Source of the DNA: Nitrospira sp.
GTDB lineage: Bacteria; Nitrospirota; Nitrospiria; Nitrospirales; UBA8639
Length of the DNA: 64,000 nucleotides
Direction: 5' to 3'
NCBI GenBank assembly: GCA_011523385.1
Contig: WTGX01000028.1
Coordinates: 1 to 64,000 of the forward strand
The notes under the pieces were generated by a model that saw nothing but the letters and a program-made list of their open reading frames with translations, was not told where the DNA came from and ran no database searches. Both the position numbers and the translations under genes were made by a program. Positions 1 through 64,000 of this stretch are shown one piece after another. How positions within the stretch are numbered: position 1 is the first letter of the stretch; each line of letters opens with the position of its first letter.

Positions 1-115
1 CGGGCTGGCTGACGGCCAACGGAACTTGCCCCATCGTCAACATCACGCCGACGACCAAGGCAGAGAGAAGAATGCCGAACACCAATCCTTTGTTACGCGT
101 CTGCACCACTCTCAT
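1..115 (-). CDS. Exported protein, N-terminal fragment
   Basis: Only the first 38 codons are in the window; the gene runs off the left edge on the minus strand. The ATG at 115-113 is preceded by a strong Shine-Dalgarno (AAAGGAGG, about ten bases upstream). The translation begins MRVVQTRNKGLVFGILLSAL and continues with more hydrophobic residues, a typical signal peptide or membrane anchor. It lies about 110 bases downstream of the TorD-like chaperone gene, so it may belong to the same respiratory molybdoenzyme region. Nothing more can be said about its function from this fragment. Confidence 0.6.
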   Translation of the reverse strand, partial: MRVVQTRNKGLVFGILLSALVVGVMLTMGQVPLAVSQP

Positions 116-227
116 AATGACGCATCCTCCTTTGATAAAGATTAAAACAAAAATAACTGCGGACTACCCACTTCCTCTGGAACTGCACTACAGTTACTAC
201 TCAACAACTTCTTGCACGCTTTCCAAC

Positions 228-1190
228 TTACGCCGAACCGGACTGCCCCGATTCCGGCTTCTCTTTGTCCAAATAGGCCTGAGCCCCTACCTCATCCATC
301 AGGAGACTGAGTTCATTGCCTTTATCCTGCGCTCCACATTCGAAGGAGATGCCTTCCGGAGAGACAAAACTAGCCGGACGGTAATCCGTTTCCGAGTATG
401 GTTGAGGCGTTACGCCCAAATAGGCAATTTCAAAAGCTACCCATTGAGAAGTCAGATCCGCCACAAGTTTATAGAACCCGTACTCAGCCTTTTTCTTCAA
501 CATACCTGAAAATAACGGCACCCATCTTCCCACGTGTTCCTTCACGAATTTCTTTTCGGCCTCGACCACCGTCTTGAGTTTTTCCGGGCCATCATGGCAC
601 AGCGCATACGATTCTTTGTAGGCCAGAAAATGTAAAAACTCGAGTTCCACGCTCAAATGATCCAGACGTTCGTGGATGTCCTGGGAAAGCTGGACACCAA
701 AGGCCGAATAAAATCCGGCAATATCTCCCATGACGTAGGATTGGCCAAACACGTGATCATTCCCGAACAGGGTCTCATACGGCGGGCAGTCCAAAGCGAT
801 GACGTTACTGAACACCCTCCGGTGTTCATCCCTCAGGTCCTGGATATCCCAATTCATGCCCTCGGATGAAACCCAATTCTCGACCTCGTCGAAATGATCC
901 GAGATCCCCTGCAGGACTTCCTCGGTTGCCTGATCTGCAGGAGCCGGCAAAGCCGCTTTCAAACTGTTGAGGGCAGCTCGTCCATCCTCTACCAACTCTC
1001 CGCTTTGCAGATAATCCAAAAACTCATCGTCTTCGGGATACAGATAACTCCAAGACAGAAGAAGATAGAACTTGCTTCTGGCTAAAGCCCGCTCAACGGC
1101 CGGAGAGTCTTTTACCGACGACCCGACTGGTGGAGAGATGGAAGAGGTTGCCGCCCCCCCGTTTTGTTCTTCCGTAACTTTCGTGGCCAT
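228..1190 (-). CDS. TorD/NarJ-family molybdoenzyme maturation chaperone
   Basis: 320 residues, all-helical in character. Proteins of this family are cytoplasmic chaperones that bind the signal peptide or apoprotein of molybdenum oxidoreductases (Nar, Tor, DMSO reductase, Nxr) and hold it until cofactor is inserted. The family signature is visible as LDHLSVELEFLHFLAYKE, the usual acidic/His motif, preceded by CPPYETLFG. The first 30 residues are low-complexity and not part of the fold. The ATG at 1190 follows GGAGG closely. A strong promoter lies at 1295-1323. The neighbouring NapG-like ferredoxin and the more distant mobA fit a molybdoenzyme client, possibly nitrite oxidoreductase, but the client itself is not in the window. 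Confidence 0.82.
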   Translation of the reverse strand: MATKVTEEQNGGAATSSISPPVGSSVKDSPAVERALARSKFYLLLSWSYLYPEDDEFLDYLQSGELVEDGRAALNSLKAALPAPADQATEEVLQGISDHFDEVENWVSSEGMNWDIQDLRDEHRRVFSNVIALDCPPYETLFGNDHVFGQSYVMGDIAGFYSAFGVQLSQDIHERLDHLSVELEFLHFLAYKESYALCHDGPEKLKTVVEAEKKFVKEHVGRWVPLFSGMLKKKAEYGFYKLVADLTSQWVAFEIAYLGVTPQPYSETDYRPASFVSPEGISFECGAQDKGNELSLLMDEVGAQAYLDKEKPESGQSGSA

Positions 1191-1294
1191 AAACCTCCGC
1201 TTGTCTCAACAGGAACAGCCCATGTTCCCATCCCTCAAATAAATACAATAAATACAACTCATCCGTGGACTCCTCGCCACCGGAAGTGGGGCAG

Positions 1295-1323
1295 ATAATA
1301 GGCCAACTGCTGATTGAAGTCAA
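1295..1323 (-). promoter_or_regulatory. Sigma-70-type promoter for the TorD-like chaperone gene
   Basis: Read on the minus strand, TTGACT is followed after exactly 17 bases by TATTAT. This leaves a leader of roughly 100 bases before the ATG at 1190. It lies in the 235-base gap after the ferredoxin gene, so the chaperone can be expressed independently of it. Confidence 0.6.
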
Positions 1324-1425
1324 GTTCTAAAACCGGCAAAAACCGGGATGGAACGCGCAAACGATTCAGGAACGATGCCTGTTCCCATTTGAGGACCCGG
1401 GAAGTCTACGCCTGTCAACTTAAGG

Positions 1426-2073
1426 TCATGCCCCTAATCTTGCCGGAACGACCCTGATCGCCACGTGATCATTCACGGTTTTACAAATATGCTCGCAAAT
1501 CCCGCACCCAACGCATCGGGCCGCTTCAACCCTGATGGCCAGCGAAGCAAAATCCATCACAAGGGCCTGCGTCGGGCACGCAGCCACACACGCGTTGCAG
1601 CCCTGCCCGGCCGTACAGATCCTTTGGGAAACGACGGCGATGCCCAGGTTGACGTCCCCGATGTCGCCGACGGGACGAAGCGCCTCCGGTTCGCAGGCGG
1701 CGATACACGGAAAATCTTCACAAAGGTAACAGGGCTGTTCGTCAGGATAGATGACCGGGGTCTCTCTTCGCTCAGAGCCGTCGGAATCGTGGTGGTCTTT
1801 GAGGACGCGGATGCTGTCGTGCGGGCACGCGTCGACACATTCTCCGCAGCCCGTGCAGCTCTCAAGAAACCGGGCTTCCTCAAGCGCGCCCGGCGGCCGC
1901 AACCAATCGGTTCGTCTTTTTTCCGGTTGTTCCTCTTGGACGTCTTCCGCGTCCCGGTGCTTGACGTACTCATGCACGGTCACACCCAAGGAAACAACAC
2001 TCTGTTTGAGAAAATTCCTGCGCCCGTAGGACGGCTCAGGATGCTTGGAGGACCCCGGAGGAGATTGTGCCAT
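1426..2073 (-). CDS. NapG-like ferredoxin with four [4Fe-4S] clusters
   Basis: 215 residues. The N-terminus has a twin-arginine motif (GRRNFLKQ), although the following stretch is only weakly hydrophobic. Four cysteine clusters are visible in order: CTGCGECVDACP, CYLCEDFPCIAAC, CTAGQGCNACVAACP and CVGCGICEHIC. This is the arrangement of NapG/NapF-type electron-transfer proteins, which carry electrons between the quinone pool and periplasmic molybdoenzymes. The gene sits upstream of the TorD-like chaperone on the same strand, so a role in the same respiratory enzyme is likely. Whether it is exported by Tat or stays in the cytoplasm is not certain from the sequence. Confidence 0.8.
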   Translation of the reverse strand: MAQSPPGSSKHPEPSYGRRNFLKQSVVSLGVTVHEYVKHRDAEDVQEEQPEKRRTDWLRPPGALEEARFLESCTGCGECVDACPHDSIRVLKDHHDSDGSERRETPVIYPDEQPCYLCEDFPCIAACEPEALRPVGDIGDVNLGIAVVSQRICTAGQGCNACVAACPTQALVMDFASLAIRVEAARCVGCGICEHICKTVNDHVAIRVVPARLGA

Positions 2074-2178
2074 GCACCGGCCCTTGTTTCATGCGATCAA
2101 TTGGGTGAGCACCGACGCGACTCGGGCTCTCGATTCCTCATCGCGCTACGAGAGACGAACCGGCATGGGCCGTTGCGC

Positions 2179-3180
2179 CTAAACGACGCCTGCGGCACGA
2201 AGCCTGTAGACCTCTACGCAACGGTCGCAGGCACCATACTCGACGTCCCATCCCGGATGATTTTCCCTGATATAATCCAACACGTAGGGTTCAACTTTTT
2301 CTTCAAGATCCTCAACCCAGGAATAGGTGGGGAATCGACAGAGCGGACACGGAAATCCTGGCATCAGCAAGGGTTTGGCCGGCACGTCCGCCGGCAGTTC
2401 ACCTTCTTCAACCTCCACGGCCCGCTCCATCACGCGGATGGTATCTTGAGACATTTCCACCAATTCGGCATGGGTGAAATATTCCGTCTGCCAAAGCCCC
2501 TCGAACACCGATTCAACTTGCGTGGGCGGGATCTTCCGGTACCAGGAACGAAATTCCCGCAACCGGTACTCCCGGCTGAACATCGGTTCCTTCCCGGACC
2601 GGGCGATCCGGCTGTCGACGTGTAAGCTCCACAGGACCCGGTAACGGTTCAGGAGGAGATGCTCTTCGCCCGGATTCATACCGACTTTCGTGTCGGGATC
2701 ATATCCAAACGCAGAATCAAGCATATCGGAGATGTGCGTGAATTCATGGCGGAGATACCGATTAATGGCCGGGTCGTAAAACCGCCTGGGGATCAACTTG
2801 ATTCCGACGCCCTTTTGCCCCTTTTCCTCAAATTGACGGGCCAGTTTCTCCTCCACGGTCCCCCATTTTCTAAGGATGTCCACGCCTTCCTGATCTTCTT
2901 TCAGCACGCCTCGAACGAGCACGATGCCAATTTTTTCCTTCAAGTCGGGAAATTCTTCGAAACCGTCTCTCAAAATGTCGGCAAAGCCCCATTTGGCAAA
3001 AAGGTGCTGATAGAGTTTCTTGAATTCCGGCTCACGGTCGTCCAGGGAAAATTTCTCGTAAATCGGGTCGGCTACTTCATGGAACTCATTGTAATAGGTG
3101 GGATCTCCCTCCCGCTCGGTTTTTTCGGCGAACGAGTCAATGACTTCTTGAAGCAATGCCGGCTGAAATCGAATGTCCAT
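2179..3180 (-). CDS. Unrecognised protein with HExxH motif and C-terminal cysteine pairs
   Basis: 333 residues, soluble, no signal peptide. I do not recognise the family. Two possible metal sites are visible. One is RHEFTHISDMLD near residue 165, which contains the HExxH signature of zinc metallopeptidases. The other is a pair of CxxC motifs near the C-terminus (CPLC and CDRC) that could form a zinc ribbon. The ATG at 3180 has AGGAG seven bases upstream. It stands upstream of the ferredoxin and chaperone genes on the same strand and may help mature or turn over the same enzyme, but that is only context. A chance HExxH match is possible. Confidence 0.55.
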   Translation of the reverse strand: MDIRFQPALLQEVIDSFAEKTEREGDPTYYNEFHEVADPIYEKFSLDDREPEFKKLYQHLFAKWGFADILRDGFEEFPDLKEKIGIVLVRGVLKEDQEGVDILRKWGTVEEKLARQFEEKGQKGVGIKLIPRRFYDPAINRYLRHEFTHISDMLDSAFGYDPDTKVGMNPGEEHLLLNRYRVLWSLHVDSRIARSGKEPMFSREYRLREFRSWYRKIPPTQVESVFEGLWQTEYFTHAELVEMSQDTIRVMERAVEVEEGELPADVPAKPLLMPGFPCPLCRFPTYSWVEDLEEKVEPYVLDYIRENHPGWDVEYGACDRCVEVYRLRAAGVV

Positions 3181-3267
3181 CCCCTCACTCCTTACCTGTC
3201 CCGGCTGCTGTCTTGACGGCCCGTGCCCACAAGCCGGAAACCGTCTTGTGCCGCCTGCCGCACTTGC

Positions 3268-3297
3268 TTGACGACGCCGGTAACGGCTCGCTAGTAT
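3268..3297 (+). promoter_or_regulatory. Candidate promoter for the WD40 gene
   Basis: TTGACG and TAGTAT are separated by 18 bases, in the gap between the divergent HExxH gene and the WD40 gene. The predicted start lies about 85 bases before the ATG at 3391. Confidence 0.45.
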
Positions 3298-3390
3298 CCT
3301 TTTCCGAAAACGTCATTGGCATTATAGGCAAGCCTGTTTTTTCAACGCAAGGCCCCGGTGACGGAGATCACACTGAAAGGATTTCGGTTT

Positions 3391-4488
3391 ATGACTCAAC
3401 CTCCGCTCCCACACATGGCACCCCCAACGTTCACGGAAGAACCCAAACGTGAACTGCCACCGATAGACGCATTGGAATATTGGAAGGCCGGCATCCATGA
3501 AATCCGGACCTTTCGAGGACATTCCCACGGCGTCTGGGACGTGGCGTATTCCCCCGATGGCTTGACGCTCGTCAGCGGAGGCGCAGACAGGTTTCTCCGC
3601 ATCTGGGAAATCGAAACCGGCCGCCTGCTCAAAGCCCTGAAAGGACACACCAACGATATCCGGCAAGTCGCCTTCAGTCCGGATGGCCAGATCCTCGCCA
3701 CCGGCAGTGACGACAGAACGATCCGGCTCTGGAACTCTCACACGGGGGAAACCATACGCCTGCTGTTTACACAATACGATCACGCGGTCGCCAGCCTCTC
3801 CTTCTCCCCGGACGGCTTGATGCTGGCCCGGGCCGGACAGAATAAAGACATCAAAATCTGGGAAATCACCACCGGCACCGAAGTCATGACGCTCCTTGGG
3901 AAAGATCAATATGACCATCACTGGACGGTCTGCACGGCGTTTTCTCCGGATGGCATTCACTTGGTTGGCGGTAGTGACATCGGCAAATTGAAGTTATACG
4001 AAGTCCTGCCCAGCGGGGAAGAGAAACTCGTGCATGACGGCCATTGGCGCGACGAACCCGATGACGAAGAGACCGAACAGCGAGGATTTTTCGTGGATGA
4101 ACAGGGTGGATTTCAAAAACCCATGGAATATTGGATCGGCGCGATCGCGTTTACGCCGGACGGCAAGACCATGATCACCGGAAGCCGGGACACGGCGATC
4201 AAATATTTCGAGATGCCCGACATGAAAGAGGTCCATACCGTGAAAGGGCATTCCGAATGGGTGCGAGGCTTGCTCGTTTCTCCGGACGGGAAACTCCTGG
4301 TGAGCTGCAGTGACGACCACACCATCAAGATGTGGGACATTCAGACCCGACGACAGGTTCGCGTGATCAAGGACCACAAAGGTCCGGTCAGAGGCATTGC
4401 CTTTTCCCCGGATGCCCGGTATCTCGCCAGCGCTTCCTGGGACCGCACAGTAAAATTGTGGAAAGGGGGAGACGAGTCGGAAGGCTGA
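3391..4488 (+). CDS. WD40-repeat beta-propeller protein
   Basis: 365 residues made almost wholly of seven WD40 blades, enough for one closed propeller. Each blade shows the FSPDG turn and most end in an IW/LW pair, for example VAYSPDGLTLVSGGADRFLR and IAFSPDARYLASASWDRTVK. Blade four to five carries an acidic insertion around residues 215-240. There is no signal peptide, so it is probably cytoplasmic. The start chosen is the ATG with AAAGGA nine bases upstream; an in-frame GTG lies 11 codons earlier without such a site. Such proteins act as interaction scaffolds. The partner is unknown; it is convergent with the two-component pair that follows. Confidence 0.85.
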   Translation: MTQPPLPHMAPPTFTEEPKRELPPIDALEYWKAGIHEIRTFRGHSHGVWDVAYSPDGLTLVSGGADRFLRIWEIETGRLLKALKGHTNDIRQVAFSPDGQILATGSDDRTIRLWNSHTGETIRLLFTQYDHAVASLSFSPDGLMLARAGQNKDIKIWEITTGTEVMTLLGKDQYDHHWTVCTAFSPDGIHLVGGSDIGKLKLYEVLPSGEEKLVHDGHWRDEPDDEETEQRGFFVDEQGGFQKPMEYWIGAIAFTPDGKTMITGSRDTAIKYFEMPDMKEVHTVKGHSEWVRGLLVSPDGKLLVSCSDDHTIKMWDIQTRRQVRVIKDHKGPVRGIAFSPDARYLASASWDRTVKLWKGGDESEG

Positions 4489-4505
4489 CCCCGACCCAAA
4501 CCTCT

Positions 4506-5948
4506 TTAGCCGGACGACTCGTCGCCGTCATCGCCATCCGGGATGACGAGACCGTAGCGTTTGCATTTTTCCCACAAAGCTTTGCGCGAAAGGCCCAATG
4601 ATTTTGAGGCCGCGGTTCGACTCCACCCTTCCCGCTCCAACACGACCAGGATATAGTCCCGTTCACAACGTTCACGCACTTCGGCAAGCGTGCCTTGTTG
4701 CCGGGCATTCGTTGCGTTCGACAACCCTTCCTGACAAAATGCACATGCGGATTGCACCGGCCCTCCCAGAAAAGGACACCCGCTTTGGCCGCAGAGGTCC
4801 CACACCTGGATTTCATCGCCTTCCTGCGCCAGCGCCACCGCCCGTTCAATTGTGTTTTCCAATTCACGAACGTTACCCGGAAAGGAATAACGGAGGAGCA
4901 CGTCCCGTGACGTTGCGGAAAACCCCTTCATGACACGCGAGATCCGGCTCATGCTCCGTTGCAGAAGATGTTCGGCCAGAACGAGAATATCTTCCTTCCG
5001 TTCCCTCAGAGGCGGAAGGGCCACCTGTACGACGTTGAGGCGATAGAACAGGTCTTCACGAAATCGTCCGGCTTCGACCTCTTTCTTTAAATTTTTTTGC
5101 GTGGCGCAGACCAGCCGGACGTCGCTGTTGATCGTCTCCGTGCCCCCGACCCGTTCGAACCGTTTTTCCTGCAAAACCCGGAGAAGTTTGACCTGGACCA
5201 TCGGGGAAATTTCTCCGATCTCGTCCAAAAACAAGGTGCCCTTATGGGCCAATTCAAACCGGCCCAGCCGTTGCTTCATGGCTCCGGTAAAGGCGCCTTT
5301 CTCATGCCCGAATAATTCGGCTTCCAGCAAGGTTTCCGGCAAAGCGGCACAGCTCACTTTAATGAGGGCCTGTCCGGCGCGCGGGCTGTTTCGGTGAATG
5401 GCATTCGCAATGACTTCTTTCCCCGTCCCGCTTTCACCAAAAATCAACACGGTGGCATCGGTGGTGGCGACCAGTTTGACTTTTTCCAGAACCTGCCGCA
5501 TCTGTTCGTTTTTGCCCACCATGCCGCCGAAATTGAATTTTCCTTCGAGTTCCTGTCGAAGGGCCGTGTTCTCTTGCCGCAACGCCTGGACCTTGGTCGC
5601 GCGATCCACGACGAGCAATAGTTCATCCATGGAAAACGGCTTGGTGACGTAATCATAGGCCCCGAGTTTCATGGCTTGAACCGCCGTGTCAACCGAGCCG
5701 TGCGCGGTGATCACAATGACCTCGGTTTCAGAAGAGGATTCTTTGCAGACCCGGACGACCTCAAGACCATCGCTTCGAGGCATTCTCAAATCGGTGATCA
5801 CCAAGTCATATCGACTCGTTTTAATTTGCTTTATGCCTTCCTCGCCGTTGGATGCTTCCCGGACCTGATATCCCGCGGCTTTAAGCGCGTCCAACATGGA
5901 CAACCGCATCAGTGGCTCGTCGTCGATGATGAGGATCGACCGGGACAT
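4506..5948 (-). CDS. NtrC-family sigma-54-dependent response regulator
   Basis: 480 residues in the classical order: receiver domain with phosphoacceptor Asp53 (DLVITDLRMP), AAA+ sigma-54 activator domain with Walker A GESGTGKE near 172 and the sigma-54 contact loop GAFTGA near 227, and a C-terminal Fis-type helix-turn-helix (SRTAASKSLGLSRKALWEK). It should activate promoters read by RNA polymerase with sigma-54 when phosphorylated by the kinase encoded just upstream; the two genes overlap by one base (TGATG), so they are translationally coupled. An oddity is a cysteine-rich linker near 384-406 with spacing C-x4-C-x10-C-x2-C between the AAA+ and DNA-binding domains. Confidence 0.93.
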   Translation of the reverse strand: MSRSILIIDDEPLMRLSMLDALKAAGYQVREASNGEEGIKQIKTSRYDLVITDLRMPRSDGLEVVRVCKESSSETEVIVITAHGSVDTAVQAMKLGAYDYVTKPFSMDELLLVVDRATKVQALRQENTALRQELEGKFNFGGMVGKNEQMRQVLEKVKLVATTDATVLIFGESGTGKEVIANAIHRNSPRAGQALIKVSCAALPETLLEAELFGHEKGAFTGAMKQRLGRFELAHKGTLFLDEIGEISPMVQVKLLRVLQEKRFERVGGTETINSDVRLVCATQKNLKKEVEAGRFREDLFYRLNVVQVALPPLRERKEDILVLAEHLLQRSMSRISRVMKGFSATSRDVLLRYSFPGNVRELENTIERAVALAQEGDEIQVWDLCGQSGCPFLGGPVQSACAFCQEGLSNATNARQQGTLAEVRERCERDYILVVLEREGWSRTAASKSLGLSRKALWEKCKRYGLVIPDGDDGDESSG

Positions 5949-8900
5949 CAGAAGACCTTCACCAATGCGGCCCGGTTGGCACTCAAGGGCAGACTCACGG
6001 TAAACACGGTTCCTTTCCCGACTTCACTTTCCACGGTCAACTGGCCACCGTGCCGTTCCACGATACCCAAACTCACCGACAACCCCAGGCCTGTGCCCTC
6101 ACCCGTGCCTTTCGTCGTAAAAAACGGATCGAAAATATGGGGCCTGACCTCGGGGTCGATGCCCGACCCGGTATCCCCCACGTCGATTTCACAGCGCTCG
6201 TGGGCGGCCCGGGTTTGCAGGATGATCGAACCGCCTTCGTCGGTCGCCTGGACGGCATTGAGAATCAGGTTCGTTAATACCTGTTCGATCATTTGCGGAT
6301 CGACAAACAAAGGCGGCAGGTCGTCGTCATAGACTTTGTGTAACTGAAGACGTTTCTCGGCAATGGCATGGGTCGTCAACACCAGGACACGGTCGACCAA
6401 TCCGTTCATGTCATTCATGGAAAACTCCGGCTCGTGTTGCTGGGAGAAGTCCAACAATTGCCGGACGATCTTTTGAGCGCGCCGAAGCCCGTCTTCCATA
6501 TAGGTAAAATATTCTTCCTGGCGTTCGGACGGCAGCGTGCCTTTCCTGATGTTATAGAGACAATTCAAAATCCCGCCCAACGGGTTGTTGATCTCATGCG
6601 CCACCCCGGCGGCCAGCTTCCCGACGGAGGCCAATCGCTCGGCGTTTCGAAATTGCTCTTCCATGAGCTTTCTGTCCGTAATATCCCGGGCGATGCCCAG
6701 CACACCGATCACGTTGTGCCGTTCGTTTTCCAACGGCGACACACTGACCAACACCGACCGAAGCTCCCCGCTCTGACTGATCACCTCCACTTCGTATTCC
6801 TGTTTAACCTCCAGCTCCAGGATGTCTTTAAGACGACGACTGCGATGGCGCTTGGCGAGTAAGGTCAAGAACGGCCGTCCCAGCAGATCTTCTTTGCGAT
6901 AGCCCCAATTCTCCACCTTGTTGTTCACGTAGGTAAATCGTTGATCACGATCAAGCGTGTAGATCACGTCATTGGCGTTTTCGAGCAAGCTTTCCAAGTA
7001 TTTCTGCGTTTTCTGAATCTCCAGAGTCCGGCCCTGAACCTTCTCCTCCAGTTCTTCACTGTACCGCTGGAGCCGTTCTTCCAACAGCTTTCGTTCCGTA
7101 ATGTCACGGAGCTGTACCATAATCGAAAGCGTCGAGCCTTCTCCCACGCGAATCACGTCCATTTCCACGGACCGCAACTTCCCCGGGGCGTCAAACACTT
7201 CCAATTCCGTAGCCGGGATTTTCTCTTCGCCGGACACCACCGTGGCCAGCAACTGTCTGACCGTTTCCTTATACGAGTCCGGCACGAGCGTCAGTACGGA
7301 TTGAGAAAGCAAGGTTTCCTGTTTATAGCCAAACACCTCTTGTTCGCGTTCGTTCACCGCCACGATGCCACCAGCCGGGTCCACCATGAAGATCGAATCC
7401 GCCGAGCGGTCAAAGAGCACACGATACCGCTTTTCCGATTCGGAGAGTTGCTGCGTTTGAGCGGCCACTTCCTGTTCCAGGTGCGTGGTATACCGGTCGA
7501 CCTGTCGTTGCAGCGCCTTCCTTTCAGTCACGTCCCTCACGAACGCACGCGTGTACACCAGGTCGCCCGTGTCCGAATCGATCAGGGCCGTGGAATGAAT
7601 TTCGACGTCGATCGGGGTCCCGTCTCTCGTAAGAAACACCGTTTCAAGCGAACTTCGAGGTTGCGTGGGCAGCCGGTTGACGTAGTCGAGTGCTTCCGCC
7701 TTCCTCTCCGCAGGCAGAATATCCCACAAATGCATCGAAAGCATTTCCAGCAACGTGAAGCCCAATTTTTCCAATTCGGTTTGATTGACGTGCACAAAAC
7801 GGCCGGTCTTGTCGATTTGATGAATCATCTCGGGAGAATTCTCGATCAGGTCACGATAGCGTTCCTCGAGGAGACGGATTTCCGCCATTTGCGTATTCAA
7901 CTGCGAGAACGACTGTTTCAGGTTGACGGCCATTTTATTGAAGGCATGAGACAGCGCTTCAATTTCGTCGCCGGTCTTCAGGACGAGAGGATGATCCCAA
8001 TTGCCCGCGCCGATTCGCTGCACGCCTTCATGCAAGGTTTGAATCGGGCTCACAAGTTTTCTGGCCACGATCAGGCCCGCCAACCACAAAATACCCAACA
8101 CCACGACGCCATACATGGCCACTTTCACCAGCAGTTGCCGCAGGGGGGCATATGTCTCCTGGGGATTCTGCCGCACAATCGTCAGCCATTGTCTGCCCTG
8201 GAAACTCTCGGCGGCCAAGGTTTCCGGAATCCGCAAATGGGCGTATCCGACAAGGGAATCCCTCGCGCCATGGGTATCCTGCGTCACGTGAACCCATCCG
8301 GCCTGCTCTTCGTTAATGGCAGCCACCATGGCGGGATTTGCGGTATGTTGCTCCAGCGACAGGACAGGACAAATCAAGGGGGTCCCATCCACGTCGATGA
8401 GCATGGCGTGGCCGGTGACGCCCGCGGTCACTTCGGAAATCGACCGGAACAACGAATCCCGTCGAAGTACAATACTGACGGTCCCCAGCGCCTGATGACG
8501 GCCTTGATCAAATATAGGAACGGCTACATTCAGGACGTGGGTTCCAAATGAGGGATCGAAGGTCAAGTCACTCACGTAAATCTGGCCTTGGCCCTGCTGA
8601 AACGCGGCCTCCCACCATTCCGTATCCCCGTGGTAAAAGCGCACTTGAGGCAAGGAACTGAGAACCAATGCGCCCTGATTGTCGGTCACCAGAATGCCCA
8701 GGTAGTCCGACTTGCGAACGGCGTGCCAGTCAACCAGGTAATTGGTGGCAATCCTGTTTACAAAGGCGGGAAATTCATGAGGATTCTTTCGCGCCCGCCA
8801 CCGTTCTTTCCATTCTTCGATAAAGGCCTTGATTTTCTCCGACTCTCTTCCTTCATAACTCCGGTTCGCTTCCTTCACCGCGGCGCGAATAAAGGGGATG

Positions 8901-9127
8901 GTGGCCAACTGTTGCGCCTCATTGATGCCCCGCATGATCTGGGTTTCGATTTTTCGCGCCACTTCAACGGCAATGCCCTTAAAATTTGACCCGGTAATTT
9001 CCCGAAGGGCCCGGCGCTCTTCTACGTAGGTGAGGAATAATGAAAGGGCAAGAGGGAGCAGGCCAACCAGTACCATTCCCAGAATCGTTTTGCGCTGGAG
9101 ACTCTGTGACCAAAGCCACCGTTTCAT
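5948..9127 (-). CDS. Membrane sensor histidine kinase, dCache-HAMP-three PAS
   Basis: 1059 residues from the ATG at 9127; an in-frame TTG at 9199 is less likely. Order: transmembrane helix near 17-37, a large periplasmic dCache-type sensor domain to about 340, second transmembrane helix near 340-365, HAMP, three PAS domains, then HisKA with GVAHEINNPLGG near 846 and an HATPase with GDTGSGID near 984 and GTGLGLSVSLGIVERHGG. It should sense a periplasmic ligand and perhaps an intracellular redox or small-molecule signal through PAS, and phosphorylate the sigma-54 regulator with which it is coupled. A TTGACA box lies at 9204-9209 on the minus strand, but its -10 partner is weak. The stimulus is unknown. 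Confidence 0.92.
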   Translation of the reverse strand: MKRWLWSQSLQRKTILGMVLVGLLPLALSLFLTYVEERRALREITGSNFKGIAVEVARKIETQIMRGINEAQQLATIPFIRAAVKEANRSYEGRESEKIKAFIEEWKERWRARKNPHEFPAFVNRIATNYLVDWHAVRKSDYLGILVTDNQGALVLSSLPQVRFYHGDTEWWEAAFQQGQGQIYVSDLTFDPSFGTHVLNVAVPIFDQGRHQALGTVSIVLRRDSLFRSISEVTAGVTGHAMLIDVDGTPLICPVLSLEQHTANPAMVAAINEEQAGWVHVTQDTHGARDSLVGYAHLRIPETLAAESFQGRQWLTIVRQNPQETYAPLRQLLVKVAMYGVVVLGILWLAGLIVARKLVSPIQTLHEGVQRIGAGNWDHPLVLKTGDEIEALSHAFNKMAVNLKQSFSQLNTQMAEIRLLEERYRDLIENSPEMIHQIDKTGRFVHVNQTELEKLGFTLLEMLSMHLWDILPAERKAEALDYVNRLPTQPRSSLETVFLTRDGTPIDVEIHSTALIDSDTGDLVYTRAFVRDVTERKALQRQVDRYTTHLEQEVAAQTQQLSESEKRYRVLFDRSADSIFMVDPAGGIVAVNEREQEVFGYKQETLLSQSVLTLVPDSYKETVRQLLATVVSGEEKIPATELEVFDAPGKLRSVEMDVIRVGEGSTLSIMVQLRDITERKLLEERLQRYSEELEEKVQGRTLEIQKTQKYLESLLENANDVIYTLDRDQRFTYVNNKVENWGYRKEDLLGRPFLTLLAKRHRSRRLKDILELEVKQEYEVEVISQSGELRSVLVSVSPLENERHNVIGVLGIARDITDRKLMEEQFRNAERLASVGKLAAGVAHEINNPLGGILNCLYNIRKGTLPSERQEEYFTYMEDGLRRAQKIVRQLLDFSQQHEPEFSMNDMNGLVDRVLVLTTHAIAEKRLQLHKVYDDDLPPLFVDPQMIEQVLTNLILNAVQATDEGGSIILQTRAAHERCEIDVGDTGSGIDPEVRPHIFDPFFTTKGTGEGTGLGLSVSLGIVERHGGQLTVESEVGKGTVFTVSLPLSANRAALVKVF

Positions 9128-9235
9128 CGCCGGAATACTCCAAAAGACGGACTGGTGCCTAACCGCTGAAGCTCGGGAGAATGTTTTCAGAGAGGGCAAC
9201 CCTTGTCAAGGATGGGGCACCGGACAACGGTGCAT

Positions 9236-10156
9236 TCAGGCACCTCGACTCAGAAGCCGGCCCTTGCCGCCGGGCCATATCAACAGGAGAGGACTGGCCA
9301 CGAACACGGAGGAATACGTGCCGATGAGCACGCCCAATAACAGCGCGAGCGAAAAATCATGGAGCACTTCCCCTCCGAAGACCGTCAAGGGAACGAGCAC
9401 CAACACCACGGTCAGGGTCGTGATCAAGGTTCTGGTGAGCACTTGATTGATCCCGGCATTGATAATGTTCAGAGTGGTCTCACGTCGCCGGGCTCGAAGG
9501 TTTTCCCGAATGCGGTCGAAGACCACGACGGAGTCGGTCAGCGAGTATCCGGCCAGGGTCAATAACGCAGTCACGACCAACAAGGTGATTTCCTTGTCGA
9601 GGAGATAATAGATGCCCAGGACGGCCAATACGTCATGGAAGGTTGCAACCGCCGCGGCCACGCCAAATCGCAATTCAAAACGCGTGGCCACATAGAGAAT
9701 GATCCCGATCAGGGAAATCGTGATCGCCAGCAACGCGTCCTGTTGGAGCCGGTGCCCGATCGTCGGGCCGATTTCCGTACTGGAATCGATCACGAACTTG
9801 TTCTGGCTGAATTCCGTTTCGAATACCTCCACGATTTTTTCCGCAATTTTTTGTTCCAGCGTGTCTTCCGTTTTCACGCGAATCAGCAATTTATGGTCCT
9901 GGGTGAATTCCTGGAGTTCGGCATCCCGCAAACCATGCTTGCCAAGCGCCCGGCGGGCCTGCTCGATCCCGATCGCATTCTCAAATTTCAATTGGACGGC
10001 CGTGCCGCCGGCAAAGTCGATGCCGAGATTGGCAGCCCCGGTCCCGATCTGAACGAGAGCAATCAAGCCCAACAGGACCAGCAGGCCGGAGACACCGAAA
10101 GCGACGTGGCGTTTCCCCATGAAATCGATATTCGTTTTGCCGATGATTTCCAGCAT
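9236..10156 (-). CDS. secF: Protein translocase subunit SecF
   Basis: 306 residues, six membrane helices with the large periplasmic loop after the first. Characteristic stretches are the GIDFAGGTAVQLKF region near the N-terminus and the VVFDRIRENLR motif in the fourth helix region. With SecD it uses the proton gradient to pull secreted proteins out of the SecYEG channel. The ATG at 10156 has GAGGT five bases upstream; an in-frame TTG four codons earlier is disfavoured. It follows secD by 18 bases, in the normal yajC-secD-secF order. Confidence 0.95.
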   Translation of the reverse strand: MLEIIGKTNIDFMGKRHVAFGVSGLLVLLGLIALVQIGTGAANLGIDFAGGTAVQLKFENAIGIEQARRALGKHGLRDAELQEFTQDHKLLIRVKTEDTLEQKIAEKIVEVFETEFSQNKFVIDSSTEIGPTIGHRLQQDALLAITISLIGIILYVATRFELRFGVAAAVATFHDVLAVLGIYYLLDKEITLLVVTALLTLAGYSLTDSVVVFDRIRENLRARRRETTLNIINAGINQVLTRTLITTLTVVLVLVPLTVFGGEVLHDFSLALLLGVLIGTYSSVFVASPLLLIWPGGKGRLLSRGA

Positions 10157-10174
10157 GGTCCACCTCAAGACAGG

Positions 10175-11815
10175 CTAAATGCTCAACCGTTCCAGCTTAC
10201 GTCGATTGATGAGATCGAAGACGACTTTGGTCCCGATTAACGCGGTGAACAGGTTGATCCCAATACCCAGGCACAGGGTCACGGCAAACCCTTTGATGGG
10301 CCCGGTGCCGAATAAAAACAACGCCAATCCGGTAATCAACGTCGTGACGTGGGAGTCGACGATCGTCAAGAAGGCTTTGTCGTATCCGGCATCGACCGCC
10401 AAGCGAACGGGGCGTCCCTGTCTCAGTTCTTCCCTGATACGTTCAAAGATCAAAATATTGGAGTCCACCCCCATGCCGATCGTCAAAATGATACCCGCGA
10501 TACCCGGCAACGTCAGCGTCGCATTGAGACCGGATAACGCGCCCAACAAACAAAGGAGATTCAACACCAGGGCCGCATCGGCAATCACCCCCGACATCCG
10601 GTAATAGATCACCATGAAGATCAGCACGATCAGGCCGGCAATCAGCGTAGTCTTCAGACCTTTCTCAATGGAATCCTGTCCCAACGAAGGCCCCACGGTC
10701 AGGTCCTGTATTGTTTTCATCGGCGCGGGAAGCGCACCTGCTCGAAGAACGATGGCCAGGTCATTTGCCTCGTCCGTGGTAAAATTGCCGGTGATCTGGG
10801 CCCGCCCGCCGAGAATGGGTTCGTTAATACGAGGCGCCGAATAGACCGTGCCGTCCAGCACGATTGCCATGAACTTACCCACGTTGGCACTGGTAATCCG
10901 CCCAAATTCTTTCGCACCTTTGCTGTCGAACGTCACCCCCACGTAGACTTCGCTGAATTCCGTATAATTGACACGCGCGTCCTGCAACACGTCCCCGGTC
11001 AGCGCCGCCTCTTTTCGCACGAGATACGGCCGGCTGAAGACCGGAGGGCCGCCTTGGGAATCGGGGATGGGTTCAAACAGAATTTCTGAACTCTCGGGAA
11101 CCTTGCCGGCAAATTTCTCTTGAATACTCGCCTCATCACTGCGTTTGACTTGCACGGGCAACTCGAGTCCCGGCTGATTGTCCTCGTCGAGCATTTTGAA
11201 TTCCAGCAAGGCGGTATCCTGGATCAGGCTTTTCGCCCGCTCGGGGTCCTTGACCCCGGGAAGTTGGATCACGAGTTCCGTCCGCCCCTGGCGTTGCAGT
11301 AGCGGTTCCGTGACGCCGAATTGATCGATCCGATTTCGAATCGTCTCCAACGCCTGATTGATGGCCGCGTTCTTGATCCGATTCACTTCGCTATCGAGGA
11401 TTTCGACGACCAGGATACGACCTTCTTGCGAAACCTGAAAATACGAAGGGAATTCGTCACGAATCAATTCCGCAGTTTCTTCGACCGTTTCCTCCCTCGA
11501 CAACTCAAGCTGAACCTGGAGACTCCCGACCCGTTCAACGATGTCAAAGGCGATGTCCTTGTCGGTCAACAGATCCCGCATGGCTTTGACGGCACGGTCA
11601 ACGGCAATCTCGACGGCCCGCTCCTCTTCCACCTCCAACACCAGGTGAATGCCCCCCTGCAAGTCGAGACCGAGCGAGACGCCGCGAGGGGGAACCAGCC
11701 ACCTGACGCTCTCGGGAATCCGGTCGTACAGTCCCGGCCATGAAGGCAGAAACAAATAGAAGGACACCGCGGACAGGAACAACACCAGAAACAAGCGACC
11801 ACGAATTTTTTTCAT
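10175..11815 (-). CDS. secD: Protein translocase subunit SecD
   Basis: 546 residues with an N-terminal helix, the periplasmic P1 domain beginning GVSLGLDLQGGIHLVLEVEE, and a C-terminal block of membrane helices containing GVDSNILIFERIREE. Length is close to the usual 500-620. It works with SecF and YajC as the accessory complex of SecYEG in the inner membrane. It lies 9 bases after yajC and 18 before secF, in a tgt-yajC-secD-secF operon. Confidence 0.96.
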   Translation of the reverse strand: MKKIRGRLFLVLFLSAVSFYLFLPSWPGLYDRIPESVRWLVPPRGVSLGLDLQGGIHLVLEVEEERAVEIAVDRAVKAMRDLLTDKDIAFDIVERVGSLQVQLELSREETVEETAELIRDEFPSYFQVSQEGRILVVEILDSEVNRIKNAAINQALETIRNRIDQFGVTEPLLQRQGRTELVIQLPGVKDPERAKSLIQDTALLEFKMLDEDNQPGLELPVQVKRSDEASIQEKFAGKVPESSEILFEPIPDSQGGPPVFSRPYLVRKEAALTGDVLQDARVNYTEFSEVYVGVTFDSKGAKEFGRITSANVGKFMAIVLDGTVYSAPRINEPILGGRAQITGNFTTDEANDLAIVLRAGALPAPMKTIQDLTVGPSLGQDSIEKGLKTTLIAGLIVLIFMVIYYRMSGVIADAALVLNLLCLLGALSGLNATLTLPGIAGIILTIGMGVDSNILIFERIREELRQGRPVRLAVDAGYDKAFLTIVDSHVTTLITGLALFLFGTGPIKGFAVTLCLGIGINLFTALIGTKVVFDLINRRKLERLSI

Positions 11816-11824
11816 GCTTGTCCC

Positions 11825-12148
11825 CTACCCTTCATCTTCCGTCCGTAACCGGGAAATGTTCTCACGTTGAATCTTCACCTTCGTATTGTCATCCACTTGC
11901 ACGGTGGCGGTCTCTTTATCCAACCGGGTAATGGACCCCCAAATACCGGCAGACGTGATAATCTTATCGCCCTTCTTCAACTTGGTTAACATCTCCTTGT
12001 GCTGTTTTTGTTTCCTTTGCTGCGGCAGGATCAACAAAAAATAAAACACCACGAAAATCAAAATGAACGGCACCAGAGAAAAGAGCCCCGCCGCTCCCTC
12101 CGGCGCCCCTCCCTGTGCCCAGGCTATCGAGCCGATCTCCATGCCCAT
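11825..12148 (-). CDS. yajC: Preprotein translocase accessory subunit YajC
   Basis: 107 residues: one membrane helix (PFILIFVVFYFLLILPQQRK) followed by the cytoplasmic YajC domain (MLTKLKKGDKIITSAGIWG). It associates with SecDF. The gene starts directly after the tgt stop codon, with no gap, and precedes secD, which is the common bacterial arrangement. Confidence 0.95.
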   Translation of the reverse strand: MGMEIGSIAWAQGGAPEGAAGLFSLVPFILIFVVFYFLLILPQQRKQKQHKEMLTKLKKGDKIITSAGIWGSITRLDKETATVQVDDNTKVKIQRENISRLRTEDEG

Positions 12149-13333
12149 TTACCCATCCTTTCCGCTTGTTGATCCCTCGGCCACAGCCGTGGCGCCGGCC
12201 GGTTCTGCATACGCGGCACTCTTTTCATACTCACGGCGTTGTTCATAGAAGGCCCGGCGAAATGCCGGAAAGATGCCGTCTTGAATCGCTGAACGCATCG
12301 CATCCATGAGCGTTCGATAATACCAAAGATTGTGAATCGTGTTGAGTCGCACCCCCAACATTTCATTGGATAGATACAGATGCCGCAAATAGGCCCGGGA
12401 ATACTTCCGGCAGACCGGACATTCGCACTGCGCATCAATCGGGCCATCATCCTTCGCATATTGCGCATGTTTGATCAAAACCCGTCCTTGAGTCGTGAAC
12501 AACCATCCCGTCCGCCCATGACGAGACGGAATCACGCAGTCAAACATATCCACTCCGCGCATGACGCCTTCGACAAGGTCTTCGGGAAGACCGACACCCA
12601 TCAGGTAACGAGGGTGGGAGGGAGGCAGTTCGTCAACCGAAACTTCAAGCATGGCCAGCAAGGCAGGCTTATCTTCTCCCAACGATAGCCCACCGATGGC
12701 GTACCCATCAAATCCGATCTCAACCAACTCGCGAACGGACTGCCGGCGCAAATCGGCATCCAGCGCTCCTTGCACGATACCGAACAGCGCCTGTCGCCGA
12801 TCACGTGCAGCCACGACACACCGTTTCGCCCATGCCGTAGTCCGCGTAACCGCGATCCTGGCCTGCTCGTTTGAACATGGATGTGGCGGGCATTCGTCCA
12901 ACGTCATCATCACATCCGAGCCCAGGGCCATTTGAATTTCCATGCACAACTCGGGCGTGAGATGATGCAGAGACCCGTCCAAATGCGACCTGAAGGAAAT
13001 CCCGTCATCCGTGATCTTCCGCAGGTCCGCAAGGCTGACCAACTGAAAGCCTCCGCTGTCCGTTAAAATCGACCCGTTCCATGCCGTAAACCCGTGAAGC
13101 CCGCCTTGCTCCTGAATGAGCCGATGGCCGGGTCGCAAATACAAATGATAGGCGTTGCTCAGCATCAACCCGAAGCCCAATTCCCGCAGTTCATCGGGCG
13201 CCATGCCCTTCACCGTGCCCAGCGTGCCGACGGGCATGAATGCCGGCGTGTCGACGGCGCCGTGAGGGGTGGACAGCACCGCGGCACGGGCCGCGCATTG
13301 CGGGTCACGCTGGACAACTGAAAAGGTTATCAA
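12149..13333 (-). CDS. tgt: Queuine tRNA-ribosyltransferase
   Basis: About 394 residues. The enzyme exchanges guanine at position 34 of GUN-anticodon tRNAs for preQ1, the committed step of queuosine insertion. Visible signatures are TPAFMPVGTLGTVKG near the N-terminus, ILTDSGGFQLVSL with the catalytic-region aspartate, and the zinc-binding C-terminal motif CECPVCRKYSR followed by LYLSNEMLGVRLNTIHN. The reading frame has no ATG at its beginning; I chose the TTG at 13333, which has AAGGA nine bases upstream, over a TTG three codons earlier. queF at 63249 encodes the reductase that makes its preQ1 substrate. Confidence 0.95.
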   Translation of the reverse strand: MITFSVVQRDPQCAARAAVLSTPHGAVDTPAFMPVGTLGTVKGMAPDELRELGFGLMLSNAYHLYLRPGHRLIQEQGGLHGFTAWNGSILTDSGGFQLVSLADLRKITDDGISFRSHLDGSLHHLTPELCMEIQMALGSDVMMTLDECPPHPCSNEQARIAVTRTTAWAKRCVVAARDRRQALFGIVQGALDADLRRQSVRELVEIGFDGYAIGGLSLGEDKPALLAMLEVSVDELPPSHPRYLMGVGLPEDLVEGVMRGVDMFDCVIPSRHGRTGWLFTTQGRVLIKHAQYAKDDGPIDAQCECPVCRKYSRAYLRHLYLSNEMLGVRLNTIHNLWYYRTLMDAMRSAIQDGIFPAFRRAFYEQRREYEKSAAYAEPAGATAVAEGSTSGKDG

Positions 13334-13345
13334 TTGGAACAATCC

Positions 13346-15097
13346 TTACATTCTCTCCGGGGCGCTGACGCCCAATAACCCGAGTCCGTTTTTGATCACC
13401 GTTTGAACCTGTTTCAACAAGACCAATCTGGCCATGGTCAGTTCCTTGGACAAGTCTTCACGAACCGATTCACTCGGTTCTCCATCTTCATCGGCTTCAT
13501 CTTCCTTGACGCCATCGCTCCTGGGCGGAAGAACGCGATGCTTGTAATAGAAAACGTGGAGCAACCCTGCAAGTTCTTGAAGATAGAACGTGATGCGATG
13601 AGGCTCCAAGGCCTTGGCACTCGCTTCAAGCAACCCGGGGAAACTCGACAACTGCTTCACCAGCCGAAGCTCTTCCGGCTGAACCAGCGCGGCCAACGGC
13701 GCATCGCCGACCGGCAGTACGGGAAACCCTCGTTCGCGGGCCGTCCTGAACAAGCTGGCCAGTCGCGCGTGGGCATATTGAACGTAATAGACGGGATTTT
13801 CCGAAGACTGTTTTTTTGCCAACTCAAGATCGAATTCAAGATGCGTATCCGAACGACGCATCAGAAAAAAAAACTTGGCGGCATCGGCCCCTACTTCATC
13901 GACCACGTCCTGTAGCGTGATAAATTCGCCCGCCCGTTTGGACATCTCGACTTTTTCCCCGCCCCGCAATAACCGCACCATCTGGACCAAAACCACCTGC
14001 AACCTATCGTCGCCGTAGCCAAAGGCTTTGACCGCGGCTTTCATGCGCGGGACGTAACCATGATGATCCGCACCCCAAATGTTAATCAACCATTCGTAGC
14101 CCCGCTGCAACTTATCGAAATGGTAAGCGATATCCGAAGCCAAGTAGGTATAGTCACCATCCTGCTTGCGAACCACACGGTCTTTTTCATCCTGAAATTC
14201 AGAAGACCGGAACCACGTTGCTTCGTCACGTATAAACACCAGGTCACGCTGTTCGAGAGCCTGCAAAGCCGCCTCGATTTTCCCCGCAGAAAACAACGAG
14301 GCCTCGCTGTACCAGGTCTCGAACTTCACCCCGAATCGCTCAAGATCATCTTTGATGGCTTGTACGAGTTGCTCAGATGCCCATTGCCCGCATTCCCTGC
14401 GAGCAGCGTCACTGGCCAAGGTCAAGATTTCCGGGCCTTTTTCCCGATTCAACGCTTGCGCCAGGATTTTGACGTAGTCTCCATGGTAACCGTCCTCGGG
14501 AAACGAAAACTCACGGCCATGCAGTTCCAGATACCGTGCGTACACGGAACCGGCCAACAGTTTCATTTGGCGACCCGCGTCATTGATATAATATTCCTTG
14601 TCGACTTCATACCCTGCGGCTCGCAGCAATCTTGCCAAAGCCTCACCCAGCGCGGCTCCGCGCCCATGTCCCATGTGTAGGGGGCCCGTAGGATTCGCAC
14701 TGACAAATTCCAAAAGAACTCGCTGCCCTTGTCCCGCCGTGCCGTGGCCGTAACGGGCGCCTGTCCGCTCGATCTCTTCGAGTACCGAAAACCAACAGTC
14801 CTGCCGAAGCGTAAAATTCAAGAATCCGGGCGGGGCTACCGACACCTTTTCCAAAAGAGGACACGAGGTCCGGAGTTGATCCGCAATCACTTGAGCCACT
14901 TCCAACGGCGGACGCTTCTCTTCTTTCGCCATGCTCATGGCCACGTTCGAGGACAAATCACCCCATTCCTCCCGCTTGGGAAAATCAATCACGGGCTCGG
15001 GAAAATTCGTTGATTGCAAGGCTCCGCGTTTCCTTGCCTCCAACAAGGCACTCGTAATGGCAGAGGCAACCTGTTCTTGAACGATTCCGACAGACAT
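13346..15097 (-). CDS. argS: Arginine-tRNA ligase
   Basis: 583 residues, class I synthetase. The HIGH signature appears as HMGHG near residue 140 (GPLHMGHGRGAALGEALARL) and the KMSKS region as VEMSKRAGEF near 382, with the DALR anticodon-binding domain at the C-terminus. The open frame extends to 15217, but the family N-terminus aligns with the ATG at 15097 (MSVGIVQEQV). It is followed 12 bases later by tgt and preceded by mobA. Confidence 0.95.
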   Translation of the reverse strand: MSVGIVQEQVASAITSALLEARKRGALQSTNFPEPVIDFPKREEWGDLSSNVAMSMAKEEKRPPLEVAQVIADQLRTSCPLLEKVSVAPPGFLNFTLRQDCWFSVLEEIERTGARYGHGTAGQGQRVLLEFVSANPTGPLHMGHGRGAALGEALARLLRAAGYEVDKEYYINDAGRQMKLLAGSVYARYLELHGREFSFPEDGYHGDYVKILAQALNREKGPEILTLASDAARRECGQWASEQLVQAIKDDLERFGVKFETWYSEASLFSAGKIEAALQALEQRDLVFIRDEATWFRSSEFQDEKDRVVRKQDGDYTYLASDIAYHFDKLQRGYEWLINIWGADHHGYVPRMKAAVKAFGYGDDRLQVVLVQMVRLLRGGEKVEMSKRAGEFITLQDVVDEVGADAAKFFFLMRRSDTHLEFDLELAKKQSSENPVYYVQYAHARLASLFRTARERGFPVLPVGDAPLAALVQPEELRLVKQLSSFPGLLEASAKALEPHRITFYLQELAGLLHVFYYKHRVLPPRSDGVKEDEADEDGEPSESVREDLSKELTMARLVLLKQVQTVIKNGLGLLGVSAPERM

Positions 15098-15226
15098 GCT
15101 GGTATCGAAAAATAAGTGGGAACTCAGGGAGAAGAGGATTCGGAATTTAACACAGGCTTTCCGGGCCTCGCAAGCAAAGGATGGGCTGGAGTCGTGGCCA
15201 TTCGATGCATTCCCCATGCACGGGAA

Positions 15227-15832
15227 CTAGCCGGGACTGATTTTGTTCGCAAGCTCAAGGTCGGCCGGTGAATTCACATTCAGAAAGGAAAGCAATTGGG
15301 GATCCACACGCTTAATCTCCGTCTCGGGAACACGATGCACGGTCAGTCCCGGCTTGTCCGCAATGTTTTGAAGACGGAGGTCTCGAGCATCGATCATGTC
15401 CTTCAAAACCGGCAGGCACTGTTTTGAATACAGCCCGTGCAGAGGCTGAAGCCCGGAGACCAACTGCGCCACGACAATATCCGTTGCATCGATCTTCTGC
15501 AGAAAAAGCCCAATGACGGCCGGATTGATGAACGGCATATCACAGGCTACAACGAATACACGCGAATAGCGGGAATGGTACAGACCGGTATACAGCCCCC
15601 CTACCGCAGCGCAGTCAGGTATAAGATCCGTCACGATTCGTATTCTATCGTCCTGTCTCGAAATATCCTCTTCAGCCAAGACCAAGAGCACTTCGGGGAA
15701 AAGCTCCAGTAGAACGGAAGTGACCCTATCCAGGAGCGGTTTGCCGTGAACGGACAGATGGCGTTTGTCCATCCCCATTCTTTTGCTCTTCCCGCCGGCT
15801 AACACCACACCTGAAACTTCTCCAATCATCAT
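15227..15832 (-). CDS. mobA: Molybdenum cofactor guanylyltransferase
   Basis: 201 residues. The N-terminal nucleotide-binding signature VVLAGGKSKRMGMDK is typical of MobA, which attaches GMP to molybdopterin to give the guanine dinucleotide cofactor of DMSO-reductase-family enzymes. The stretch VFVVACDMPFINPAVIGLF carries the metal-binding aspartate region. Two adjacent ATG codons (15832 and 15829) are possible starts. The presence of this gene fits with the TorD-like chaperone and with a bis-MGD enzyme such as nitrite oxidoreductase elsewhere in the genome. Confidence 0.88.
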   Translation of the reverse strand: MMIGEVSGVVLAGGKSKRMGMDKRHLSVHGKPLLDRVTSVLLELFPEVLLVLAEEDISRQDDRIRIVTDLIPDCAAVGGLYTGLYHSRYSRVFVVACDMPFINPAVIGLFLQKIDATDIVVAQLVSGLQPLHGLYSKQCLPVLKDMIDARDLRLQNIADKPGLTVHRVPETEIKRVDPQLLSFLNVNSPADLELANKISPG

Positions 15833-15910
15833 TCACACCTTCTTTTTTCTCTGTAGCCTTGGTCTCGCATATGGCCCGGAACTGCCTCTTCCTGAGAAGA
15901 AAGTCAAGCA

Positions 15911-15943
15911 ATAAAAAAAGGGGGTGGACGCCAGTCCACCCCC
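15911..15943 (-). terminator. Rho-independent terminator of the cytochrome/bd-like oxidase operon
   Basis: A perfect ten-base-pair stem (arms 15920-15929 and 15934-15943, loop of four) is followed in the minus direction by a run of seven T. It lies about 30 bases after the stop of the NxrC-like cytochrome gene and separates that operon from mobA. Confidence 0.85.
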
Positions 15944-15973
15944 TTCCTTGTTCTATTTATCAGGTCCGTGTGC

Positions 15974-17800
15974 TTAGGCTTGGCCTTTTTCCTTCCTCCG
16001 GTTGGCACGGCGGCCCAGCACCCAGCCTTCGATAATCACGATCCCTACCGTGATCAAGCCAGGATACACGTACGTGGTCAATGGAATCTGCGGCTCCATC
16101 ACCAGATAATAGAAGGCCGACACCGCCATCTTGCGGCCCACGTCCCCATTGTGCCCGTCCCATGCAAAAAACACCATCGGGATGTATTTGCCAGGCTCCA
16201 GGTACGCCACTTCTTCGTAGTCGCCTTTGATCGGCCGCTTGATAATCACGGTCCACCGGCCATTGGCCCACTCCGCTTTCACGACCTCCACTTCTTCCAT
16301 GAAGTCCAACTCGGTGAGGTCCTGATCCCAGCCCGTGCCTTCATACACACCCAAGGTCCCATCCGCCGTCCATTTCGTCAAATCCACGGCAAACCTCTCG
16401 TCTCCCCAGAAGTAACGCGGCTTCCGCGGGGCCGGCAGCTCCTGCCACTTGACCGGGAATTGGAACGCCACCCCGTCGTTGTACACGGTATAGCCGTCTT
16501 TTTGCTTGGCCGCAATCGATTCCTGATGGAACGGATCTTCGGCAAACGTCGTACCCTGTGGGGCCTGTTCCTCAACGCCATAGTCCCCCAGGTTCACTTC
16601 CGTGGGATCCCAGTCCACTTCATCTTCCTGAATACTCTTGGTCCGGTCATCCCATCGGAACATGAATTCGATGTGCGTTTCGTTATACAGCGCTTGCACC
16701 CACATGTCGTCGATTCGGTTCACGAAGTTCCGGGGTTTGTGCGTGATCTGGCCTCCCATGGCCAACCACCGCCGGGGAATCAGCTTCCACCGCTCGTCAT
16801 TTTCATCCGTAGGGAGATCCCCCTCCACGAACTTGGACGGAATCACGAAGTTACTCTTCGGTTTGTCCGTCAGCGGGTCGATCGGCAAGGGCGACGCCGC
16901 GGAGAAGGCCTGCGCTGTTTCATCGCTCACCTGCCCTTGCGGCGCGGGAATCTCATGCTCACGTTCACAGAGGGAGTTGACGTAGTTGGCAATGTCCCAC
17001 CGCTCATCCACGCTGGTATTGTCGGCAAACGACGGCATCGGCGTTCCGTTCAGCCCCGTGGAGAAGGTCCGGAAGATGTTCCTGACGTTGTACGGGTCCT
17101 GCCGGCTGCCCCGGAAGTTCCAGCATTTGTGCCAGTCCGCCGGTTGAATGCTGAATCCCCAGTCATCCTTCAGGTTGAACGCATTCCCGTCCCCCCGGCC
17201 TTCCAGTCCGTGACATTCGATGCATTTCTTTTCCACCACCAATTCTGAACCCCGCTTAATGGACTCCGGCGTGTTCTGTTTCGGGGTGAGCTGGTCCAAC
17301 TGCAACACAAACAATTCTTCGAATTCTTCATCCTGCCACGACCGGTCCTCGACCAGTTGGGTCGTCACGAAGGCCAACACGTCTTTTCGTTGCTGTTCCG
17401 TAAGAATGCCTTCCCAGGACGGCATGGCGGAGCCCGGCAGGCCGTGCGTGACCGTTTGGAGGAGGTCCAGGTCGATCAGGGGCAACTGCCCGCTGGCCGT
17501 GTGCCGGATCTTAAAGGTGCCCGCGTTGAAGTTCCTCGGTCGCGGCCACAACCGCACCGCGCCCGGCCCGTCCCCGGCCCCTCCCACTCCGTGACACCAC
17601 ACGCATTTGGTAAAGTACACCCGTTTTCCCGCTTCAATCTGCTCAGCCGGCGGGGGCGACGGCAGGCCTTGCTGTTTGAAGCCTTCCGGGAGATCTTCCT
17701 GGGCTCCGCTACTCAGGGGGAGCCCCAGCCCCAGCAGGACACTCACGCTCAAGCACACACCCCACCGGGCCAAGTTCCTTCCATATCTGCTCTTACTCAT
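15974..17800 (-). CDS. Di-haem cytochrome c with ethylbenzene-dehydrogenase-like haem domain (NxrC-like)
   Basis: 608 residues. A signal peptide precedes two cytochrome c domains with CVWCH near 65 and CIECH near 191. Residues about 320-570 resemble the haem-b-binding gamma subunit domain of ethylbenzene dehydrogenase and related DMSO-reductase-family enzymes. A C-terminal membrane helix (near 577-595) anchors it. A protein like this would pass electrons in the periplasm from a molybdoenzyme or donor cytochrome to an oxidase. It is the last gene of an operon with two other cytochromes and a bd-like oxidase. The ATG at 17800 has GGAG seven bases upstream; the open frame begins 20 codons earlier. 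NxrC is the closest role I can name, but this is inference. Confidence 0.8.
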   Translation of the reverse strand: MSKSRYGRNLARWGVCLSVSVLLGLGLPLSSGAQEDLPEGFKQQGLPSPPPAEQIEAGKRVYFTKCVWCHGVGGAGDGPGAVRLWPRPRNFNAGTFKIRHTASGQLPLIDLDLLQTVTHGLPGSAMPSWEGILTEQQRKDVLAFVTTQLVEDRSWQDEEFEELFVLQLDQLTPKQNTPESIKRGSELVVEKKCIECHGLEGRGDGNAFNLKDDWGFSIQPADWHKCWNFRGSRQDPYNVRNIFRTFSTGLNGTPMPSFADNTSVDERWDIANYVNSLCEREHEIPAPQGQVSDETAQAFSAASPLPIDPLTDKPKSNFVIPSKFVEGDLPTDENDERWKLIPRRWLAMGGQITHKPRNFVNRIDDMWVQALYNETHIEFMFRWDDRTKSIQEDEVDWDPTEVNLGDYGVEEQAPQGTTFAEDPFHQESIAAKQKDGYTVYNDGVAFQFPVKWQELPAPRKPRYFWGDERFAVDLTKWTADGTLGVYEGTGWDQDLTELDFMEEVEVVKAEWANGRWTVIIKRPIKGDYEEVAYLEPGKYIPMVFFAWDGHNGDVGRKMAVSAFYYLVMEPQIPLTTYVYPGLITVGIVIIEGWVLGRRANRRKEKGQA

Positions 17801-17823
17801 GGCTCGTCTCCGCTCCTCTTCTC

Positions 17824-18789
17824 TTAATCCCAGGTCCGGGGATAGTAGCCCGTGTGCCAATATTCGAACATCACGACTTTCCAGATTTCATCCACGGTCA
17901 GGTGCTGCTCCCACGGCGGCATCACCGAGGCCCAGGGGAAACCTTCCCCAGGCAGCCCGATCCCGCCTTTCGAGACCCGCCAGAACACAAACGTTTCCTG
18001 TAGCTGCGCAATCGTCCCCGCGTCCGTGAAGTTCGCCGGAATCGGGTTGAAGGCGTACGCCCACAGGCCACGCCCGTTCAGGTTGTCCCCGTGACAGAAG
18101 TGGCAGTTCTGAAAGAAGATCTCGCCCCCTTCCCGCACGTACTTGGTATAGCCTTCGGCATTGGGGTCCCACGGGTTGTAATTCGGGTCGTTGACGTCTT
18201 TCATCAACCGCCCCATGGCCTGCTCCACGATTCGCGCATCCGTGTATGCCTGATCGTATTTCCCCTCGTTGTTCACCCGATAGGGATTTTCCACCACTTG
18301 CAACACAAAGGTCTTGCCATGCACCTTCGTGGTGGCCGGCGGCGCCGGATGCACAGTGCGCAACTCGATGGGTTCTTCAAAACTGGGCAGGAACGAGGTA
18401 TACGCAAACCCACCCAACGCCAGCGGAATCACGATCAAGGACACGGTGCGGACCGCCTTGTGAAACCCGCTGATCCCGTCCATCACGTTCATCACCGGCC
18501 GTTTGAACTCCTGCCACGCGTCTTCCGACCCCGACACCCACATGAAAATCCCGCAGGCCGACACCGTGCCGTAAATCGCCCGCACGCTGAACGGAATGGG
18601 CGGATAAATGCGGTATTTCAAATAGAGCTGGATGTAGATCCACACGCCCACTCCCGCCCAAAACTTGGGAATGCCCATGCCAGCACGATTCAGCGTCCAG
18701 TTGAGCAGCGCAAATACGAGAATCGAACCGGCCAACTCCGAAATCATCTGCATCGGCATGTAGCCTTCGACTAACTTTAACCAGGTCAT
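17824..18789 (-). CDS. Membrane-anchored mono-haem cytochrome c
   Basis: 321 residues. The N-terminal third holds two or three membrane helices (residues about 15-90 and again near 115-135), then a periplasmic cytochrome c domain with one haem site, CHFCH near 228, and a likely Met ligand in ASVMPPWEQHLT. It starts with ATG after AGGAG. It follows the larger two-haem cytochrome gene by 40 bases and precedes the NxrC-like gene by 23, so the three form one electron-transfer unit with the bd-like oxidase. Probable role: electron entry to that oxidase from periplasmic carriers. Confidence 0.85.
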   Translation of the reverse strand: MTWLKLVEGYMPMQMISELAGSILVFALLNWTLNRAGMGIPKFWAGVGVWIYIQLYLKYRIYPPIPFSVRAIYGTVSACGIFMWVSGSEDAWQEFKRPVMNVMDGISGFHKAVRTVSLIVIPLALGGFAYTSFLPSFEEPIELRTVHPAPPATTKVHGKTFVLQVVENPYRVNNEGKYDQAYTDARIVEQAMGRLMKDVNDPNYNPWDPNAEGYTKYVREGGEIFFQNCHFCHGDNLNGRGLWAYAFNPIPANFTDAGTIAQLQETFVFWRVSKGGIGLPGEGFPWASVMPPWEQHLTVDEIWKVVMFEYWHTGYYPRTWD

Positions 18790-18829
18790 CGTATTAAACT
18801 CCTGTTTTCTGAATCACAGAGTTTCAGGA

Positions 18830-20146
18830 TTAATTAAAATCTTCCAATACCGGTAGATCCTGCCCTTCTTTTAAGCTGGACAGATAATCCACAATCTTGT
18901 TCACGGCTCCCGCGCTGAGCTTCAGACCAAAATCTTTCGGCATCTGGTTGTCCGGGAAATCTTTCACCACGTACATACTGGGATTCAAGATCGACTCGGT
19001 AATGTATTCACGAGCCGACGTGGCATGACCTCCATACCCCGGGTCCTTCAACCGTTTGGGAGCATTGCTGCCTTCCATCAACAAGGGACCGACCTTTCCG
19101 GTTGCCCCTTCAATCCCAGGAATCGTATGACAGGCCGGACACCCGGCTTTCATGAAGAGGTCCGTAATCGGCTCTTCACCCGTCGCCAACACGCCACCCG
19201 CTGCTTCATCCCCGCCGGCACTCGCCTGAGGCCGGTCAGCTTCGGGAATGAATTTTTCATACGACGCCTGAATTTCTTCATACGTGGGGGCATCCTTGCC
19301 TTCCCGAACGTACAACCAAGTATCCACAGCTGCCAATTCTCCGAGGGTCAGCGAAATCGGGGGCTTGTGAATTCTAGGCATGGGGCTTTCCTTGTCGTTC
19401 GTTCCTTTCACCCCGAATCCCGGCACGACAAAACAACTTGGACAGGCGTGCGACTCGGCGATATATTCCTGACCGGTCGTGGCCGTCCCCGAGCCCTCAA
19501 ACGCTTCTTTTTGCACGGTGTCTCGCGAACCGGGATCATTCATATGATACTTTTCGTGTTTCAGCCGCTCTTCGGCCCGTGCCGGGATATCCCACAGATT
19601 CGGAGCCCGTTCACTCAGGAAGCCCTGGTTAAAACCGTGACACAGAGGACACTGGCCCTTCCCGATTGCGCCCTGAACTTTACTTTGGCCAAGACCGCCG
19701 AAGATAATCTTTTCACCCTCATCGCCCAATTGCTGGGCCGTCATGCTCTGGAAGTCCAGCTTGACTTCCGGTGGCGGGAACCCCCCTTCCACCTGGGGCA
19801 ACCAGTTGCCATACCCGGACAAGGCCGCAGCCACGAAAAACATAAAGCCGCCGATTTTCATGAGCGCCCCAATATTGGTAAAGTAGATGCCCATGATATA
19901 GGCCAGGCACGTAATCATCACCAAGGAGACGGGCAACAAGCGGCTTTCTCCATAGAAATTATTCTTGTAATTCGCAATGGCAATAAAAGCCATAAGCGCA
20001 CATAACATGCCGATAAACGTCTTGAACGTGACATTCTTTTTTTGAACGGGATCGGTCGTTCTGGCTTGAAAATAAAAGAGTAGCCCTATCAAAAAGGCGA
20101 ATGCCGGCCATCCAATCGAGATTGCTTCCGTAATTAATTCAACCAC
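18830..20146 (-). CDS. Membrane-anchored multi-domain cytochrome c with one degenerate haem site
   Basis: 438 residues from a GTG start at 20146 that has GGAGG six bases upstream; the frame opens 5 codons earlier with TTG. About four membrane helices come first (to about residue 110), then three cytochrome-like segments. CPLCH (near 167) and CPACH (near 337) are normal haem attachment sites; the middle one reads CPSCF (near 235), lacking the histidine ligand. It sits between the bd-like oxidase and another cytochrome and probably forms part of the same respiratory complex. A strong hairpin precedes the start codon. Confidence 0.85.
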   Translation of the reverse strand: MVELITEAISIGWPAFAFLIGLLFYFQARTTDPVQKKNVTFKTFIGMLCALMAFIAIANYKNNFYGESRLLPVSLVMITCLAYIMGIYFTNIGALMKIGGFMFFVAAALSGYGNWLPQVEGGFPPPEVKLDFQSMTAQQLGDEGEKIIFGGLGQSKVQGAIGKGQCPLCHGFNQGFLSERAPNLWDIPARAEERLKHEKYHMNDPGSRDTVQKEAFEGSGTATTGQEYIAESHACPSCFVVPGFGVKGTNDKESPMPRIHKPPISLTLGELAAVDTWLYVREGKDAPTYEEIQASYEKFIPEADRPQASAGGDEAAGGVLATGEEPITDLFMKAGCPACHTIPGIEGATGKVGPLLMEGSNAPKRLKDPGYGGHATSAREYITESILNPSMYVVKDFPDNQMPKDFGLKLSAGAVNKIVDYLSSLKEGQDLPVLEDFN

Positions 20147-20162
20147 TTTGCCCCTCCACAAA

Positions 20163-20200
20163 TGAGGCTACCCTGATCGTTAGAATCAGGATAGCCTCAT
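20163..20200 (-). promoter_or_regulatory. Intercistronic hairpin before the cytochrome c gene
   Basis: A long inverted repeat with arms of about 15 bases (one mismatch) and a seven-base loop lies between the bd-like oxidase gene and the downstream cytochrome gene. There is no long T-run after it, only TTTG, and the ribosome binding site follows within about ten bases. It could stabilise the upstream message, attenuate read-through or affect translation of the cytochrome. Confidence 0.55.
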
Positions 20201-20228
20201 TATCACGTATTTCATGCAAAGTTAATGA

Positions 20229-22193
20229 TTAATGACCAGTTGCAGGTTGCGGCGCGGCACCCGGAACGGGCTGCGTCGCAGGCACGGGCGCTTTCTTGGC
20301 TCCCAGTGCCCCAAGCCAAAAGACGAACATGATCGTGATCCAGAAGAACAACACGTTAAAGGAGATCACGTTGGCCCCAAAACCAATGGTATGCGTGTAC
20401 GCCCATGGCGAATTGTCACGCATAATCTCATTGACGTGCCAGAACAACCTCACGGACGACCGGATATATCCCATCAGTCCCATCATCCATGTAAAGGCCG
20501 TTGCCAGCATAATCAGGGCATATTGTGAACGCGGTGCAATCTGACCCCACCGGATCGGTCCAAGTTCCCTTGACTGCTTTAACATGGCCAAGTTCAAGGC
20601 CGAACCGATAAACAGGCACGATAGCGTACCGGCGACCTGCGGAACCGAGAGACCGATTCGCACGTTTGCAGGGATGAAGTACCCGTAACAGGCCACCCAG
20701 ATATTGTTCAAATGAGCCACCACAAAGAACGTGATCAGGAAGATGTTTCCGAACTTCGCCCATTTTACCGCGGGCACCCTGTTACCGCGTTGATACCATA
20801 TGAAACTGGCAATCGTGGTCATGATGATCGCATTAATGCCGCCGTTTTTAGCCGACATCACGCCATAGTTCCCCAATACCGGATGCTGTTGACCGCCCAT
20901 GGCCTTTAATTCAGCCGGCGTCATAACGATGGTATGCGGGGTAATAAAGACCAACAGACCCACGACCAGAATAAACACAAAGTATTTGATATAGCGTTGG
21001 AAACGCTCACCTCCGGTCATTCGTCCGAGCGCCTGCCAGAGGTAGTAGTTCGTCGTCAGGAACAGGATACCGATCATGGTGGCCTGAATGATGAACAACC
21101 AAGCCAACAACCCGCCCATCAAGGTAATACCCATTTGTTGACGATAGGCATACACCTCGCGCATGAGCCAATAGCCGGCAAACGGGAGGGGGATCAGGAA
21201 GGCAACCCCGAGGGCCATTGCGATATACCCCATCCAATCGTAATGCGCACGCTCTTCATCATTCTTCGCCGACAGGAACCGGTAAGCGGCATAGGCCGCC
21301 ACCACGCCGCCGCCAAAAGCCATATTCCCGAGAATCCGATGCACGTTCAGCGGATTCCAGAGCGCCGTATGGATCACGTGCCAGATATTTCCCAGATATC
21401 GTCCCTGCTCATCCACGCCTGCGGGCGACATCATGAAACCGATCCAGGAATTGGCCAGGAACATCAACACCGTTCCGATCACGTTCAACACCACGGACAT
21501 ACTGGCATGGAGCCATTTCATCAGCCCCTCTTTCATCTTGTCCCACCCGTAATAGTAGATGTAGAGTGTTCCGCTTTCCGCCACGAACATCAACGCGTAA
21601 ATATGCATCACCGGACGGAAAATGCTTGACAGATAACCAAAGAAGGCAGGATACAAGGTCAGGAACGTGAAAATGAGAATGCCGCCGAGGATGGCCGTCA
21701 GCGAGTAGGCGGTTAAACTGATTTTAATGAAGTCATAGGCCAATTGGTCATATTTCTTCGCCATCGCCCTATCTTTGCTCAGCAACCCGGCAAATTCGAT
21801 ACACATACAGAAGATCGGGACGGCCAGCACAAAGCTGCCATAGTACAGATGTTGCTGGTTGGCCACCCAGAGAAGCACCCGGCTTTCGAAGTTATAGCGG
21901 GGATAAAATTCTGCCGTATCTTGAGTCTTTGGAGCCGGCGCACCGACGACCGGACCCTCAGTCTTGTAGTAGACGTCTCTCCCGATTTCGACTTTCGCTT
22001 CTTCACCTTCCACCCCTTCGGCTTCCTGGGCGGCTACGACATCAGGAGGCGGCCCGCCTGCAGCGGGAGCACCCCCGGCCGCCAAAGCCGGCAATGCCAC
22101 AAAAATCGGGAGCAACAACATGACCCCCATTGCAAAAAGACCAGTGACTGCCAGAAATTTCTTTCCGGCCTGTCCACTTTTGAGGCGACCCAT
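20229..22193 (-). CDS. Cytochrome bd-like oxidase subunit (first copy)
   Basis: 654 residues, about 14 membrane helices plus a signal-like N-terminal helix and an Ala/Gly/Pro-rich segment. It is distantly like CydA: a conserved His in ANQQHLYYGSFVLAVP near 115, then WHVIHTALWNPLNVHRILGN and FITPHTIVMTPAELKAMG. Proteins of this type have been proposed as terminal oxidases in Nitrospira. The ATG at 22193 follows GGAGG; the frame opens with TTG 11 codons earlier. Two tiny membrane-protein genes precede it and cytochrome genes follow it, suggesting a quinol- or cytochrome-c-fed complex. A paralogue lies at 25673-27523. Catalytic activity is not shown by sequence alone. Confidence 0.82.
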   Translation of the reverse strand: MGRLKSGQAGKKFLAVTGLFAMGVMLLLPIFVALPALAAGGAPAAGGPPPDVVAAQEAEGVEGEEAKVEIGRDVYYKTEGPVVGAPAPKTQDTAEFYPRYNFESRVLLWVANQQHLYYGSFVLAVPIFCMCIEFAGLLSKDRAMAKKYDQLAYDFIKISLTAYSLTAILGGILIFTFLTLYPAFFGYLSSIFRPVMHIYALMFVAESGTLYIYYYGWDKMKEGLMKWLHASMSVVLNVIGTVLMFLANSWIGFMMSPAGVDEQGRYLGNIWHVIHTALWNPLNVHRILGNMAFGGGVVAAYAAYRFLSAKNDEERAHYDWMGYIAMALGVAFLIPLPFAGYWLMREVYAYRQQMGITLMGGLLAWLFIIQATMIGILFLTTNYYLWQALGRMTGGERFQRYIKYFVFILVVGLLVFITPHTIVMTPAELKAMGGQQHPVLGNYGVMSAKNGGINAIIMTTIASFIWYQRGNRVPAVKWAKFGNIFLITFFVVAHLNNIWVACYGYFIPANVRIGLSVPQVAGTLSCLFIGSALNLAMLKQSRELGPIRWGQIAPRSQYALIMLATAFTWMMGLMGYIRSSVRLFWHVNEIMRDNSPWAYTHTIGFGANVISFNVLFFWITIMFVFWLGALGAKKAPVPATQPVPGAAPQPATGH

Positions 22194-22266
22194 GACCAAC
22201 CTCCTTCTTTCTTTGAAATTATTCAAAGAACAATAATCCTAGTTGCGCTTTTCAGAATGATATTGC

Positions 22267-22383
22267 TTACCTCAAAATGTAGAAATAATCCAACCCCTGC
22301 ATATCCATCAGAGCCCAGTCGATGAACTGAAAATATGCCACGGAAATCACGATCGAAATGATGAGGTACAGAACGGTTTGCAT
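22267..22383 (-). CDS. 38-residue single-helix membrane peptide
   Basis: Too short for routine gene calling, but well supported: the ATG at 22383 is preceded by GGGGAGGAG at good spacing, and the product is MQTVLYLIISIVISVAYFQF followed by 18 more residues with Trp, Tyr and Phe near the membrane edge. It lies 74 bases before the bd-like oxidase gene on the same strand. Small single-helix subunits such as CydX and CydH stabilise classical bd oxidases; this peptide is a candidate for a similar role, although it shows no clear sequence similarity to them. Confidence 0.7.
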   Translation of the reverse strand: MQTVLYLIISIVISVAYFQFIDWALMDMQGLDYFYILR

Positions 22384-22411
22384 ATAAACTCCTCCCCTTC
22401 AGCTCCCTTCT

Positions 22412-22525
22412 TCAACAAGGACATTGCACGCCGGCAAACCAATAAAAAAACCACAAGCTCACGGCGCAGGTCACATAGAAAATCGCCTTGCCCAGCTTGA
22501 TCGGAAGCGGATCACTTTTTGCCAT
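22412..22525 (-). CDS. 37-residue single-helix membrane peptide
   Basis: ATG at 22525 with AAGGA about ten bases upstream. The product starts MAKSDPLPIKLGKAIFYVTC, has one membrane helix rich in Trp, Phe and Tyr, and ends CPC, giving three cysteines in 37 residues. It is the first gene of the oxidase operon, 28 bases before the second small gene. The lysines before the helix suggest its N-terminus is cytoplasmic and the CPC end periplasmic, where it could bind metal or form a disulfide. Candidate small subunit of the bd-like oxidase. Confidence 0.68.
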   Translation of the reverse strand: MAKSDPLPIKLGKAIFYVTCAVSLWFFYWFAGVQCPC

Positions 22526-22559
22526 CTTAATCTTCCTTCTAGATGTTTGACCTTAATAA

Positions 22560-22565
22560 ATTATA
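22560..22565 (-). promoter_or_regulatory. Candidate -10 element of the bd-like oxidase operon
   Basis: A perfect TATAAT on the minus strand, 35 bases upstream of the first small gene. No good -35 hexamer stands at 16-18 bases; TTGAAG is present but at 14 bases. The assignment is tentative and an activator may be needed. Confidence 0.35.
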
Positions 22566-22628
22566 CTCTTGACACATTTCTTCAAGATGTGATACTCAAC
22601 ACCCACTGTTCGTGGATATGGCAAGACA

Positions 22629-22733
22629 ATGCGCAATAACGCAAAATTGTTCGACATTATAGTGTTGGCCGGGATGGTTGTCAATATTCTTTTGGCCGTC
22701 TTTCTGATCCTCTATTACTTCGATTTTCTCTAG
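22629..22733 (+). CDS. Possible 34-residue membrane peptide
   Basis: A short plus-strand frame, ATG to TAG, encoding MRNNAKLFDIIVLAGMVVNI and then 14 more mostly hydrophobic residues ending YYFDFL: one membrane helix with a basic start. It lies in the gap between the two divergent-looking oxidase units and ends just before the stop of the SUMF1-like gene. No clear ribosome binding site is visible, so it may be chance; the composition is, however, typical of a real small membrane protein. Confidence 0.4.
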   Translation: MRNNAKLFDIIVLAGMVVNILLAVFLILYYFDFL

Positions 22734-22739
22734 CCTTCG

Positions 22740-23654
22740 CTACTCCCGGGTACCTGCAGCCAGCGTGCGGGCCGGCGGTTTTTCCCCCGACGCCACACAG
22801 CGGAAGCCTATGGTTTCGTCGCGAAAGTCGGGAACCATGAAGCTCCGGGCTGTAATCCTCAAATCGTTGCCGTAACTGGTGTATCCGGCGCCCCGCAGGG
22901 TCTTATACCCTCCGCGATCGGCAAAATTCGCCTCTTCGGGTTCGGGATCATTGGGATGACGAGCTTGCTCTTCATACCAATTATGGGTCCATTCCATCAG
23001 GTTTCCAAAGCCGTCGTGCACGCCATACGGGCTTCGATCCAATGGGAACGAGCCAACTGACGCCGTGGCTTCATAGCCGTCCTCCGCCCCTCCCAGATTG
23101 GCTTTGTGGATTCGCGGAGAATTGCCCCAGGGCCACAACCGGCCGTCAATCCCTCGCATGGCCTTTTCCCATTCCGCTTCCCCAGGCAGGCGTTTTCCCC
23201 TCCATTTGCAATACGCATCGGCATCATGCCAGGAAACGTAAGCCACCGGCTGGTTGGGCCCACGCAATTGGGCCAACCGTTTGGCATAGCGGGAAGGAGG
23301 GCCCGGTTTGCGATGTCCGGTCTGTTCCACAAACTGGAGATAGTGGTGATTCGTGACCTCATACCGGTCGATCCAAAATCCATCAAGGGTCACGAGACGT
23401 TCGGGTCGTTCATTGAACCCGCCCTGACCGGTCCCCTGAACGAACTGTCCGGGAGGAATGAACACCATGTCTTCAGGAAGGATCGGTTGGGATGGGTCGG
23501 ACAGAGAGTCGCCGGTCTCCTGAACGGGTTTGACGACCTCCGCAAGTTCGGGGTCAGGCGGCGGAGCTTTGGTCCCGCGCAGAATGCCCGATACCGGCAT
23601 GCCCACCATGAATAATATCACGGCAAGCAGGATCAGTTTCAGTCTCCCGTCCAT
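22740..23654 (-). CDS. Membrane-anchored SUMF1/FGE-fold protein (first copy)
   Basis: 304 residues. An N-terminal membrane helix (MDGRLKLILLAVILFMVG) is followed from about residue 60 by a formylglycine-generating-enzyme-type sulfatase-modifying domain: MVFIPPGQFVQGTGQGG, GFWIDRYEVTNHHYLQFVEQ, LPGEAEWEKAMRG, DGFGNLMEWTHNWY and the terminal DETIGFRCV. The cysteine pair that binds copper in true FGE is missing, so it is unlikely to oxidise sulfatase cysteines. No sulfatase is nearby. It is the last gene of the second bd-like oxidase operon and has a tandem relative just upstream. An assembly or binding role at the outer face of the membrane is more likely. Confidence 0.82.
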   Translation of the reverse strand: MDGRLKLILLAVILFMVGMPVSGILRGTKAPPPDPELAEVVKPVQETGDSLSDPSQPILPEDMVFIPPGQFVQGTGQGGFNERPERLVTLDGFWIDRYEVTNHHYLQFVEQTGHRKPGPPSRYAKRLAQLRGPNQPVAYVSWHDADAYCKWRGKRLPGEAEWEKAMRGIDGRLWPWGNSPRIHKANLGGAEDGYEATASVGSFPLDRSPYGVHDGFGNLMEWTHNWYEEQARHPNDPEPEEANFADRGGYKTLRGAGYTSYGNDLRITARSFMVPDFRDETIGFRCVASGEKPPARTLAAGTRE

Positions 23655-23690
23655 GGTCGCGGAACCTCAATAGCCCCCGCTCCAAGACCG

Positions 23691-24605
23691 TCAGGTTGCT
23701 TGTTCGACGGTATCGACGTCCTGGGCGCACCGGAAGCCGATTGTCGCGTCGGTTCGCCACATCTTGGCTGAAAACCGTTTGGTCAATCTCGCGTTGAGTT
23801 TGGAATCGCGCCAGGTCCCGCCGCGAATGACCTTGAATTCCGTACTGTCCGGACCGGGAGGATCGCGAAACGGCGAATTCTGATAATATTCGGCGTCATA
23901 GGTATCCGCCACCCATTCCGCCACGTTGCCCGTCATATCGTAGACCCCATACGGACTCCGCCCGCCCTCAAAAGACCCGACCGGCGACAAATATTGAAAC
24001 CCGTCTTCTTCCCCGTCAATATTGGAAACCATGTAGCTGAACTCACTCCCCCAGGGATAGAGCCGCCGCCCTTCACCACGAGCGGCTTTCTCCCATTCCG
24101 CTTCGGTCGGCAATCGTTTCCCGGCCCATCGGCAATACCCGAAGGCATCGTTCCAGCCGATCCCCACGACGGGAAAGTCCGGGTCAACGAGTTTCGCAAT
24201 GTCTTCTTCAAAGACCGGCACCTGAGGTTGCTCCCGCTTGGTCATCTTGACGAAACGCGCGTATTCCGACTGGGTGACTTCCTTCAAATCGATGAAATAC
24301 GTTCGCACGTATACCGGATGAGCCGGTGCTTCATCGGGATCCCCTTGATCATTCCCCATGGTAAAGGGGCCTTCGGGAATCTCGACCATCTCACGGCCTT
24401 CATTGCCGACCAGCGTCCGGTACATGGAAAAATCCCGGACTTTCACCGGAGCGATGACCCGGGGTTTGGTCGTCTGCGACTTCGACGCCAGCCGGTCCAA
24501 CTCCTGCTGCCCCTTATACGTTTCATAGATCAGCATCACCATCATCAGGATGAACGAAGCAAACACAAAGATGATGGAACCGATCAGCACCCCGCGATTT
24601 TCCAT
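23691..24605 (-). CDS. Membrane-anchored SUMF1/FGE-fold protein (second copy)
   Basis: 304 residues, same layout as its downstream neighbour: an N-terminal helix (VLIGSIIFVFASFILMMVML), a short linker, then the SUMF1 fold with MVEIPEGPFTMGNDQGDPDE, YFIDLKEVTQSEYARFVK, RLPTEAEWEKAARGEG, YDMTGNVAEWVADTYD and TIGFRCA. Again no catalytic cysteine pair is present. It lies 36 bases before the first copy and 22 bases after a small glycine-rich membrane protein gene, within the second bd-like oxidase operon. The two copies probably arose by duplication but are now quite different in sequence. Confidence 0.82.
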   Translation of the reverse strand: MENRGVLIGSIIFVFASFILMMVMLIYETYKGQQELDRLASKSQTTKPRVIAPVKVRDFSMYRTLVGNEGREMVEIPEGPFTMGNDQGDPDEAPAHPVYVRTYFIDLKEVTQSEYARFVKMTKREQPQVPVFEEDIAKLVDPDFPVVGIGWNDAFGYCRWAGKRLPTEAEWEKAARGEGRRLYPWGSEFSYMVSNIDGEEDGFQYLSPVGSFEGGRSPYGVYDMTGNVAEWVADTYDAEYYQNSPFRDPPGPDSTEFKVIRGGTWRDSKLNARLTKRFSAKMWRTDATIGFRCAQDVDTVEQAT

Positions 24606-24627
24606 AAGCCCGATCCCCGATAAACGG

Positions 24628-24990
24628 TCAACCGCCGCCGCTTCCCGTCCCCGCCTCCGCTTCGTGGTCGGCAGTGGCCTGCACCGGTTTTCTCCAAAAC
24701 ACGTCGATCAACATGGAGATCCAAATCCCCAAAAATCCGCCCATCGCCGCGCCGGACCCCGCGCCGACCGTAATATTCTCCGGTCCGGAAACGGCCCAGG
24801 CCAGCGCACCCCCAAAAAACGTACCGACAAAAATACCGAGAAAAAACCGGCGTCCGCCAATGAGACCGATCCCGGTCCCCAAAATGACTCCGAGCCCCGT
24901 TGCGAAATAGAGAAAAGAGCCGCCCAGGAGAATGCCGATGAGCACCCCGACCGTCCCCATGACCGCCACGCCAAGGACCACGTCTATCAT
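24628..24990 (-). CDS. Glycine-rich membrane protein
   Basis: 120 residues from the ATG at 24990, which has AAAGGA just upstream; the frame opens 41 codons earlier inside the preceding gene. Three or four hydrophobic segments packed with glycine ([40 protein letters not shown]) suggest helices packed through GxxxG-type contacts. The tail is charged and Gly-rich. I do not recognise a family. It belongs to the second bd-like oxidase operon by spacing and strand. Confidence 0.7.
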
Positions 24991-25040
24991 GGTTCCTTTG
25001 GAAATTGCAGATCTCCCTGTCGCCACGCGACCGCGAGGCG

Positions 25041-25676
25041 TTATTCCGCCCGCACCGCGATCGAACCGAAATCGATTTCCACCCCCGGGCCGCTTTGCAG
25101 GGAAATACCCCATGCCCGCTCGGCCGGTTCATGTTGATGGATCTCCTTGAAGTCCTTGTAGGCATTGACCGTTTCTTCCACCCATTCACCCAACGGTTGC
25201 GGGCCCGAACGAACCACGACCTCCGCCGCGCCGAACAATCCGCCGTCCGTCACGGAACCGGTGGCTTTCGTGCCGCTCCAGACGTACTTCGTGGACACCG
25301 GAATAAACATCAGATCCGTATCCAGATTCGCAAAAACGGCCGCAAGAAATTCAGCCTTCTCCGGGACGACGTGCAGGCGCCATCGCCACGTGAGAACAGG
25401 GTGGGTGCGGGGATCCCAATCAATGTTCTTGGTATACACACGCTGGTTCGCGCCTTTGCCTTTCAGGAACGCGGTGTCCCCTTCCCGGTGAATGGCATAA
25501 GCCTCTCTTGCGGTGATCGTACTTCGGGACCCGTCCCATTCTTTCGGGAACTGCTCCTCATCAGGACTTTGAAAATTTTCGAGCGTCACGACCTGCGAGA
25601 AAGCCGTTCCGGGCGGCATGGGAACACAAAACACAAACAGGGAAAGACACGTGACGAGTATTCTTCCCGTCCTCAT
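25041..25676 (-). CDS. Exported DUF3047-family protein
   Basis: 211 residues. The start at 25676 overlaps the stop codon of the oxidase gene (ATGA), so translation is coupled. A signal peptide ([20 protein letters not shown]) is followed by a domain typical of DUF3047: [20 protein letters not shown] and a C-terminal [17 protein letters not shown]. The fold is probably a periplasmic beta-sandwich. The biochemical function of the family is not known to me. Its tight coupling to the bd-like oxidase suggests a role at the periplasmic side of that complex. Confidence 0.78.
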
Positions 25677-27523
25677 ACCGACTCCTCTCGAGAGAACGCC
25701 TGCACGAACGACATGCTCGGTGCGTCCTTTTCCACGACGGCCGGCCGTTTGTCCCGTGTGGCCAGCCAAAACATGAAAAACACCGAAGCCCAGAACAACA
25801 CCATGTTGATGGTCACCATTTTGGCCGCAAACGTGATGGCAGGAGTAAAAGCCCAAGGGGAAACGTCAGCCATCAGCTCATTCACGTGCCATCCCAACCG
25901 GCCGGCCGACCGGATATACCCCATCAAGCCCATCACCCAGGAAAAGGTCGCGGCGACTCCGAACAACGCCACCATCCCGCGCGCGGAGATCCCGCCCCAT
26001 TGGATGGGACCGCGAATCCCGCTCCCCTTCAACAGAAAATGATTGAGCGCCAACCCTCCGAGCAGGACCGTCGCCGTGGTCGCACCCTGCGGAATGGAGA
26101 GGCCGACCCGAACGTGGGCGGGAATGAAAAACCCGTACACCGAGACCCAGACGATATTGGCCATGCCCACGACAAACAACGCCCCGATCGCCACGTTTCC
26201 CGCCGCGGCCCACGGCACGGTAATGATGCGGTTGGCGCGGCGATACAGCAGGTAGCTCAGGGCGGTCAGGCAGATCATGACGTTGATGGCACCGTTTTTC
26301 GCCGACATCACCCCAAACTGTCCGATCACCGGATGTTGCGCCGCGCCCATGGCTTTCATTTCGCTTGGCGTCATGGCAATGGTATGGGGGGTGAACCAGA
26401 CCAGAAACGACACCATCAGTCCGCCGAGAATAAATTTGAAATAGGGATGATATCGTTCCCCGTCACGCAACCGTCCCAGGGACTGCCAGATGTAATAATT
26501 GATACCGAGAAACAGCGCACCGATGGTGGTGGCCTGGACCACGAACAGCCAGGACAACAATCCGCCCATCATGGTCATACCCATTTCCTGACGGAATTCG
26601 AACACGGAACGCATCAGCCAATACCCGGCAAAGGGCATGGGAAGCAACGCACACACCACCACGACGATAAACACGTACCCCACCCAATCATAATAGGCCC
26701 GTTCCTCCCGGACCCGGGTCTTCAAAAACCGGTACGCGGCATAGGCCACGACGACGGCCCCACCGGACATAATATCCGCCAGGAACCGATGGGCATTCAG
26801 CGGATTCCATAACGGCGAATGCAACAAATGCCAGACGTTCCCCAAAAATTGTCCCTCGGCGTTCACTCCCGCGGGCGCCATCATAAACGACGCCCAGGCA
26901 TTGGCCAGCAGGAGCAGCATCACGCCCATGCCATTCGCCACGACCCCGATCGACAAATGCACCCATTTCCCCGCACCCCGGGCCAGGCGGTCCCAACTGT
27001 AGTAGTACAACACCAGGAGGAAAGATTCCCCCAAAAACACCGCGGCATACAACGGCATCATCTGTTTGAACGTGGAACCCATGTACGTCATGAACACGGG
27101 ATAGAACGTGATGAACGCCCCAAGCATCACGCTGCCGAGCAGGGCCGTAACCGAGAGCGAAACCACCCCGACGCGAAGAATGTCGCGACCCAGACCGTCG
27201 TACCGTTGGGCTGCCCGTGGATCACGACGCGTCAGACTCAACAACTCCAGGAGAAACGCAAACAGCGGCAGGGCCAGAACGAACCCGCCGAAATAGGTAT
27301 GCTGCTGCGTGACGAGCCAGATGATGATCCGGTTATTGAGCGGTTGCCACTGCGGGTAGGTGGAGCCGGTTTCCGTTGCCGGAGGGCCTTGAGGGGTACC
27401 GGCGGTCTTATAATAAACGTCCTCGGTCAGGGTTGAAGCATCCTGACCGGCCCACCCCGGCATCGGCGCAGCAAGCACAAAGCCCAGCACACACAACAGG
27501 AAAACAGACACGCCGGTTTTCAT
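25673..27523 (-). CDS. Cytochrome bd-like oxidase subunit (second copy)
   Basis: 616 residues from the ATG at 27523, which overlaps the preceding stop (ATGA). A signal-like helix is followed by about 14 membrane helices. It is clearly a paralogue of the protein at 20229-22193: shared blocks include VTQQHTYFGGFVLALP, WHLLHSPLWNPLNAHRF, MPFAGYWLMRSVFEFRQEMG, FTPHTIAMTPSEMKAMGAAQ and GLMGYIRSAGRLGWHVNE. Unlike the first copy, no cytochrome c genes accompany it; instead it is coupled to a membrane protein of unknown function and DUF3047. It may use quinol directly or a separate donor. Confidence 0.8.
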   Translation of the reverse strand: MKTGVSVFLLCVLGFVLAAPMPGWAGQDASTLTEDVYYKTAGTPQGPPATETGSTYPQWQPLNNRIIIWLVTQQHTYFGGFVLALPLFAFLLELLSLTRRDPRAAQRYDGLGRDILRVGVVSLSVTALLGSVMLGAFITFYPVFMTYMGSTFKQMMPLYAAVFLGESFLLVLYYYSWDRLARGAGKWVHLSIGVVANGMGVMLLLLANAWASFMMAPAGVNAEGQFLGNVWHLLHSPLWNPLNAHRFLADIMSGGAVVVAYAAYRFLKTRVREERAYYDWVGYVFIVVVVCALLPMPFAGYWLMRSVFEFRQEMGMTMMGGLLSWLFVVQATTIGALFLGINYYIWQSLGRLRDGERYHPYFKFILGGLMVSFLVWFTPHTIAMTPSEMKAMGAAQHPVIGQFGVMSAKNGAINVMICLTALSYLLYRRANRIITVPWAAAGNVAIGALFVVGMANIVWVSVYGFFIPAHVRVGLSIPQGATTATVLLGGLALNHFLLKGSGIRGPIQWGGISARGMVALFGVAATFSWVMGLMGYIRSAGRLGWHVNELMADVSPWAFTPAITFAAKMVTINMVLFWASVFFMFWLATRDKRPAVVEKDAPSMSFVQAFSREESV

Positions 27524-28608
27524 GAAAACGTCTCTCGCGAGGGTTCTCCCTGACTGATCTCGACAGGTTCCCCCTTCCGTTCTGACGTCACCCACCCGGT
27601 TTTGGCCAAAATTTCCATCACGAACGGACAACGTTTCAAGCCTTCGGAGATACCGCCCCGTGTTTGCGTCTCCACAAAGACCCGGACCCCCAAAAAATAG
27701 CCGTACCCGGCCATCACCCCCGCGGTCACCCCGCCGACCGCCAGGTGAACGAAAAGGGCCGCGTCCTCAACCTGCAACACAAAGGCGATGAAGCCGAATT
27801 GCACTAAATAGTAAGTGAATGCAAAAGTCAAACACGGCCACGTCCAAAACCGGCAGGCTTCCAACCACGACTCGATTCTGAAGCGATCGGGGAAGTTGTC
27901 GAGAGGACGTTTCCCGGACAAGAAAGCCCCATGGGCGCAGAACGCCGCCACTATACAGACCAGGATTGCCGGGCTGACTTCCCCCCCGTTGCCGGCCCAG
28001 CCGAGCCGGGACAGGATCGCGGTGGCCCCGCCGGCGACGATTCCCGCGCCCACCCATGGGGCCAAATGAAGAAAGTCGCGCTGAAGCAATTCACGAAACG
28101 ACCCGCCGTCGGGAAAAGTCACCATCCTTGCACCTTGGGCTTCCATTCTGACCACGTGCCCGATTTCAAAGGCGTCACGAGCGACCGACGTACAGGGGAT
28201 AATCAGGGCCATCATGACCGGACCTTCGGGATGAACCAGAAAATTGTAATCGACAAAGAGTGCCAGGATCGCCAACACCAGCAACGAAAGTTGCACGCCG
28301 TAGGCGAACCCGATCCATCCGCCGACCCAGAAAAGACGGCTTGGATTATCGGTCCGGCAAATCCGGGGCAACGTCTCCCCGCGTCCCATCACATAGGCCC
28401 AATACGCGGTGAGCGTCGAAAGGACGCCGCTGAACGCCAACAATGCCAGCGGATCGGATAAGGGCAGCACGTCCTTCAAGAGACGATAGAGGACAAACGC
28501 CACGAGCCCCGGAGCCAGCATCACCCGGCGCTTCCGTCTGCGAACGCCGGGTTCCGTGACGGTCGCGTTCAGTTGGGGAATCACCCGGAGCGCAAGTCGA
28601 TGCAGCAT
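27520..28608 (-). CDS. Polytopic membrane protein, family not recognised
   Basis: 362 residues with about eight hydrophobic segments, for example GLVAFVLYRLLKDVLPLSD, GVQLSLLVLAILALFVDYNF and WVGAGIVAGGATAILSRLGW. Several His residues flank helices (FEIGHVVRM, CAHGAFLSG, FLHLAPWVG) and might bind haem, but there is no recognisable cytochrome signature. The gene ends with an ATGA overlap into the second bd-like oxidase gene, which suggests the two products form a complex, perhaps with this one in the place of CydB. That is inference from context only. Confidence 0.65.
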   Translation of the reverse strand: MLHRLALRVIPQLNATVTEPGVRRRKRRVMLAPGLVAFVLYRLLKDVLPLSDPLALLAFSGVLSTLTAYWAYVMGRGETLPRICRTDNPSRLFWVGGWIGFAYGVQLSLLVLAILALFVDYNFLVHPEGPVMMALIIPCTSVARDAFEIGHVVRMEAQGARMVTFPDGGSFRELLQRDFLHLAPWVGAGIVAGGATAILSRLGWAGNGGEVSPAILVCIVAAFCAHGAFLSGKRPLDNFPDRFRIESWLEACRFWTWPCLTFAFTYYLVQFGFIAFVLQVEDAALFVHLAVGGVTAGVMAGYGYFLGVRVFVETQTRGGISEGLKRCPFVMEILAKTGWVTSERKGEPVEISQGEPSRETFS

Positions 28609-28811
28609 CGGAAACTCTCAAAGGACGGAAATTGTCGTTGGCATGAAATACCCACTTTGATGTAGCGGCGACATCCATTCGGGACGGCACCATTCGGCTT
28701 CGCTTCCTTCGACTTCGCTCAGGACAGGCAGGGCAGGCTCAGGCCGTCCCCTACGGCCGGGGAGAGCCCGTATTATCTGTAGGGGCAGGCCCCTCGGAGA
28801 CGTTCTGCGCC
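28609..28811. other. Intergenic gap with repeat fragment
   Basis: Between the PCP_red protein gene and the membrane protein gene. It holds a piece of a dispersed repeat (CTTCGACTTCGCTCAGGACA near 28709-28728) related to sequences near 56667 and 57990, and a short inverted repeat around GGGGCAGGCCCCT. No gene is evident. Confidence 0.5.
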
Positions 28812-29294
28812 TTACCCCCTCGGGGCTGCCATGCCGAAATAGCGGGCCTTGATTTCTTCCATCAACTCCACCGTAACTTCGGGGAGGCCTCGGTCCTGGG
28901 CCGTCCGCTCCAACTCCACGCGCGCCATCGCGCGAACCGGCCCCGGAACGCGCGACAAACGTTGCTTCGCCTCGGGATGCCAGGACACCATCCCTTGGGT
29001 ACCGGCTTCCATCATGACGTCGGTCGAGATCACGGTGAGGCCGTTTCGATCCGCATAGCCTTCCACGTCCTGCCGGACAAGAGGCTCCACATACGGCGGA
29101 AGCCGGTCCAACCGATGCCGGGCCTCATCCGTCCAGGCCGGACGGTCGAACAACACACCGCCTTTTCGATGGTCCGTCTCGATTCCCACACGAAACCCGC
29201 ATCGTTCACAGCGATAACGAAGAAAGACCTGGCCGTCATCCCGTTCCTCGAGGATCTCACACCGGAAATCAGAGCCGCAGGCGCATCGCATCAT
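28812..29294 (-). CDS. Zinc-ribbon protein with two PCP_red-type domains
   Basis: 160 residues. The N-terminus has two cysteine pairs (CACGSDFRC and CERCGF) of zinc-ribbon type. Two copies of a small helical domain follow, one starting WTDEARHRLDRLPPYVEPLV and the other WHPEAKQRLSRVPGPVRAMA. This pattern matches the C-terminal 'PCP_red' domain of light-independent protochlorophyllide reductase subunit B, which also occurs alone in non-phototrophs. Its function there is unclear; a link to tetrapyrrole or haem handling is a reasonable guess, since the operon contains a bd-like oxidase and a DUF420 protein. It ends about 200 bases before the next gene. Confidence 0.7.
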   Translation of the reverse strand: MMRCACGSDFRCEILEERDDGQVFLRYRCERCGFRVGIETDHRKGGVLFDRPAWTDEARHRLDRLPPYVEPLVRQDVEGYADRNGLTVISTDVMMEAGTQGMVSWHPEAKQRLSRVPGPVRAMARVELERTAQDRGLPEVTVELMEEIKARYFGMAAPRG

Positions 29295-29298
29295 AAGA

Positions 29299-30015
29299 CT
29301 ACCCGATTCGTCCGGGATACAAGATATACAGCATGGTATAGGTAATACTGCCGGTCAGGAACAACACACAATACACCACCATGGTAAAACGGCCCAGGAC
29401 CCTGTGTCGTCGCGCCCCATTCGGCCACAGACGTTGAATGGCCACTTCGACACCGAACACCAGGGCAATGAGGATAAGGAGTCCGAGATAGACGCCGAAT
29501 TTACCCATGGAAAAACCGCTGGCGGCCACGCGACTGAAAAACAACAGCAACACGAGCGCCGTCACCACCCCCAGGATCATCGCTATTTTTTTTCCGGTGG
29601 TTTGCAGGATGGCCTCTTGCAACTGACGCCGGCCGTTGACGAAGGTCTGAGAACGAAATCCCAGGACAATCATATAAATGGCCATGATCAATCCAATCAC
29701 GACCAGGAGAATGTGAAAGGTCAACAGAGGCACGAACACGTTGTCATACAACGCCTGCGACCCGCCGAACCCCTCCTTGCCCTCAAAAGCCAGCACGCCA
29801 AGCTGGCGAAACAAATAATAACTGACGAAAAATGCCAGCATGGCGATCATCCCGCCGAGCATCAACCAATGATGACCGCTCGCGCGACTCTTTTTGGCCT
29901 GAATCCACCCGACGATAAACAACCCGGTGAACAAGGTGGCCATCAACTGACTGATATCGGCCCCCATGGTAGCATGCGTCCCCACAAACCCCGGCTCTCG
30001 TAACCATTCAGCCAT
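29299..30015 (-). CDS. DUF420 (CtaM-like) membrane protein
   Basis: 238 residues with about six membrane helices. Features of DUF420 are visible: an N-terminal HATMGADISQ segment, HHWLMLGGMIAMLAFFVSYY, LTFHILLVVIGLIMAIYMIV and a C-terminal RRHRVLGRFTMVVYCVLFLTG followed by a Tyr-rich end. In Bacillus and Staphylococcus the related CtaM is needed to mature haem-A-containing oxidases, so a role in assembling the oxidase encoded downstream is plausible. It starts directly after the methyltransferase stop codon and is 4 bases from the PCP_red gene, so these are one operon. Confidence 0.78.
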   Translation of the reverse strand: MAEWLREPGFVGTHATMGADISQLMATLFTGLFIVGWIQAKKSRASGHHWLMLGGMIAMLAFFVSYYLFRQLGVLAFEGKEGFGGSQALYDNVFVPLLTFHILLVVIGLIMAIYMIVLGFRSQTFVNGRRQLQEAILQTTGKKIAMILGVVTALVLLLFFSRVAASGFSMGKFGVYLGLLILIALVFGVEVAIQRLWPNGARRHRVLGRFTMVVYCVLFLTGSITYTMLYILYPGRIG

Positions 30016-31005
30016 TTAATCCTCTCCTGATTTGATTCCCTGAACAATCGCCCGCGGTTCCAGTTCCGTGACGGAAGCGAAGCCGGCCCGGGTCATCCAT
30101 TCCATGGCCTCCTGGGTCGTGAAGCACTGTCCTTCTTCCGTATTGACCAGAATATGCACGGCAAATGCCGTGGTCCAGGCCGGACTCGTTCGATCCGGGT
30201 CCAAAAACCGGTCCTTGATCACCAACCGGCCCGCGTCCGTGAGGTGAGCAAAGGCCTTGTGTACCAATGCGGCGTTGGCTTGCGCGTCCTGGTAATGAAG
30301 CACGTCGGACAAAAGCACAAGATCATAGAGGCCGCCCAATGAATCCGTATTGAAATTGCCCGGCATGACGGCAATTCGATCCTCCAATCCGGCTTCCTTG
30401 ATCGACCGTTCGGTCACCTGGAGGGTTGAAGGCAGATCAAACACCGTGGCGCTAAGACCAGGATACTCCCGGCAAAAAGCAATCGCATTCGTCCCGGCTC
30501 CCCCGCCGACGTCCAGCATCCGTTCAACGCCACCCAGTTGCAGCACCTTCGCGAGGATGACTCCGCTCCCCCGGCCGATCCGGTCCAGAACCGCCAGCAC
30601 GTTGGCACCCATCTCCGGGTTGGTTTCAAAGACGTGCCGCCGGACCGGAGACGCACCTGTCCTGACGGTCTCTTCCAGTTTTCCCCAATTCATCCATTCC
30701 GAGTCGTGCAAAACCAGCAGGTGCCCCACGTAATCCGGGCTGACTTTCACCAGGTGCTTCCGGGCCACGCTGGTATTCGCAAATCGACCCTCGTGTTTGG
30801 TCAGGACCCGCATCGCCACTAATGCGTTTAAAACGAGGCTCAACGCCCGTTCATCCAGAGATAAACGCTTGGCCAGGTCAGGGGGAGAATCGGACCGGCC
30901 ATCCAGGGCTGAAAAAAGATCCAGCTTGATCGCCGTGAGGAGAATTTTCGTCTCCCAGTAATACCCGGTCTGAAATATTTCTGCGAGAGAGAGCTCCCGA
31001 GGCAC
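30016..31005 (-). CDS. SAM-dependent O-methyltransferase (acetylserotonin O-methyltransferase type)
   Basis: 329 residues. An N-terminal winged-helix dimerisation domain (SLAEIFQTGYYWETKILLTA through LSLVLNALVAMRVLTK) is followed by a Rossmann methyltransferase with the SAM-binding motif LDVGGGAGTNAIAF and FDLPSTL. Members methylate hydroxyl groups of small aromatic, polyketide, carotenoid or tetrapyrrole compounds; the substrate here is unknown. The GTG at 31005 has AAAGGA six bases upstream. It is the first gene of the second bd-like oxidase operon, which raises the possibility of a quinone or haem modification, but this is speculative. Confidence 0.83.
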   Translation of the reverse strand: MPRELSLAEIFQTGYYWETKILLTAIKLDLFSALDGRSDSPPDLAKRLSLDERALSLVLNALVAMRVLTKHEGRFANTSVARKHLVKVSPDYVGHLLVLHDSEWMNWGKLEETVRTGASPVRRHVFETNPEMGANVLAVLDRIGRGSGVILAKVLQLGGVERMLDVGGGAGTNAIAFCREYPGLSATVFDLPSTLQVTERSIKEAGLEDRIAVMPGNFNTDSLGGLYDLVLLSDVLHYQDAQANAALVHKAFAHLTDAGRLVIKDRFLDPDRTSPAWTTAFAVHILVNTEEGQCFTTQEAMEWMTRAGFASVTELEPRAIVQGIKSGED

Positions 31006-31062
31006 AACCAGTCCTTTCTCTCACTGTGGCCCTCTCCCAAGGGGAAAGGAAAGTCTATTGAG

Positions 31063-31092
31063 ATAGTAACGGGCGGGAACCGGCAAACGCAA
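31063..31092 (-). promoter_or_regulatory. Candidate promoter of the second bd-like oxidase operon
   Basis: TTGCGT and TACTAT on the minus strand separated by 18 bases, about 58 bases upstream of the methyltransferase start and just after the terminator of the preceding gene. Confidence 0.42.
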
Positions 31093-31106
31093 GAACGCGC
31101 ACAAAG

Positions 31107-31145
31107 CAAAAAGGGCGGCAACGATGAACCGTTACCGCCCTTTTC
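31107..31145 (-). terminator. Rho-independent terminator after the cupredoxin-like gene
   Basis: Eleven-base-pair stem with one mismatch (arms 31113-31123 and 31130-31140), six-base loop, then five T in the minus direction. A T-run on the other side as well could make it work in both directions. Confidence 0.8.
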
Positions 31146-31170
31146 ACTACTGCAAAGAGGAAAGACGTAT

Positions 31171-31959
31171 TTACATTTTGAACTTGTTTTTCTTTTTGAT
31201 GTCGAAGTTGGCTTCAACGGTCCCACCGTCCTTCACTTCGACTTCCACGGTCACGTTGCCGGCCACCGGGTGCCAGGCCAGGACCTTGTGCTTGCCTGCG
31301 GGAACGTCTTTGATCTCAAAAGATCCGTCGCCGCCGGACACGCCAAAATGACCGTTGCTCACGGGCAGGTACCAGGCTTGCATAAACTCGTGCTGGTCAC
31401 ATTGCAACCGAAGCACGGAACCTTTCCTGGCCATCCGCATCTTGATCTTCTTGTCCAGTTTGTCGCCTTTCTTGGCCAACCCGATATTGAACAGGGTCGA
31501 AGATTTCGCGCCGAGCACGTCGAAGCTATGGGGATTATGCAACACCCCTTCCTTGGACTTGGGATCATTGGGGTCGGCATCGGTATTTTCCACGACGAAG
31601 TTGCCCTTGTTCACCAACACGCCGGTAAACGGCAGAAACTCACACAACTTGGCGATCACGGTCGGCGTCGTCTTAAAGCCTTTGTCCTTAATACCGCGAA
31701 CCGACACGATCGCGTTCTTGAGCCCTTTGTTTCCATCCACTTCGACTTCCTTCAACAAACGCGTGTCATCCCCTTTTTTGCTGGGATTTTGTTTACAAAA
31801 GGCCGGATTGGGAAATTTGGAAAAGGCAAATTCTTTTGGCGGAACGGGCTTGCCGGAATACATGACCTTTCCCTTAATGGTTCCGCCGGCTTGAGCAATC
31901 AGTGGCATTGCAACCAGCAACCCACCAAGGCACAAAGTAAGCAACTGACGAGTCCTCAT
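31171..31959 (-). CDS. Exported cupredoxin-like / carboxypeptidase-regulatory-like protein
   Basis: 262 residues from the ATG at 31959. A signal peptide (LLTLCLGGLLVAMPLIAQAG) precedes a beta-sandwich that begins GGTIKGKVMYSGKPVPP, as in carboxypeptidase regulatory-like domains. A candidate copper site is visible: HNPHSFDVLG in the middle and LQCDQHEFMQAWYLPVSN near residue 186, giving Cys-x2-His-x2-Met plus an upstream His. The segment DGSFEIKDVPAGKHKVLAWH follows. Two relatives lie at 37036-38871. It has its own strong promoter and a terminator, so it is expressed alone. Likely periplasmic; electron transfer or copper binding is inferred from the motif. Confidence 0.75.
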   Translation of the reverse strand: MRTRQLLTLCLGGLLVAMPLIAQAGGTIKGKVMYSGKPVPPKEFAFSKFPNPAFCKQNPSKKGDDTRLLKEVEVDGNKGLKNAIVSVRGIKDKGFKTTPTVIAKLCEFLPFTGVLVNKGNFVVENTDADPNDPKSKEGVLHNPHSFDVLGAKSSTLFNIGLAKKGDKLDKKIKMRMARKGSVLRLQCDQHEFMQAWYLPVSNGHFGVSGGDGSFEIKDVPAGKHKVLAWHPVAGNVTVEVEVKDGGTVEANFDIKKKNKFKM

Positions 31960-32015
31960 AGATATTCCTCCTGGTGATAAAATCCTCGAATCTTCTGTCA
32001 CGCACACAATCTGGC

Positions 32016-32044
32016 TTTATAACAACCTGAAATAAGGGTGTCAA
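32016..32044 (-). promoter_or_regulatory. Strong promoter of the cupredoxin-like gene
   Basis: Minus strand TTGACA, 17 bases, TATAAA. It lies 57 bases upstream of the ATG at 31959 and is the best sigma-70 match in the window, suggesting high constitutive expression. Confidence 0.7.
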
Positions 32045-32057
32045 GGTAATGTGGCTC

Positions 32058-32362
32058 CTACAGCGCCTTCACCAGCGCAACGATCAGCCCACCCTGGGCA
32101 ATCATGGCCATCACCATCCATTTCAACAAGTCGCTCTTGACGCTTTCGATCTTTAACTCCAGCTCGCCCCTGACCTTCTCGACGCCCGCCTTGACCTTCT
32201 CGATGTCCGCCTTGAGAGCCAGGATATCGGCCTTGGTAGCCAAGTTGCCGTTGAGTAGTTGAACCTGTTCATTCGCCAGGGCCTCCGCCTGTTTCTCTGT
32301 AAAGCCGCTGCCGTCAGGTTCTTGACAAAACGGTGGGAATCAAAGGCAATCGCTTCAGTCAT
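32058..32362 (-). pseudogene. DUF1640-like coiled-coil membrane protein with a frameshift
   Basis: Two overlapping frames together make one plausible protein of about 100 residues. The first begins MTEAIAFDSHRFVKNLTAA (ATG at 32362). After a one-base loss near 32303-32312 the second frame continues GFTEKQAEALANEQVQLLNG, then a coiled coil (ADIEKVKAGVEKVRGELELK) and a C-terminal membrane helix ending at 32058. This is the architecture of bacterial DUF1640/CCDC90-like proteins. Either the gene is broken or the base is missing from the sequence. A start inside the second frame (ATG at 32243) would give only a 61-residue remnant. Confidence 0.75.
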
Positions 32363-32792
32363 ACGGCGATTATAGGTTACGAGACCACATCATGCAACAA
32401 GACTTCGGATGAGCAAGGCGGTCAGGTCATCGCCAACCTGACCGCCTGGGCTACGAATACCGTCATCCTCGACGCTTGTCCCCGACATTCTTAATCGGGG
32501 ATCTATCGAGGATTGTATGTGTTCAGTCATTCGTTGACAATTTTTGTTGCCTCCTTCCGTCATCCCCGACCTCGATCGGGGATCCAGGGGTTTTCTTTTT
32601 GCATGTGTAGCCGCGCCATCTCATGGCGCTTCTTGCTCTTGGCTTCTCCAAGCCGCATAAGATGCGGCCAGGAAGACAGCGGGATAAGGCATGTCCCTGC
32701 CCCCAGCAGGGATCCCGCAGCTACAAGGAGGAGAGACCGTCAACGACTCTTGATAATTCCCTATTTTTTCATGCCAACGGATTAAAAAGCAT
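32363..32792. other. 430-base intergenic region with nested palindromes
   Basis: No convincing gene. It contains a hairpin at about 32418-32450 (GGCGGTCAGGT and its complement) and the dispersed repeat described separately at 32462-32590. The remainder towards 32792 holds short open frames on both strands that lack ribosome binding sites and protein-like composition. Confidence 0.5.
32462..32590. repeat. Dispersed palindromic repeat (nested hairpins)
   Basis: An outer pair (ATCCTCGA / TCGAGGAT) encloses an inner hairpin (CCCCGACATTCTTAATCGGGG); a second hairpin of the same family follows (GTCATCCCCGACCTCGATCGGGGATCC in abbreviated form). Related elements lie at 36145, 59123 and 62929. Confidence 0.65.
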
Positions 32793-34706
32793 TCAAGGCG
32801 AGCTGTTGCTCGTCGAAAAAGGCTTCCGCGTTTCCGTGAGTGCCGTAAACATTTCCTGGAAACGGTCAGGCAACTCCTCGGCCTGCGCAATGGGGCTGGA
32901 GCACAATCGATCGGTGCACACGTAAGCGAACGGACCGGTCACGTTGGGGAAGGTGACCTCTCCGATGGAAAGGGAATCGACGCGAGGATCCAAAAACCGG
33001 ACCAATTTCCCCGGAGCATACAGGGCCAGACTGCGGTCAAAGAGATCCCGGGCCGCAACGTCAGACTTTTCCCCCACCACCACAATGTGTACGGGGTAGT
33101 ACAGGAACCGGTGAAGGGCCAGCCCCGCGTGGGCCACCGGCAGAGAACCGGCATCCATAATCATTTGCAGAATACGCTCCGCCTTTTCCCTGTATCGCGG
33201 GTCTTGGGTCAGGTAAAACAAGTCGGAAAAGACCGTGGACAGCGCGGCATTGACCGGGAGATCCTTATGGGGAAATTTCAACAATCCCAACGAGGAAGCA
33301 GACGGCGTCCGGTCGAAATAGCCTCCCCCCTGACTGTCTTCAAACAAACGGATGACTTCCTCGACGACCGTTTCAGCCTGTTTCAGATAATGGGACGAAC
33401 CGGTTGTCAAAAATGCTTCGAGCGAGGCATCCGCAAAAAAGACCTGGTCGGCGAGCAAGCCGAACTCCCTGGGATGACCGTCGCGAAGAAGATGCGCCAA
33501 GCCGCGGCCGGGTTGATGGCGTTCCTTGTACAGCCGCCTGAGGGTCTTGAGGGCAAAGTCCCGCGCCTGCATGGTTCCCAGGACCTGTGAAACCCTGAGA
33601 GAAGCCTTGATCATCAAGGCGTTCCAGTCGGTCAGAATCGTCCGGTCAACAGCAGGGATGCCGGCGGCCAGGCGCTGCGATTCATCCAGGGCAAAAAACT
33701 CGCTCCCCCTGACGCCGGGACTTGAACGTTCGATGTTTCGAGCGTCGGCATCCTGGCTGGCATAAAAGCCTCCCCGGCCGGAAAGAAACCGCGTCACGTA
33801 TCGCATGGTCCCTTCCACCACCTCACGATACTGCGGCAGGCCGGTGACCTGATACGCCTCCAGGTAATTGAGCAGGTTGGTCGCTTGAATGGAAAGTAAC
33901 TTCTCATAATGCGGGTGGGACCAATCCGCTTCCTCGGCATATCGAAAAAACCCTCCCCAGACCGGATCATACAATTTCAACTGCTGATCCAGGGTAAACA
34001 ACGCCATTTGCCGCCACTCCGGGTCCTGATGCCAAAAATGACGGGACAAGGCCAAGCCGATGGCCTCGGGTTCAAAGAATTTCGGGGCGTTCCGGAACCC
34101 GCCGGACACGGGGTCATATTCCAGCTTCATCATTGCGAGGATTGAGGGCAACATCTCCGGGTAAATGCGCCCTTGAGGCTGCCGGCTTGCCCGTTGCGCC
34201 GATTCCACCCGTTCCCAGATTTGGATGACCCGTTCGGCCATATCCCGTTTATTTTCCCGGTAAAAGGCGTCCGACGCGCGCAACGCTTCGAGCAAGGCAT
34301 CAGGGGGCAGGACATTCGCCTGGAAGAGAATTTCTCCGGAAGGCAGCAGGACGCTGGTAGTGGGCCAGCCGCCGTGTTTGTACCGGGCCGCAATATCCGG
34401 ACGCTGGTCGGTATCGACCCTGACCGGGATAAATTCGGCATTCAGAAGACTGACCACCGCGGGATCGTCGTACGTGGCCTCATCCATCACGTGGCAGGCA
34501 TGACACCACACGGCCGTGAGATCGAGCAGGATCAGCTTGTCTTCGGTTTGAGCACGCTCAAAGGCCTGAGCCCCCCATGCAGCCCAATGGATGGCCGGCG
34601 CAGAAATCTCGCGTTGATCACTCGCCAATCCCAGCGTTGGAAGCAAGAGGAATCCCGCTATCCATATCCGCAAGCCCCCCCCCGGACCATCTTGCAGCCT
34701 GCACAT
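32793..34706 (-). CDS. Exported DUF255 / YyaL-type thioredoxin-domain protein
   Basis: 637 residues from the ATG at 34706. A signal peptide (IWIAGFLLLPTLGLASDQ) precedes a thioredoxin-like domain with the redox-type motif LTAVWCHACHVMDEATYDDP and GWPTTSVLLPSGE, then a long (alpha/alpha)-barrel region as in glycosidase-like YyaL/SSP411 proteins. Most family members are cytoplasmic; a signal peptide is less usual. It is the last gene of an operon with a HEAT-repeat protein and cupredoxin-like proteins, where it could keep copper-site cysteines reduced. The frame extends upstream into a dispersed repeat, so the longer start is rejected. Confidence 0.82.
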   Translation of the reverse strand: MCRLQDGPGGGLRIWIAGFLLLPTLGLASDQREISAPAIHWAAWGAQAFERAQTEDKLILLDLTAVWCHACHVMDEATYDDPAVVSLLNAEFIPVRVDTDQRPDIAARYKHGGWPTTSVLLPSGEILFQANVLPPDALLEALRASDAFYRENKRDMAERVIQIWERVESAQRASRQPQGRIYPEMLPSILAMMKLEYDPVSGGFRNAPKFFEPEAIGLALSRHFWHQDPEWRQMALFTLDQQLKLYDPVWGGFFRYAEEADWSHPHYEKLLSIQATNLLNYLEAYQVTGLPQYREVVEGTMRYVTRFLSGRGGFYASQDADARNIERSSPGVRGSEFFALDESQRLAAGIPAVDRTILTDWNALMIKASLRVSQVLGTMQARDFALKTLRRLYKERHQPGRGLAHLLRDGHPREFGLLADQVFFADASLEAFLTTGSSHYLKQAETVVEEVIRLFEDSQGGGYFDRTPSASSLGLLKFPHKDLPVNAALSTVFSDLFYLTQDPRYREKAERILQMIMDAGSLPVAHAGLALHRFLYYPVHIVVVGEKSDVAARDLFDRSLALYAPGKLVRFLDPRVDSLSIGEVTFPNVTGPFAYVCTDRLCSSPIAQAEELPDRFQEMFTALTETRKPFSTSNSSP

Positions 34707-34763
34707 CGTACCAATGCCTTTTTCTGTCATTCTCGACATTCCCTTCTGTCATCCCCGACCCTC

Positions 34764-34788
34764 TCCCGCACGTGGGGAGAGGGGGTTC
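34764..34788. repeat. Hairpin repeat between the HEAT and DUF255 genes
   Basis: CCCTCTCCCGCACGTGGGGAGAGGG forms a near-perfect hairpin; written here as a position only for its longer flanks. It adjoins fragments of the GTCATCCCCGAC repeat family at about 34727-34763. A similar CCCTCTCCCA sequence is at 50591-50610. Confidence 0.5.
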
Positions 34789-34794
34789 CGGACA

Positions 34795-36195
34795 TCAGGC
34801 CTCGGGCGAGGCCGAGAGGAGACGCGCAATGGCTCCGGCAGCGGTGGCGCGAACGGCTTCGTTTTGATCTTTCATGAGCGGTTTGAGGCGGGGAATGAGT
34901 TCCCGTCCGCCGACCCTGCCCAATGATCTGGCCGCTGAAATCCGAGGTTTCGGCACGGGATCGTTGAGCAGGAGAAGCAAGGATCCCACGACGTCGCGGG
35001 CACGGCCGTGACTCAACGCTTTCGCCACCGAGGAACGCAGGCCCGGATTCTGTTGCCCCATCAATTCCCGCACGGTTTCGGCCACGACGCTGAACGGGCT
35101 GCTCAACTGCAGCAACCCCGCGACCGCCGCGGCACGCACGCCCGGATTGCGGTCCTGTAAAACCCTCGTCAATGAAGAAACCGCCCGTTCAGCCCTGAGC
35201 TTTCCCAACGTCACGGCAGCCACGCTTCGGACGGCAGGGACGGGATCGGCGAGTGCCTTGATCAGGAAAGGAATGCCTTTGCTTGAACCGAGTTTCCCCA
35301 GCGAGGCCGCGGCCGCCGCACGAATCGACGGTTGTTTGTCACGAAGCCCCTGTTCGAGCAGCGGCAATCCCTTGGGATCCCCGATTTCACCGAGCATTCG
35401 CAACGCTCCTCCTCGTTCATAGCCTTCCGGCACGTTGGTCGCCTGCTCCACGGTCTGCCAGCGTTCCTTCTGCCCGAGTCTATACAAGGCCGCGGCCGCG
35501 GCCACCCGCACAACCCGGTGTTCATCCTTCAGCAAAGGCGCGACGAGGGGAATAGCCGCGGGGTCCCCCATCCCGCCGAGAGCCTTCAAGACCGTGACCC
35601 TGACCAGGCCCGCCTGATCCTTGAGCGCGTTGCGAAAGCTTTCCGATTGCAGCCCTTTCGGAAACTTGCCCATACCTTCAACCACCAATACCCGGATCAT
35701 ACCTGACCCGTCGCTGAGCCCGTCCTGAAAGTACGGGACCACTTCGTCGGAGGGAATCTCCTTTAACGCCGAATACGCCGCCCCTCTCACCTGCTCACGC
35801 ATATCCGCACGGAAAGGCAGAATGCTCTGGACGGCGAGTTCCCGCAGCAGCCCTTCGTCGCTTCCGTCTGTTTCGACAAATTGTTCATAGACCCGGATAC
35901 CCTCCGCGGTTTTTCCAAGCCGTGCCAAACTCAGCATCTTGAGCCGCGCGGACGCCCGCCGCCATGGTGCATCCCCGAGAAGGGGTTCGACGAGATCAAC
36001 GGTCTTCTGAAAATCACCCTGCGCGAACGCCCGTTCTGCAAGACCGAGTCTTTCTTCAGGAGACGGCTGGCCCGCACCCGTCGCGCCCAGCAACACCACA
36101 CTACAGGCCACGGTCAGCAAGATCACGCCCCATTGCCATGCTCTGTCATTCCCGCGAAAGCGGGAATCCAGTGTCTTTCTTTTCTGCCCCTCCAT
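34795..36195 (-). CDS. HEAT-repeat protein, probably exported
   Basis: About 466 residues. After a hydrophobic N-terminal segment (WGVILLTVACSVVLLGATGA) and a short tetratricopeptide-like stretch (LAERAFAQGDFQKTVDLVEP), ten or more HEAT/PBS-lyase repeats fill the rest, for example GDPKGLPLLEQGLRDKQPSI and DPVPAVRSVAAVTLGKLRAE. Such solenoids are protein-binding scaffolds. The start is uncertain: the ATG at 36195 lies inside a dispersed palindromic repeat, whose translation (KTLDSRFRGND) forms the N-terminus, and another ATG at 36297 overlaps the upstream stop. It belongs to the operon of cupredoxin-like proteins. Confidence 0.78.
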   Translation of the reverse strand: MEGQKRKTLDSRFRGNDRAWQWGVILLTVACSVVLLGATGAGQPSPEERLGLAERAFAQGDFQKTVDLVEPLLGDAPWRRASARLKMLSLARLGKTAEGIRVYEQFVETDGSDEGLLRELAVQSILPFRADMREQVRGAAYSALKEIPSDEVVPYFQDGLSDGSGMIRVLVVEGMGKFPKGLQSESFRNALKDQAGLVRVTVLKALGGMGDPAAIPLVAPLLKDEHRVVRVAAAAALYRLGQKERWQTVEQATNVPEGYERGGALRMLGEIGDPKGLPLLEQGLRDKQPSIRAAAAASLGKLGSSKGIPFLIKALADPVPAVRSVAAVTLGKLRAERAVSSLTRVLQDRNPGVRAAAVAGLLQLSSPFSVVAETVRELMGQQNPGLRSSVAKALSHGRARDVVGSLLLLLNDPVPKPRISAARSLGRVGGRELIPRLKPLMKDQNEAVRATAAGAIARLLSASPEA

Positions 36196-36256
36196 TCGTG
36201 CGACCCAGCCTGGAACAAAAAACCCCTGGATTCCCGCTAAAAGCTGCGGGAATGAC
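36145..36256. repeat. Dispersed composite palindromic repeat
   Basis: Left arm TCATTCCCGCGAAAGCGGGA, then ATCCAGTGTCTTTC; right arm CTGGATTCCCGCTAAAAGC ending CGGGAATGAC. Each arm is a small hairpin and the two arms are inverted copies of each other. It overlaps the start of the HEAT-repeat gene. The same design recurs at 59123-59220 and 62929-63026. Confidence 0.75.
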
Positions 36257-36286
36257 AGATGAGGGAACGGGAATGACCGTGGGTAC

Positions 36287-36940
36287 TTATCCCTCATCCG
36301 CCTGTTTTTCGGTGGCCTGGAACATTCGATACCCCAACGGCGTTTCAAAAAAATAATCCGGTTGCTTCGAGAGCACGACACGCTCGTATTCCACTGACCA
36401 ATCCCGCTCCTGGCTCACGAGTTTCAACAACAGGTGCCGGGTTTCATCGACCCATTGATAATACGTCTCCCGGTGGTCGTGACGGTCCACCACCACTTCG
36501 TACAACGTGGCCTGCTGCTCGCCGACCATGGCATCGCCGATGCGGGACCGGGAGATTTCCCCGTCCAACGTCACCGCCAGGGGAAGCACGTAATCCAGGG
36601 TCAAGGGAACCGCCATCACCAAACGGCGCTGGGAAAGAATGTACCACACCTGCTGTTTGTCCAGCCGGACAATCGTAACCGTGGCATAGCCCAAATCCGT
36701 TTTGACCCCTCCCCGGTGTTCGATCCGGTAGCGTCCCCCCTTGACGAACAATTGAGCATGTGAGGTCTTTCCATTGGTGCGCCACGTCAGACGGGCCGAA
36801 AATTCCAAATCTCCGGAATCACGCGTAGCCCGGACACCCTGACCGGAGGCACGGACCTCGGACAGGGGCAAGAGAAACATGGTAAACAGGAAAACGGAAA
36901 GGAGCCGGGACCACCAGGATCGGCTTGAACGGAAGACCAT
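36287..36940 (-). CDS. Exported protein of DUF4412-like type
   Basis: 217 residues from the ATG at 36940 (the frame opens 96 codons earlier but overlaps the upstream gene region). A signal peptide (LLSVFLFTMFLLPLSEVRA) is followed by a beta-rich domain: DLEFSARLTWRTNGKTSHAQ, VKGGRYRIEHRGG, QQVWYILSQRRLVMAVPL and ETYYQWVDETRHLLLKLVSQ. This resembles periplasmic LolA/DUF4412-type proteins that bind lipids or measure outer-membrane state, though the similarity is loose. It lies between the cupredoxin-like pair and the HEAT-repeat protein in one minus-strand operon. Confidence 0.68.
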   Translation of the reverse strand: MVFRSSRSWWSRLLSVFLFTMFLLPLSEVRASGQGVRATRDSGDLEFSARLTWRTNGKTSHAQLFVKGGRYRIEHRGGVKTDLGYATVTIVRLDKQQVWYILSQRRLVMAVPLTLDYVLPLAVTLDGEISRSRIGDAMVGEQQATLYEVVVDRHDHRETYYQWVDETRHLLLKLVSQERDWSVEYERVVLSKQPDYFFETPLGYRMFQATEKQADEG

Positions 36941-37035
36941 GACGCCTATTAGATCGCCGGACAACCACGGGGGGTTGTCCCTGCATTGGATGAACATCAT
37001 CCGGCCAAACGGTAGGGAACAACGATCGTTGTTCC

Positions 37036-37944
37036 CTACTGGCGCTCGAGGAGAGGTTCGATTGTAAATTCGCGGCCCAACGCCGCGGGAGTGAACCGGG
37101 GAGGCGTCCGAACCGTGAGCGCGGTCTTCCGTCGTCCCGGCGAAGGCAGTTGAAAATCGACCGTCAGGTTCCCACCGGGCTCGATCGTCACTTGCTTCTT
37201 CATGACCTGCTTGATGCCGGGATGCCACGCCCGAAGGTCATACGTCCCGGGCGGCACTCCTTCAATGGAAAATTGTCCGTTCTCATCGGTCAACACGTAG
37301 TACGGATTGTCCACCGCAATGGCCCAGCTTTGCATGTACGCGTGAAACCCGCATTGCATGACGAACGTCCGGCGCTTTTTGCTCAACTGGAATTGCCGGA
37401 CCAACGATTCTCCGGGTCTATGGTCATGGGTCGCATGCAGATCGCCTCGTTGATGACGGTGGTTGAAGGGCAGCGGCGAATTGAACAGGACCCGGGTCCC
37501 CATGGCGGTCGAGGTCTCATAGGCCTGGATATCATGCATCACGGGATCCATATTCACCACTTCGATCCCATGCCCGCTTCGCACCACGGTCGTAAAGGGC
37601 GAAAAGCGACAATCCCGCGCTTCGACCCGCGGCACGGAAAGAGAAAACGGTTTGCCTTCCGTCACGCCTTCCAACAACACGACGACGTTCAGGACCTGGC
37701 CCTGCTCGTTCACCAGAAAATCGCGAAGGAGTCGCCATCCGTTCCCGTTGGAGATCCGCCCGCAATATTCCGGGTCCGGGAAAATCACCAGGTTGTACGC
37801 CTTCGGGTCCGGCACCGGTCCCGCAAGGGTGACCGTCCCTTGAATCGTTCCGCCGCCGGCAATCTCTTTGACCGCATACCCCCAAACGGTGGAAACCGGG
37901 ATCGACAGGATCAGGCACAAGCCGGTTGTCAGAAAAGCCTTCAT
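37036..37944 (-). CDS. Exported cupredoxin-like / carboxypeptidase-regulatory-like protein
   Basis: 302 residues with signal peptide (LTTGLCLILSIPVSTVWGYA). GGTIQGTVTLAGPVPDP opens the domain, then PEYCGRISNGNGW, and a predicted copper site made of NMDPVMHDIQAYE (His near 136) and VMQCGFHAYMQSWAIAVDNP (Cys-x2-His-x2-Met near 195). A carboxypeptidase-regulatory-type segment follows (GQFSIEGVPPGTYDLRAWHP). A His-rich stretch (NHRHQRGDLHATHDHRPG) lies in between and may bind metal too. It is 15 bases after a close paralogue, with which it was evidently duplicated. Probably periplasmic; type-1-like copper is inferred from the motif. Confidence 0.78.
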   Translation of the reverse strand: MKAFLTTGLCLILSIPVSTVWGYAVKEIAGGGTIQGTVTLAGPVPDPKAYNLVIFPDPEYCGRISNGNGWRLLRDFLVNEQGQVLNVVVLLEGVTEGKPFSLSVPRVEARDCRFSPFTTVVRSGHGIEVVNMDPVMHDIQAYETSTAMGTRVLFNSPLPFNHRHQRGDLHATHDHRPGESLVRQFQLSKKRRTFVMQCGFHAYMQSWAIAVDNPYYVLTDENGQFSIEGVPPGTYDLRAWHPGIKQVMKKQVTIEPGGNLTVDFQLPSPGRRKTALTVRTPPRFTPAALGREFTIEPLLERQ

Positions 37945-37959
37945 CGACGCTCCTGTGCG

Positions 37960-38871
37960 TCAGGGTTTTTGCAGCCTGAGCGACGGAATGATTTCCACGC
38001 CCTCCCCGAGCAACTCCAGGCCGAAATGGGGATTCTCCTGCATTTCATGCACGCTCCGTCTCCCTTTCACGGCTTTATATTGAAAGTCGTGCGCGACCGT
38101 GCCGTTGGCCGGGACGGTCACGTTCCGGTCCAGATATTTTTTCATGCCGGCGTGCCAGACCGTCAACGTATATTCCCCCGGAGGCACGTCCGTGAGTTCG
38201 AACCGTCCGTCTTCCCCGGTAATCGCATAATAAGGATTTTTGACCACCACGCCCCACGAAAACATGTAGGGATGGAATCCGCATTGCATGACAAAAATGT
38301 TGCGGCCCTTCCTCAGGTGCACCTTTTGAATCATGGGCTTGCCCGGCAAATGCTTATGACTGTGCAACATGCCCAGCACCTTGTGAAACGCATTCATGGG
38401 TAACGGTCGATTGAACAACACCCGCGCGCCCCGCACCCGGGCGGTTTCGTATCCCTGGATATCGTGCTCGACGGGGTCCATGTTGATCACCGTAATTTCA
38501 TCCTGGTCGCGCAACACGTTCACGAAGGGCAGGAAATCGCAGTCCATGGCTTCGATCAATACCTTGGGCACCTCGAACCGCTTCCCTTGTTCAATCCCGG
38601 TGAGCATGACGACCGCGTCTTTGAGGCTGCCGTCCGGCCCGATGACGAAATCTTCCACGATCCGCCATCCCGTGCCCGTGGAAATGCGTCCGCAATACAC
38701 CGCGTCCGGGATAGTCACCAGATTGAAGGCCATGGGTCTCGGGGTCTCCCCGGTGATCGTCACGTGACCCTTGATCGTCCCCCCGTTTGTGACCGATATC
38801 TCTTCATACGCCCATCCTGAAGACACGAACAACCCCAAGATCAGGCACAACGTCCACGTCCGCACTGCCAT
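37960..38871 (-). CDS. Exported cupredoxin-like / carboxypeptidase-regulatory-like protein
   Basis: 303 residues, paralogue of the next gene. Signal peptide TLCLILGLFVSSGWAYEE, domain start GGTIKGHVTITGETPRPMAF, then DAVYCGRISTGTGWRIV, NMDPVEHDIQGYETARVRG and VMQCGFHPYMFSWGVVVKNP, with Cys-x2-His-x2-Met near residue 193. The C-terminal part reads GRFELTDVPPGEYTLTVWHA. The ATG at 38871 follows GGGAGG five bases upstream. It is the first gene of a five-gene operon running down to the DUF255 gene, and follows the multicopper oxidase terminator, which supports a shared copper-related role. Confidence 0.78.
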   Translation of the reverse strand: MAVRTWTLCLILGLFVSSGWAYEEISVTNGGTIKGHVTITGETPRPMAFNLVTIPDAVYCGRISTGTGWRIVEDFVIGPDGSLKDAVVMLTGIEQGKRFEVPKVLIEAMDCDFLPFVNVLRDQDEITVINMDPVEHDIQGYETARVRGARVLFNRPLPMNAFHKVLGMLHSHKHLPGKPMIQKVHLRKGRNIFVMQCGFHPYMFSWGVVVKNPYYAITGEDGRFELTDVPPGEYTLTVWHAGMKKYLDRNVTVPANGTVAHDFQYKAVKGRRSVHEMQENPHFGLELLGEGVEIIPSLRLQKP

Positions 38872-38955
38872 GAATGCCTCCCTTTACCCTCTATCAGTGT
38901 CAATGCTTTTCATCCGGCGTACCGAATATCAACGGCTGACGAGCAATGCTCACGG

Positions 38956-38989
38956 AAAAAAAACGGGGAAGCCGTAGCCGGCTTCCCCG
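38956..38989 (-). terminator. Rho-independent terminator of the multicopper oxidase gene
   Basis: Eleven-base-pair perfect stem (about 38964-38974 with 38979-38989), loop TAGC, and eight T in the minus direction. It lies about 30 bases after the oxidase stop codon. Confidence 0.88.
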
Positions 38990-39021
38990 CCCTTTCCATC
39001 CGCTCACTACCCAACCCCGCG

Positions 39022-42000
39022 TTATTTGAACGAAATTGGACGAACGTGACCTTTCTCAGGTTGATCCTCCTTGGCTTCCTTGACTCCGGGGGAAGCCCCG
39101 CTGAGCGGGAGAATGCGCTGATCGTTCTTGGACAGCACGCGGAAATATCCCCATTGACCGGACTGGGAATACGGCAAACGTGCGTTGCTGTACACGTAAT
39201 CCCCCGGCATGGAATACGGGCCGCCGGCCGAAGAAATAAACGCGTCGATCCCCTCGGACCCGGAGAATTCCACAACGCTGATGCGATCGGCCCCTTCCAT
39301 GAACGGCTCGATGGGCCACTCATGTTTTTCGAGCGTGAACATGCCGTTCTGCTCGTTGCTGGCGCCAAACACGTGGATCCGAACCGGGTCGCCGGCATGG
39401 GCCTCGATAATCGGCGTCGCCGGTTCATTCGGTTCATCGACGTTACAGGGCTGGAACATCCGGCCTAACGAACACCCCTGTTCTTCACGGTACAGATAGG
39501 GTTCGTTCCGGTAATTGACCCCGACCAACCCGGCCACGTTTTGGACGTACGGCATGAAGCTGGTGCCGATGATATTGTCTTCATCCTGGAAGAACAGGGC
39601 CACGTCACGATAATTGGTCCGGTGCTCATTTCCGGGGATCGTCCGATCCACAATCACGTCGGCGATCCAACTGTTCTTCTCGGAAATGTCGGCCCCGGTC
39701 TTCGGGTCCCGATACTGGGCACCCTCGGGACCAATCACGATCCCGCCGAACAACCCGTTCCGCGGGTTCATGGCCACGTTACCCCAATCCCACACCAGGG
39801 ACTGCGTTTCCCCGACGGCCGGATCGGCATAATAGGTATAGGTCCGGCTTTCGCCCGGAGCCACGGTTTGATCTCCGGGATTGTTGCCGAGGTTGACCCC
39901 TTGCGAATCCTTGGGATCGAACGCCAGTGAGAAGGCAGAGAACGAAGCTCGGCTCTCCTTCATCTTGTTGGTGAGTTTTACCTTGAGGCAATCACCCACG
40001 TTGGCCCGCAAGGTCAGCGGCATGGGTTGAAATTCTCCGGAGACCTTCGCCACTTCTTCTTCCAGGACGTAGATCTTGGCGTCCGGGTTCCGGACTTCGA
40101 TGGTGCGTTCAAAGTCCACTTCAATGGGTTCTTCCACGTTGGGATTGAACGCCATCTGCGGATAATCGATCGCGACCACGTTGAAATTCTTCACCGGGGC
40201 ACCGGACGGACACACTGGCAACGGTTTCTTGATGCCCGGTCCGCCGAACGCTGCGTTCGGCAACGGTTTCAAATCCGGCACTTCCTTATCCATGACCCGG
40301 ATCAACCCCCATGAACCCTCGGACAACTTCGAACTCCGGCCGTTGAAATACATGTAATCCCCTGGCTGGAGTCTCGTCCCACCGGCCTGCGGGACCACCA
40401 GGTCGTACCGTTCCGCAATGCCGATGTGAATGGAATTCTTCCGGTTGGCGTCCCCGGCATACCGTTCGGTCAGGAAGTTATGACCGGACACGGTAAACAC
40501 GTTACTCTCGTTCATCGTCACGTCGATAAGCCGGAAGACAATGGCATCACCCAGGTACGCCCGCAACGTGACCGTACTCGGATCCCCGTGCGTGCCGCTG
40601 CTGAACAACTGCGAGGTCTCCGGGTTGTTGGCCAACCGTTGCGCAAAGGGTTCGGCCCGGAAATTCAAGGCGCCACCCGTCGTATGCGTGCCGCCGTTGA
40701 GGAACGGCATCGGCGTCATTTTAATCAGATCGTTCGGCGGCATTTGGAAGGACACGGTTCGCCCGGCTTCCAACGCCACTTCCACGGGTTGACCGGGAGG
40801 ATTCCCGGCCGTCACCACGTTGACCGTATGCGGAACCGTATCCATGATTTGAACCATCAATTCACGGAAACTGCCGCTTACCCCATACCCCACAGGTTCC
40901 ACCGTATGAATATCCATTACAGGACCGGTCCGTTTGGCCTCGCCGGTGGACGGATCATGCCAGGTCGATCCGAACGGCTCGATCAGGAACGAACACACCG
41001 CGCCATGCGGCCACGTGGTTCCGCCAAACGCGTGGTCATGGCAGAACACGGAACCCACGTCGGCATCCGCCCAGAAGCGTTGCCGCACGAATTCCACGGT
41101 CACGATGTCCCCGACCGGATGATCATTCTCCAACGGAGTCTTGAAGGTCAGGGTCTGCGCCCCGCCACTCGGCGCTGCCGCTCCCCCACCTCCACCGGGC
41201 ACCTGTAATTGCTGCCCCACGGAAATCAGGTTGGCATCCGCCAAGCCGTTCATGCCGACCAACGTCGCCACGTCGGTGCCGTGCTGCCTCGCGATCCCCC
41301 CAAGGGTATCCCCAAGGTTCACCGTATACATGCCGCCACCGCCCGTGGACGCGGATTCGCCGGAACTCCCGATGGCGACGATACGCTTCACTTCCTTACC
41401 TTCAACGTTGTCCGCCCCCACGAGAATCACGGTGCCGACGTGATACTGCTGGGCGTTTGTCACGTGAATCGTCCGGTCACCCTTGCCGGCCGCCTTGGTG
41501 ACTTTCGCGTTCATGGGCACCGGCAACCCCTTCTCCTTTTTCTTTTCGAATAGGGTAAAGGGGCGTACGGACTGCTCATACGAAAACCCGGAAATCACAC
41601 CGTCGGACGCTTGATTATCGAACTGCACGAAATGAAAATGCGTGTTGATCTTGGAAGATTGGAAATTCGTGAAATCGTCGTCCGGCCACTCGCTGGTCAA
41701 CGTCCAATCCATGCAATCGTAAATATTGGCGCGAAAAACCAACGGCACCTTCAAATCATTATTGTTCCGAATCGCTTCCTCTTCTTCGTGTACCACGTAC
41801 AACAATCCGTTCGGATCGACCACGGCAGGCTGATCGCCCTGGGCCGCGGACAACTCGATCGGAAGCTTGATGAAGTGGATGTTGTATTTCTGGGAACCCG
41901 CCCGGTCCGGGCACAGACTCCACCGGCCGTTTTCACCCGGTTTCGCCGGCTTCACGGACGGCTGGCCGTCTTCATCCAGGTGGATCATTTCCAGCCACGG

Positions 42001-44151
42001 AGCGGGATTCCGGTCCGGAGCAAACGGCACCCGTTTGCCGAAATGAGGCGTCAGCCACGGCCACGCCACCTTGCCCGTCGTCGGCTCGAACCAGATGGGC
42101 CGCCGTTTCCCGGCTTCATAGCCCTGCCACTCCGGATGGTATTTGGGATTCTCGACCGTGCTTTCCTTTTCACTCATGGCACGATCGCCGTCCCAGACCC
42201 AATCCATCACGGTCGCATCATACGACTTGAGTTGGCCGATCTCGTCTTCCGCATGACCGGGAAGACCTCGGGTCACTAATTGCATTTCGACCCAATCGTA
42301 AATCCGAACCACGGCCGGGTCGGCGGTCCAATCTGTTTTTTGAGAATTGTCGACCAGTTTGAACTTCTTGCCGAACCAATCCACCGTGGTGCCCACCAAT
42401 TGATCGGAAGTCACCGGCCTGGCAATGCGACCCTGACGGTCAGGCAACTCCCGAAGCGGGGCCATCACGTCGTTTTGGATGCCGGGCACTTGCAGGGTAT
42501 TGTAGACCCGCCAGTACCCCCACATGCCAGCCACGTAATGGTGAGCCACGTGACAATGGAACAGGAAGTCACCGGCCAGGTATTGACAGAGACCCGACCC
42601 GCACTCGGTTTCCAGGTCCAGCGCTTCGGATGGCCCGATCACTTCCACGTCCACCCGGTCAGTCTTGGCGCGAATGAGCGGATACTTCACCGGCCCGTTC
42701 TGTCCCTTGTGCCACATCGGCATTTGATCCACCGCGCGCGGGCTCCGAGTCCACCGGATGGCACCGCCGTGCGGATGGTGGGAATGGAACACTTCCGACC
42801 CGCCGTGAACCAGCCGGTACTTGGCGGGATCACCCAGATAACTCCGGGGGATCGTGGGGCCGGCATCGCCGAACGTGTAGGAACTGTAGGCCATGGATTC
42901 ATCTTCAAAGCCGAAGTACTCGTGTTGAACGTGCATGTTGTTGATACCGAACGGTTCGCTCCGGTAGTTCAACGCCCGCGCTCCCGGCCGGTAGGCATCA
43001 GTCAAGGGGTCACGTTGTGGCAGGAAGTCGCCGTGCTTGTTCACCGGCCTGAACGCTTCGTCACCCACTTCATGATAAATCAACACGAATTCACGGAAAT
43101 CCGGGCCCATGCCGTTCTGAATGATGGCTTGCCAGCCACTGGGCATATCCGTTGCGGGACCCGTTCCCAAGGGATCCAGATACTTCGAACCCGCCGGTTC
43201 CACCACAAACACCCCGAACAGGCCCATCACGGTCAACTCACGGTCATTACTGTAACTGTGGAACTGCCGCCCCCCTTCCTGGGTATCGGGATGGATATAC
43301 CATTCCATTTCCACGGGCGTGGTTTCACAATTCTCTTCGCACTCTTCATCAGGACCATAGGCAATGGCATCCGGATTCGTCGTCGTCGCGGGCTGGCCGG
43401 TTTTGCTCACCACCATGCTGGACCCGTTGATGTGGAGGCTCACGTCCTCGCCGAACTCCAATTGGTTCCGAAGCGTGACTTTCACGCAATCGCCCTGATT
43501 GCCGCGTATCACCAGGGGTTGGATGTATTGCCCCTGGATCCCGTTCTTCACCCCACCGGGATTATGGTGCCCCTCTTCCTCGCGCGCTTCCGCGTTTTTG
43601 GCTTCCTCTTCCCGAACATTCTCGATATTCCCGGTCAGCGCGTACATGTAGCCGGGATAATAATCCAGCCATTGATTCAGCGTGATTTCCACGTTGATCG
43701 CGGAAACGTCGTAATGCTTCACCGGAGCCGTGGCCGGGCATTTCCCGCCGCCCGTCATGGCGACCGGTTCGATGTCGCCGTCGGACGCCAATAGATAGTT
43801 GCCCTTGCCGGCGCCGTATTGGTGCATCATGGACATCGTGTTGTAGCCGCCAGAGTTGGATTCGGACATTTCCTTCTGCATTTGCTGCATCAATCGTTCA
43901 TGCTGCTTTTCAACAAGCGCGGCGCGCTCGGCCTTCCCCTCTTGGGCATTTTCAACGATGGTCTGCCCTTTGAGGCGTTCGGCCCAGGCGGGGGACTCGT
44001 GATTCATCCCCGAGGTTTGGATGACTGCGGCTGAATCGGAAACGTCGGATTCAGCGTTGGCAAGAGGAAGCGCAAAGCACGACACGGCCAACAGGCTTCC
44101 CACTGCCGGAAAAGCAAATCGCTTCATGGATACAGGGTTGAAATAAAACAT
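39022..44151 (-). CDS. Giant exported multicopper oxidase with internal LysM domain
   Basis: 1709 residues from the ATG at 44151 (GGAGG seven bases upstream), with a signal peptide. Several cupredoxin domains are strung together. Copper-type motifs include FHSHHPHGG near 453, FLFHCHVAHHYVAGMWGYW near 530 (type-1/type-3 region) and VFCHDHAFGGTTWPHG near 1037. A LysM domain (YTVNLGDTLGGIARQHGTDV) is inserted near 938-984, unusual for this family. The size and motif style recall the large putative manganese oxidases of the MofA/McoA type, but the substrate is unproven. It stands alone between its own promoter and terminator, next to cupredoxin-like genes. Located in the periplasm or at the cell surface. 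Confidence 0.85.
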   Translation of the reverse strand: MFYFNPVSMKRFAFPAVGSLLAVSCFALPLANAESDVSDSAAVIQTSGMNHESPAWAERLKGQTIVENAQEGKAERAALVEKQHERLMQQMQKEMSESNSGGYNTMSMMHQYGAGKGNYLLASDGDIEPVAMTGGGKCPATAPVKHYDVSAINVEITLNQWLDYYPGYMYALTGNIENVREEEAKNAEAREEEGHHNPGGVKNGIQGQYIQPLVIRGNQGDCVKVTLRNQLEFGEDVSLHINGSSMVVSKTGQPATTTNPDAIAYGPDEECEENCETTPVEMEWYIHPDTQEGGRQFHSYSNDRELTVMGLFGVFVVEPAGSKYLDPLGTGPATDMPSGWQAIIQNGMGPDFREFVLIYHEVGDEAFRPVNKHGDFLPQRDPLTDAYRPGARALNYRSEPFGINNMHVQHEYFGFEDESMAYSSYTFGDAGPTIPRSYLGDPAKYRLVHGGSEVFHSHHPHGGAIRWTRSPRAVDQMPMWHKGQNGPVKYPLIRAKTDRVDVEVIGPSEALDLETECGSGLCQYLAGDFLFHCHVAHHYVAGMWGYWRVYNTLQVPGIQNDVMAPLRELPDRQGRIARPVTSDQLVGTTVDWFGKKFKLVDNSQKTDWTADPAVVRIYDWVEMQLVTRGLPGHAEDEIGQLKSYDATVMDWVWDGDRAMSEKESTVENPKYHPEWQGYEAGKRRPIWFEPTTGKVAWPWLTPHFGKRVPFAPDRNPAPWLEMIHLDEDGQPSVKPAKPGENGRWSLCPDRAGSQKYNIHFIKLPIELSAAQGDQPAVVDPNGLLYVVHEEEEAIRNNNDLKVPLVFRANIYDCMDWTLTSEWPDDDFTNFQSSKINTHFHFVQFDNQASDGVISGFSYEQSVRPFTLFEKKKEKGLPVPMNAKVTKAAGKGDRTIHVTNAQQYHVGTVILVGADNVEGKEVKRIVAIGSSGESASTGGGGMYTVNLGDTLGGIARQHGTDVATLVGMNGLADANLISVGQQLQVPGGGGGAAAPSGGAQTLTFKTPLENDHPVGDIVTVEFVRQRFWADADVGSVFCHDHAFGGTTWPHGAVCSFLIEPFGSTWHDPSTGEAKRTGPVMDIHTVEPVGYGVSGSFRELMVQIMDTVPHTVNVVTAGNPPGQPVEVALEAGRTVSFQMPPNDLIKMTPMPFLNGGTHTTGGALNFRAEPFAQRLANNPETSQLFSSGTHGDPSTVTLRAYLGDAIVFRLIDVTMNESNVFTVSGHNFLTERYAGDANRKNSIHIGIAERYDLVVPQAGGTRLQPGDYMYFNGRSSKLSEGSWGLIRVMDKEVPDLKPLPNAAFGGPGIKKPLPVCPSGAPVKNFNVVAIDYPQMAFNPNVEEPIEVDFERTIEVRNPDAKIYVLEEEVAKVSGEFQPMPLTLRANVGDCLKVKLTNKMKESRASFSAFSLAFDPKDSQGVNLGNNPGDQTVAPGESRTYTYYADPAVGETQSLVWDWGNVAMNPRNGLFGGIVIGPEGAQYRDPKTGADISEKNSWIADVIVDRTIPGNEHRTNYRDVALFFQDEDNIIGTSFMPYVQNVAGLVGVNYRNEPYLYREEQGCSLGRMFQPCNVDEPNEPATPIIEAHAGDPVRIHVFGASNEQNGMFTLEKHEWPIEPFMEGADRISVVEFSGSEGIDAFISSAGGPYSMPGDYVYSNARLPYSQSGQWGYFRVLSKNDQRILPLSGASPGVKEAKEDQPEKGHVRPISFK

Positions 44152-44245
44152 GAAACCGCCTCCTTCAGAAAGTAAACTCAAGCTCCAGGCAGGAAAATGT
44201 GCGCAATAGTCGCAGGTGACTCCCAAACTGTAACGGAAAAAAAGA

Positions 44246-44275
44246 ACGTTACTGAAAAAAACCCGAAAGTGTCAA
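44246..44275 (-). promoter_or_regulatory. Candidate promoter of the multicopper oxidase gene
   Basis: TTGACA, 18 bases, TAACGT on the minus strand, about 95 bases upstream of the ATG. The -35 is perfect; the -10 is mediocre. Confidence 0.42.
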
Positions 44276-44334
44276 GGGTGCCGGTCAGGAGAAACCAACG
44301 TAAAAAATGGGGGCAAAAACCGGACAGCGGGTCC

Positions 44335-45192
44335 TTACCTCTGTCCGGTTTCGGACAGAATACAGCGGTGGAATGCCTCGCTCACCGTCCGGGTCACGGG
44401 TCCCGGCATTCGATCTCTCACCGGAACGCCGTTGAGCGCGAAAACGGGCAATACCTCGATCGTCGTCCCGATCAAAAACAGTTCATCAGCCCGGGTCAAT
44501 TCCGCCTCTGGGACCTCCCGTTCATCGACCGTGATGCCGCGTTTTCTCGCCAGTTCCAATACCACGGCCCTGGTGACGCCGGCCAACAACTGATCGCTCA
44601 ACGGGGGCGTGATGATGCTCCCGGCCCTGACCAGGCACACGTTGCTGGAGCAGCCTTCCGTGACCAACCCGTCCTTCACCAGAATCGCTTCCTTGGCCCC
44701 GGCGTCGCTCGCTTCCTGTTTCGCCAGGACATTCGCAAGCAAGTTCAAACTCTTGATCGAACACCGGCCCCACCGCAGGTCGGGCAGGGTGACGGCCGAA
44801 ACGCCCTGCTGTCGAAGTACGCCGTCTGTTTCGGGAATTTCTCGAAACGTCATGACCACGGTGGGCTTCGCCGAACCGGGAAAAAGATGACTCCGCGGAG
44901 CCACCCCGCGGGTCAACTGGATGTACACCAGGCAGGAGGGAAATTCACTCCGTTCCACGCCTTCCCGGATCAACGCCTCCCAGTCGGTTCGGGAGAGCGG
45001 GACCGGGATGGACACGGCCCGGGCGCTCGACTCCAATCTGGAGAGGTGGTCATACAGCCGGAAAGGCACACCCCCATACGTTCGGACCACTTCGTAGACG
45101 CCGTCCCCGAATTGAAAACCCCGGTCCTCGATCGGGATGGTCGCCTCTTCAAGAGCGGAAAAGTGCCCGTTGACGTATGCGATATCGGACAT
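44335..45192 (-). CDS. Class IV PLP aminotransferase, D-amino-acid transaminase type
   Basis: 285 residues. Signatures of the branched-chain/D-amino-acid transaminase fold: IEDRGFQFGDGVYEVVRTYG near 20-40, the PLP lysine in RCSIKSLNLLANVLAKQEA near 145, and LVTEGCSSNVCLV. The 'IKSLNLL..N..AKQEA' form is closest to D-alanine aminotransferase, which makes D-Glu or D-Ala for cell wall; aminodeoxychorismate lyase and IlvE are less likely alternatives. It follows a small inhibitor-like gene by 5 bases and ends about 180 bases before the multicopper oxidase start. Confidence 0.85.
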   Translation of the reverse strand: MSDIAYVNGHFSALEEATIPIEDRGFQFGDGVYEVVRTYGGVPFRLYDHLSRLESSARAVSIPVPLSRTDWEALIREGVERSEFPSCLVYIQLTRGVAPRSHLFPGSAKPTVVMTFREIPETDGVLRQQGVSAVTLPDLRWGRCSIKSLNLLANVLAKQEASDAGAKEAILVKDGLVTEGCSSNVCLVRAGSIITPPLSDQLLAGVTRAVVLELARKRGITVDEREVPEAELTRADELFLIGTTIEVLPVFALNGVPVRDRMPGPVTRTVSEAFHRCILSETGQR

Positions 45193-45197
45193 AAGGG

Positions 45198-45530
45198 TTA
45201 TGAACCCGGTCTCTGCACGTGGACCAGGAAGACGCGCCGCGCCTCGGCGGTAAATTTCCAGGCCATTCGTTTCTGAAATTCCAGGCGGTGCGTCCCGGGT
45301 TGGAGCGGCTCGAATTCGAATTGACGCTTGCCCGAATCAACCGCATTATTGCTGGTGGTCCTGAAAAACTCGTCCGCCGTCAGCACCAGTTGGCTCGGGT
45401 CATAAGAAGGCACCCACTGCTCACCCCGCGTCCGGTCCTCCCACAGATTGACGGTCAACGGCACGCCGACCGTCGCGTACAGCGGTTTGCAATCAGACTC
45501 TTGTGCATCCATCAAGCTGTCCATCCCCAT
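45198..45530 (-). CDS. Small protein resembling I42 (chagasin-type) protease inhibitors
   Basis: 110 residues, no signal peptide. The sequence GVPLTVNLWEDRTRGEQWVP, then a central FEFEPLQPGTHRLEFQKRMA, follows the pattern of the chagasin family, an Ig-like fold that inhibits cysteine peptidases. The conserved loop residues are only partly present, so the assignment is tentative. It lies 11 bases after the Rieske gene and 5 before the transaminase gene, within a four-gene operon. Confidence 0.5.
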   Translation of the reverse strand: MGMDSLMDAQESDCKPLYATVGVPLTVNLWEDRTRGEQWVPSYDPSQLVLTADEFFRTTSNNAVDSGKRQFEFEPLQPGTHRLEFQKRMAWKFTAEARRVFLVHVQRPGS

Positions 45531-45541
45531 GACAATTCACC

Positions 45542-45877
45542 TTAAAATTCCCTGCACGTGGAACTGACGAAAATTTCACCATCCCGAACCCGCACGTCAT
45601 AGGTTGCGACGCATTGCCCTCCGCCGTCAGTCCCGAACCCGTTACGCACGTCGAATTGGAGATCATGCCAGGGACATCCTACCACGTATCCCTTCAGTTT
45701 GCCTTTGTGCAGCGGCCCACCCTGATGCGGGCAGATGTTGTTGATCGCAAAAAATGTCCCGGCCACGTTGAAGAGGGCAATGGTCTTGCCGTTGACCTTG
45801 ACGGCTTTCGAGGCACCCGGCGGCACGTCCTCCGCCTTGCCGACCCGCACAAAGTTGTCCGGTGATGGAGAGTCCAT
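45542..45877 (-). CDS. Rieske [2Fe-2S] ferredoxin
   Basis: 111 residues from the ATG at 45877. The two cluster motifs are ICPHQGGPLHKG and GCPWHDLQFDVRNG, giving the Cys-His/Cys-His ligands. It resembles soluble Rieske ferredoxins such as the NirD or dioxygenase type, without a membrane anchor, and so acts as a small cytoplasmic electron carrier. No partner oxygenase or reductase is adjacent. The frame extends 33 codons further upstream but overlaps the end of the DUF192 gene. Confidence 0.88.
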   Translation of the reverse strand: MDSPSPDNFVRVGKAEDVPPGASKAVKVNGKTIALFNVAGTFFAINNICPHQGGPLHKGKLKGYVVGCPWHDLQFDVRNGFGTDGGGQCVATYDVRVRDGEIFVSSTCREF

Positions 45878-45917
45878 AATAGGCTCAAACCTTCCCGTCA
45901 ATCCCTTCCCTGACAGC

Positions 45918-46433
45918 CTACAACCGCAAGGCAAAAACGAGTTCCTGCCCCAAGGCCACTTCGGCCCGGTCCACAAATCCGCTGTTCGCCTCGATCAGAT
46001 ACCGGGCCCGTTCAGGGGGCGGCCCGTACCACTCGCAGGGATCGCCGACACATGGGACCGCGGTTTCGACGATATGAACCACGTGCTTGCTTTCATTGAC
46101 CCAGATCAAATCCACGTTGAACTGGTATTGTTTCGTCCAAACCTTGTGAAGGCCGGATTCCTCGAACAGAAAAATCATGCCGCAATCGTCAGGCAGCGTC
46201 TCCCGGAACGCCAACCCGAACAACAACTTTTCCGGAGTCTCGGCCACCTCAGCTTGGAGGTTGACGCCGCCGGGAAACCGGACCTCGATGATTTCCGTAT
46301 CCTTGGGAGCATTAAACAACAACGCCCCGGAGATCAACAACAGCGACATCAGCGCCAGGAACAGGATGCGCTTCCTGTTCGGGGTCAATGGGGGGCTTGC
46401 CGCCGCACGAGGCTTTTTTGAACCCCTTACCAT
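45918..46433 (-). CDS. DUF192 family protein, membrane anchored
   Basis: 171 residues. A basic N-terminus and membrane helix (ILFLALMSLLLISGALLFNA) lead into a DUF192 domain: VAETPEKLLFGLAFRETLPD, GMIFLFEESGLHKVWTK, FNVDLIWVNESKHVVHIVET and a terminal ARYLIEANSGFVDRAEVALG. The domain is a small periplasmic beta-barrel of unknown biochemical function. An insertion with two cysteines (PCVGDPCEWY) could form a disulfide. First gene of the operon leading to the Rieske protein. Confidence 0.88.
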   Translation of the reverse strand: MVRGSKKPRAAASPPLTPNRKRILFLALMSLLLISGALLFNAPKDTEIIEVRFPGGVNLQAEVAETPEKLLFGLAFRETLPDDCGMIFLFEESGLHKVWTKQYQFNVDLIWVNESKHVVHIVETAVPCVGDPCEWYGPPPERARYLIEANSGFVDRAEVALGQELVFALRL

Positions 46434-46489
46434 CCGTCCTTTCCGCCCTCACCCACAATCTCTCCTCACACCATTTACCATTTGGCCCA

Positions 46490-46495
46490 TATAAT
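46490..46495 (+). promoter_or_regulatory. Candidate -10 element of the small exported protein gene
   Basis: A perfect TATAAT, 65 bases upstream of the ATG at 46560. No clear -35 hexamer is present at the right spacing. Confidence 0.35.
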
Positions 46496-46559
46496 TTATA
46501 GTGTCTGTTAGAGACTTCTCAAACTATCCCCCCTCATCTTCGACCAGGAGGATCTCCCC

Positions 46560-46907
46560 ATGAAAAAGAAAACGCTCAGAGTCTTGCTCATTGCAGGCAT
46601 GGCCCTGTCCCTCTCGTTTTCCATTTCGACGGGCACGTCATCCGCGATCATGCCGATCACCATCGACCATTTTGTCGCCAAAATTTTCCCCGGGGCCAAT
46701 CACTATTCCTGGGTGGTGAACGACAGCAAAAAGGAAACATCCCGGGAGATCGTCCTCGACCTCAACACCTTCGTGACGCAGAAGGAAGGTGAGCCTCCCG
46801 TGGAAAGCCGGTTCTTGCTGCTATTCCTCGATGGGAAAATTTTTGCCGCCCAGAATATCCCCCTCAACGCCATAGTCGACTGCGGGCCGGCTGAAGAAGC
46901 CGTGTAA
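46560..46907 (+). CDS. Small exported protein of unknown function
   Basis: 115 residues. A strong ribosome binding site (AGGAGG, eight-base spacing) precedes the ATG. The signal peptide is clear (KTLRVLLIAGMALSLSFSIS). The mature part of about 85 residues reads PITIDHFVAKIFPGANHYSW, REIVLDLNTFVTQKEGEPPV and RFLLLFLDGKIFAAQNIPLN; it resembles no family I know. A bidirectional terminator follows. Its single cysteine lies near the C-terminus (VDCGPAEE). Confidence 0.78.
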   Translation: MKKKTLRVLLIAGMALSLSFSISTGTSSAIMPITIDHFVAKIFPGANHYSWVVNDSKKETSREIVLDLNTFVTQKEGEPPVESRFLLLFLDGKIFAAQNIPLNAIVDCGPAEEAV

Positions 46908-46945
46908 AACCCGAGGAGCAGCCGACAGGATTTCAGACGTAAAAA

Positions 46946-46980
46946 AGCCCCGTTCCTTTGTTCAAGGAACGGGGCTTTTT
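46946..46980. terminator. Bidirectional rho-independent terminator
   Basis: Thirteen-base-pair perfect stem with a five-base loop, flanked by A-run and T-run. It serves both the small exported protein gene (plus) and the cupredoxin-like gene (minus), which converge on it. Confidence 0.9.
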
Positions 46981-47015
46981 GTTATCAACACGCAAAAAAC
47001 TGAGGATCGACCCTT

Positions 47016-47510
47016 TTACTTGAAGATCACGAGATTCGAACCAAGGTGAGCCGCATGCAAATGGCATTTGGCCTTCAGGGCGCGAGGAGCGGTGACGAAC
47101 GTCAGGTCGCTCATGGGGATACCGATGTACTTGGTTTCTCCAGCCTTCAGCACAGTTTTGACCTGCAACGAGGTGGGGCCGGCAAAAGCCGAATCCGCTG
47201 AAAGGCTGAATCCGTGATCACCATCCAGGGCATTGGTGACTTTGATCAGGATGGGTTGACCTCTCCGACCCAGTGTTCCCTGGTTTCGCAGATCCAGAAT
47301 TGTGGTTCCAGGATACCAGACTTTCTTCCCGCCGACCATCAAGGCAGTGTATTCAAGATCGACGTCGAGAGTTGAAAAGGGTTGACCAATAACAGATCCG
47401 GTTTCAAGATCCCCCACTGACGCTCCACCGGACTGCAAGGCAAGTGCGACCGAAGAACCGGCTGCCACCAGAATGAGACTGAAAAGGACGGATAGAAGCA
47501 CCTTGTGCAT
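47016..47510 (-). CDS. Exported cupredoxin-like protein with Cys-x2-His-x2-His motif
   Basis: 164 residues with a signal peptide (LLSVLFSLILVAAGSSVALA). The mature domain is beta-rich and about the size of a single cupredoxin: DVDLEYTALMVGGKKVWYPG, QPILIKVTNALDGDHGFSLS, and a C-terminal loop LKAKCHLHAAHLGSNLVIF. The loop offers Cys, His and His at spacing C-x2-H-x2-H (near residue 152) in place of the Cys-His-Met of blue copper proteins; a His near 97 could be another ligand. That arrangement recalls nitrosocyanin-type red copper proteins but is not identical. It has its own promoter and terminator. Confidence 0.68.
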   Translation of the reverse strand: MHKVLLSVLFSLILVAAGSSVALALQSGGASVGDLETGSVIGQPFSTLDVDLEYTALMVGGKKVWYPGTTILDLRNQGTLGRRGQPILIKVTNALDGDHGFSLSADSAFAGPTSLQVKTVLKAGETKYIGIPMSDLTFVTAPRALKAKCHLHAAHLGSNLVIFK

Positions 47511-47813
47511 TGCCTACCTCCTCACTATAAAAATGACGTTAATAAAAAGTGCCGCAAAAAAACCTCAAGGCCACTCACATTTTCCAAAAATCCCACTTGT
47601 CTGCACCATTTTGCTGCACGGTGAATGCGACTTATAGCATATGCCGCCATAGGACGCAAGGCTGTTTTTAGGGTGCACGTCGAGCGAAATATACCAGAAT
47701 AGTGAGGACAAGGAAATAGCCGGGCCATTGCCGACTTTTTCCTTGCATCGGGATCTTTTTCAACGGTAGAGTGGAAACCTACTTGGTCGACAGTCGTACG
47801 TGAGACGGAAGCC
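47511..47813. other. 303-base divergent intergenic region
   Basis: Separates the cupredoxin-like gene (minus) from the Ig/PKD protein gene (plus). It contains the minus-strand promoter listed at 47631-47659. A TGCACCATTTTGCTGCA inverted repeat lies near 47611-47627. No gene is evident. Confidence 0.5.
47631..47659 (-). promoter_or_regulatory. Candidate promoter of the cupredoxin-like gene at 47016
   Basis: TTGCGT and TATAAG on the minus strand are 17 bases apart, with a TGC just before the -10. It implies a leader of about 115 bases. Confidence 0.45.
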
Positions 47814-48827
47814 ATGACGTTTCGCCTCTTCGTTGCTCTGAGCCTGCTCTTCTCCTTTGCCCTGCCTGTTGCGGACATCCTGCCGGAGGCCGGGGCGTTT
47901 TCCATCGTACAACCGAAGAACGGCGGCAGCCACCCGTCCAATCAAGACGTGTCCGTTGTCATCGACGTGGAGACGGTCACGGGCGTGACTAAAGTCCGGT
48001 TCTATTGGTACGAGGAACGGGAAGACATGCTCAAGGCGTTCGTGGATGAAAAGTTGGCGGGCGTCGTAACCGACCCGCCATTCGGAGCGAACTTGCGACC
48101 ACCCCAAGGGGCCACGGGGCTCTTTCGCCTGTTGGCCGTCGCTGAACAGGAAAACCGGCAAGCCGACGACGAAGATTGGGCGGTCTTCGACGAGGTGCGT
48201 CTCCTCATCCAACCCCATGGCTCGCTGGAAGAAATCGATTTCAGGACGGACAAACCCTTGAAATTCGGGCGAGCGAGCGCCGTTAAAGTCTATGATCAAC
48301 TGGATTTTCTGGGAAAGTTTATCGATCTGCCCGTAGTGGGCCGGTATTCGGACGGCGCGACGCGGTCGATTCGTAGCGCCGCCTCCGGGACAACCTATCA
48401 CGTGGACGATGAGTCCGTGATCACCATCAACAAAGACGGCCGCCTTCGGCTGGTCGGCAACGGCGCAACGACCGTGACCGTCAACAATGGCGGAGTTGAA
48501 CGGAAACTGGACGTCCTCGTGGAAGTCAATACCGACCCGAACCAGCCCCCCGTGGCGGACCCGGGTCAGACCCGGACCGTCTATTCAGGCGAACGGGTCG
48601 TGCTCAACGGCCTCAAAAGCTATGACCCGGAAGGCGGCTCCCTCAAATACTCCTGGTCGCAAGTTCGGGGCAGCCGGATCGCCCTGCTCGATCCCGATTC
48701 GGAAAAAGCCCGGTTTTTCGCGCCGTTCGTAGTCGAACCCCGGCTCTTTCGTTTCATTCTCAGGGTCACGGACGTCCAAGGGGCCGACAGCGATCCCGCC
48801 GTGGTCGATATCATGGTAGAGCCGTAA
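47814..48827 (+). CDS. Exported protein with bacterial Ig-like and PKD-like domains
   Basis: 337 residues. A signal peptide (LFVALSLLFSFALPVADILP) precedes an N-terminal Ig-like part (IVQPKNGGSHPSNQDVSVVI). Residues near 160-240 form a BIG2-type domain (SDGATRSIRSAASGTTYHVD and LVGNGATTVTVNNGGVERKL). The last 95 residues form a PKD/cadherin-like domain (NQPPVADPGQTRTVYSGERV and SYDPEGGSLKYSWSQVRGSR). Such modules are extracellular spacers or binding surfaces. The stop is 3 bases from the convergent DUF151 gene. Start site: ATG with a weak GGAAG upstream. Confidence 0.8.
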   Translation: MTFRLFVALSLLFSFALPVADILPEAGAFSIVQPKNGGSHPSNQDVSVVIDVETVTGVTKVRFYWYEEREDMLKAFVDEKLAGVVTDPPFGANLRPPQGATGLFRLLAVAEQENRQADDEDWAVFDEVRLLIQPHGSLEEIDFRTDKPLKFGRASAVKVYDQLDFLGKFIDLPVVGRYSDGATRSIRSAASGTTYHVDDESVITINKDGRLRLVGNGATTVTVNNGGVERKLDVLVEVNTDPNQPPVADPGQTRTVYSGERVVLNGLKSYDPEGGSLKYSWSQVRGSRIALLDPDSEKARFFAPFVVEPRLFRFILRVTDVQGADSDPAVVDIMVEP

Positions 48828-48829
48828 CG

Positions 48830-49333
48830 TCACAGTTCGATTTGCGAATCCTTCGGCGGTTCCCCCTCCCGGGTTTTTTCCAGCAACGCTTCTTCGACAA
48901 AGATGGGCGTGCCGAAATGAATCGCCAAGGCGATCCCGTCCGACGAACGGCAATCAAACACCTTGGTTTGGCCGCCGGCAGCCATCATGAGCTCGCCGTA
49001 ATAGACCTGCCCTTTCAGGCTGATCCCGACCCGTACGACCGTCACGTCGTAAGCCTGCAAAATGGTGTGCATTAAATCATGAGACAAGGGGCGCGGCGAT
49101 TTTTCTCCGGTCAGCGCCCCATGTATGGACCCCGCCACCGTCGGGTCCACGAAAATCGGGACCACGGCGTCCCGCGCCGTCAACAACACCACGGGTCCCG
49201 CCTCCGACCAGACGACTTTCACGTCATCCACTTTGACTTGCCCCGAAGGAGACGGGGATTGCGAGTGAACCTGGACAACACCGATTGCCGAACATCCGGC
49301 GAGAAGAATGAGCAGTTGAAAGAGATGTCGCAT
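48830..49333 (-). CDS. DUF151 (bifunctional nuclease-like) domain lipoprotein
   Basis: 167 residues from the ATG at 49333 (AAGGAG upstream). The N-terminus is a lipoprotein signal with lipobox LAGC (FQLLILLAGCSAIG). The rest is a DUF151/BFN domain: VVLLTARDAVVPIFVDPTVA, SHDLMHTILQAYDVTVVRVG, VYYGELMMAAGGQTKVFDCR and SSDGIALAIHFGTPIFVEEA. BFN-type proteins are normally cytoplasmic, so an exported, lipid-anchored copy is unusual. Function in the envelope is unknown. Confidence 0.83.
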   Translation of the reverse strand: MRHLFQLLILLAGCSAIGVVQVHSQSPSPSGQVKVDDVKVVWSEAGPVVLLTARDAVVPIFVDPTVAGSIHGALTGEKSPRPLSHDLMHTILQAYDVTVVRVGISLKGQVYYGELMMAAGGQTKVFDCRSSDGIALAIHFGTPIFVEEALLEKTREGEPPKDSQIEL

Positions 49334-49585
49334 GACGCGCTCCTTTGAGGAACCGCAAACGTGTTCTGAATGATATGCTGCACGAGCCGCCGTCCCTGTC
49401 TCTAGCCCGGCCAACGCCACGTGGGGTGGAGACCAGGACGGAATATGATGATGCCGCACCCTGATAGACCTGAGCTTGAATTTGCATTCATGCTTGAAGA
49501 GACCTACAATTCAAAAAACGAGGTCGGGTTTCGCAGTGAAGTGTAACACGTTCTCTTTGGAGAAAGCGCCTACGAGGACCCCGTT

Positions 49586-50566
49586 GTGACGCTCGAGCAA
49601 CCAGCCATTCCCAGCCTGCACAAGAATCTGATCAGGATCTCCCTTGCCAGCTTTGTCCTGTTGGCCGGGTGCCCGCCCGACAACACGCCCCTGATCGAGG
49701 AAAACGAACAACTCAAGGAGCGAATCGTCAAGCAAGAAAGCATGATGACGACCCTTCAAGAAGGAAACCGGGTCCTGCAGGAACAGATCGACCGGCTCAA
49801 TCAGGAACTTCGAGCGAACGAGGACAAGTTCGGGAAACAACTCGAACTCGCGCAACAAACCGGGCAAGGTCTCTCCACTGAAAAACAAAACCTGCTGCAA
49901 CAAGTCACGGCCATCACCAACAAAAACCGGAAGCTGCAAGCGGAGGCCAAAAAACTCCGCAAACAATTCGAGCTCGCCCAACAAACGGGGCAAGGTCTCT
50001 CCACTGAAAAACAGGAACTCATCCAACAACTCACAGCCTTAACCCAAGAAAATCAGAAATTGCACGCGGACGGTCAGAAATTCAAAAATGACGCCCAATG
50101 GCTGCGCACGCTACGTGATCGTTTCCGGCAATCGCTGCAAGCCAACAACCAGACGGTGAAAGCGCAGACGATTTTTCACAAGATGCCGGACGTGACCAAG
50201 GCCGCGTTGCAAGCCTTGGCGAACAATGGCTACACGTTGATGGCCAAAATGGAGACCGATCAAAAAACGGTGTTCATCACTGAACGCAAAACCTCACCCT
50301 CGCCCTCGATCGAGTTGCCCGGTTACCGGAACCAGTACCTGATGGAATTTGAAGCGCAACCCGACAACCAGACGGCTCTCAAGGTCAAAGCTGAATATGA
50401 AGAAATGACGCCGGGAGGCACCATCATCCAGATAGGCGAAGACGAAGTCGCGATCATCGAACGTCGATTGATTCAGGCCATCCGGCAAATTCTCGATCCT
50501 CCGGAACAAGAAGCCCCGGCCAAGGGGCCTCCCGCGCCACCGAAAGATGACACCGGGGCGTCCTGA
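49586..50566 (+). CDS. Coiled-coil lipoprotein with internal repeat
   Basis: 326 residues from a GTG with GAGGA upstream. The N-terminal segment SLASFVLLAGCPPDN is a lipoprotein signal with lipobox LAGC. A long coiled coil (residues about 40-165) follows and holds two near-identical copies of ELAQQTGQGLSTEKQ, encoded by a 45-base direct repeat (near 49845 and 49974). The C-terminal globular part (FITERKTSPSPSIELPGYRN, VKAEYEEMTPGGTIIQIGED) is unrecognised, and the end is proline-rich. Likely anchored to a membrane and reaching across the periplasm. Confidence 0.8.
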   Translation: MTLEQPAIPSLHKNLIRISLASFVLLAGCPPDNTPLIEENEQLKERIVKQESMMTTLQEGNRVLQEQIDRLNQELRANEDKFGKQLELAQQTGQGLSTEKQNLLQQVTAITNKNRKLQAEAKKLRKQFELAQQTGQGLSTEKQELIQQLTALTQENQKLHADGQKFKNDAQWLRTLRDRFRQSLQANNQTVKAQTIFHKMPDVTKAALQALANNGYTLMAKMETDQKTVFITERKTSPSPSIELPGYRNQYLMEFEAQPDNQTALKVKAEYEEMTPGGTIIQIGEDEVAIIERRLIQAIRQILDPPEQEAPAKGPPAPPKDDTGAS

Positions 50567-50650
50567 CGCGCATTTCGCCCTCACCCCAACCCTCTCCCAC
50601 GGAGAGAGGAAGTGCTTTTCCTTTGTCCGGAGGAATGACGGAGCAGGCGA

Positions 50651-52096
50651 TTACGAACGCGAGCGTGAGGCAGCCGAGAGGCTGTTCCCAGCTTTGAGGT
50701 AGGCGTCAATCCCGGTCGCGGCCTTGCGGCCTTCGGCAATAGCCCAGACGATAAGCGAGGCGCCGCGTTTCGTATCCCCGGCGGCGAAGATCCCTTCTTT
50801 GCTGCTCATGAAATTCCCATCCACCGCCACGTTCCCCCGCGTGTCGTACTCGACGCCCAGGCTGTCGAGCAGGCCGTTCTTGACGGGTCCGGTAAAACCC
50901 ATGGCCAAGAGCACCAAATCAACGCCCATCTCGAATTCCGTACCAGGGACCGAGATGAATTTTCCACCCTCAAATGAGACGCGATGAGCGTGAAGCGCGC
51001 TCACGCGGCCGTTGTCGCCCGAGAACTGCGTGGTGGAGACGCTCCATTGCCGGTCGCAGCCTTCCTCATGAGCATGGGAGGAGCGAAGCTGCATGGGCCA
51101 CAGGGGCCACGGCGTGGAATCCGCTCGCTGGGGAGGCGGTTCCGGCAACAACTCGAACTGATGCACGGACTGACAACCCTGGCGATGCGCCGTGCCCAAA
51201 CAGTCGGAGCCGGTGTCACCGCCGCCGATAATCACGACCCGCTTATCCTTGGCGGTGATCTGCTCGACAGGCAAGTCGTCGCCGGCGTTCATCTTGTTCT
51301 GTTGGGTGAGATAATCCATGGCAAAGTGGACCCCGTCCAGGTCACGACCCGACACCGGTAAATCACGCGGTTGTTCGGCGCCGAGCGCCAGACACACCGC
51401 GTCGAACCGGCCGGAGAGAGCGTCGGCCGTGACGTCCACGCCGACGTTCACGTTGGTTTCGAACTTCACGCCCTCCGCAATCATCTGGTCTAGCCGCCGG
51501 TCGATGACCCACTTTTCCATTTTGAAATCCGGAATACCGTAGCGCAGCAGCCCGCCGATGCGGTCCGCTTTTTCATACACCGTGACACTGTGGCCGGCCC
51601 GGACCAATTGTTGGGCTGCCGCCAAACCCGCGGGGCCTGACCCGACGACCGCGACGGTTTTGCCGGTTTTGACGACTGGCAGAACCGGTTCGATCCAGTG
51701 CTCATCGAACCCGCGATCGATGATATTCCATTCGATGACGCGGATGGAAACCGGATCGGCATTGATGCCCAGCACACACGCCGACTCGCAGGGCGCCGGA
51801 CACAACCGGCCGGTGAATTCCGGAAAGTTATTCGTCGAATGGAGCGCCTTGAGGGCATCCTTCCACCGGCCGCGATGCACCATATCGTTCCATTCGGGGA
51901 TCAGGTTGACAACCGGGCATCCGTTGTTGCTTTGACAAAAGGGTACGCCGCAATCCATGCACCGCCCGCCCTGGTTACGCAGCTTGTCCTCGGGGAACGG
52001 TTCATACATTTCCCGCCAATCCAATACCCGCAGCTCGACCGCACGCCGTGTCGGCGTTTCCCTTGCAAAGTGCATGAACCCGCGGGGATCAGCCAT
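50651..52096 (-). CDS. gltD: Glutamate synthase small subunit
   Basis: 481 residues. The N-terminal [4Fe-4S]-binding cysteines are visible in GGRCMDCGVPFCQSNNGCPV and CPAPCESACVLG, then the FAD site VVGSGPAGLAAAQQLVRAGH and the NADPH site IIGGGDTGSDCLGTAHRQGC. It transfers electrons from NAD(P)H to the large subunit, where glutamine and 2-oxoglutarate become two glutamates. Its start overlaps the gltB stop by 8 bases, so the two are translationally coupled. Confidence 0.96.
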   Translation of the reverse strand: MADPRGFMHFARETPTRRAVELRVLDWREMYEPFPEDKLRNQGGRCMDCGVPFCQSNNGCPVVNLIPEWNDMVHRGRWKDALKALHSTNNFPEFTGRLCPAPCESACVLGINADPVSIRVIEWNIIDRGFDEHWIEPVLPVVKTGKTVAVVGSGPAGLAAAQQLVRAGHSVTVYEKADRIGGLLRYGIPDFKMEKWVIDRRLDQMIAEGVKFETNVNVGVDVTADALSGRFDAVCLALGAEQPRDLPVSGRDLDGVHFAMDYLTQQNKMNAGDDLPVEQITAKDKRVVIIGGGDTGSDCLGTAHRQGCQSVHQFELLPEPPPQRADSTPWPLWPMQLRSSHAHEEGCDRQWSVSTTQFSGDNGRVSALHAHRVSFEGGKFISVPGTEFEMGVDLVLLAMGFTGPVKNGLLDSLGVEYDTRGNVAVDGNFMSSKEGIFAAGDTKRGASLIVWAIAEGRKAATGIDAYLKAGNSLSAASRSRS

Positions 52097-55000
52097 GCGC
52101 CACCGCCTCCTGGATGCCTTTTTTCTTCGCCGCTTTGCGCTCGGCCAGAACTCGCTTGTAATCCAACGGCATGACCTTGACGAAGTGGCGAAGCATCATC
52201 GGCCAGGAATCCAGAATCATCCGGGCCTTTCGACTGCCCGTATAGCGGACATGATTTTCGATCAAGGTCTTCAGGGTCTGGGCGTCTGCGGGCTCCACGA
52301 CCCGTTCCAATTCCACCATCCCGAGATTACACCGGGATTCGAATTTCCCGTCTTCGTTCCAGACGTAGGCTTCCCCGCCCGACATGCCCGCGGCAAAGTT
52401 GCGACCGGTGCCGCCCAGCACGACGACCACGCCCCCCGTCATGTACTCGCACCCGTGATCCCCGGTACCCTCGATGACCGTGCGGACGCCGCTGTTTCTC
52501 ACGGCAAAGCGTTCCCCGGCCGTCCCATAGAAATAACACTCGCCGCGCGTGGCTCCATAGAGCGACGTATTGCCGATCAGGATCGTGCGCTCGGGTTCGA
52601 ACGTGACGCCCCGCGGCGGGGTCACGATAATCTTGCCGCCGGAGAGCCCCTTGCCCAGGTAATCGTTGGACTCGCCCTCGAGATTGAGCGTGATGCCCTT
52701 GCTCAAGAACGCGCCGAACGATTGGCCGGCCGACCCCTTGAAATTGATGGTCACGGTATCCTCGGGCAAGCCTTCTTCTCCATATTTCCCCGCAATGCGA
52801 CTGGACAGGATCGTGCCAGTCGTCCGGTCGGTGTTGCGGATCGGCAGGTCCAGTGCGACCTTTTCCCGCCGCTCGATCGCCGGCTCACACAGTTGCACCA
52901 ATTTGACGTCCATCACCTTGTCCAAGCCGTGGTCCTGCGGCTGGACGTTGTACGTCGCCACCTCGGACCCCACGTCCGGGCTCCACAACAGGGCCGAGAG
53001 ATCCAGGCCGCTCGCTTTCCAATGGTCAATGGCTTTTTGCACTTTCAACTTGTCGGTACGACCGATCATCTCCGGGAACGTTCGAAACCCGAGTTGCGCC
53101 ATCAACCGTCGCACCTCTTCCGCCACGAAGAAGAAGAAATTCACCACGTGGTCCGGTTGTCCTGTAAACCGCTTGCGAAGTTCGGGATCCTGGGTCGCGA
53201 TTCCGACCGGACAGGTATTGAGATGACATTTCCTCATCATGATGCAGCCTTCGACGATCAACGGTGCGGTGGAAAATCCGAACTCCTCGGCTCCGAGCAA
53301 CGCCGCCACCACGACGTCGCGACCGGTTTTCATCTGTCCGTCGGTTTCGACTCTGATGCGTCCCCGCAGGTCATTGAGCACGAGGATTTGATGCGTCTCC
53401 GCCAAACCCAATTCCCAGGGAACCCCGGCATACTTGATCGAGGACAGGGGAGACGCCCCGGTGCCGCCGGCGTCGCCACTGATCAACACCTTGTCGGCGT
53501 GCGCTTTGGACACTCCGGCGGCCACCGTGCCCACGCCGACTTCCGCGACCAGCTTCACGGACACGTCCGCGTCGGGATTCGAGTTTTTCAAATCGAAAAT
53601 GAGCTGGGCCAGATCTTCAATCGAATAAATGTCATGATGCGGCGGCGGCGAAATGAGGCCCACGCCAGGCGTGGAAAACCGCATCCTGGCGATGACTTCG
53701 TCCACCTTATGACCGGGCAGTTGGCCGCCTTCCCCGGGTTTGGCCCCCTGCGCCATCTTGATTTGCAGCTCTTTGGCATTGACCAGGTAATTCGCCGTGA
53801 CCCCGAACCGCCCCGAGGCGACCTGTTTGATGTACGAATTCTTCGAATCTCCGTTCGGCAGCGGGATAAAGCGTTGCGGATCTTCGCCTCCCTCACCCGT
53901 ATTGCTCTTGGCGCCGATCCGGTTCATCGCGATCGCGAGCGTTTCATGGGATTCTTTGCTGATGGCCCCATAGGACATCGCGCCGGTGGTAAACCGCTTG
54001 ACGATTTCCCGGGCGGGTTCCACTTCCTCCAACGGCAAGGGATCCGGCAGACACTTGAAATCAAAGAGACCGCGCAAATTCGACCGGCGCCGGGTTTCAT
54101 CATTGACCAGTTGGGCATAGACTTCATAGGTCTCGGCGTCGTTGGTGCGGGTCGCGTGCTGCAGCGAGTAGATGGTCTCCGGATTCCAATTATGATGCTC
54201 GCCCTGAATGCGGTAATGAATCTCGCTGCCGAAGTCCAACTGCCGGATGGGAACCGGCTCATACGCGGCCCGGTGGCGCCGCAGGGTTTCTTCGGCAAGT
54301 TCCCGCATGCTGATGCCCTGAATGCGTGAGGGCGTACCCGTGAAGTACCGGTTCACCAGTTCCTCATTCAGCCCGACGGCTTCGAAGATCTGCGCGCCGC
54401 AATAGGACTGCACCGTGGAAATGCCCATTTTCGAAAAGATCTTGAGCAGGCCCTTGTTGATGGCCTTGATAAATTTTCCCGACGCGGTTTCCGCGTCAAT
54501 GCCTTCCGGCAAAAAGCCTTCGCGTTCCAGGTCCTTGTAGGTTTCAAACACGAGATACGGATTGACCACGCCGGCGCCGTATCCGATCAAACACGCAAAG
54601 TGATGCGTGTCTCGCGGCTCGCCGGTCTCAAGAATCAGGCCGACTTCCGTTCGCGTGGCCTCACGCACCAGATGATGGTGCACCGCGGAAATCCCCAATA
54701 AGCTGGGAATCGCCGCCCACTCCTCGTTCACCCCGCGATCACTCAGGATCAAAAACTTGAAGCCTTGCTGAATGGCCTTGGACGCCTCCTGACACAGTTG
54801 GTCCACGGCCGCCCCCAACCCATCGGGCCCGTCGGCCACGCGGAACAACAGGGGCAGCGTCTTGCTGACGAAATGGGGATCTTCGATCTCCCGGATCTTT
54901 TGCAATTGGGCGTTCGTCAGAATGGGCTGCTGGACCTTGATCCTGCGACAGGCCTCCGGCGTCTCCGCGGACAGGTTGGGTTTCGGTCCGATATTCGTGA

Positions 55001-56639
55001 CCAGCGACATGACCAACTGTTCCCGAATGGGATCAATGGGAGGATTCGTCACCTGGGCAAAAAGCTGTTTGAAATATTTGGGCAACAGGAGCGGCCGGTT
55101 GGACAGCACCGCCAAGGGGGTATCCGTGCCCATGGACGAAATGGGCTCTTCACCGTTGATCCCCATGGGCGACAACACCATCTTGATTTCCTCGATGGTA
55201 TAGCCGAAAACCTGCTGTCGTTGGCGAAGGGTCGGATGATCCGGTTGAGGCACACTCAACGGTTCCGGCAGTTCATCCAACGACACCCGATACTGGGTCA
55301 CCCAAGAGCGATACGGCTTACGCCCGACCATTTCCGCCTTGATTTCCTCGTCGTCGATAATGCGGCCCCGGACCGTATCGACCAAAAACATGCGGCCCGG
55401 CTGGAGACGTCCTTTTTCCCGAATGTGCTTCGCATCGGCCGGCAGGACGCCAGCCTCGGACGCGAGGACGACCAGATCATCCGTCGTGACTTGATACCGG
55501 CACGGCCGTAATCCATTCCGGTCCAATGTCGCGCCGACCAGTTTCCCGTCCGTAAACGCGACGGCCGCCGGGCCGTCCCAGGGTTCCATCATCGCGGCGT
55601 GATATTCATAGAAGCCCCGCCTGTTCAGATCGATGTGCGGGTTCCCGACCCAGGGTTCGGGGATCAACATCATCATGGCATGAGGCAGGGACCTGCCGGC
55701 CATCACGAGAAATTCCACCGCATTATCCAAGCAGGCCGAATCGCTCTGTTCCTCATAGACAATGGGGTACAGTTTTTCGAGGTCATCGCCGAACAGGTCG
55801 GACGCCAGGCGCCCCTGACGAGCGCGCATCCAGTTGACGTTCCCGCGCAACGTATTGATTTCCCCGTTGTGCACGACGTACCGGTACGGGTGCGCCAACG
55901 ACCAGGTGGGGAACGTATTCGTGCTGAAACGGGAATGAATCAGCCCCAAGGCCGAGACCATGCTGGAATCAGTCAGGTCGGGGAAAAAGCAGCCGAGTTG
56001 CTCCGGCAGCAGCATGCCTTTATAGACGATGGTATTGGAGGACAGGCTGCAAATATAGACCCGGCCGCGTTCCACCAACGCGGACTCGCGAATCGCCCGG
56101 GCAATCCGTTTCCGGACGACGTACAATTTCCGCTCGAACTGCGCCTCGTTCAGGATATCACGGGCAATGAAACACTGCCGGATGTGCGGAAGGGTCCGTT
56201 GTGCCTGCGCACCGACGTATTCGAGCTTCACCGGCACGTCGCGCCATCCCAAAAACCGCAACCCTTCTTCACCAATAATCGATTCGAAGAGGCCTTCGCA
56301 TTGCCGGCGAAGCGGTTCATCCTGCGGCAGAAACACCATGCCCACCCCATAACCGCCAGCCTCGGGCAGTTGCAGGCCGGCGTCCTGGCAGGCACGCCTG
56401 AAAAATTCATGAGAGATTTGCAGAAGAATGCCCGCGCCGTCCCCGGTGCACGGATCGCAACCCTGCGCCCCGCGATGATACAAATTCTTCAAGACGTCCA
56501 ACGACTTTTCGATGATCTCGTGCGACTGGTGCCCTTTGATATTGACGACAAAACCGATGCCGCACCCGTCCTTCTCGAATCGCGGGTCATAGAGTCCCTG
56601 TTTGGGGGGAAGTCCGTATGGGGGTCGTTGGCGGCTCAT
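52089..56639 (-). CDS. gltB: Glutamate synthase large subunit
   Basis: 1516 residues, full length. A 25-residue propeptide is expected to be cleaved before Cys26 (EKDGCGIGFVV), the nucleophile of the glutaminase domain. The FMN-binding synthase domain holds the [3Fe-4S] cysteines in MMRKCHLNTCPVGIATQDPE, and GEGGQLPGHKVDEVIARMRF lies in the catalytic core. The C-terminal GXGXG-type beta-helix includes GDHGCEYMTGGVVVVLGGTG. Central to nitrogen assimilation in the cytoplasm. A promoter is predicted at 56751-56780. Its antisense strand carries long open frames that are not genes. Confidence 0.97.
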   Translation of the reverse strand: MSRQRPPYGLPPKQGLYDPRFEKDGCGIGFVVNIKGHQSHEIIEKSLDVLKNLYHRGAQGCDPCTGDGAGILLQISHEFFRRACQDAGLQLPEAGGYGVGMVFLPQDEPLRRQCEGLFESIIGEEGLRFLGWRDVPVKLEYVGAQAQRTLPHIRQCFIARDILNEAQFERKLYVVRKRIARAIRESALVERGRVYICSLSSNTIVYKGMLLPEQLGCFFPDLTDSSMVSALGLIHSRFSTNTFPTWSLAHPYRYVVHNGEINTLRGNVNWMRARQGRLASDLFGDDLEKLYPIVYEEQSDSACLDNAVEFLVMAGRSLPHAMMMLIPEPWVGNPHIDLNRRGFYEYHAAMMEPWDGPAAVAFTDGKLVGATLDRNGLRPCRYQVTTDDLVVLASEAGVLPADAKHIREKGRLQPGRMFLVDTVRGRIIDDEEIKAEMVGRKPYRSWVTQYRVSLDELPEPLSVPQPDHPTLRQRQQVFGYTIEEIKMVLSPMGINGEEPISSMGTDTPLAVLSNRPLLLPKYFKQLFAQVTNPPIDPIREQLVMSLVTNIGPKPNLSAETPEACRRIKVQQPILTNAQLQKIREIEDPHFVSKTLPLLFRVADGPDGLGAAVDQLCQEASKAIQQGFKFLILSDRGVNEEWAAIPSLLGISAVHHHLVREATRTEVGLILETGEPRDTHHFACLIGYGAGVVNPYLVFETYKDLEREGFLPEGIDAETASGKFIKAINKGLLKIFSKMGISTVQSYCGAQIFEAVGLNEELVNRYFTGTPSRIQGISMRELAEETLRRHRAAYEPVPIRQLDFGSEIHYRIQGEHHNWNPETIYSLQHATRTNDAETYEVYAQLVNDETRRRSNLRGLFDFKCLPDPLPLEEVEPAREIVKRFTTGAMSYGAISKESHETLAIAMNRIGAKSNTGEGGEDPQRFIPLPNGDSKNSYIKQVASGRFGVTANYLVNAKELQIKMAQGAKPGEGGQLPGHKVDEVIARMRFSTPGVGLISPPPHHDIYSIEDLAQLIFDLKNSNPDADVSVKLVAEVGVGTVAAGVSKAHADKVLISGDAGGTGASPLSSIKYAGVPWELGLAETHQILVLNDLRGRIRVETDGQMKTGRDVVVAALLGAEEFGFSTAPLIVEGCIMMRKCHLNTCPVGIATQDPELRKRFTGQPDHVVNFFFFVAEEVRRLMAQLGFRTFPEMIGRTDKLKVQKAIDHWKASGLDLSALLWSPDVGSEVATYNVQPQDHGLDKVMDVKLVQLCEPAIERREKVALDLPIRNTDRTTGTILSSRIAGKYGEEGLPEDTVTINFKGSAGQSFGAFLSKGITLNLEGESNDYLGKGLSGGKIIVTPPRGVTFEPERTILIGNTSLYGATRGECYFYGTAGERFAVRNSGVRTVIEGTGDHGCEYMTGGVVVVLGGTGRNFAAGMSGGEAYVWNEDGKFESRCNLGMVELERVVEPADAQTLKTLIENHVRYTGSRKARMILDSWPMMLRHFVKVMPLDYKRVLAERKAAKKKGIQEAVAHG

Positions 56640-56750
56640 AATCGATCAGTGGCACCTCTCACACCCTTCGACAGGCTCAGGACAAGCCGGTCGTTGCGCC
56701 TGACTCATGGACAAATGAAGGAAGTCTGAGGAGCAAGGAGACTAGACCGA

Positions 56751-56780
56751 AATCTACTGGATACCGGAAAAAAGTGTCAA
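56751..56780 (-). promoter_or_regulatory. Candidate promoter of gltBD
   Basis: TTGACA and TAGATT on the minus strand with an 18-base spacer, about 110 bases upstream of the gltB ATG. Confidence 0.55.
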
Positions 56781-56863
56781 GACGGATCCCGTAAATCCGC
56801 GCACCTGCTCCTGCTATTTCTTGCTTAAACATCGATGGTGGGCGGACACCGTCCCTACGTATC

Positions 56864-56892
56864 TTGACAAAGACCGGACCCTCCCATAGGAT
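56864..56892 (+). promoter_or_regulatory. Candidate promoter of the polyprenyl synthase gene
   Basis: TTGACA, 17 bases, TAGGAT. Transcription would begin near 56899, so the message would start at or just before the ATG at 56900, or the true start is the ATG at 56939. Confidence 0.5.
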
Positions 56893-56899
56893 CGCTGAA

Positions 56900-57907
56900 A
56901 TGGGCAGTGGACAGCCAGCCGTTCAAAGTTCCCTGACGATGGACGAGGTATGGGATCTGTATCGTCGGGATCTCCAGGAAATCGAATCGCACATCCGTCG
57001 AAATCTCAATTCCGAGGCTCCACTCATTAACGAAATTGCCGCCCACATTCTGGACGGGGGCGGCAAGCGCATTCGCCCCCTCCTGTTGAGCCTCTGCTCC
57101 CGCCTCACGGGCTACGTCCCCAAAGACGACCTGGTTCTCGGCAGCCTCATCGAGTTCATCCATACGGCGACCCTGCTCCATGACGACGTGCTGGATGAAG
57201 CCGCTCTTCGCCGGGGGCGACCGACGGCTCGGCGCATGTGGGGCAATAGGGCCAGCATTCTGGCCGGGGACTACCTGTACTCACGGGCCATGCATCATAT
57301 TGCCGAGTTCAAGAACCACGACGTGAACGACGCCATGGCCTTGGCCTGCAAAAGATTGGCGGAAGGGGAAATTCTTCAACTGTGTGCCAACCGGCAACCG
57401 CTGCTATCCGAATCGGAGTATCTGCGGATCGTCGAGTACAAAACCGGCGCCTTGTTGGCGGCCGCGTGCAAGGTGGGCGGCCTCATGGGGGGAGTGTCCC
57501 CGCTTCAAGCGGAAGAGTTGTATCTCTTCGGCTTGAACGTGGGCATTGCCTTTCAATTGGCCGACGACTGGCTCGATTACACGGCCAATGAACAGAACCT
57601 CGGGAAGACCCTCGGGCAGGACTTGATGCAAGGGATGGTCACCCTGCCCCTGATCCACGTGTTACCGCGTCTGCCGGCTGACGAACGAAATAGCATCGTC
57701 GCCAAAATTGAACGTAACGCCATAGAGGAAGGCGATCTGCTCCGGCTTACCGCATCCATGCACGAACATGGCTCCCTGGGCCACACCCGGGCCCGTTCCC
57801 GGGAATATATCGACGCCGCGCTCTCAAATCTCACGACCTTCGACGATTCCACTGCCAAGCGCGCGCTCATCGTCGTGGCCGATTACATGGTCAACCGCGA
57901 CTGCTGA
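56900..57907 (+). CDS. Long-chain trans-polyprenyl diphosphate synthase
   Basis: 335 residues from the ATG at 56900. Family proteins such as IspB/HepT/SdsA align best from the internal ATG at 56939 (MDEVWDLYRRDLQEIESHIR), which is an alternative start. Both Asp-rich motifs are present: LLHDDVLDEAALRRG near 95 and LADDWLDYTANEQ near 225, together with GGGKRIRPLLL. The enzyme builds the octa- or nonaprenyl tail of menaquinone or ubiquinone from farnesyl diphosphate and IPP. This fits the quinone-linked respiratory genes elsewhere in the window. Promoter at 56864-56892. Confidence 0.92.
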   Translation: MGSGQPAVQSSLTMDEVWDLYRRDLQEIESHIRRNLNSEAPLINEIAAHILDGGGKRIRPLLLSLCSRLTGYVPKDDLVLGSLIEFIHTATLLHDDVLDEAALRRGRPTARRMWGNRASILAGDYLYSRAMHHIAEFKNHDVNDAMALACKRLAEGEILQLCANRQPLLSESEYLRIVEYKTGALLAAACKVGGLMGGVSPLQAEELYLFGLNVGIAFQLADDWLDYTANEQNLGKTLGQDLMQGMVTLPLIHVLPRLPADERNSIVAKIERNAIEEGDLLRLTASMHEHGSLGHTRARSREYIDAALSNLTTFDDSTAKRALIVVADYMVNRDC

Positions 57908-57913
57908 CCCGGT

Positions 57914-58022
57914 TGTCATTCTGAGCCGAAGGCGAAGAATCTCTCGCTCCACCACCCAACGCCCAGAAAAGCAGATCCTTCGCCAGGTCCTTCACTTCGT
58001 TCAGGACAAGCTCAGGATGACA
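57914..58022. repeat. Palindromic repeat of the TCATTCTGAGC type
   Basis: TGTCATTCTGAGCCGAAGGC at the left and GCTCAGGATGACA at the right are inverted copies, with further paired segments (AAGAATCTC, AGATCCTT) inside. Partial copies occur near 28709 and 56667. Likely a dispersed noncoding element; it follows the polyprenyl synthase stop and could act as a terminator of the plus and minus genes that converge here. Confidence 0.6.
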
Positions 58023-58068
58023 ATTTGAGGCGTGAGCCTTCTTTCTGGAATCGATACGAAAATAAACG

Positions 58069-59061
58069 CTATGAAGTTCGGGCAAGCGGAGCGTTATCCC
58101 GCAGCACGGCCAGAAAGAGAAGGCCGATCAGAATCCAGAGGATTTCACGAATCCGGCGGATCACGGCAAAGGTGATGCCCGTCACCTCGCCGTGCCCCAA
58201 AGCCATCAGGAAAACAAGATACCCGCCTTCTTGCACCCCGAGTCCTCCGGGAACAAACGACACGCTTCCCTTGATCAGCGCCGTCATTGCGGCGATCGAC
58301 AAAGACGATAACCAGCCGACTTCCGCTCCCAGGAAATAGAGAATCGCATACACTTCAAACAACTCCGTCAACCACGCGGTAAAGTGGACCCCCATCGACA
58401 AGATGAACGTCCGGCGGCGCTGTCCGTAAAAGGTGCGGACCGTCCGGTCCAACTCCAACAACCGCTGTCGATAAGCCTCCAGGCGCTGCGACCGGATCCG
58501 GCACGCGCCGGCCACTGTCAACAACCCTCTTCCGAGCCCGTAGCGTTGAACCACGAGAAACAGAAAGACGCCGAACGCCAGCAGGCCCACGCTGACGAAC
58601 GCCGCCAGGACGTTGTACTCGGCTCCACCGACGAGCCAGAGTGTCGCACTCAACCCCAACACCATGTAGAAGATCTGAGCAAGGGTCATGATCGTCTTGG
58701 CCGTCACCACGGAGGCCAACCCTTCGACCATGGGGACTTCATAGCGCGTCAGCAGGTACGCCTTCATGGGTTCTCCGCCCAGCATGGCCGTCGGGGTCGT
58801 CGCGTTGATGGCCTCCCCGGCCATCCGCACCATGAACAACCGGACAAACCCCACCCGGCCCGCCCACTGTCCCAGGGTCAGAGACCATCCATACGCATCG
58901 AGCAGATACACCACCAAAAACGGGACGAGAATCATGCAAAACGCGACCAACCCAACACGTTCCACCGTCTCCCAGATCCGGAGCAGGCCGATATGCCAGA
59001 GCAGCCCTCCCAGGACGACAACACCCGCGACAAGAAATACCAGCCGAATCATGTGATGCAC
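58069..59061 (-). CDS. Lysylphosphatidylglycerol-synthase-type membrane protein (UPF0104)
   Basis: 330 residues, about eight membrane helices. It matches the membrane half of the MprF/LPG synthase family and the AglD-like UPF0104 proteins, with the stretches MAGEAINATTPTAMLGGEPM, SFVPGGLGVQEGGYLVFLMA and LTVAGACRIRSQRLEAYRQR. These proteins act in lipid translocation or lipid-linked transfer. The GTG at 59061 has AGGA upstream; an in-frame ATG lies three codons later. It is the last gene after the nucleotidyltransferase/CDP-alcohol fusion, so it may flip or process the lipid product of that pathway. A dispersed repeat separates them. Confidence 0.82.
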   Translation of the reverse strand: MHHMIRLVFLVAGVVVLGGLLWHIGLLRIWETVERVGLVAFCMILVPFLVVYLLDAYGWSLTLGQWAGRVGFVRLFMVRMAGEAINATTPTAMLGGEPMKAYLLTRYEVPMVEGLASVVTAKTIMTLAQIFYMVLGLSATLWLVGGAEYNVLAAFVSVGLLAFGVFLFLVVQRYGLGRGLLTVAGACRIRSQRLEAYRQRLLELDRTVRTFYGQRRRTFILSMGVHFTAWLTELFEVYAILYFLGAEVGWLSSLSIAAMTALIKGSVSFVPGGLGVQEGGYLVFLMALGHGEVTGITFAVIRRIREILWILIGLLFLAVLRDNAPLARTS

Positions 59062-59122
59062 GCAGTTTCCTCTGCTGTCATTCCCGATTCTCCCCCTCTA
59101 TCATCCTCGACCCTCTCCTCCT

Positions 59123-59220
59123 GTTATCCTCGACGTCTTTAATCGAGGATCCAGAGTCTTTGTTTTTTCAATTGTCAGGAGAAAGGCACTGGATTCCCGA
59201 TTACAAATGTCGGGAATGAC
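59123..59220. repeat. Dispersed composite palindromic repeat
   Basis: Left arm TTATCCTCGACGTCTTTAAT with its GAGGATCCAGAGTCTTT tail; right arm CACTGGATTCCCGATTACAA then GTCGGGAATGAC. Same two-hairpin design as at 36145 and 62929. It overlaps the last codons of the nucleotidyltransferase fusion gene (the terminal FRHSRHL is encoded in it). Confidence 0.7.
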
Positions 59221-60637
59221 GGAAGGAGGCAGTGTACAAGGTCCAAACCATCATGATCGCAAACCCGCTCGTCCCGGCGGCAACGAGCCATAAGAACCAG
59301 GGCAGCACGCCCAAACAGGCGCATATCAGCACGACGATGGAAAAATCTCGATTCGCCACGTGCCCCAGGATAAAATCGAAACGGGTTCGGACGGCCTGAC
59401 TCATGCGTCGCCAACGCACGGTGTCGCCTTTCAGGGACTTGACCCGGCTCACGCACCACAGGGACACCCCGGTGGAGAGAACGGCGATGCCTCCCAGGAG
59501 CAACGGCAGATAGCCGGACGAGACGGGATTCTCCCGGTACGCCCCCCAGGCAATTCCCGCAAACACGGCCACGTGCACGATATTGTCAGAGACAAGGTCC
59601 AGCGCCTGTCCAAACGGGGATTCCGCGAAAGTGAGCCGCGCCACTTCTCCATCGCAACAATCAAGAATCACGGCCAGTTGAAACAGGAGAGCCCCTGCAA
59701 TCCCTCCCGCATATGAGCCTGTCGCAAAACACGCCGCCCCACCGAGGCCGATGAGCATCGACAACAAGGTAATGACATTGGGAGAGCATCCCAGTCGCAT
59801 GAACAGCCGGCTCAACGGCTTGGAAATTTTCCGGTTTACGTAGCGATCAACAACTCCATCCAGGGCCTGTTCCGCTTTTTGGAGTCCTTCGACACCCTCT
59901 ACGGCCGCCTGTTCCAGTGCCAACCGCGGCAGGATCTCCTGTTCCGCGCGTTCCAGGTCTTCAGGGAAGTCGATCTCGATCCACGGCAGACCTCCGATTT
60001 TCTCGGCCCCGACGGGAACCTCGCGGAAAAAATCTTCCAATGCGTCTTCGTATTCCATATCCAGCAGTCCCTGATTCACGCGCGTCTCCAGCGATCGCAA
60101 CAACTGCGGCACGGCCGCGCGTCCCACGCGCAAAAACCCGACGCCTTCGCCCACCAGGTCATGCTCTGCCGGCACGGACTTGGACAACGCCACCACCCGT
60201 CCCTGCCGCATCACGACCATACATTCTTCGGTTTGTTGCGACACCGTTTCATCCATCAACAGGGCATTGGCATGCGAGGAGGCGACCAACCGTTCGAGAA
60301 CAACGGGATGAAACAGGACGTCGGCATCCATGATCACCACGTCGTCGTCCAACGTCGCCCGGGCCGCCCACAACGAGCCGATACTCCCCCGTTCGTAATC
60401 CTCATTAACCAGGAACGTCACGTCAGGCCCGGAGGGGTACTCCGCCACCGCCGCACGAATGTCTTCCTGTTTGTACCCGACCACCAGGCATATCCTGGTC
60501 ACGCCCACACGCGCCAGGGAATCGAAATAGCGATACAGGAGCGGCTTGCCCCCGACGTCAAGCAAACACTTGGGACGATGCCGGGTCATGACGTGCAGCC
60601 GCCTCCCCCGCCCGGCAGCCAGGATGACCGCTTTCAT
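59201..60637 (-). CDS. Fused cytidylyltransferase-like / CDP-alcohol phosphotransferase
   Basis: 478 residues. The first 235 form a sugar-nucleotidyltransferase fold (VILAAGRGRRLHVMTRHRPK, DDDVVIMDADVLFHPVVLER) like PntC, which makes CMP-2-aminoethylphosphonate, or inositol-phosphate cytidylyltransferase. The second half, with about six membrane helices, has the full CDP-alcohol phosphotransferase motif DGEVARLTFAESPFGQALDL followed by VSD (D-G-x2-A-R-x8-G-x3-D-x3-D). So one protein can activate a headgroup with CTP and transfer it to a lipid alcohol. The start overlaps the upstream transaminase stop (ATGA). The neighbours favour 2-aminoethylphosphonate as the substrate; an inositol-phosphate role is the main alternative. 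Confidence 0.85.
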   Translation of the reverse strand: MKAVILAAGRGRRLHVMTRHRPKCLLDVGGKPLLYRYFDSLARVGVTRICLVVGYKQEDIRAAVAEYPSGPDVTFLVNEDYERGSIGSLWAARATLDDDVVIMDADVLFHPVVLERLVASSHANALLMDETVSQQTEECMVVMRQGRVVALSKSVPAEHDLVGEGVGFLRVGRAAVPQLLRSLETRVNQGLLDMEYEDALEDFFREVPVGAEKIGGLPWIEIDFPEDLERAEQEILPRLALEQAAVEGVEGLQKAEQALDGVVDRYVNRKISKPLSRLFMRLGCSPNVITLLSMLIGLGGAACFATGSYAGGIAGALLFQLAVILDCCDGEVARLTFAESPFGQALDLVSDNIVHVAVFAGIAWGAYRENPVSSGYLPLLLGGIAVLSTGVSLWCVSRVKSLKGDTVRWRRMSQAVRTRFDFILGHVANRDFSIVVLICACLGVLPWFLWLVAAGTSGFAIMMVWTLYTASFRHSRHL

Positions 60638-61752
60638 GTTGCCGGGTTCTCGTGCTTCAACACCTCTTCAAACGCACCCAGAAACCCTTCAACCTGGGTT
60701 TCCTGCAAGGCCCCCATGTTGGCCACGCGGAAGATTTCCGACTCCAAATGACCCTGCCCGGCATAGATGACGTAACCGCGTTCCTTCAGACGGTCGTGCA
60801 GCACGGCATACGCCCGTCCTGAGCCGTGTCGAAGGATCAGTCCTTCGGGCAGATAAAAGGCCGTCAATGAATGCGACTGATGCTCCGGGGGGAGCACGGC
60901 CCGCACCCCAAGGGTTGCCATGCGTTCCCGGATCATGGAGGCCATTCGCCCGTAGCGCTTGATTCGATTCGCCACCCCTTCCTCCAGGAGTTCCGACAAG
61001 GCTGCATCAAACGCGGCATACAACTGGACGGCCGGCGTAAAGGGGATCGTGCCGTTTTCCTGCGCCGTGTAATAATTGCCCAGGTTCAAGTACCACGTGC
61101 GTTTGGGATACTTGACCACGTTTTCCATAAAGCCTTTGCGGACCAGGACAAACGAGACCCCCGGAAATCCCTGAATGCACTTTCCCGCGGTCCCGGCCAC
61201 CATGTACATGTGACGACCGGCAATATCCAGGGGTTCCCCGCCCAACCCGCTGACGGAATCCACGATAAAGACGCCCCCGCGGCTGTCGACGTGTTCGGCA
61301 ATTTCGTGAACCGGGTTGATCAGCCCCAGCGTGGTTTCATGATGCACCATGACCACCCCATGCGCCGCCGGCTCTTGTTTCAGGGATTTCAAGATTTTTT
61401 CCGGGTCGGGCGGGGTGTCCCATTTGTGCTTGATTTCGGCGATTCCCAGGCGTTGCGTCGCAATGATGGACGAAATCCGTTCACCGTAGATCCCGTTATT
61501 GACGTGAATCAGCCGCTTTCCCGGAGGCAGACATGACATGATGGAGGCTTCCACCGCGGCCGTGCCCGAGCCGGTCAGCAGAATCGCGGTGTAGTCCGAT
61601 TCCGCGCCCGGCACAAAGGCTTTCAGCAGCTTTCGACGGATGTTGCCGAACAATTCCGCGCATTCGGACTCCCGATGACACATATCCGGACCCGTCAAGG
61701 CGTTTCTGACGCGGTCCGAGACGTTGACCGGACCTGGATTGAGCAGGATCAT
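60634..61752 (-). CDS. 2-aminoethylphosphonate-type transaminase (PhnW-like)
   Basis: 372 residues, PLP aminotransferase class V. The N-terminal ILLNPGPVNVSDRVRNAL, then PDMCHRESECAELFGNIRRK, and HHETTLGLINPVHEIAEHVD are characteristic of PhnW/AEPT enzymes. The PLP Lys is in TAGKCIQGFPGVSFVLV. In the biosynthetic direction such enzymes convert phosphonoacetaldehyde to 2-aminoethylphosphonate; alternatives in the fold are serine-glyoxylate or serine-pyruvate transaminases. It overlaps both neighbours by the ATGA motif, so it is tightly coupled to the decarboxylase subunits upstream and the cytidylyltransferase fusion downstream. Confidence 0.85.
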   Translation of the reverse strand: MILLNPGPVNVSDRVRNALTGPDMCHRESECAELFGNIRRKLLKAFVPGAESDYTAILLTGSGTAAVEASIMSCLPPGKRLIHVNNGIYGERISSIIATQRLGIAEIKHKWDTPPDPEKILKSLKQEPAAHGVVMVHHETTLGLINPVHEIAEHVDSRGGVFIVDSVSGLGGEPLDIAGRHMYMVAGTAGKCIQGFPGVSFVLVRKGFMENVVKYPKRTWYLNLGNYYTAQENGTIPFTPAVQLYAAFDAALSELLEEGVANRIKRYGRMASMIRERMATLGVRAVLPPEHQSHSLTAFYLPEGLILRHGSGRAYAVLHDRLKERGYVIYAGQGHLESEIFRVANMGALQETQVEGFLGAFEEVLKHENPAT

Positions 61753-62348
61753 GAGCTTGACGTTATCCCTTGTTCCACGGCCGTACGAAAGCGTTTGGTA
61801 ATGTCAGCCGGATCCAGCGCAACACGATCCGCGTCTTCGATCTGTTCGTTCACCTTGATCAGCAGAAAATGCGGACCGTCGTTGGCGAGCATGTGCGTGA
61901 ATTCATAGATGATGTCTTCCCGTTCCCAGACCCGCTCGACCGTGGCGTACCCGGCCGCCTTGGCCACCTGATCCAGCCGCACGACCCGCGAATAGGACGG
62001 CTGATTGCCGGTCGTGCCATACACCTCGTTATCGAACACGACGTGCGTCAGGTTCTTGGGGCGCAAGGCGCCGATCGTGGCCAGCGTGCCCATACCCATG
62101 AGCACGTTCCCGTCACCATCGAACACCACGACCCGCTGATCGGGTTTCGCCAGGGCCAACCCCAACCCGATGGACGCGGCCACACCCATCGACCCGATCA
62201 TGTAAAAGTTCCCGTCCCGGTCCTTGATTTTCTGGGCTTCCCGCGAAGGAAAGCCGTTACAAACAATGACCGGCTGATCGTCCAGGATGTCAAACAACGC
62301 TTGCATCGCCTGGGCTCGACTCTGCATCACCCCTTCTTCAGGTCGCAT
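61749..62348 (-). CDS. Phosphonopyruvate/sulfopyruvate decarboxylase, catalytic (beta) subunit
   Basis: 199 residues with the ThDP-binding motif GDGNVLMGMGTLATIGALRP followed by VVFDNEVYGTTGN, and the preceding block MIGSMGVAASIGLGLALAKP. It is the C-terminal half of a ThDP decarboxylase, as in ComE (sulfopyruvate) or Ppd (phosphonopyruvate). The product would be phosphonoacetaldehyde or sulfoacetaldehyde. The YGTTG pattern is closer to ComE, while the operon partners fit phosphonate. The stop overlaps the transaminase start (ATGA), and it begins 23 bases after the alpha subunit. Confidence 0.85.
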   Translation of the reverse strand: MRPEEGVMQSRAQAMQALFDILDDQPVIVCNGFPSREAQKIKDRDGNFYMIGSMGVAASIGLGLALAKPDQRVVVFDGDGNVLMGMGTLATIGALRPKNLTHVVFDNEVYGTTGNQPSYSRVVRLDQVAKAAGYATVERVWEREDIIYEFTHMLANDGPHFLLIKVNEQIEDADRVALDPADITKRFRTAVEQGITSSS

Positions 62349-62371
62349 AGGTTTGGGCCTTCCATTCCCTC

Positions 62372-62875
62372 TTACGGTTGGATCGTTTTAACCACGCCTT
62401 TTTTCAAAAACAGCGCCACGGGAACGCGTTGATCCATGAAGGTCTGCGCGGTCCATCGAAGGTCATCGGCCAGGGTTTCCGCGGCCAACGTTCGATGCGG
62501 AATCCGGATCGTCTCCATCAACTGCGGCATGGTTTGCCCCATCACCAGGTGTTCCGGCGCGTCTTTCCCTTCAAAGCCTCTCCAGGAAATGATGAGCAGG
62601 CACGGAATCCGGTAGATCAGATGGAGCGACATCAACACGTTCAAGGCATTCCCCAACCCCGAATTCTGCATCAGCACCACGGGGATTTTCCCGCCTAAAA
62701 ACGCTCCGGCGGCCATGGCCATCGCCTCGTCCTCACGGACCGACGGCGTATACAGGCGACGGTCGCTCAACACTTCGATGATCCCGCCCAGAATGGTGTC
62801 CGGGACGCCGGTAAAGAAATCAAACCCGGTCTCCTGGAGCGCCTTCACAAAATCGTCACTGTCAATCACGGCCAT
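62372..62875 (-). CDS. Phosphonopyruvate/sulfopyruvate decarboxylase, alpha subunit
   Basis: 167 residues from the ATG at 62875; an in-frame GTG lies 8 codons upstream. It is the N-terminal, Pyr-type half of the ThDP enzyme: FDFFTGVPDTILGGIIEVL, the cofactor-activating Glu in VREDEAMAMAAGAFLGGKIP, and VVLMQNSGLGNALNVLMSLH. These match the N-terminal half of Ppd and the separate ComD. Most bacterial phosphonopyruvate decarboxylases are one chain, so a split enzyme is notable. It is the first gene of the five-gene operon. No PEP mutase gene precedes it in the window. Confidence 0.85.
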   Translation of the reverse strand: MAVIDSDDFVKALQETGFDFFTGVPDTILGGIIEVLSDRRLYTPSVREDEAMAMAAGAFLGGKIPVVLMQNSGLGNALNVLMSLHLIYRIPCLLIISWRGFEGKDAPEHLVMGQTMPQLMETIRIPHRTLAAETLADDLRWTAQTFMDQRVPVALFLKKGVVKTIQP

Positions 62876-63248
62876 GACGTCGTTCCCGGCTGGTTTCACT
62901 CATTCGATTATTCCCGCTATCTCCTTCTGTCATTCCTGCGAAAGCAGGAATCCAGTGTCTTTCGTCTTCACGAACAAAGGAAAAAGCAAAGACGCTGGAT
63001 TCCCGATTAAAGATGTCGGGAATGACGGGAAAAAACCGGGGATGACAGAAAAACAGTACAACGCGGCTCAACAGTCACCCGGCACCAATGCAATCGTCGG
63101 TAGAAAATACCAGACGCCTCCCCCGCTTCTCAACACGTCAACGGTTTTTGAAAACGCCTCCCACGATTGCAGAGTTCTGGTATGGCAAGGTAGACTCTCG
63201 GGTGCGGTCCCCTTCTATCAACAACACGTCACGAGGAGCGTGGAGCCC
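62876..63248. other. 373-base divergent intergenic region
   Basis: Between the decarboxylase alpha gene (minus) and queF (plus). The half next to the decarboxylase is occupied by the palindromic repeat listed at 62929-63026. The rest has no gene and no convincing promoter pair. Confidence 0.5.
62929..63026. repeat. Dispersed composite palindromic repeat
   Basis: Left hairpin TCATTCCTGCGAAAGCAGGA then ATCCAGTGTCTTTC; right hairpin GCTGGATTCCCGATTAAAGA then TGTCGGGAATGAC. The outer arms are inverted copies of each other, so the whole element can fold into a cruciform. Partial extra copies follow (GGGGATGACAG near 63038). Confidence 0.75.
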
Positions 63249-63656
63249 ATGAAACGCAGCCAGAAAGGATACACGAAACGACACGCGGAAAGCGGGCTTG
63301 CCGTGCCGCTCCCCCCTTTGGAAACCTGGCCCAACCAATTTCCGGGGTACGAGATCACGGTCGAGATCCCGGAATACACCGCCATTTGCCCGAAAACCCA
63401 ACTCCCGGACTTCGGCACGATCACGATCCAGTACATGCCGCACAAAGCCTGCGTCGAACTCAAGTCGCTGAAACTCTACATCCACGCCTATCGCAACGTC
63501 GGCATCTTCTATGAAAACGCCGTCAACCGGATACTCCGGGATTTCGTGAACGCCTGCCGGCCAGAATGGGCCGTCGTCACCGGCACCTTTACGGCTCGCG
63601 GCGGGCTCAGCAGCACGATTCGAGCGCAATACCCGCAAACAAGGCGGGGATCATGA
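63249..63656 (+). CDS. queF: NADPH-dependent 7-cyano-7-deazaguanine reductase
   Basis: 135 residues, type I QueF. The catalytic cysteine lies in EIPEYTAICPKTQLPDFGTI and the substrate-binding region in ACVELKSLKLYIHAYRNVGI and FTARGGLSSTI. It reduces the nitrile of preQ0 to the amine preQ1, which Tgt (12149-13333) then inserts into tRNA. The frame opens far upstream, but the ATG at 63249 matches the family N-terminus and has AGGAG upstream. It is convergent with the aminotransferase that follows. Confidence 0.95.
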   Translation: MKRSQKGYTKRHAESGLAVPLPPLETWPNQFPGYEITVEIPEYTAICPKTQLPDFGTITIQYMPHKACVELKSLKLYIHAYRNVGIFYENAVNRILRDFVNACRPEWAVVTGTFTARGGLSSTIRAQYPQTRRGS

Positions 63657-63683
63657 CGTCTCAGCGGTTGACGACAACGGGGC

Positions 63684-64000
63684 TTAACGGCTGTTGTAGA
63701 ATTCACCGGTCCGCCCGACCACCGTTTCCATCTGCGCGCTCGTGAGTTCGGGATACACCGGCAGAGACAACACTTCTTGGGCCAGTTGCTCGGAAACCGG
63801 AAGGTCTCCCTTGGAATAGCCGAGCGGCTGGTAACATTGCTGCAGGTGCAGCGGGACGGGGTAATACACTTTATGGCCGATCTCGTGTTCCTTCAAATAG
63901 GCCATCAGTTCGTCCCGTCTTTGCGCGCGCAGGGTATACTGGTTGAAGACGTGGACGTTACCCGGACCCGTGACCGGTAACGCGACGTGCTCCAGTAACC
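63684..64000 (-). CDS. DegT/DnrJ/EryC1-family aminotransferase, C-terminal part
   Basis: The gene runs off the right edge; about 105 C-terminal residues are visible, starting within HVFNQYTLRAQRRDEL and continuing KVYYPVPLHLQQCYQPLGYS, then LPVSEQLAQEVLSLPVYPEL. These are hallmarks of PLP-dependent sugar aminotransferases used for surface polysaccharide (WecE, ArnB, PglE type). It suggests an envelope glycan cluster to the right of the window. The substrate cannot be told from this end. Confidence 0.88.
   Translation of the reverse strand, partial: LLEHVALPVTGPGNVHVFNQYTLRAQRRDELMAYLKEHEIGHKVYYPVPLHLQQCYQPLGYSKGDLPVSEQLAQEVLSLPVYPELTSAQMETVVGRTGEFYNSR

Follow-up and report, generated by a model that had tools for sequence, protein, structure and literature searches.

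A conserved nine-gene operon of Nitrospirales built around an altered CydA-like protein

Nitrospira are major nitrite oxidisers with several bd-like paralogues, and to our knowledge their terminal oxidase is still uncharacterised. We analysed a window of 64,000 nucleotides from a Nitrospira genome, where one such paralogue (ox2) lies among eight other genes and next to the cluster of another (ox1). The question is whether ox2 is an oxidase at all, and what its partners would do for it. At stake is how Nitrospira couples its oxidation of nitrite with O2 and with reverse electron transport.

The operon consists of nine minus-strand genes (22740-31005), with families assigned by Pfam and NCBIfam profile search (Table 1). 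ORF coordinates and Pfam matches bore out the positions and families proposed in the initial annotation, and the ATGA overlaps that it described on both sides of ox2 are real (27520-27523 and 25673-25676). The overlap itself is not conserved, as the spacing is zero or less in 13/38 and 11/36 loci at these two sites; spacing below 50 bp was found at the same junctions in 35/38 (p362-ox2) and 31/36 (ox2-DUF3047) loci. The claim that the operon has no cytochromes holds for c-type haem, with no CXXCH motif in any of the nine proteins, but not for b-haem, whose ligand positions ox2 keeps. Calling ox2 the second oxidase was right as to a paralogue being present and too narrow as a count, since the genome has four bd-like matches.

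Table 1. Features of the ox2 operon and its surroundings, in window positions
Feature	Position	Strand	Remarks
Hairpin and T-tract between upstream 278-aa gene and methyltransferase	31106..31148	-	Probable terminator
Methyltransf_2-type SAM methyltransferase (CrtF/BchU/O-methyltransferase superfamily), first operon gene	30016..31005	-	PF00891 4.8e-23
DUF420 membrane protein (CtaM-type oxidase assembly family by analogy)	29299..30015	-	PF04238 1.2e-16
Double PCP_red protein, N-terminal CxC...CxxC (zinc-ribbon-like)	28812..29294	-	PF08369, two stretches
Intergenic gap of 203 bp, PCP_red to p362	28609..28811	-	Repeat-like insert
p362, 362-residue multi-helix membrane protein, new family	27520..28608	-	No Pfam/NCBIfam family; 54/60 relatives
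ox2, CydA-like (bd-like_4) membrane protein, 616 aa	25673..27523	-	PF01654 6.2e-19; ATG at 27523
DUF3047 protein, N-terminal hydrophobic segment	25041..25676	-	PF11249 3.6e-13
Gly-rich small membrane protein, 120 aa	24628..24990	-	Conserved start ATG at 24990
SUMF1/FGE-like protein A, N-terminal membrane anchor	23691..24605	-	PF03781 6.4e-57
SUMF1/FGE-like protein B, N-terminal membrane anchor, last operon gene	22740..23654	-	PF03781 2.5e-54
smA, 34-aa single-helix protein, convergent with operon, downstream border	22629..22733	+	32 loci including N. moscoviensis
TTGACA-17-TATAAT, antisense within smA	22656..22684	-	12/12 consensus
Two 37-38-aa ORFs upstream of ox1	22267-22383 and 22412-22525		
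ox1 (bd-like_3), neighbour outside operon	20229..22193	-	
Two c-type cytochromes and alt-NxrC/EB_dh-like protein, after ox1	15974-20161		

The nine genes would form a single transcript, and a terminator upstream and a convergent small gene downstream are consistent with this. In the region searched, from 31171 to the methyltransferase, the hairpin reached -31.2 kcal/mol (z = -5.88), unmatched by any shuffle, and it is the probable upstream border of the operon. The gap between PCP_red and p362 ranges from 5 to 264 bp among loci and folds no better than shuffles in the window. A search against Rfam gave no match.

ox2 is a member of the CydA superfamily, scoring 68.3 bits against Pfam Cyt_bd_oxida_I (cut-off 26.2). 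Its AF2 model is too weak for placing residues (pLDDT 63), and has only CydA chains as its top Foldseek matches (best E 7.7e-05). As a paralogue, ox2 is not new: ox1 and ox2 are orthologues of bd-like_3 and bd-like_4, reported beside each other in Nitrospira moscoviensis (PMC6606698). They each form one clade in 100% of bootstrap trees, and group with Nitrospinota and, further out, with anammox bd-like proteins. ox2 lacks the signature of canonical quinol oxidases (qOR; K252/E257 and GRQPW), with a gap at E257, Arg or Ser at K252, and Leu at Q449.

The equivalents of E. coli CydA H19, H186, and M393 are kept in all 20 ox2 sequences, and that of E107 in 17, being lost in three. At the position of ox1 E346, ox2 has Ser (18/20) or Ala (2/20), whereas all the other 48 bd-like sequences aligned have Glu and E. 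coli CydA has Asp. The acidic residue expected of an active bd-like oxygen reductase –and presumably needed for activity– is absent from all 20. On this alignment, the change from Glu to Ser or Ala is the new element that separates ox2 from every other bd-like sequence. In canonical CydA, the periplasmic end of helix six is the point of quinol entry, and the lost Glu would sit close to it. Loss of an otherwise invariant acidic residue makes the status of ox2 as a working oxidase doubtful; ox2 may yet be catalytic, having intact haem-ligand positions and, in most sequences, the E107 equivalent. Between families f1 and f3 of the order, ox2 shares about 60% identity and ox1 about 80%; judged by these values, ox2 diverges faster.

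We ran the gene-neighbourhood search that the initial annotation had suggested, and the neighbourhood recurs order-wide, contrary to the outcome that the annotation had set as its refutation. The exact gene order was present in 32/40 fetched loci, covering three families of the order (f1, f2, and f3), and seven of the eight loci without the full order are interrupted by contig ends. The N. moscoviensis genome holds orthologous ox1, ox2, p362, PCP_red, DUF420, and methyltransferase genes together. p362 was found in 138/144 Nitrospirales sampled, or 138/141 without family f4. The gene order beside the operon is not frozen: its distance from the upstream 278-aa gene goes from 60 to more than 4000 bp.

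The membrane protein p362 had been called unrecognised, and indeed it belongs to no Pfam or NCBIfam family. Its AF2 model (pLDDT 83) matched no PDB fold at E ≤ 0.001, and CydB was not among the best 50 matches listed, so we rejected p362 as a CydB. Without a CydB-like or other solved fold, p362 does not simply fill the place of the absent bd partner. Profile searches gave no PDB sequence relatives for p362 or for DUF3047. Relatives of DUF3047 outside the three families are at other loci, and relatives of both proteins outside the order are far from any oxidase, near MlaA/MlaC/MMPL and peptidase M16 or near LarC-like genes. Thus, neither protein is oxidase-specific by origin: both genes are class-wide, and older than the operon that recruited them. 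The Gly-rich protein has 29 of 120 positions conserved, mostly Gly, and no Pfam family above cut-off.

Most other members have recognisable families. The PDB relatives of the methyltransferase are O-methyltransferases, and a role as BchU (bacteriochlorophyllide C-20 methyltransferase) was rejected, with 74 bits against an equivalog cut-off of 276 for TIGR02716. Its pairing with DUF420 also occurs outside the order and is older than the operon. The DUF420 protein scored 61.6 bits (Pfam cut-off 30.5), and the family was present in 17/17 other Nitrospiria genomes tested, N. moscoviensis, and four Nitrospinota, and in none of five anammox or betaproteobacterial genomes. CtaM, of the same Pfam family, is an oxidase assembly factor of Firmicutes that serves haem-copper oxidases. 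Both are small membrane proteins encoded beside an oxidase-type gene; here, however, the neighbour is bd-like, and DUF420 is class-wide and mostly away from oxidases.

The PCP_red protein conserves C4, C6, C29, and C32. PCP_red is also present in anammox NXR clusters, where the gene is a Usp-PCP_red fusion, unlike the double PCP_red here. Both SUMF1-like proteins share the full FGE-sulfatase domain with the formylglycine-generating enzyme. The catalytic Cys pair was judged by alignment to bacterial FGE structures for SUMF A and by eye only for SUMF B. SUMF A has no Cys at the bacterial FGE C-x4-C and was rejected as a true FGE, so FGE chemistry is not expected of it; other non-FGE relatives of this fold are PvdO, GldK, and EgtB.

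The source genome has NxrA and NxrB and belongs to a Nitrospirales nitrite oxidiser. Family f4 keeps SUMF-ox1-cyt c-cyt c-EB_dh, with a SUMF B relative upstream of ox1, and has neither p362 nor an ox2-type gene at the ox1 locus; NxrA and NxrB were not found in it either. The absence of the operon from this related family without NXR suggests that nitrite respiration is its probable setting, as a dedicated component of that machinery. Genome by genome, a rule that equates operon with NXR fails: in one genome (G043) NXR was present and neither the operon nor a full ox1 was seen, and several f1 and f3 MAGs have the operon and show no NxrA or NxrB, probably by assembly loss of the multicopy nxr genes. 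Thus, we keep the link at the lineage level. p362 was found in 0/23 non-Nitrospirales NXR-bearing genomes tested –anammox and Nitrospinota included–, and the non-Nitrospirales loci fetched had no DUF3047 or Gly-rich gene near NXR. Each Nitrospinota genome has a single close relative of ox1/ox2, which, together with ox1 lacking ox2 in f4, indicates that ox1 does not depend on ox2 in general.

Kuenenia, Nitrospina, and Nitrospira share an NXR gene cluster, which is similar to our locus in its alt-NxrC, mono- and dihaem cytochromes c, zinc-finger-like and cupredoxin-like proteins, and one bd-like protein near NXR (PMC3578206). In N. moscoviensis, Nitrospina, and anammox bacteria, published work connects the alt-NxrC/cytochrome c/bd-like cluster with the oxidation of nitrite (PMC6606698; PMC3578206). 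Within Nitrospirales, OR-N1/OR-N2 belong to the same superfamily as ox1 and ox2, and their CydA paralogues were proposed to pair, as CydA and CydA' (PMC12342949), with cytochrome c as donor (PMC12342949, PMC10839748). The source genome's other two bd-like paralogues (C24) are the probable counterparts of that pair, ox1 and ox2 being a separate one; the ox2 operon, unlike OR-N1/OR-N2, has no cytochrome c. We found no description of the ox2 operon in the literature, and the main text of PMC6606698 is silent on the operon partners, on the residue loss of bd-like_4, and on the small genes.

The initial annotation read the locus as a complex plus its assembly factors. The order-wide recurrence fits this, but p362 and DUF3047 are not oxidase-specific, p362 is no CydB, and a working oxidase is doubtful. 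Our preferred reading, held tentatively, is that ox2 is an altered, probably non-oxidase (CydA'-like) haem subunit of a membrane complex linked to NXR, and that assembly factors help to make it. The operon would build and hold ox2, the second of the bd-like proteins associated with NXR in Nitrospirales. This protein would be a CydA-fold b-haem membrane subunit that may no longer be a normal oxygen reductase, acting as a CydA'-like partner in a complex joining NXR to the respiratory chain. Its likeliest partner would be ox1, from the neighbouring cytochrome c cluster. DUF420 (CtaM-like), the methyltransferase, PCP_red, and the two membrane-anchored SUMF1-fold proteins, these presumably without formylglycine chemistry, may mainly serve as biogenesis and scaffold factors; for subunits or for an assembly platform, the candidates are p362, DUF3047, and the Gly-rich protein. 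bd-like_4 thereby becomes a testable unit: an altered CydA paralogue with a fixed partner set, a distinguishing residue, and a link to NXR lineages. The partner set includes a new membrane protein family (p362) of no known fold.

The model implied by the initial annotation, in which ox2 works independently as an active bd-like oxygen reductase with p362 as second subunit and the other genes as assembly factors, is unlikely. The intact haem-ligand positions, the mostly kept E107 equivalent, the closeness of p362 directly upstream, and the presence of DUF420 speak for it; but the invariant Glu is lost throughout, p362 has no CydB-like or other solved fold and is older than its place beside ox2, the operon holds no c-type electron donor, and ox2 diverges faster than ox1. 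Another proposal, which we consider quite improbable, ties the operon to quinones and reverse electron transport: ox2 –perhaps with p362– would pass electrons from nitrite or cytochrome c to the methyl-plastoquinone pool, and the methyltransferase and membrane proteins would handle the quinone. Nitrospira holds only methyl-plastoquinones (PMC12324825), reverse electron flow was proposed for the bd-like_3 complex (PMC6606698, PMC3578206), and ox2 is altered where quinol enters CydA. However, we identified no motif for a quinone site, MpqA-E are the genes reported for mPQ (PMC13386864), none of them shown within the operon, and the operon methyltransferase is not assigned to the mPQ pathway.

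Most genes of the operon resemble assembly or modification factors, its promoter and terminator borders are separate, and even f4 retains SUMF B ahead of ox1. They could thus fit a biogenesis hub for the ox1/NXR complex, with ox2 and p362 as a haem or subunit assembly platform outside the final complex. This has a rather low probability, as a many-helix protein with haem-ligand positions would be an unusual chaperone and ox1 stands in f4 with the rest of the module gone. Plain vertical conservation, in which the order is frozen and no function shared, could be argued from all members coming from one order; the variable distance to the 278-aa gene and the other locations of DUF3047 and p362 relatives outside these families leave it hardly credible. 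Finally, as a long shot, ox2, p362, DUF3047, and the Gly-rich protein might form an undescribed respiratory membrane complex restricted to nitrite-oxidising Nitrospirales, in which a CydA-fold ex-oxidase with altered electron entry couples NXR/ox1 to methyl-plastoquinone for reverse electron transport.

At the downstream border, transcription of ox1 is probably separate from that of ox2, and the ox1 cluster matches the bd-like_3 one described in PMC6606698. The small gene smA behaves as coding, with variable columns by codon position of 14/5/27. Both hexamers of the TTGACA-17-TATAAT inside it are invariant at synonymous positions in 30/30, and the neighbouring codons vary. We considered this stretch as promoter conservation alone and then as coding sequence alone, and it appears to be both; it is the probable promoter of the ox1 cluster. 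Three overlooked microproteins –smA and the products of the two 37-38-aa ORFs– and a gene-embedded promoter thus accompany the likeliest candidate for an NXR-linked complex.

The nine-gene operon of ox2, the CydA-like bd-like_4 protein, is found across the order Nitrospirales in the lineages that carry nitrite oxidoreductase (NXR) and has apparently gone undescribed so far; ox2 itself is a known paralogue. Bd-like_3 (ox1) and bd-like_4 were already named in the same arrangement (PMC6606698). No description of the operon partners was found in the main texts searched. The main terminal oxidase has been proposed to be the OR-N1/OR-N2 pair (PMC12342949).

We confirmed the nine minus-strand genes at the coordinates of the initial annotation, transcribed in the order methyltransferase, DUF420, PCP_red, p362 (a 362-aa membrane protein), ox2, DUF3047, Gly-rich protein, SUMF A and SUMF B (both SUMF1/FGE-like). 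The operon was described as having no cytochromes, which is true only of c-type haem (CXXCH sites in 0/9 genes). The ATGA overlaps reported on both sides of ox2 exist in the source genome, but relatives often have short gaps instead: p362-ox2 spacing is ≤0 in 13/38 loci and <50 bp in 35/38, and ox2-DUF3047 spacing is ≤0 in 11/36.

The neighbourhood, whose failure to recur in other genomes would have refuted the initial reading, does recur: 32 of the 40 fetched loci keep the exact nine-gene order, with ox1 and its cytochromes next in line, and seven of the remaining eight are interrupted by contig ends. Locus L044 (genome 78% complete) has PCP_red-p362-ox2 only, plus a DUF420 remnant. The p362 gene was present in 54/60 close relatives and 138/144 sampled members of the order.

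Features of the ox2 operon and its borders
Feature	Position	Strand	Remarks
ox2 operon	22740-31005	-	nine genes
ox1	20229-22193	-	bd-like_3
ORF pair, 37-38 aa	22267-22383 and 22412-22525	-	conserved, single-helix; immediately upstream of ox1; one with CPC terminus
smA	22629-22733	+	34 codons; 34-aa single-helix product MRNNAKLFDIIVLAGMVVNILLAVFLILYYFDFL; between SUMF B and ox1 cluster, convergent with ox2 operon
TTGACA-17-TATAAT	22656-22684	-	perfect sigma-70-type, 12/12 to consensus; antisense within smA
ox2	25673-27523	-	bd-like_4
p362	27520-28608	-	
Insert in PCP_red/p362 gap	28690-28811	-	repeat-like, inverted arms, CCTGTCCTGAGCGAAGTCGAAGGA; gap length differs between relatives
278-aa protein	31171-32007	-	upstream of operon; CDQHEFMQ and HNP conserved; judged cupredoxin-like by eye

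Upstream, a hairpin with a T-tract (-31.2 kcal/mol, z = -5.9) lies between the cupredoxin-like gene and the methyltransferase. Downstream, smA was seen in 32 loci of the order, N. moscoviensis among them, and not in those of family f4; no match in Pfam or NCBIfam passed the cut-off. Its variable columns per codon position (14/5/27) read as those of a coding gene. Beneath both hexamers its codons show zero synonymous variation in 30/30 sequences, and those between and flanking do vary. From this sequence pattern, we read the element as the putative promoter of the ox1 cluster (ox1, two cytochromes c and an EB_dh-like gene) lying inside smA. Given this predicted border, the ox1 cluster probably forms a transcription unit of its own, distinct from the ox2 operon. 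Both members of the ORF pair upstream of ox1 are CydX-like candidates for its small subunits; the CPC-ending one also has a relative in f4.

In a 68-sequence tree, ox1 and ox2 each formed one clade in 100% of bootstrap trees, with moderate support only (83-87) for the place of their split relative to Nitrospinota and f4. Divergence is also faster in ox2 than in ox1. AlphaFold modelled ox2 poorly (pLDDT 63), though the model's best Foldseek matches were CydA chains. All ox2 retain the equivalents of H19, H186 and M393 of E. coli CydA. The E107 equivalent is missing in 3/20. Where the sixth helix approaches its periplasmic end, a CydA Asp aligns with ox1 E346; this position holds Ser or Ala in 20/20 ox2 and Glu in 48/48 other aligned bd-like sequences (ox1, f4, Nitrospinota, anammox, betaproteobacteria and the source genome's two other paralogues).

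Our best reading, still a tentative one, is that ox2 may be an altered CydA'-like haem subunit of an NXR-linked complex, encoded with its assembly factors; an NXR-linked cluster is known from Nitrospina and Kuenenia (PMC3578206). That ox2 works as an independent oxidase seems unlikely. Two views of the whole module are, to a similar degree, slightly less likely still: a quinone-linked unit for reverse electron flow, in Nitrospira, whose quinones are methyl-plastoquinones only (PMC12324825), and an assembly hub.

As for the NXR link of the preferred CydA'-like reading, the source genome encodes NxrA (nearest PDB match, Kuenenia NXR) and NxrB, and therefore carries the nitrite-oxidiser gene set. 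In four f4 genomes, which belong to the same order, neither p362 nor NxrA or NxrB was found, so at the lineage level the module accompanies NXR. In three of these, the ox1 locus reads ox1-cyt c-cyt c-EB_dh with no ox2-type gene, and a SUMF gene lies upstream in 2/2 genomes with that side intact; f4 genomes carry DUF3047 and DUF420 at other loci. Per genome the rule is imperfect: neither NxrA nor NxrB was found in several module-bearing MAGs, and G043 has NXR, with module and full ox1 not found. These mismatches probably stem from MAG gaps at multicopy nxr genes.

The AlphaFold model of p362 is all-helical and fairly confident (pLDDT 83), with no PDB fold match at E ≤ 0.001 and no PDB profile match; by that comparison, p362 does not resemble CydB. 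Conserved motifs include MLHRL at the N-terminus, HPxGPxMM, RDAFExG and RCPF. Nine class-level outgroup genomes have p362 relatives (E 1e-27 to 1e-39) with no adjoining bd-like or other operon gene, except G223, where a kinase gene and then methyltransferase and DUF420 follow. Several are flanked by a peptidase M16 gene on one side and by MlaA, MlaC and an MMPL transporter on the other, families confirmed at one locus. Methyltransferase and DUF420 are also paired in several outgroup families; DUF420 by itself was found in 17/17 of the other Nitrospiria genomes examined and in four Nitrospinota. Outside the operon, DUF3047 relatives sit near genes resembling by sequence LarC, PdxA or cation exchangers. 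That p362 and DUF3047 are each single-copy in nearly all operon-bearing genomes is most simply explained by relocation of existing genes to the neighbourhood of ox2.

Several genomes have extra ox1 copies, ~77% identical (L089, G021:C5; L090, G052:C29; L088, G029:C130; L092, G030:C1); those in G021, G028 and G032 lie no more than a few kb from nxrA. Nitrospirota genomes outside the class (G096, G113, G157, G217, G219, G351 and others) have distant NxrA relatives, the one listed at 44% identity. In anammox NXR clusters, PCP_red forms part of a fusion with universal stress protein domains (Usp-PCP_red, e.g. L111 3621-4994), and relatives of the upstream 278-aa protein are located 3' of nxrA (L111 13521-14288).
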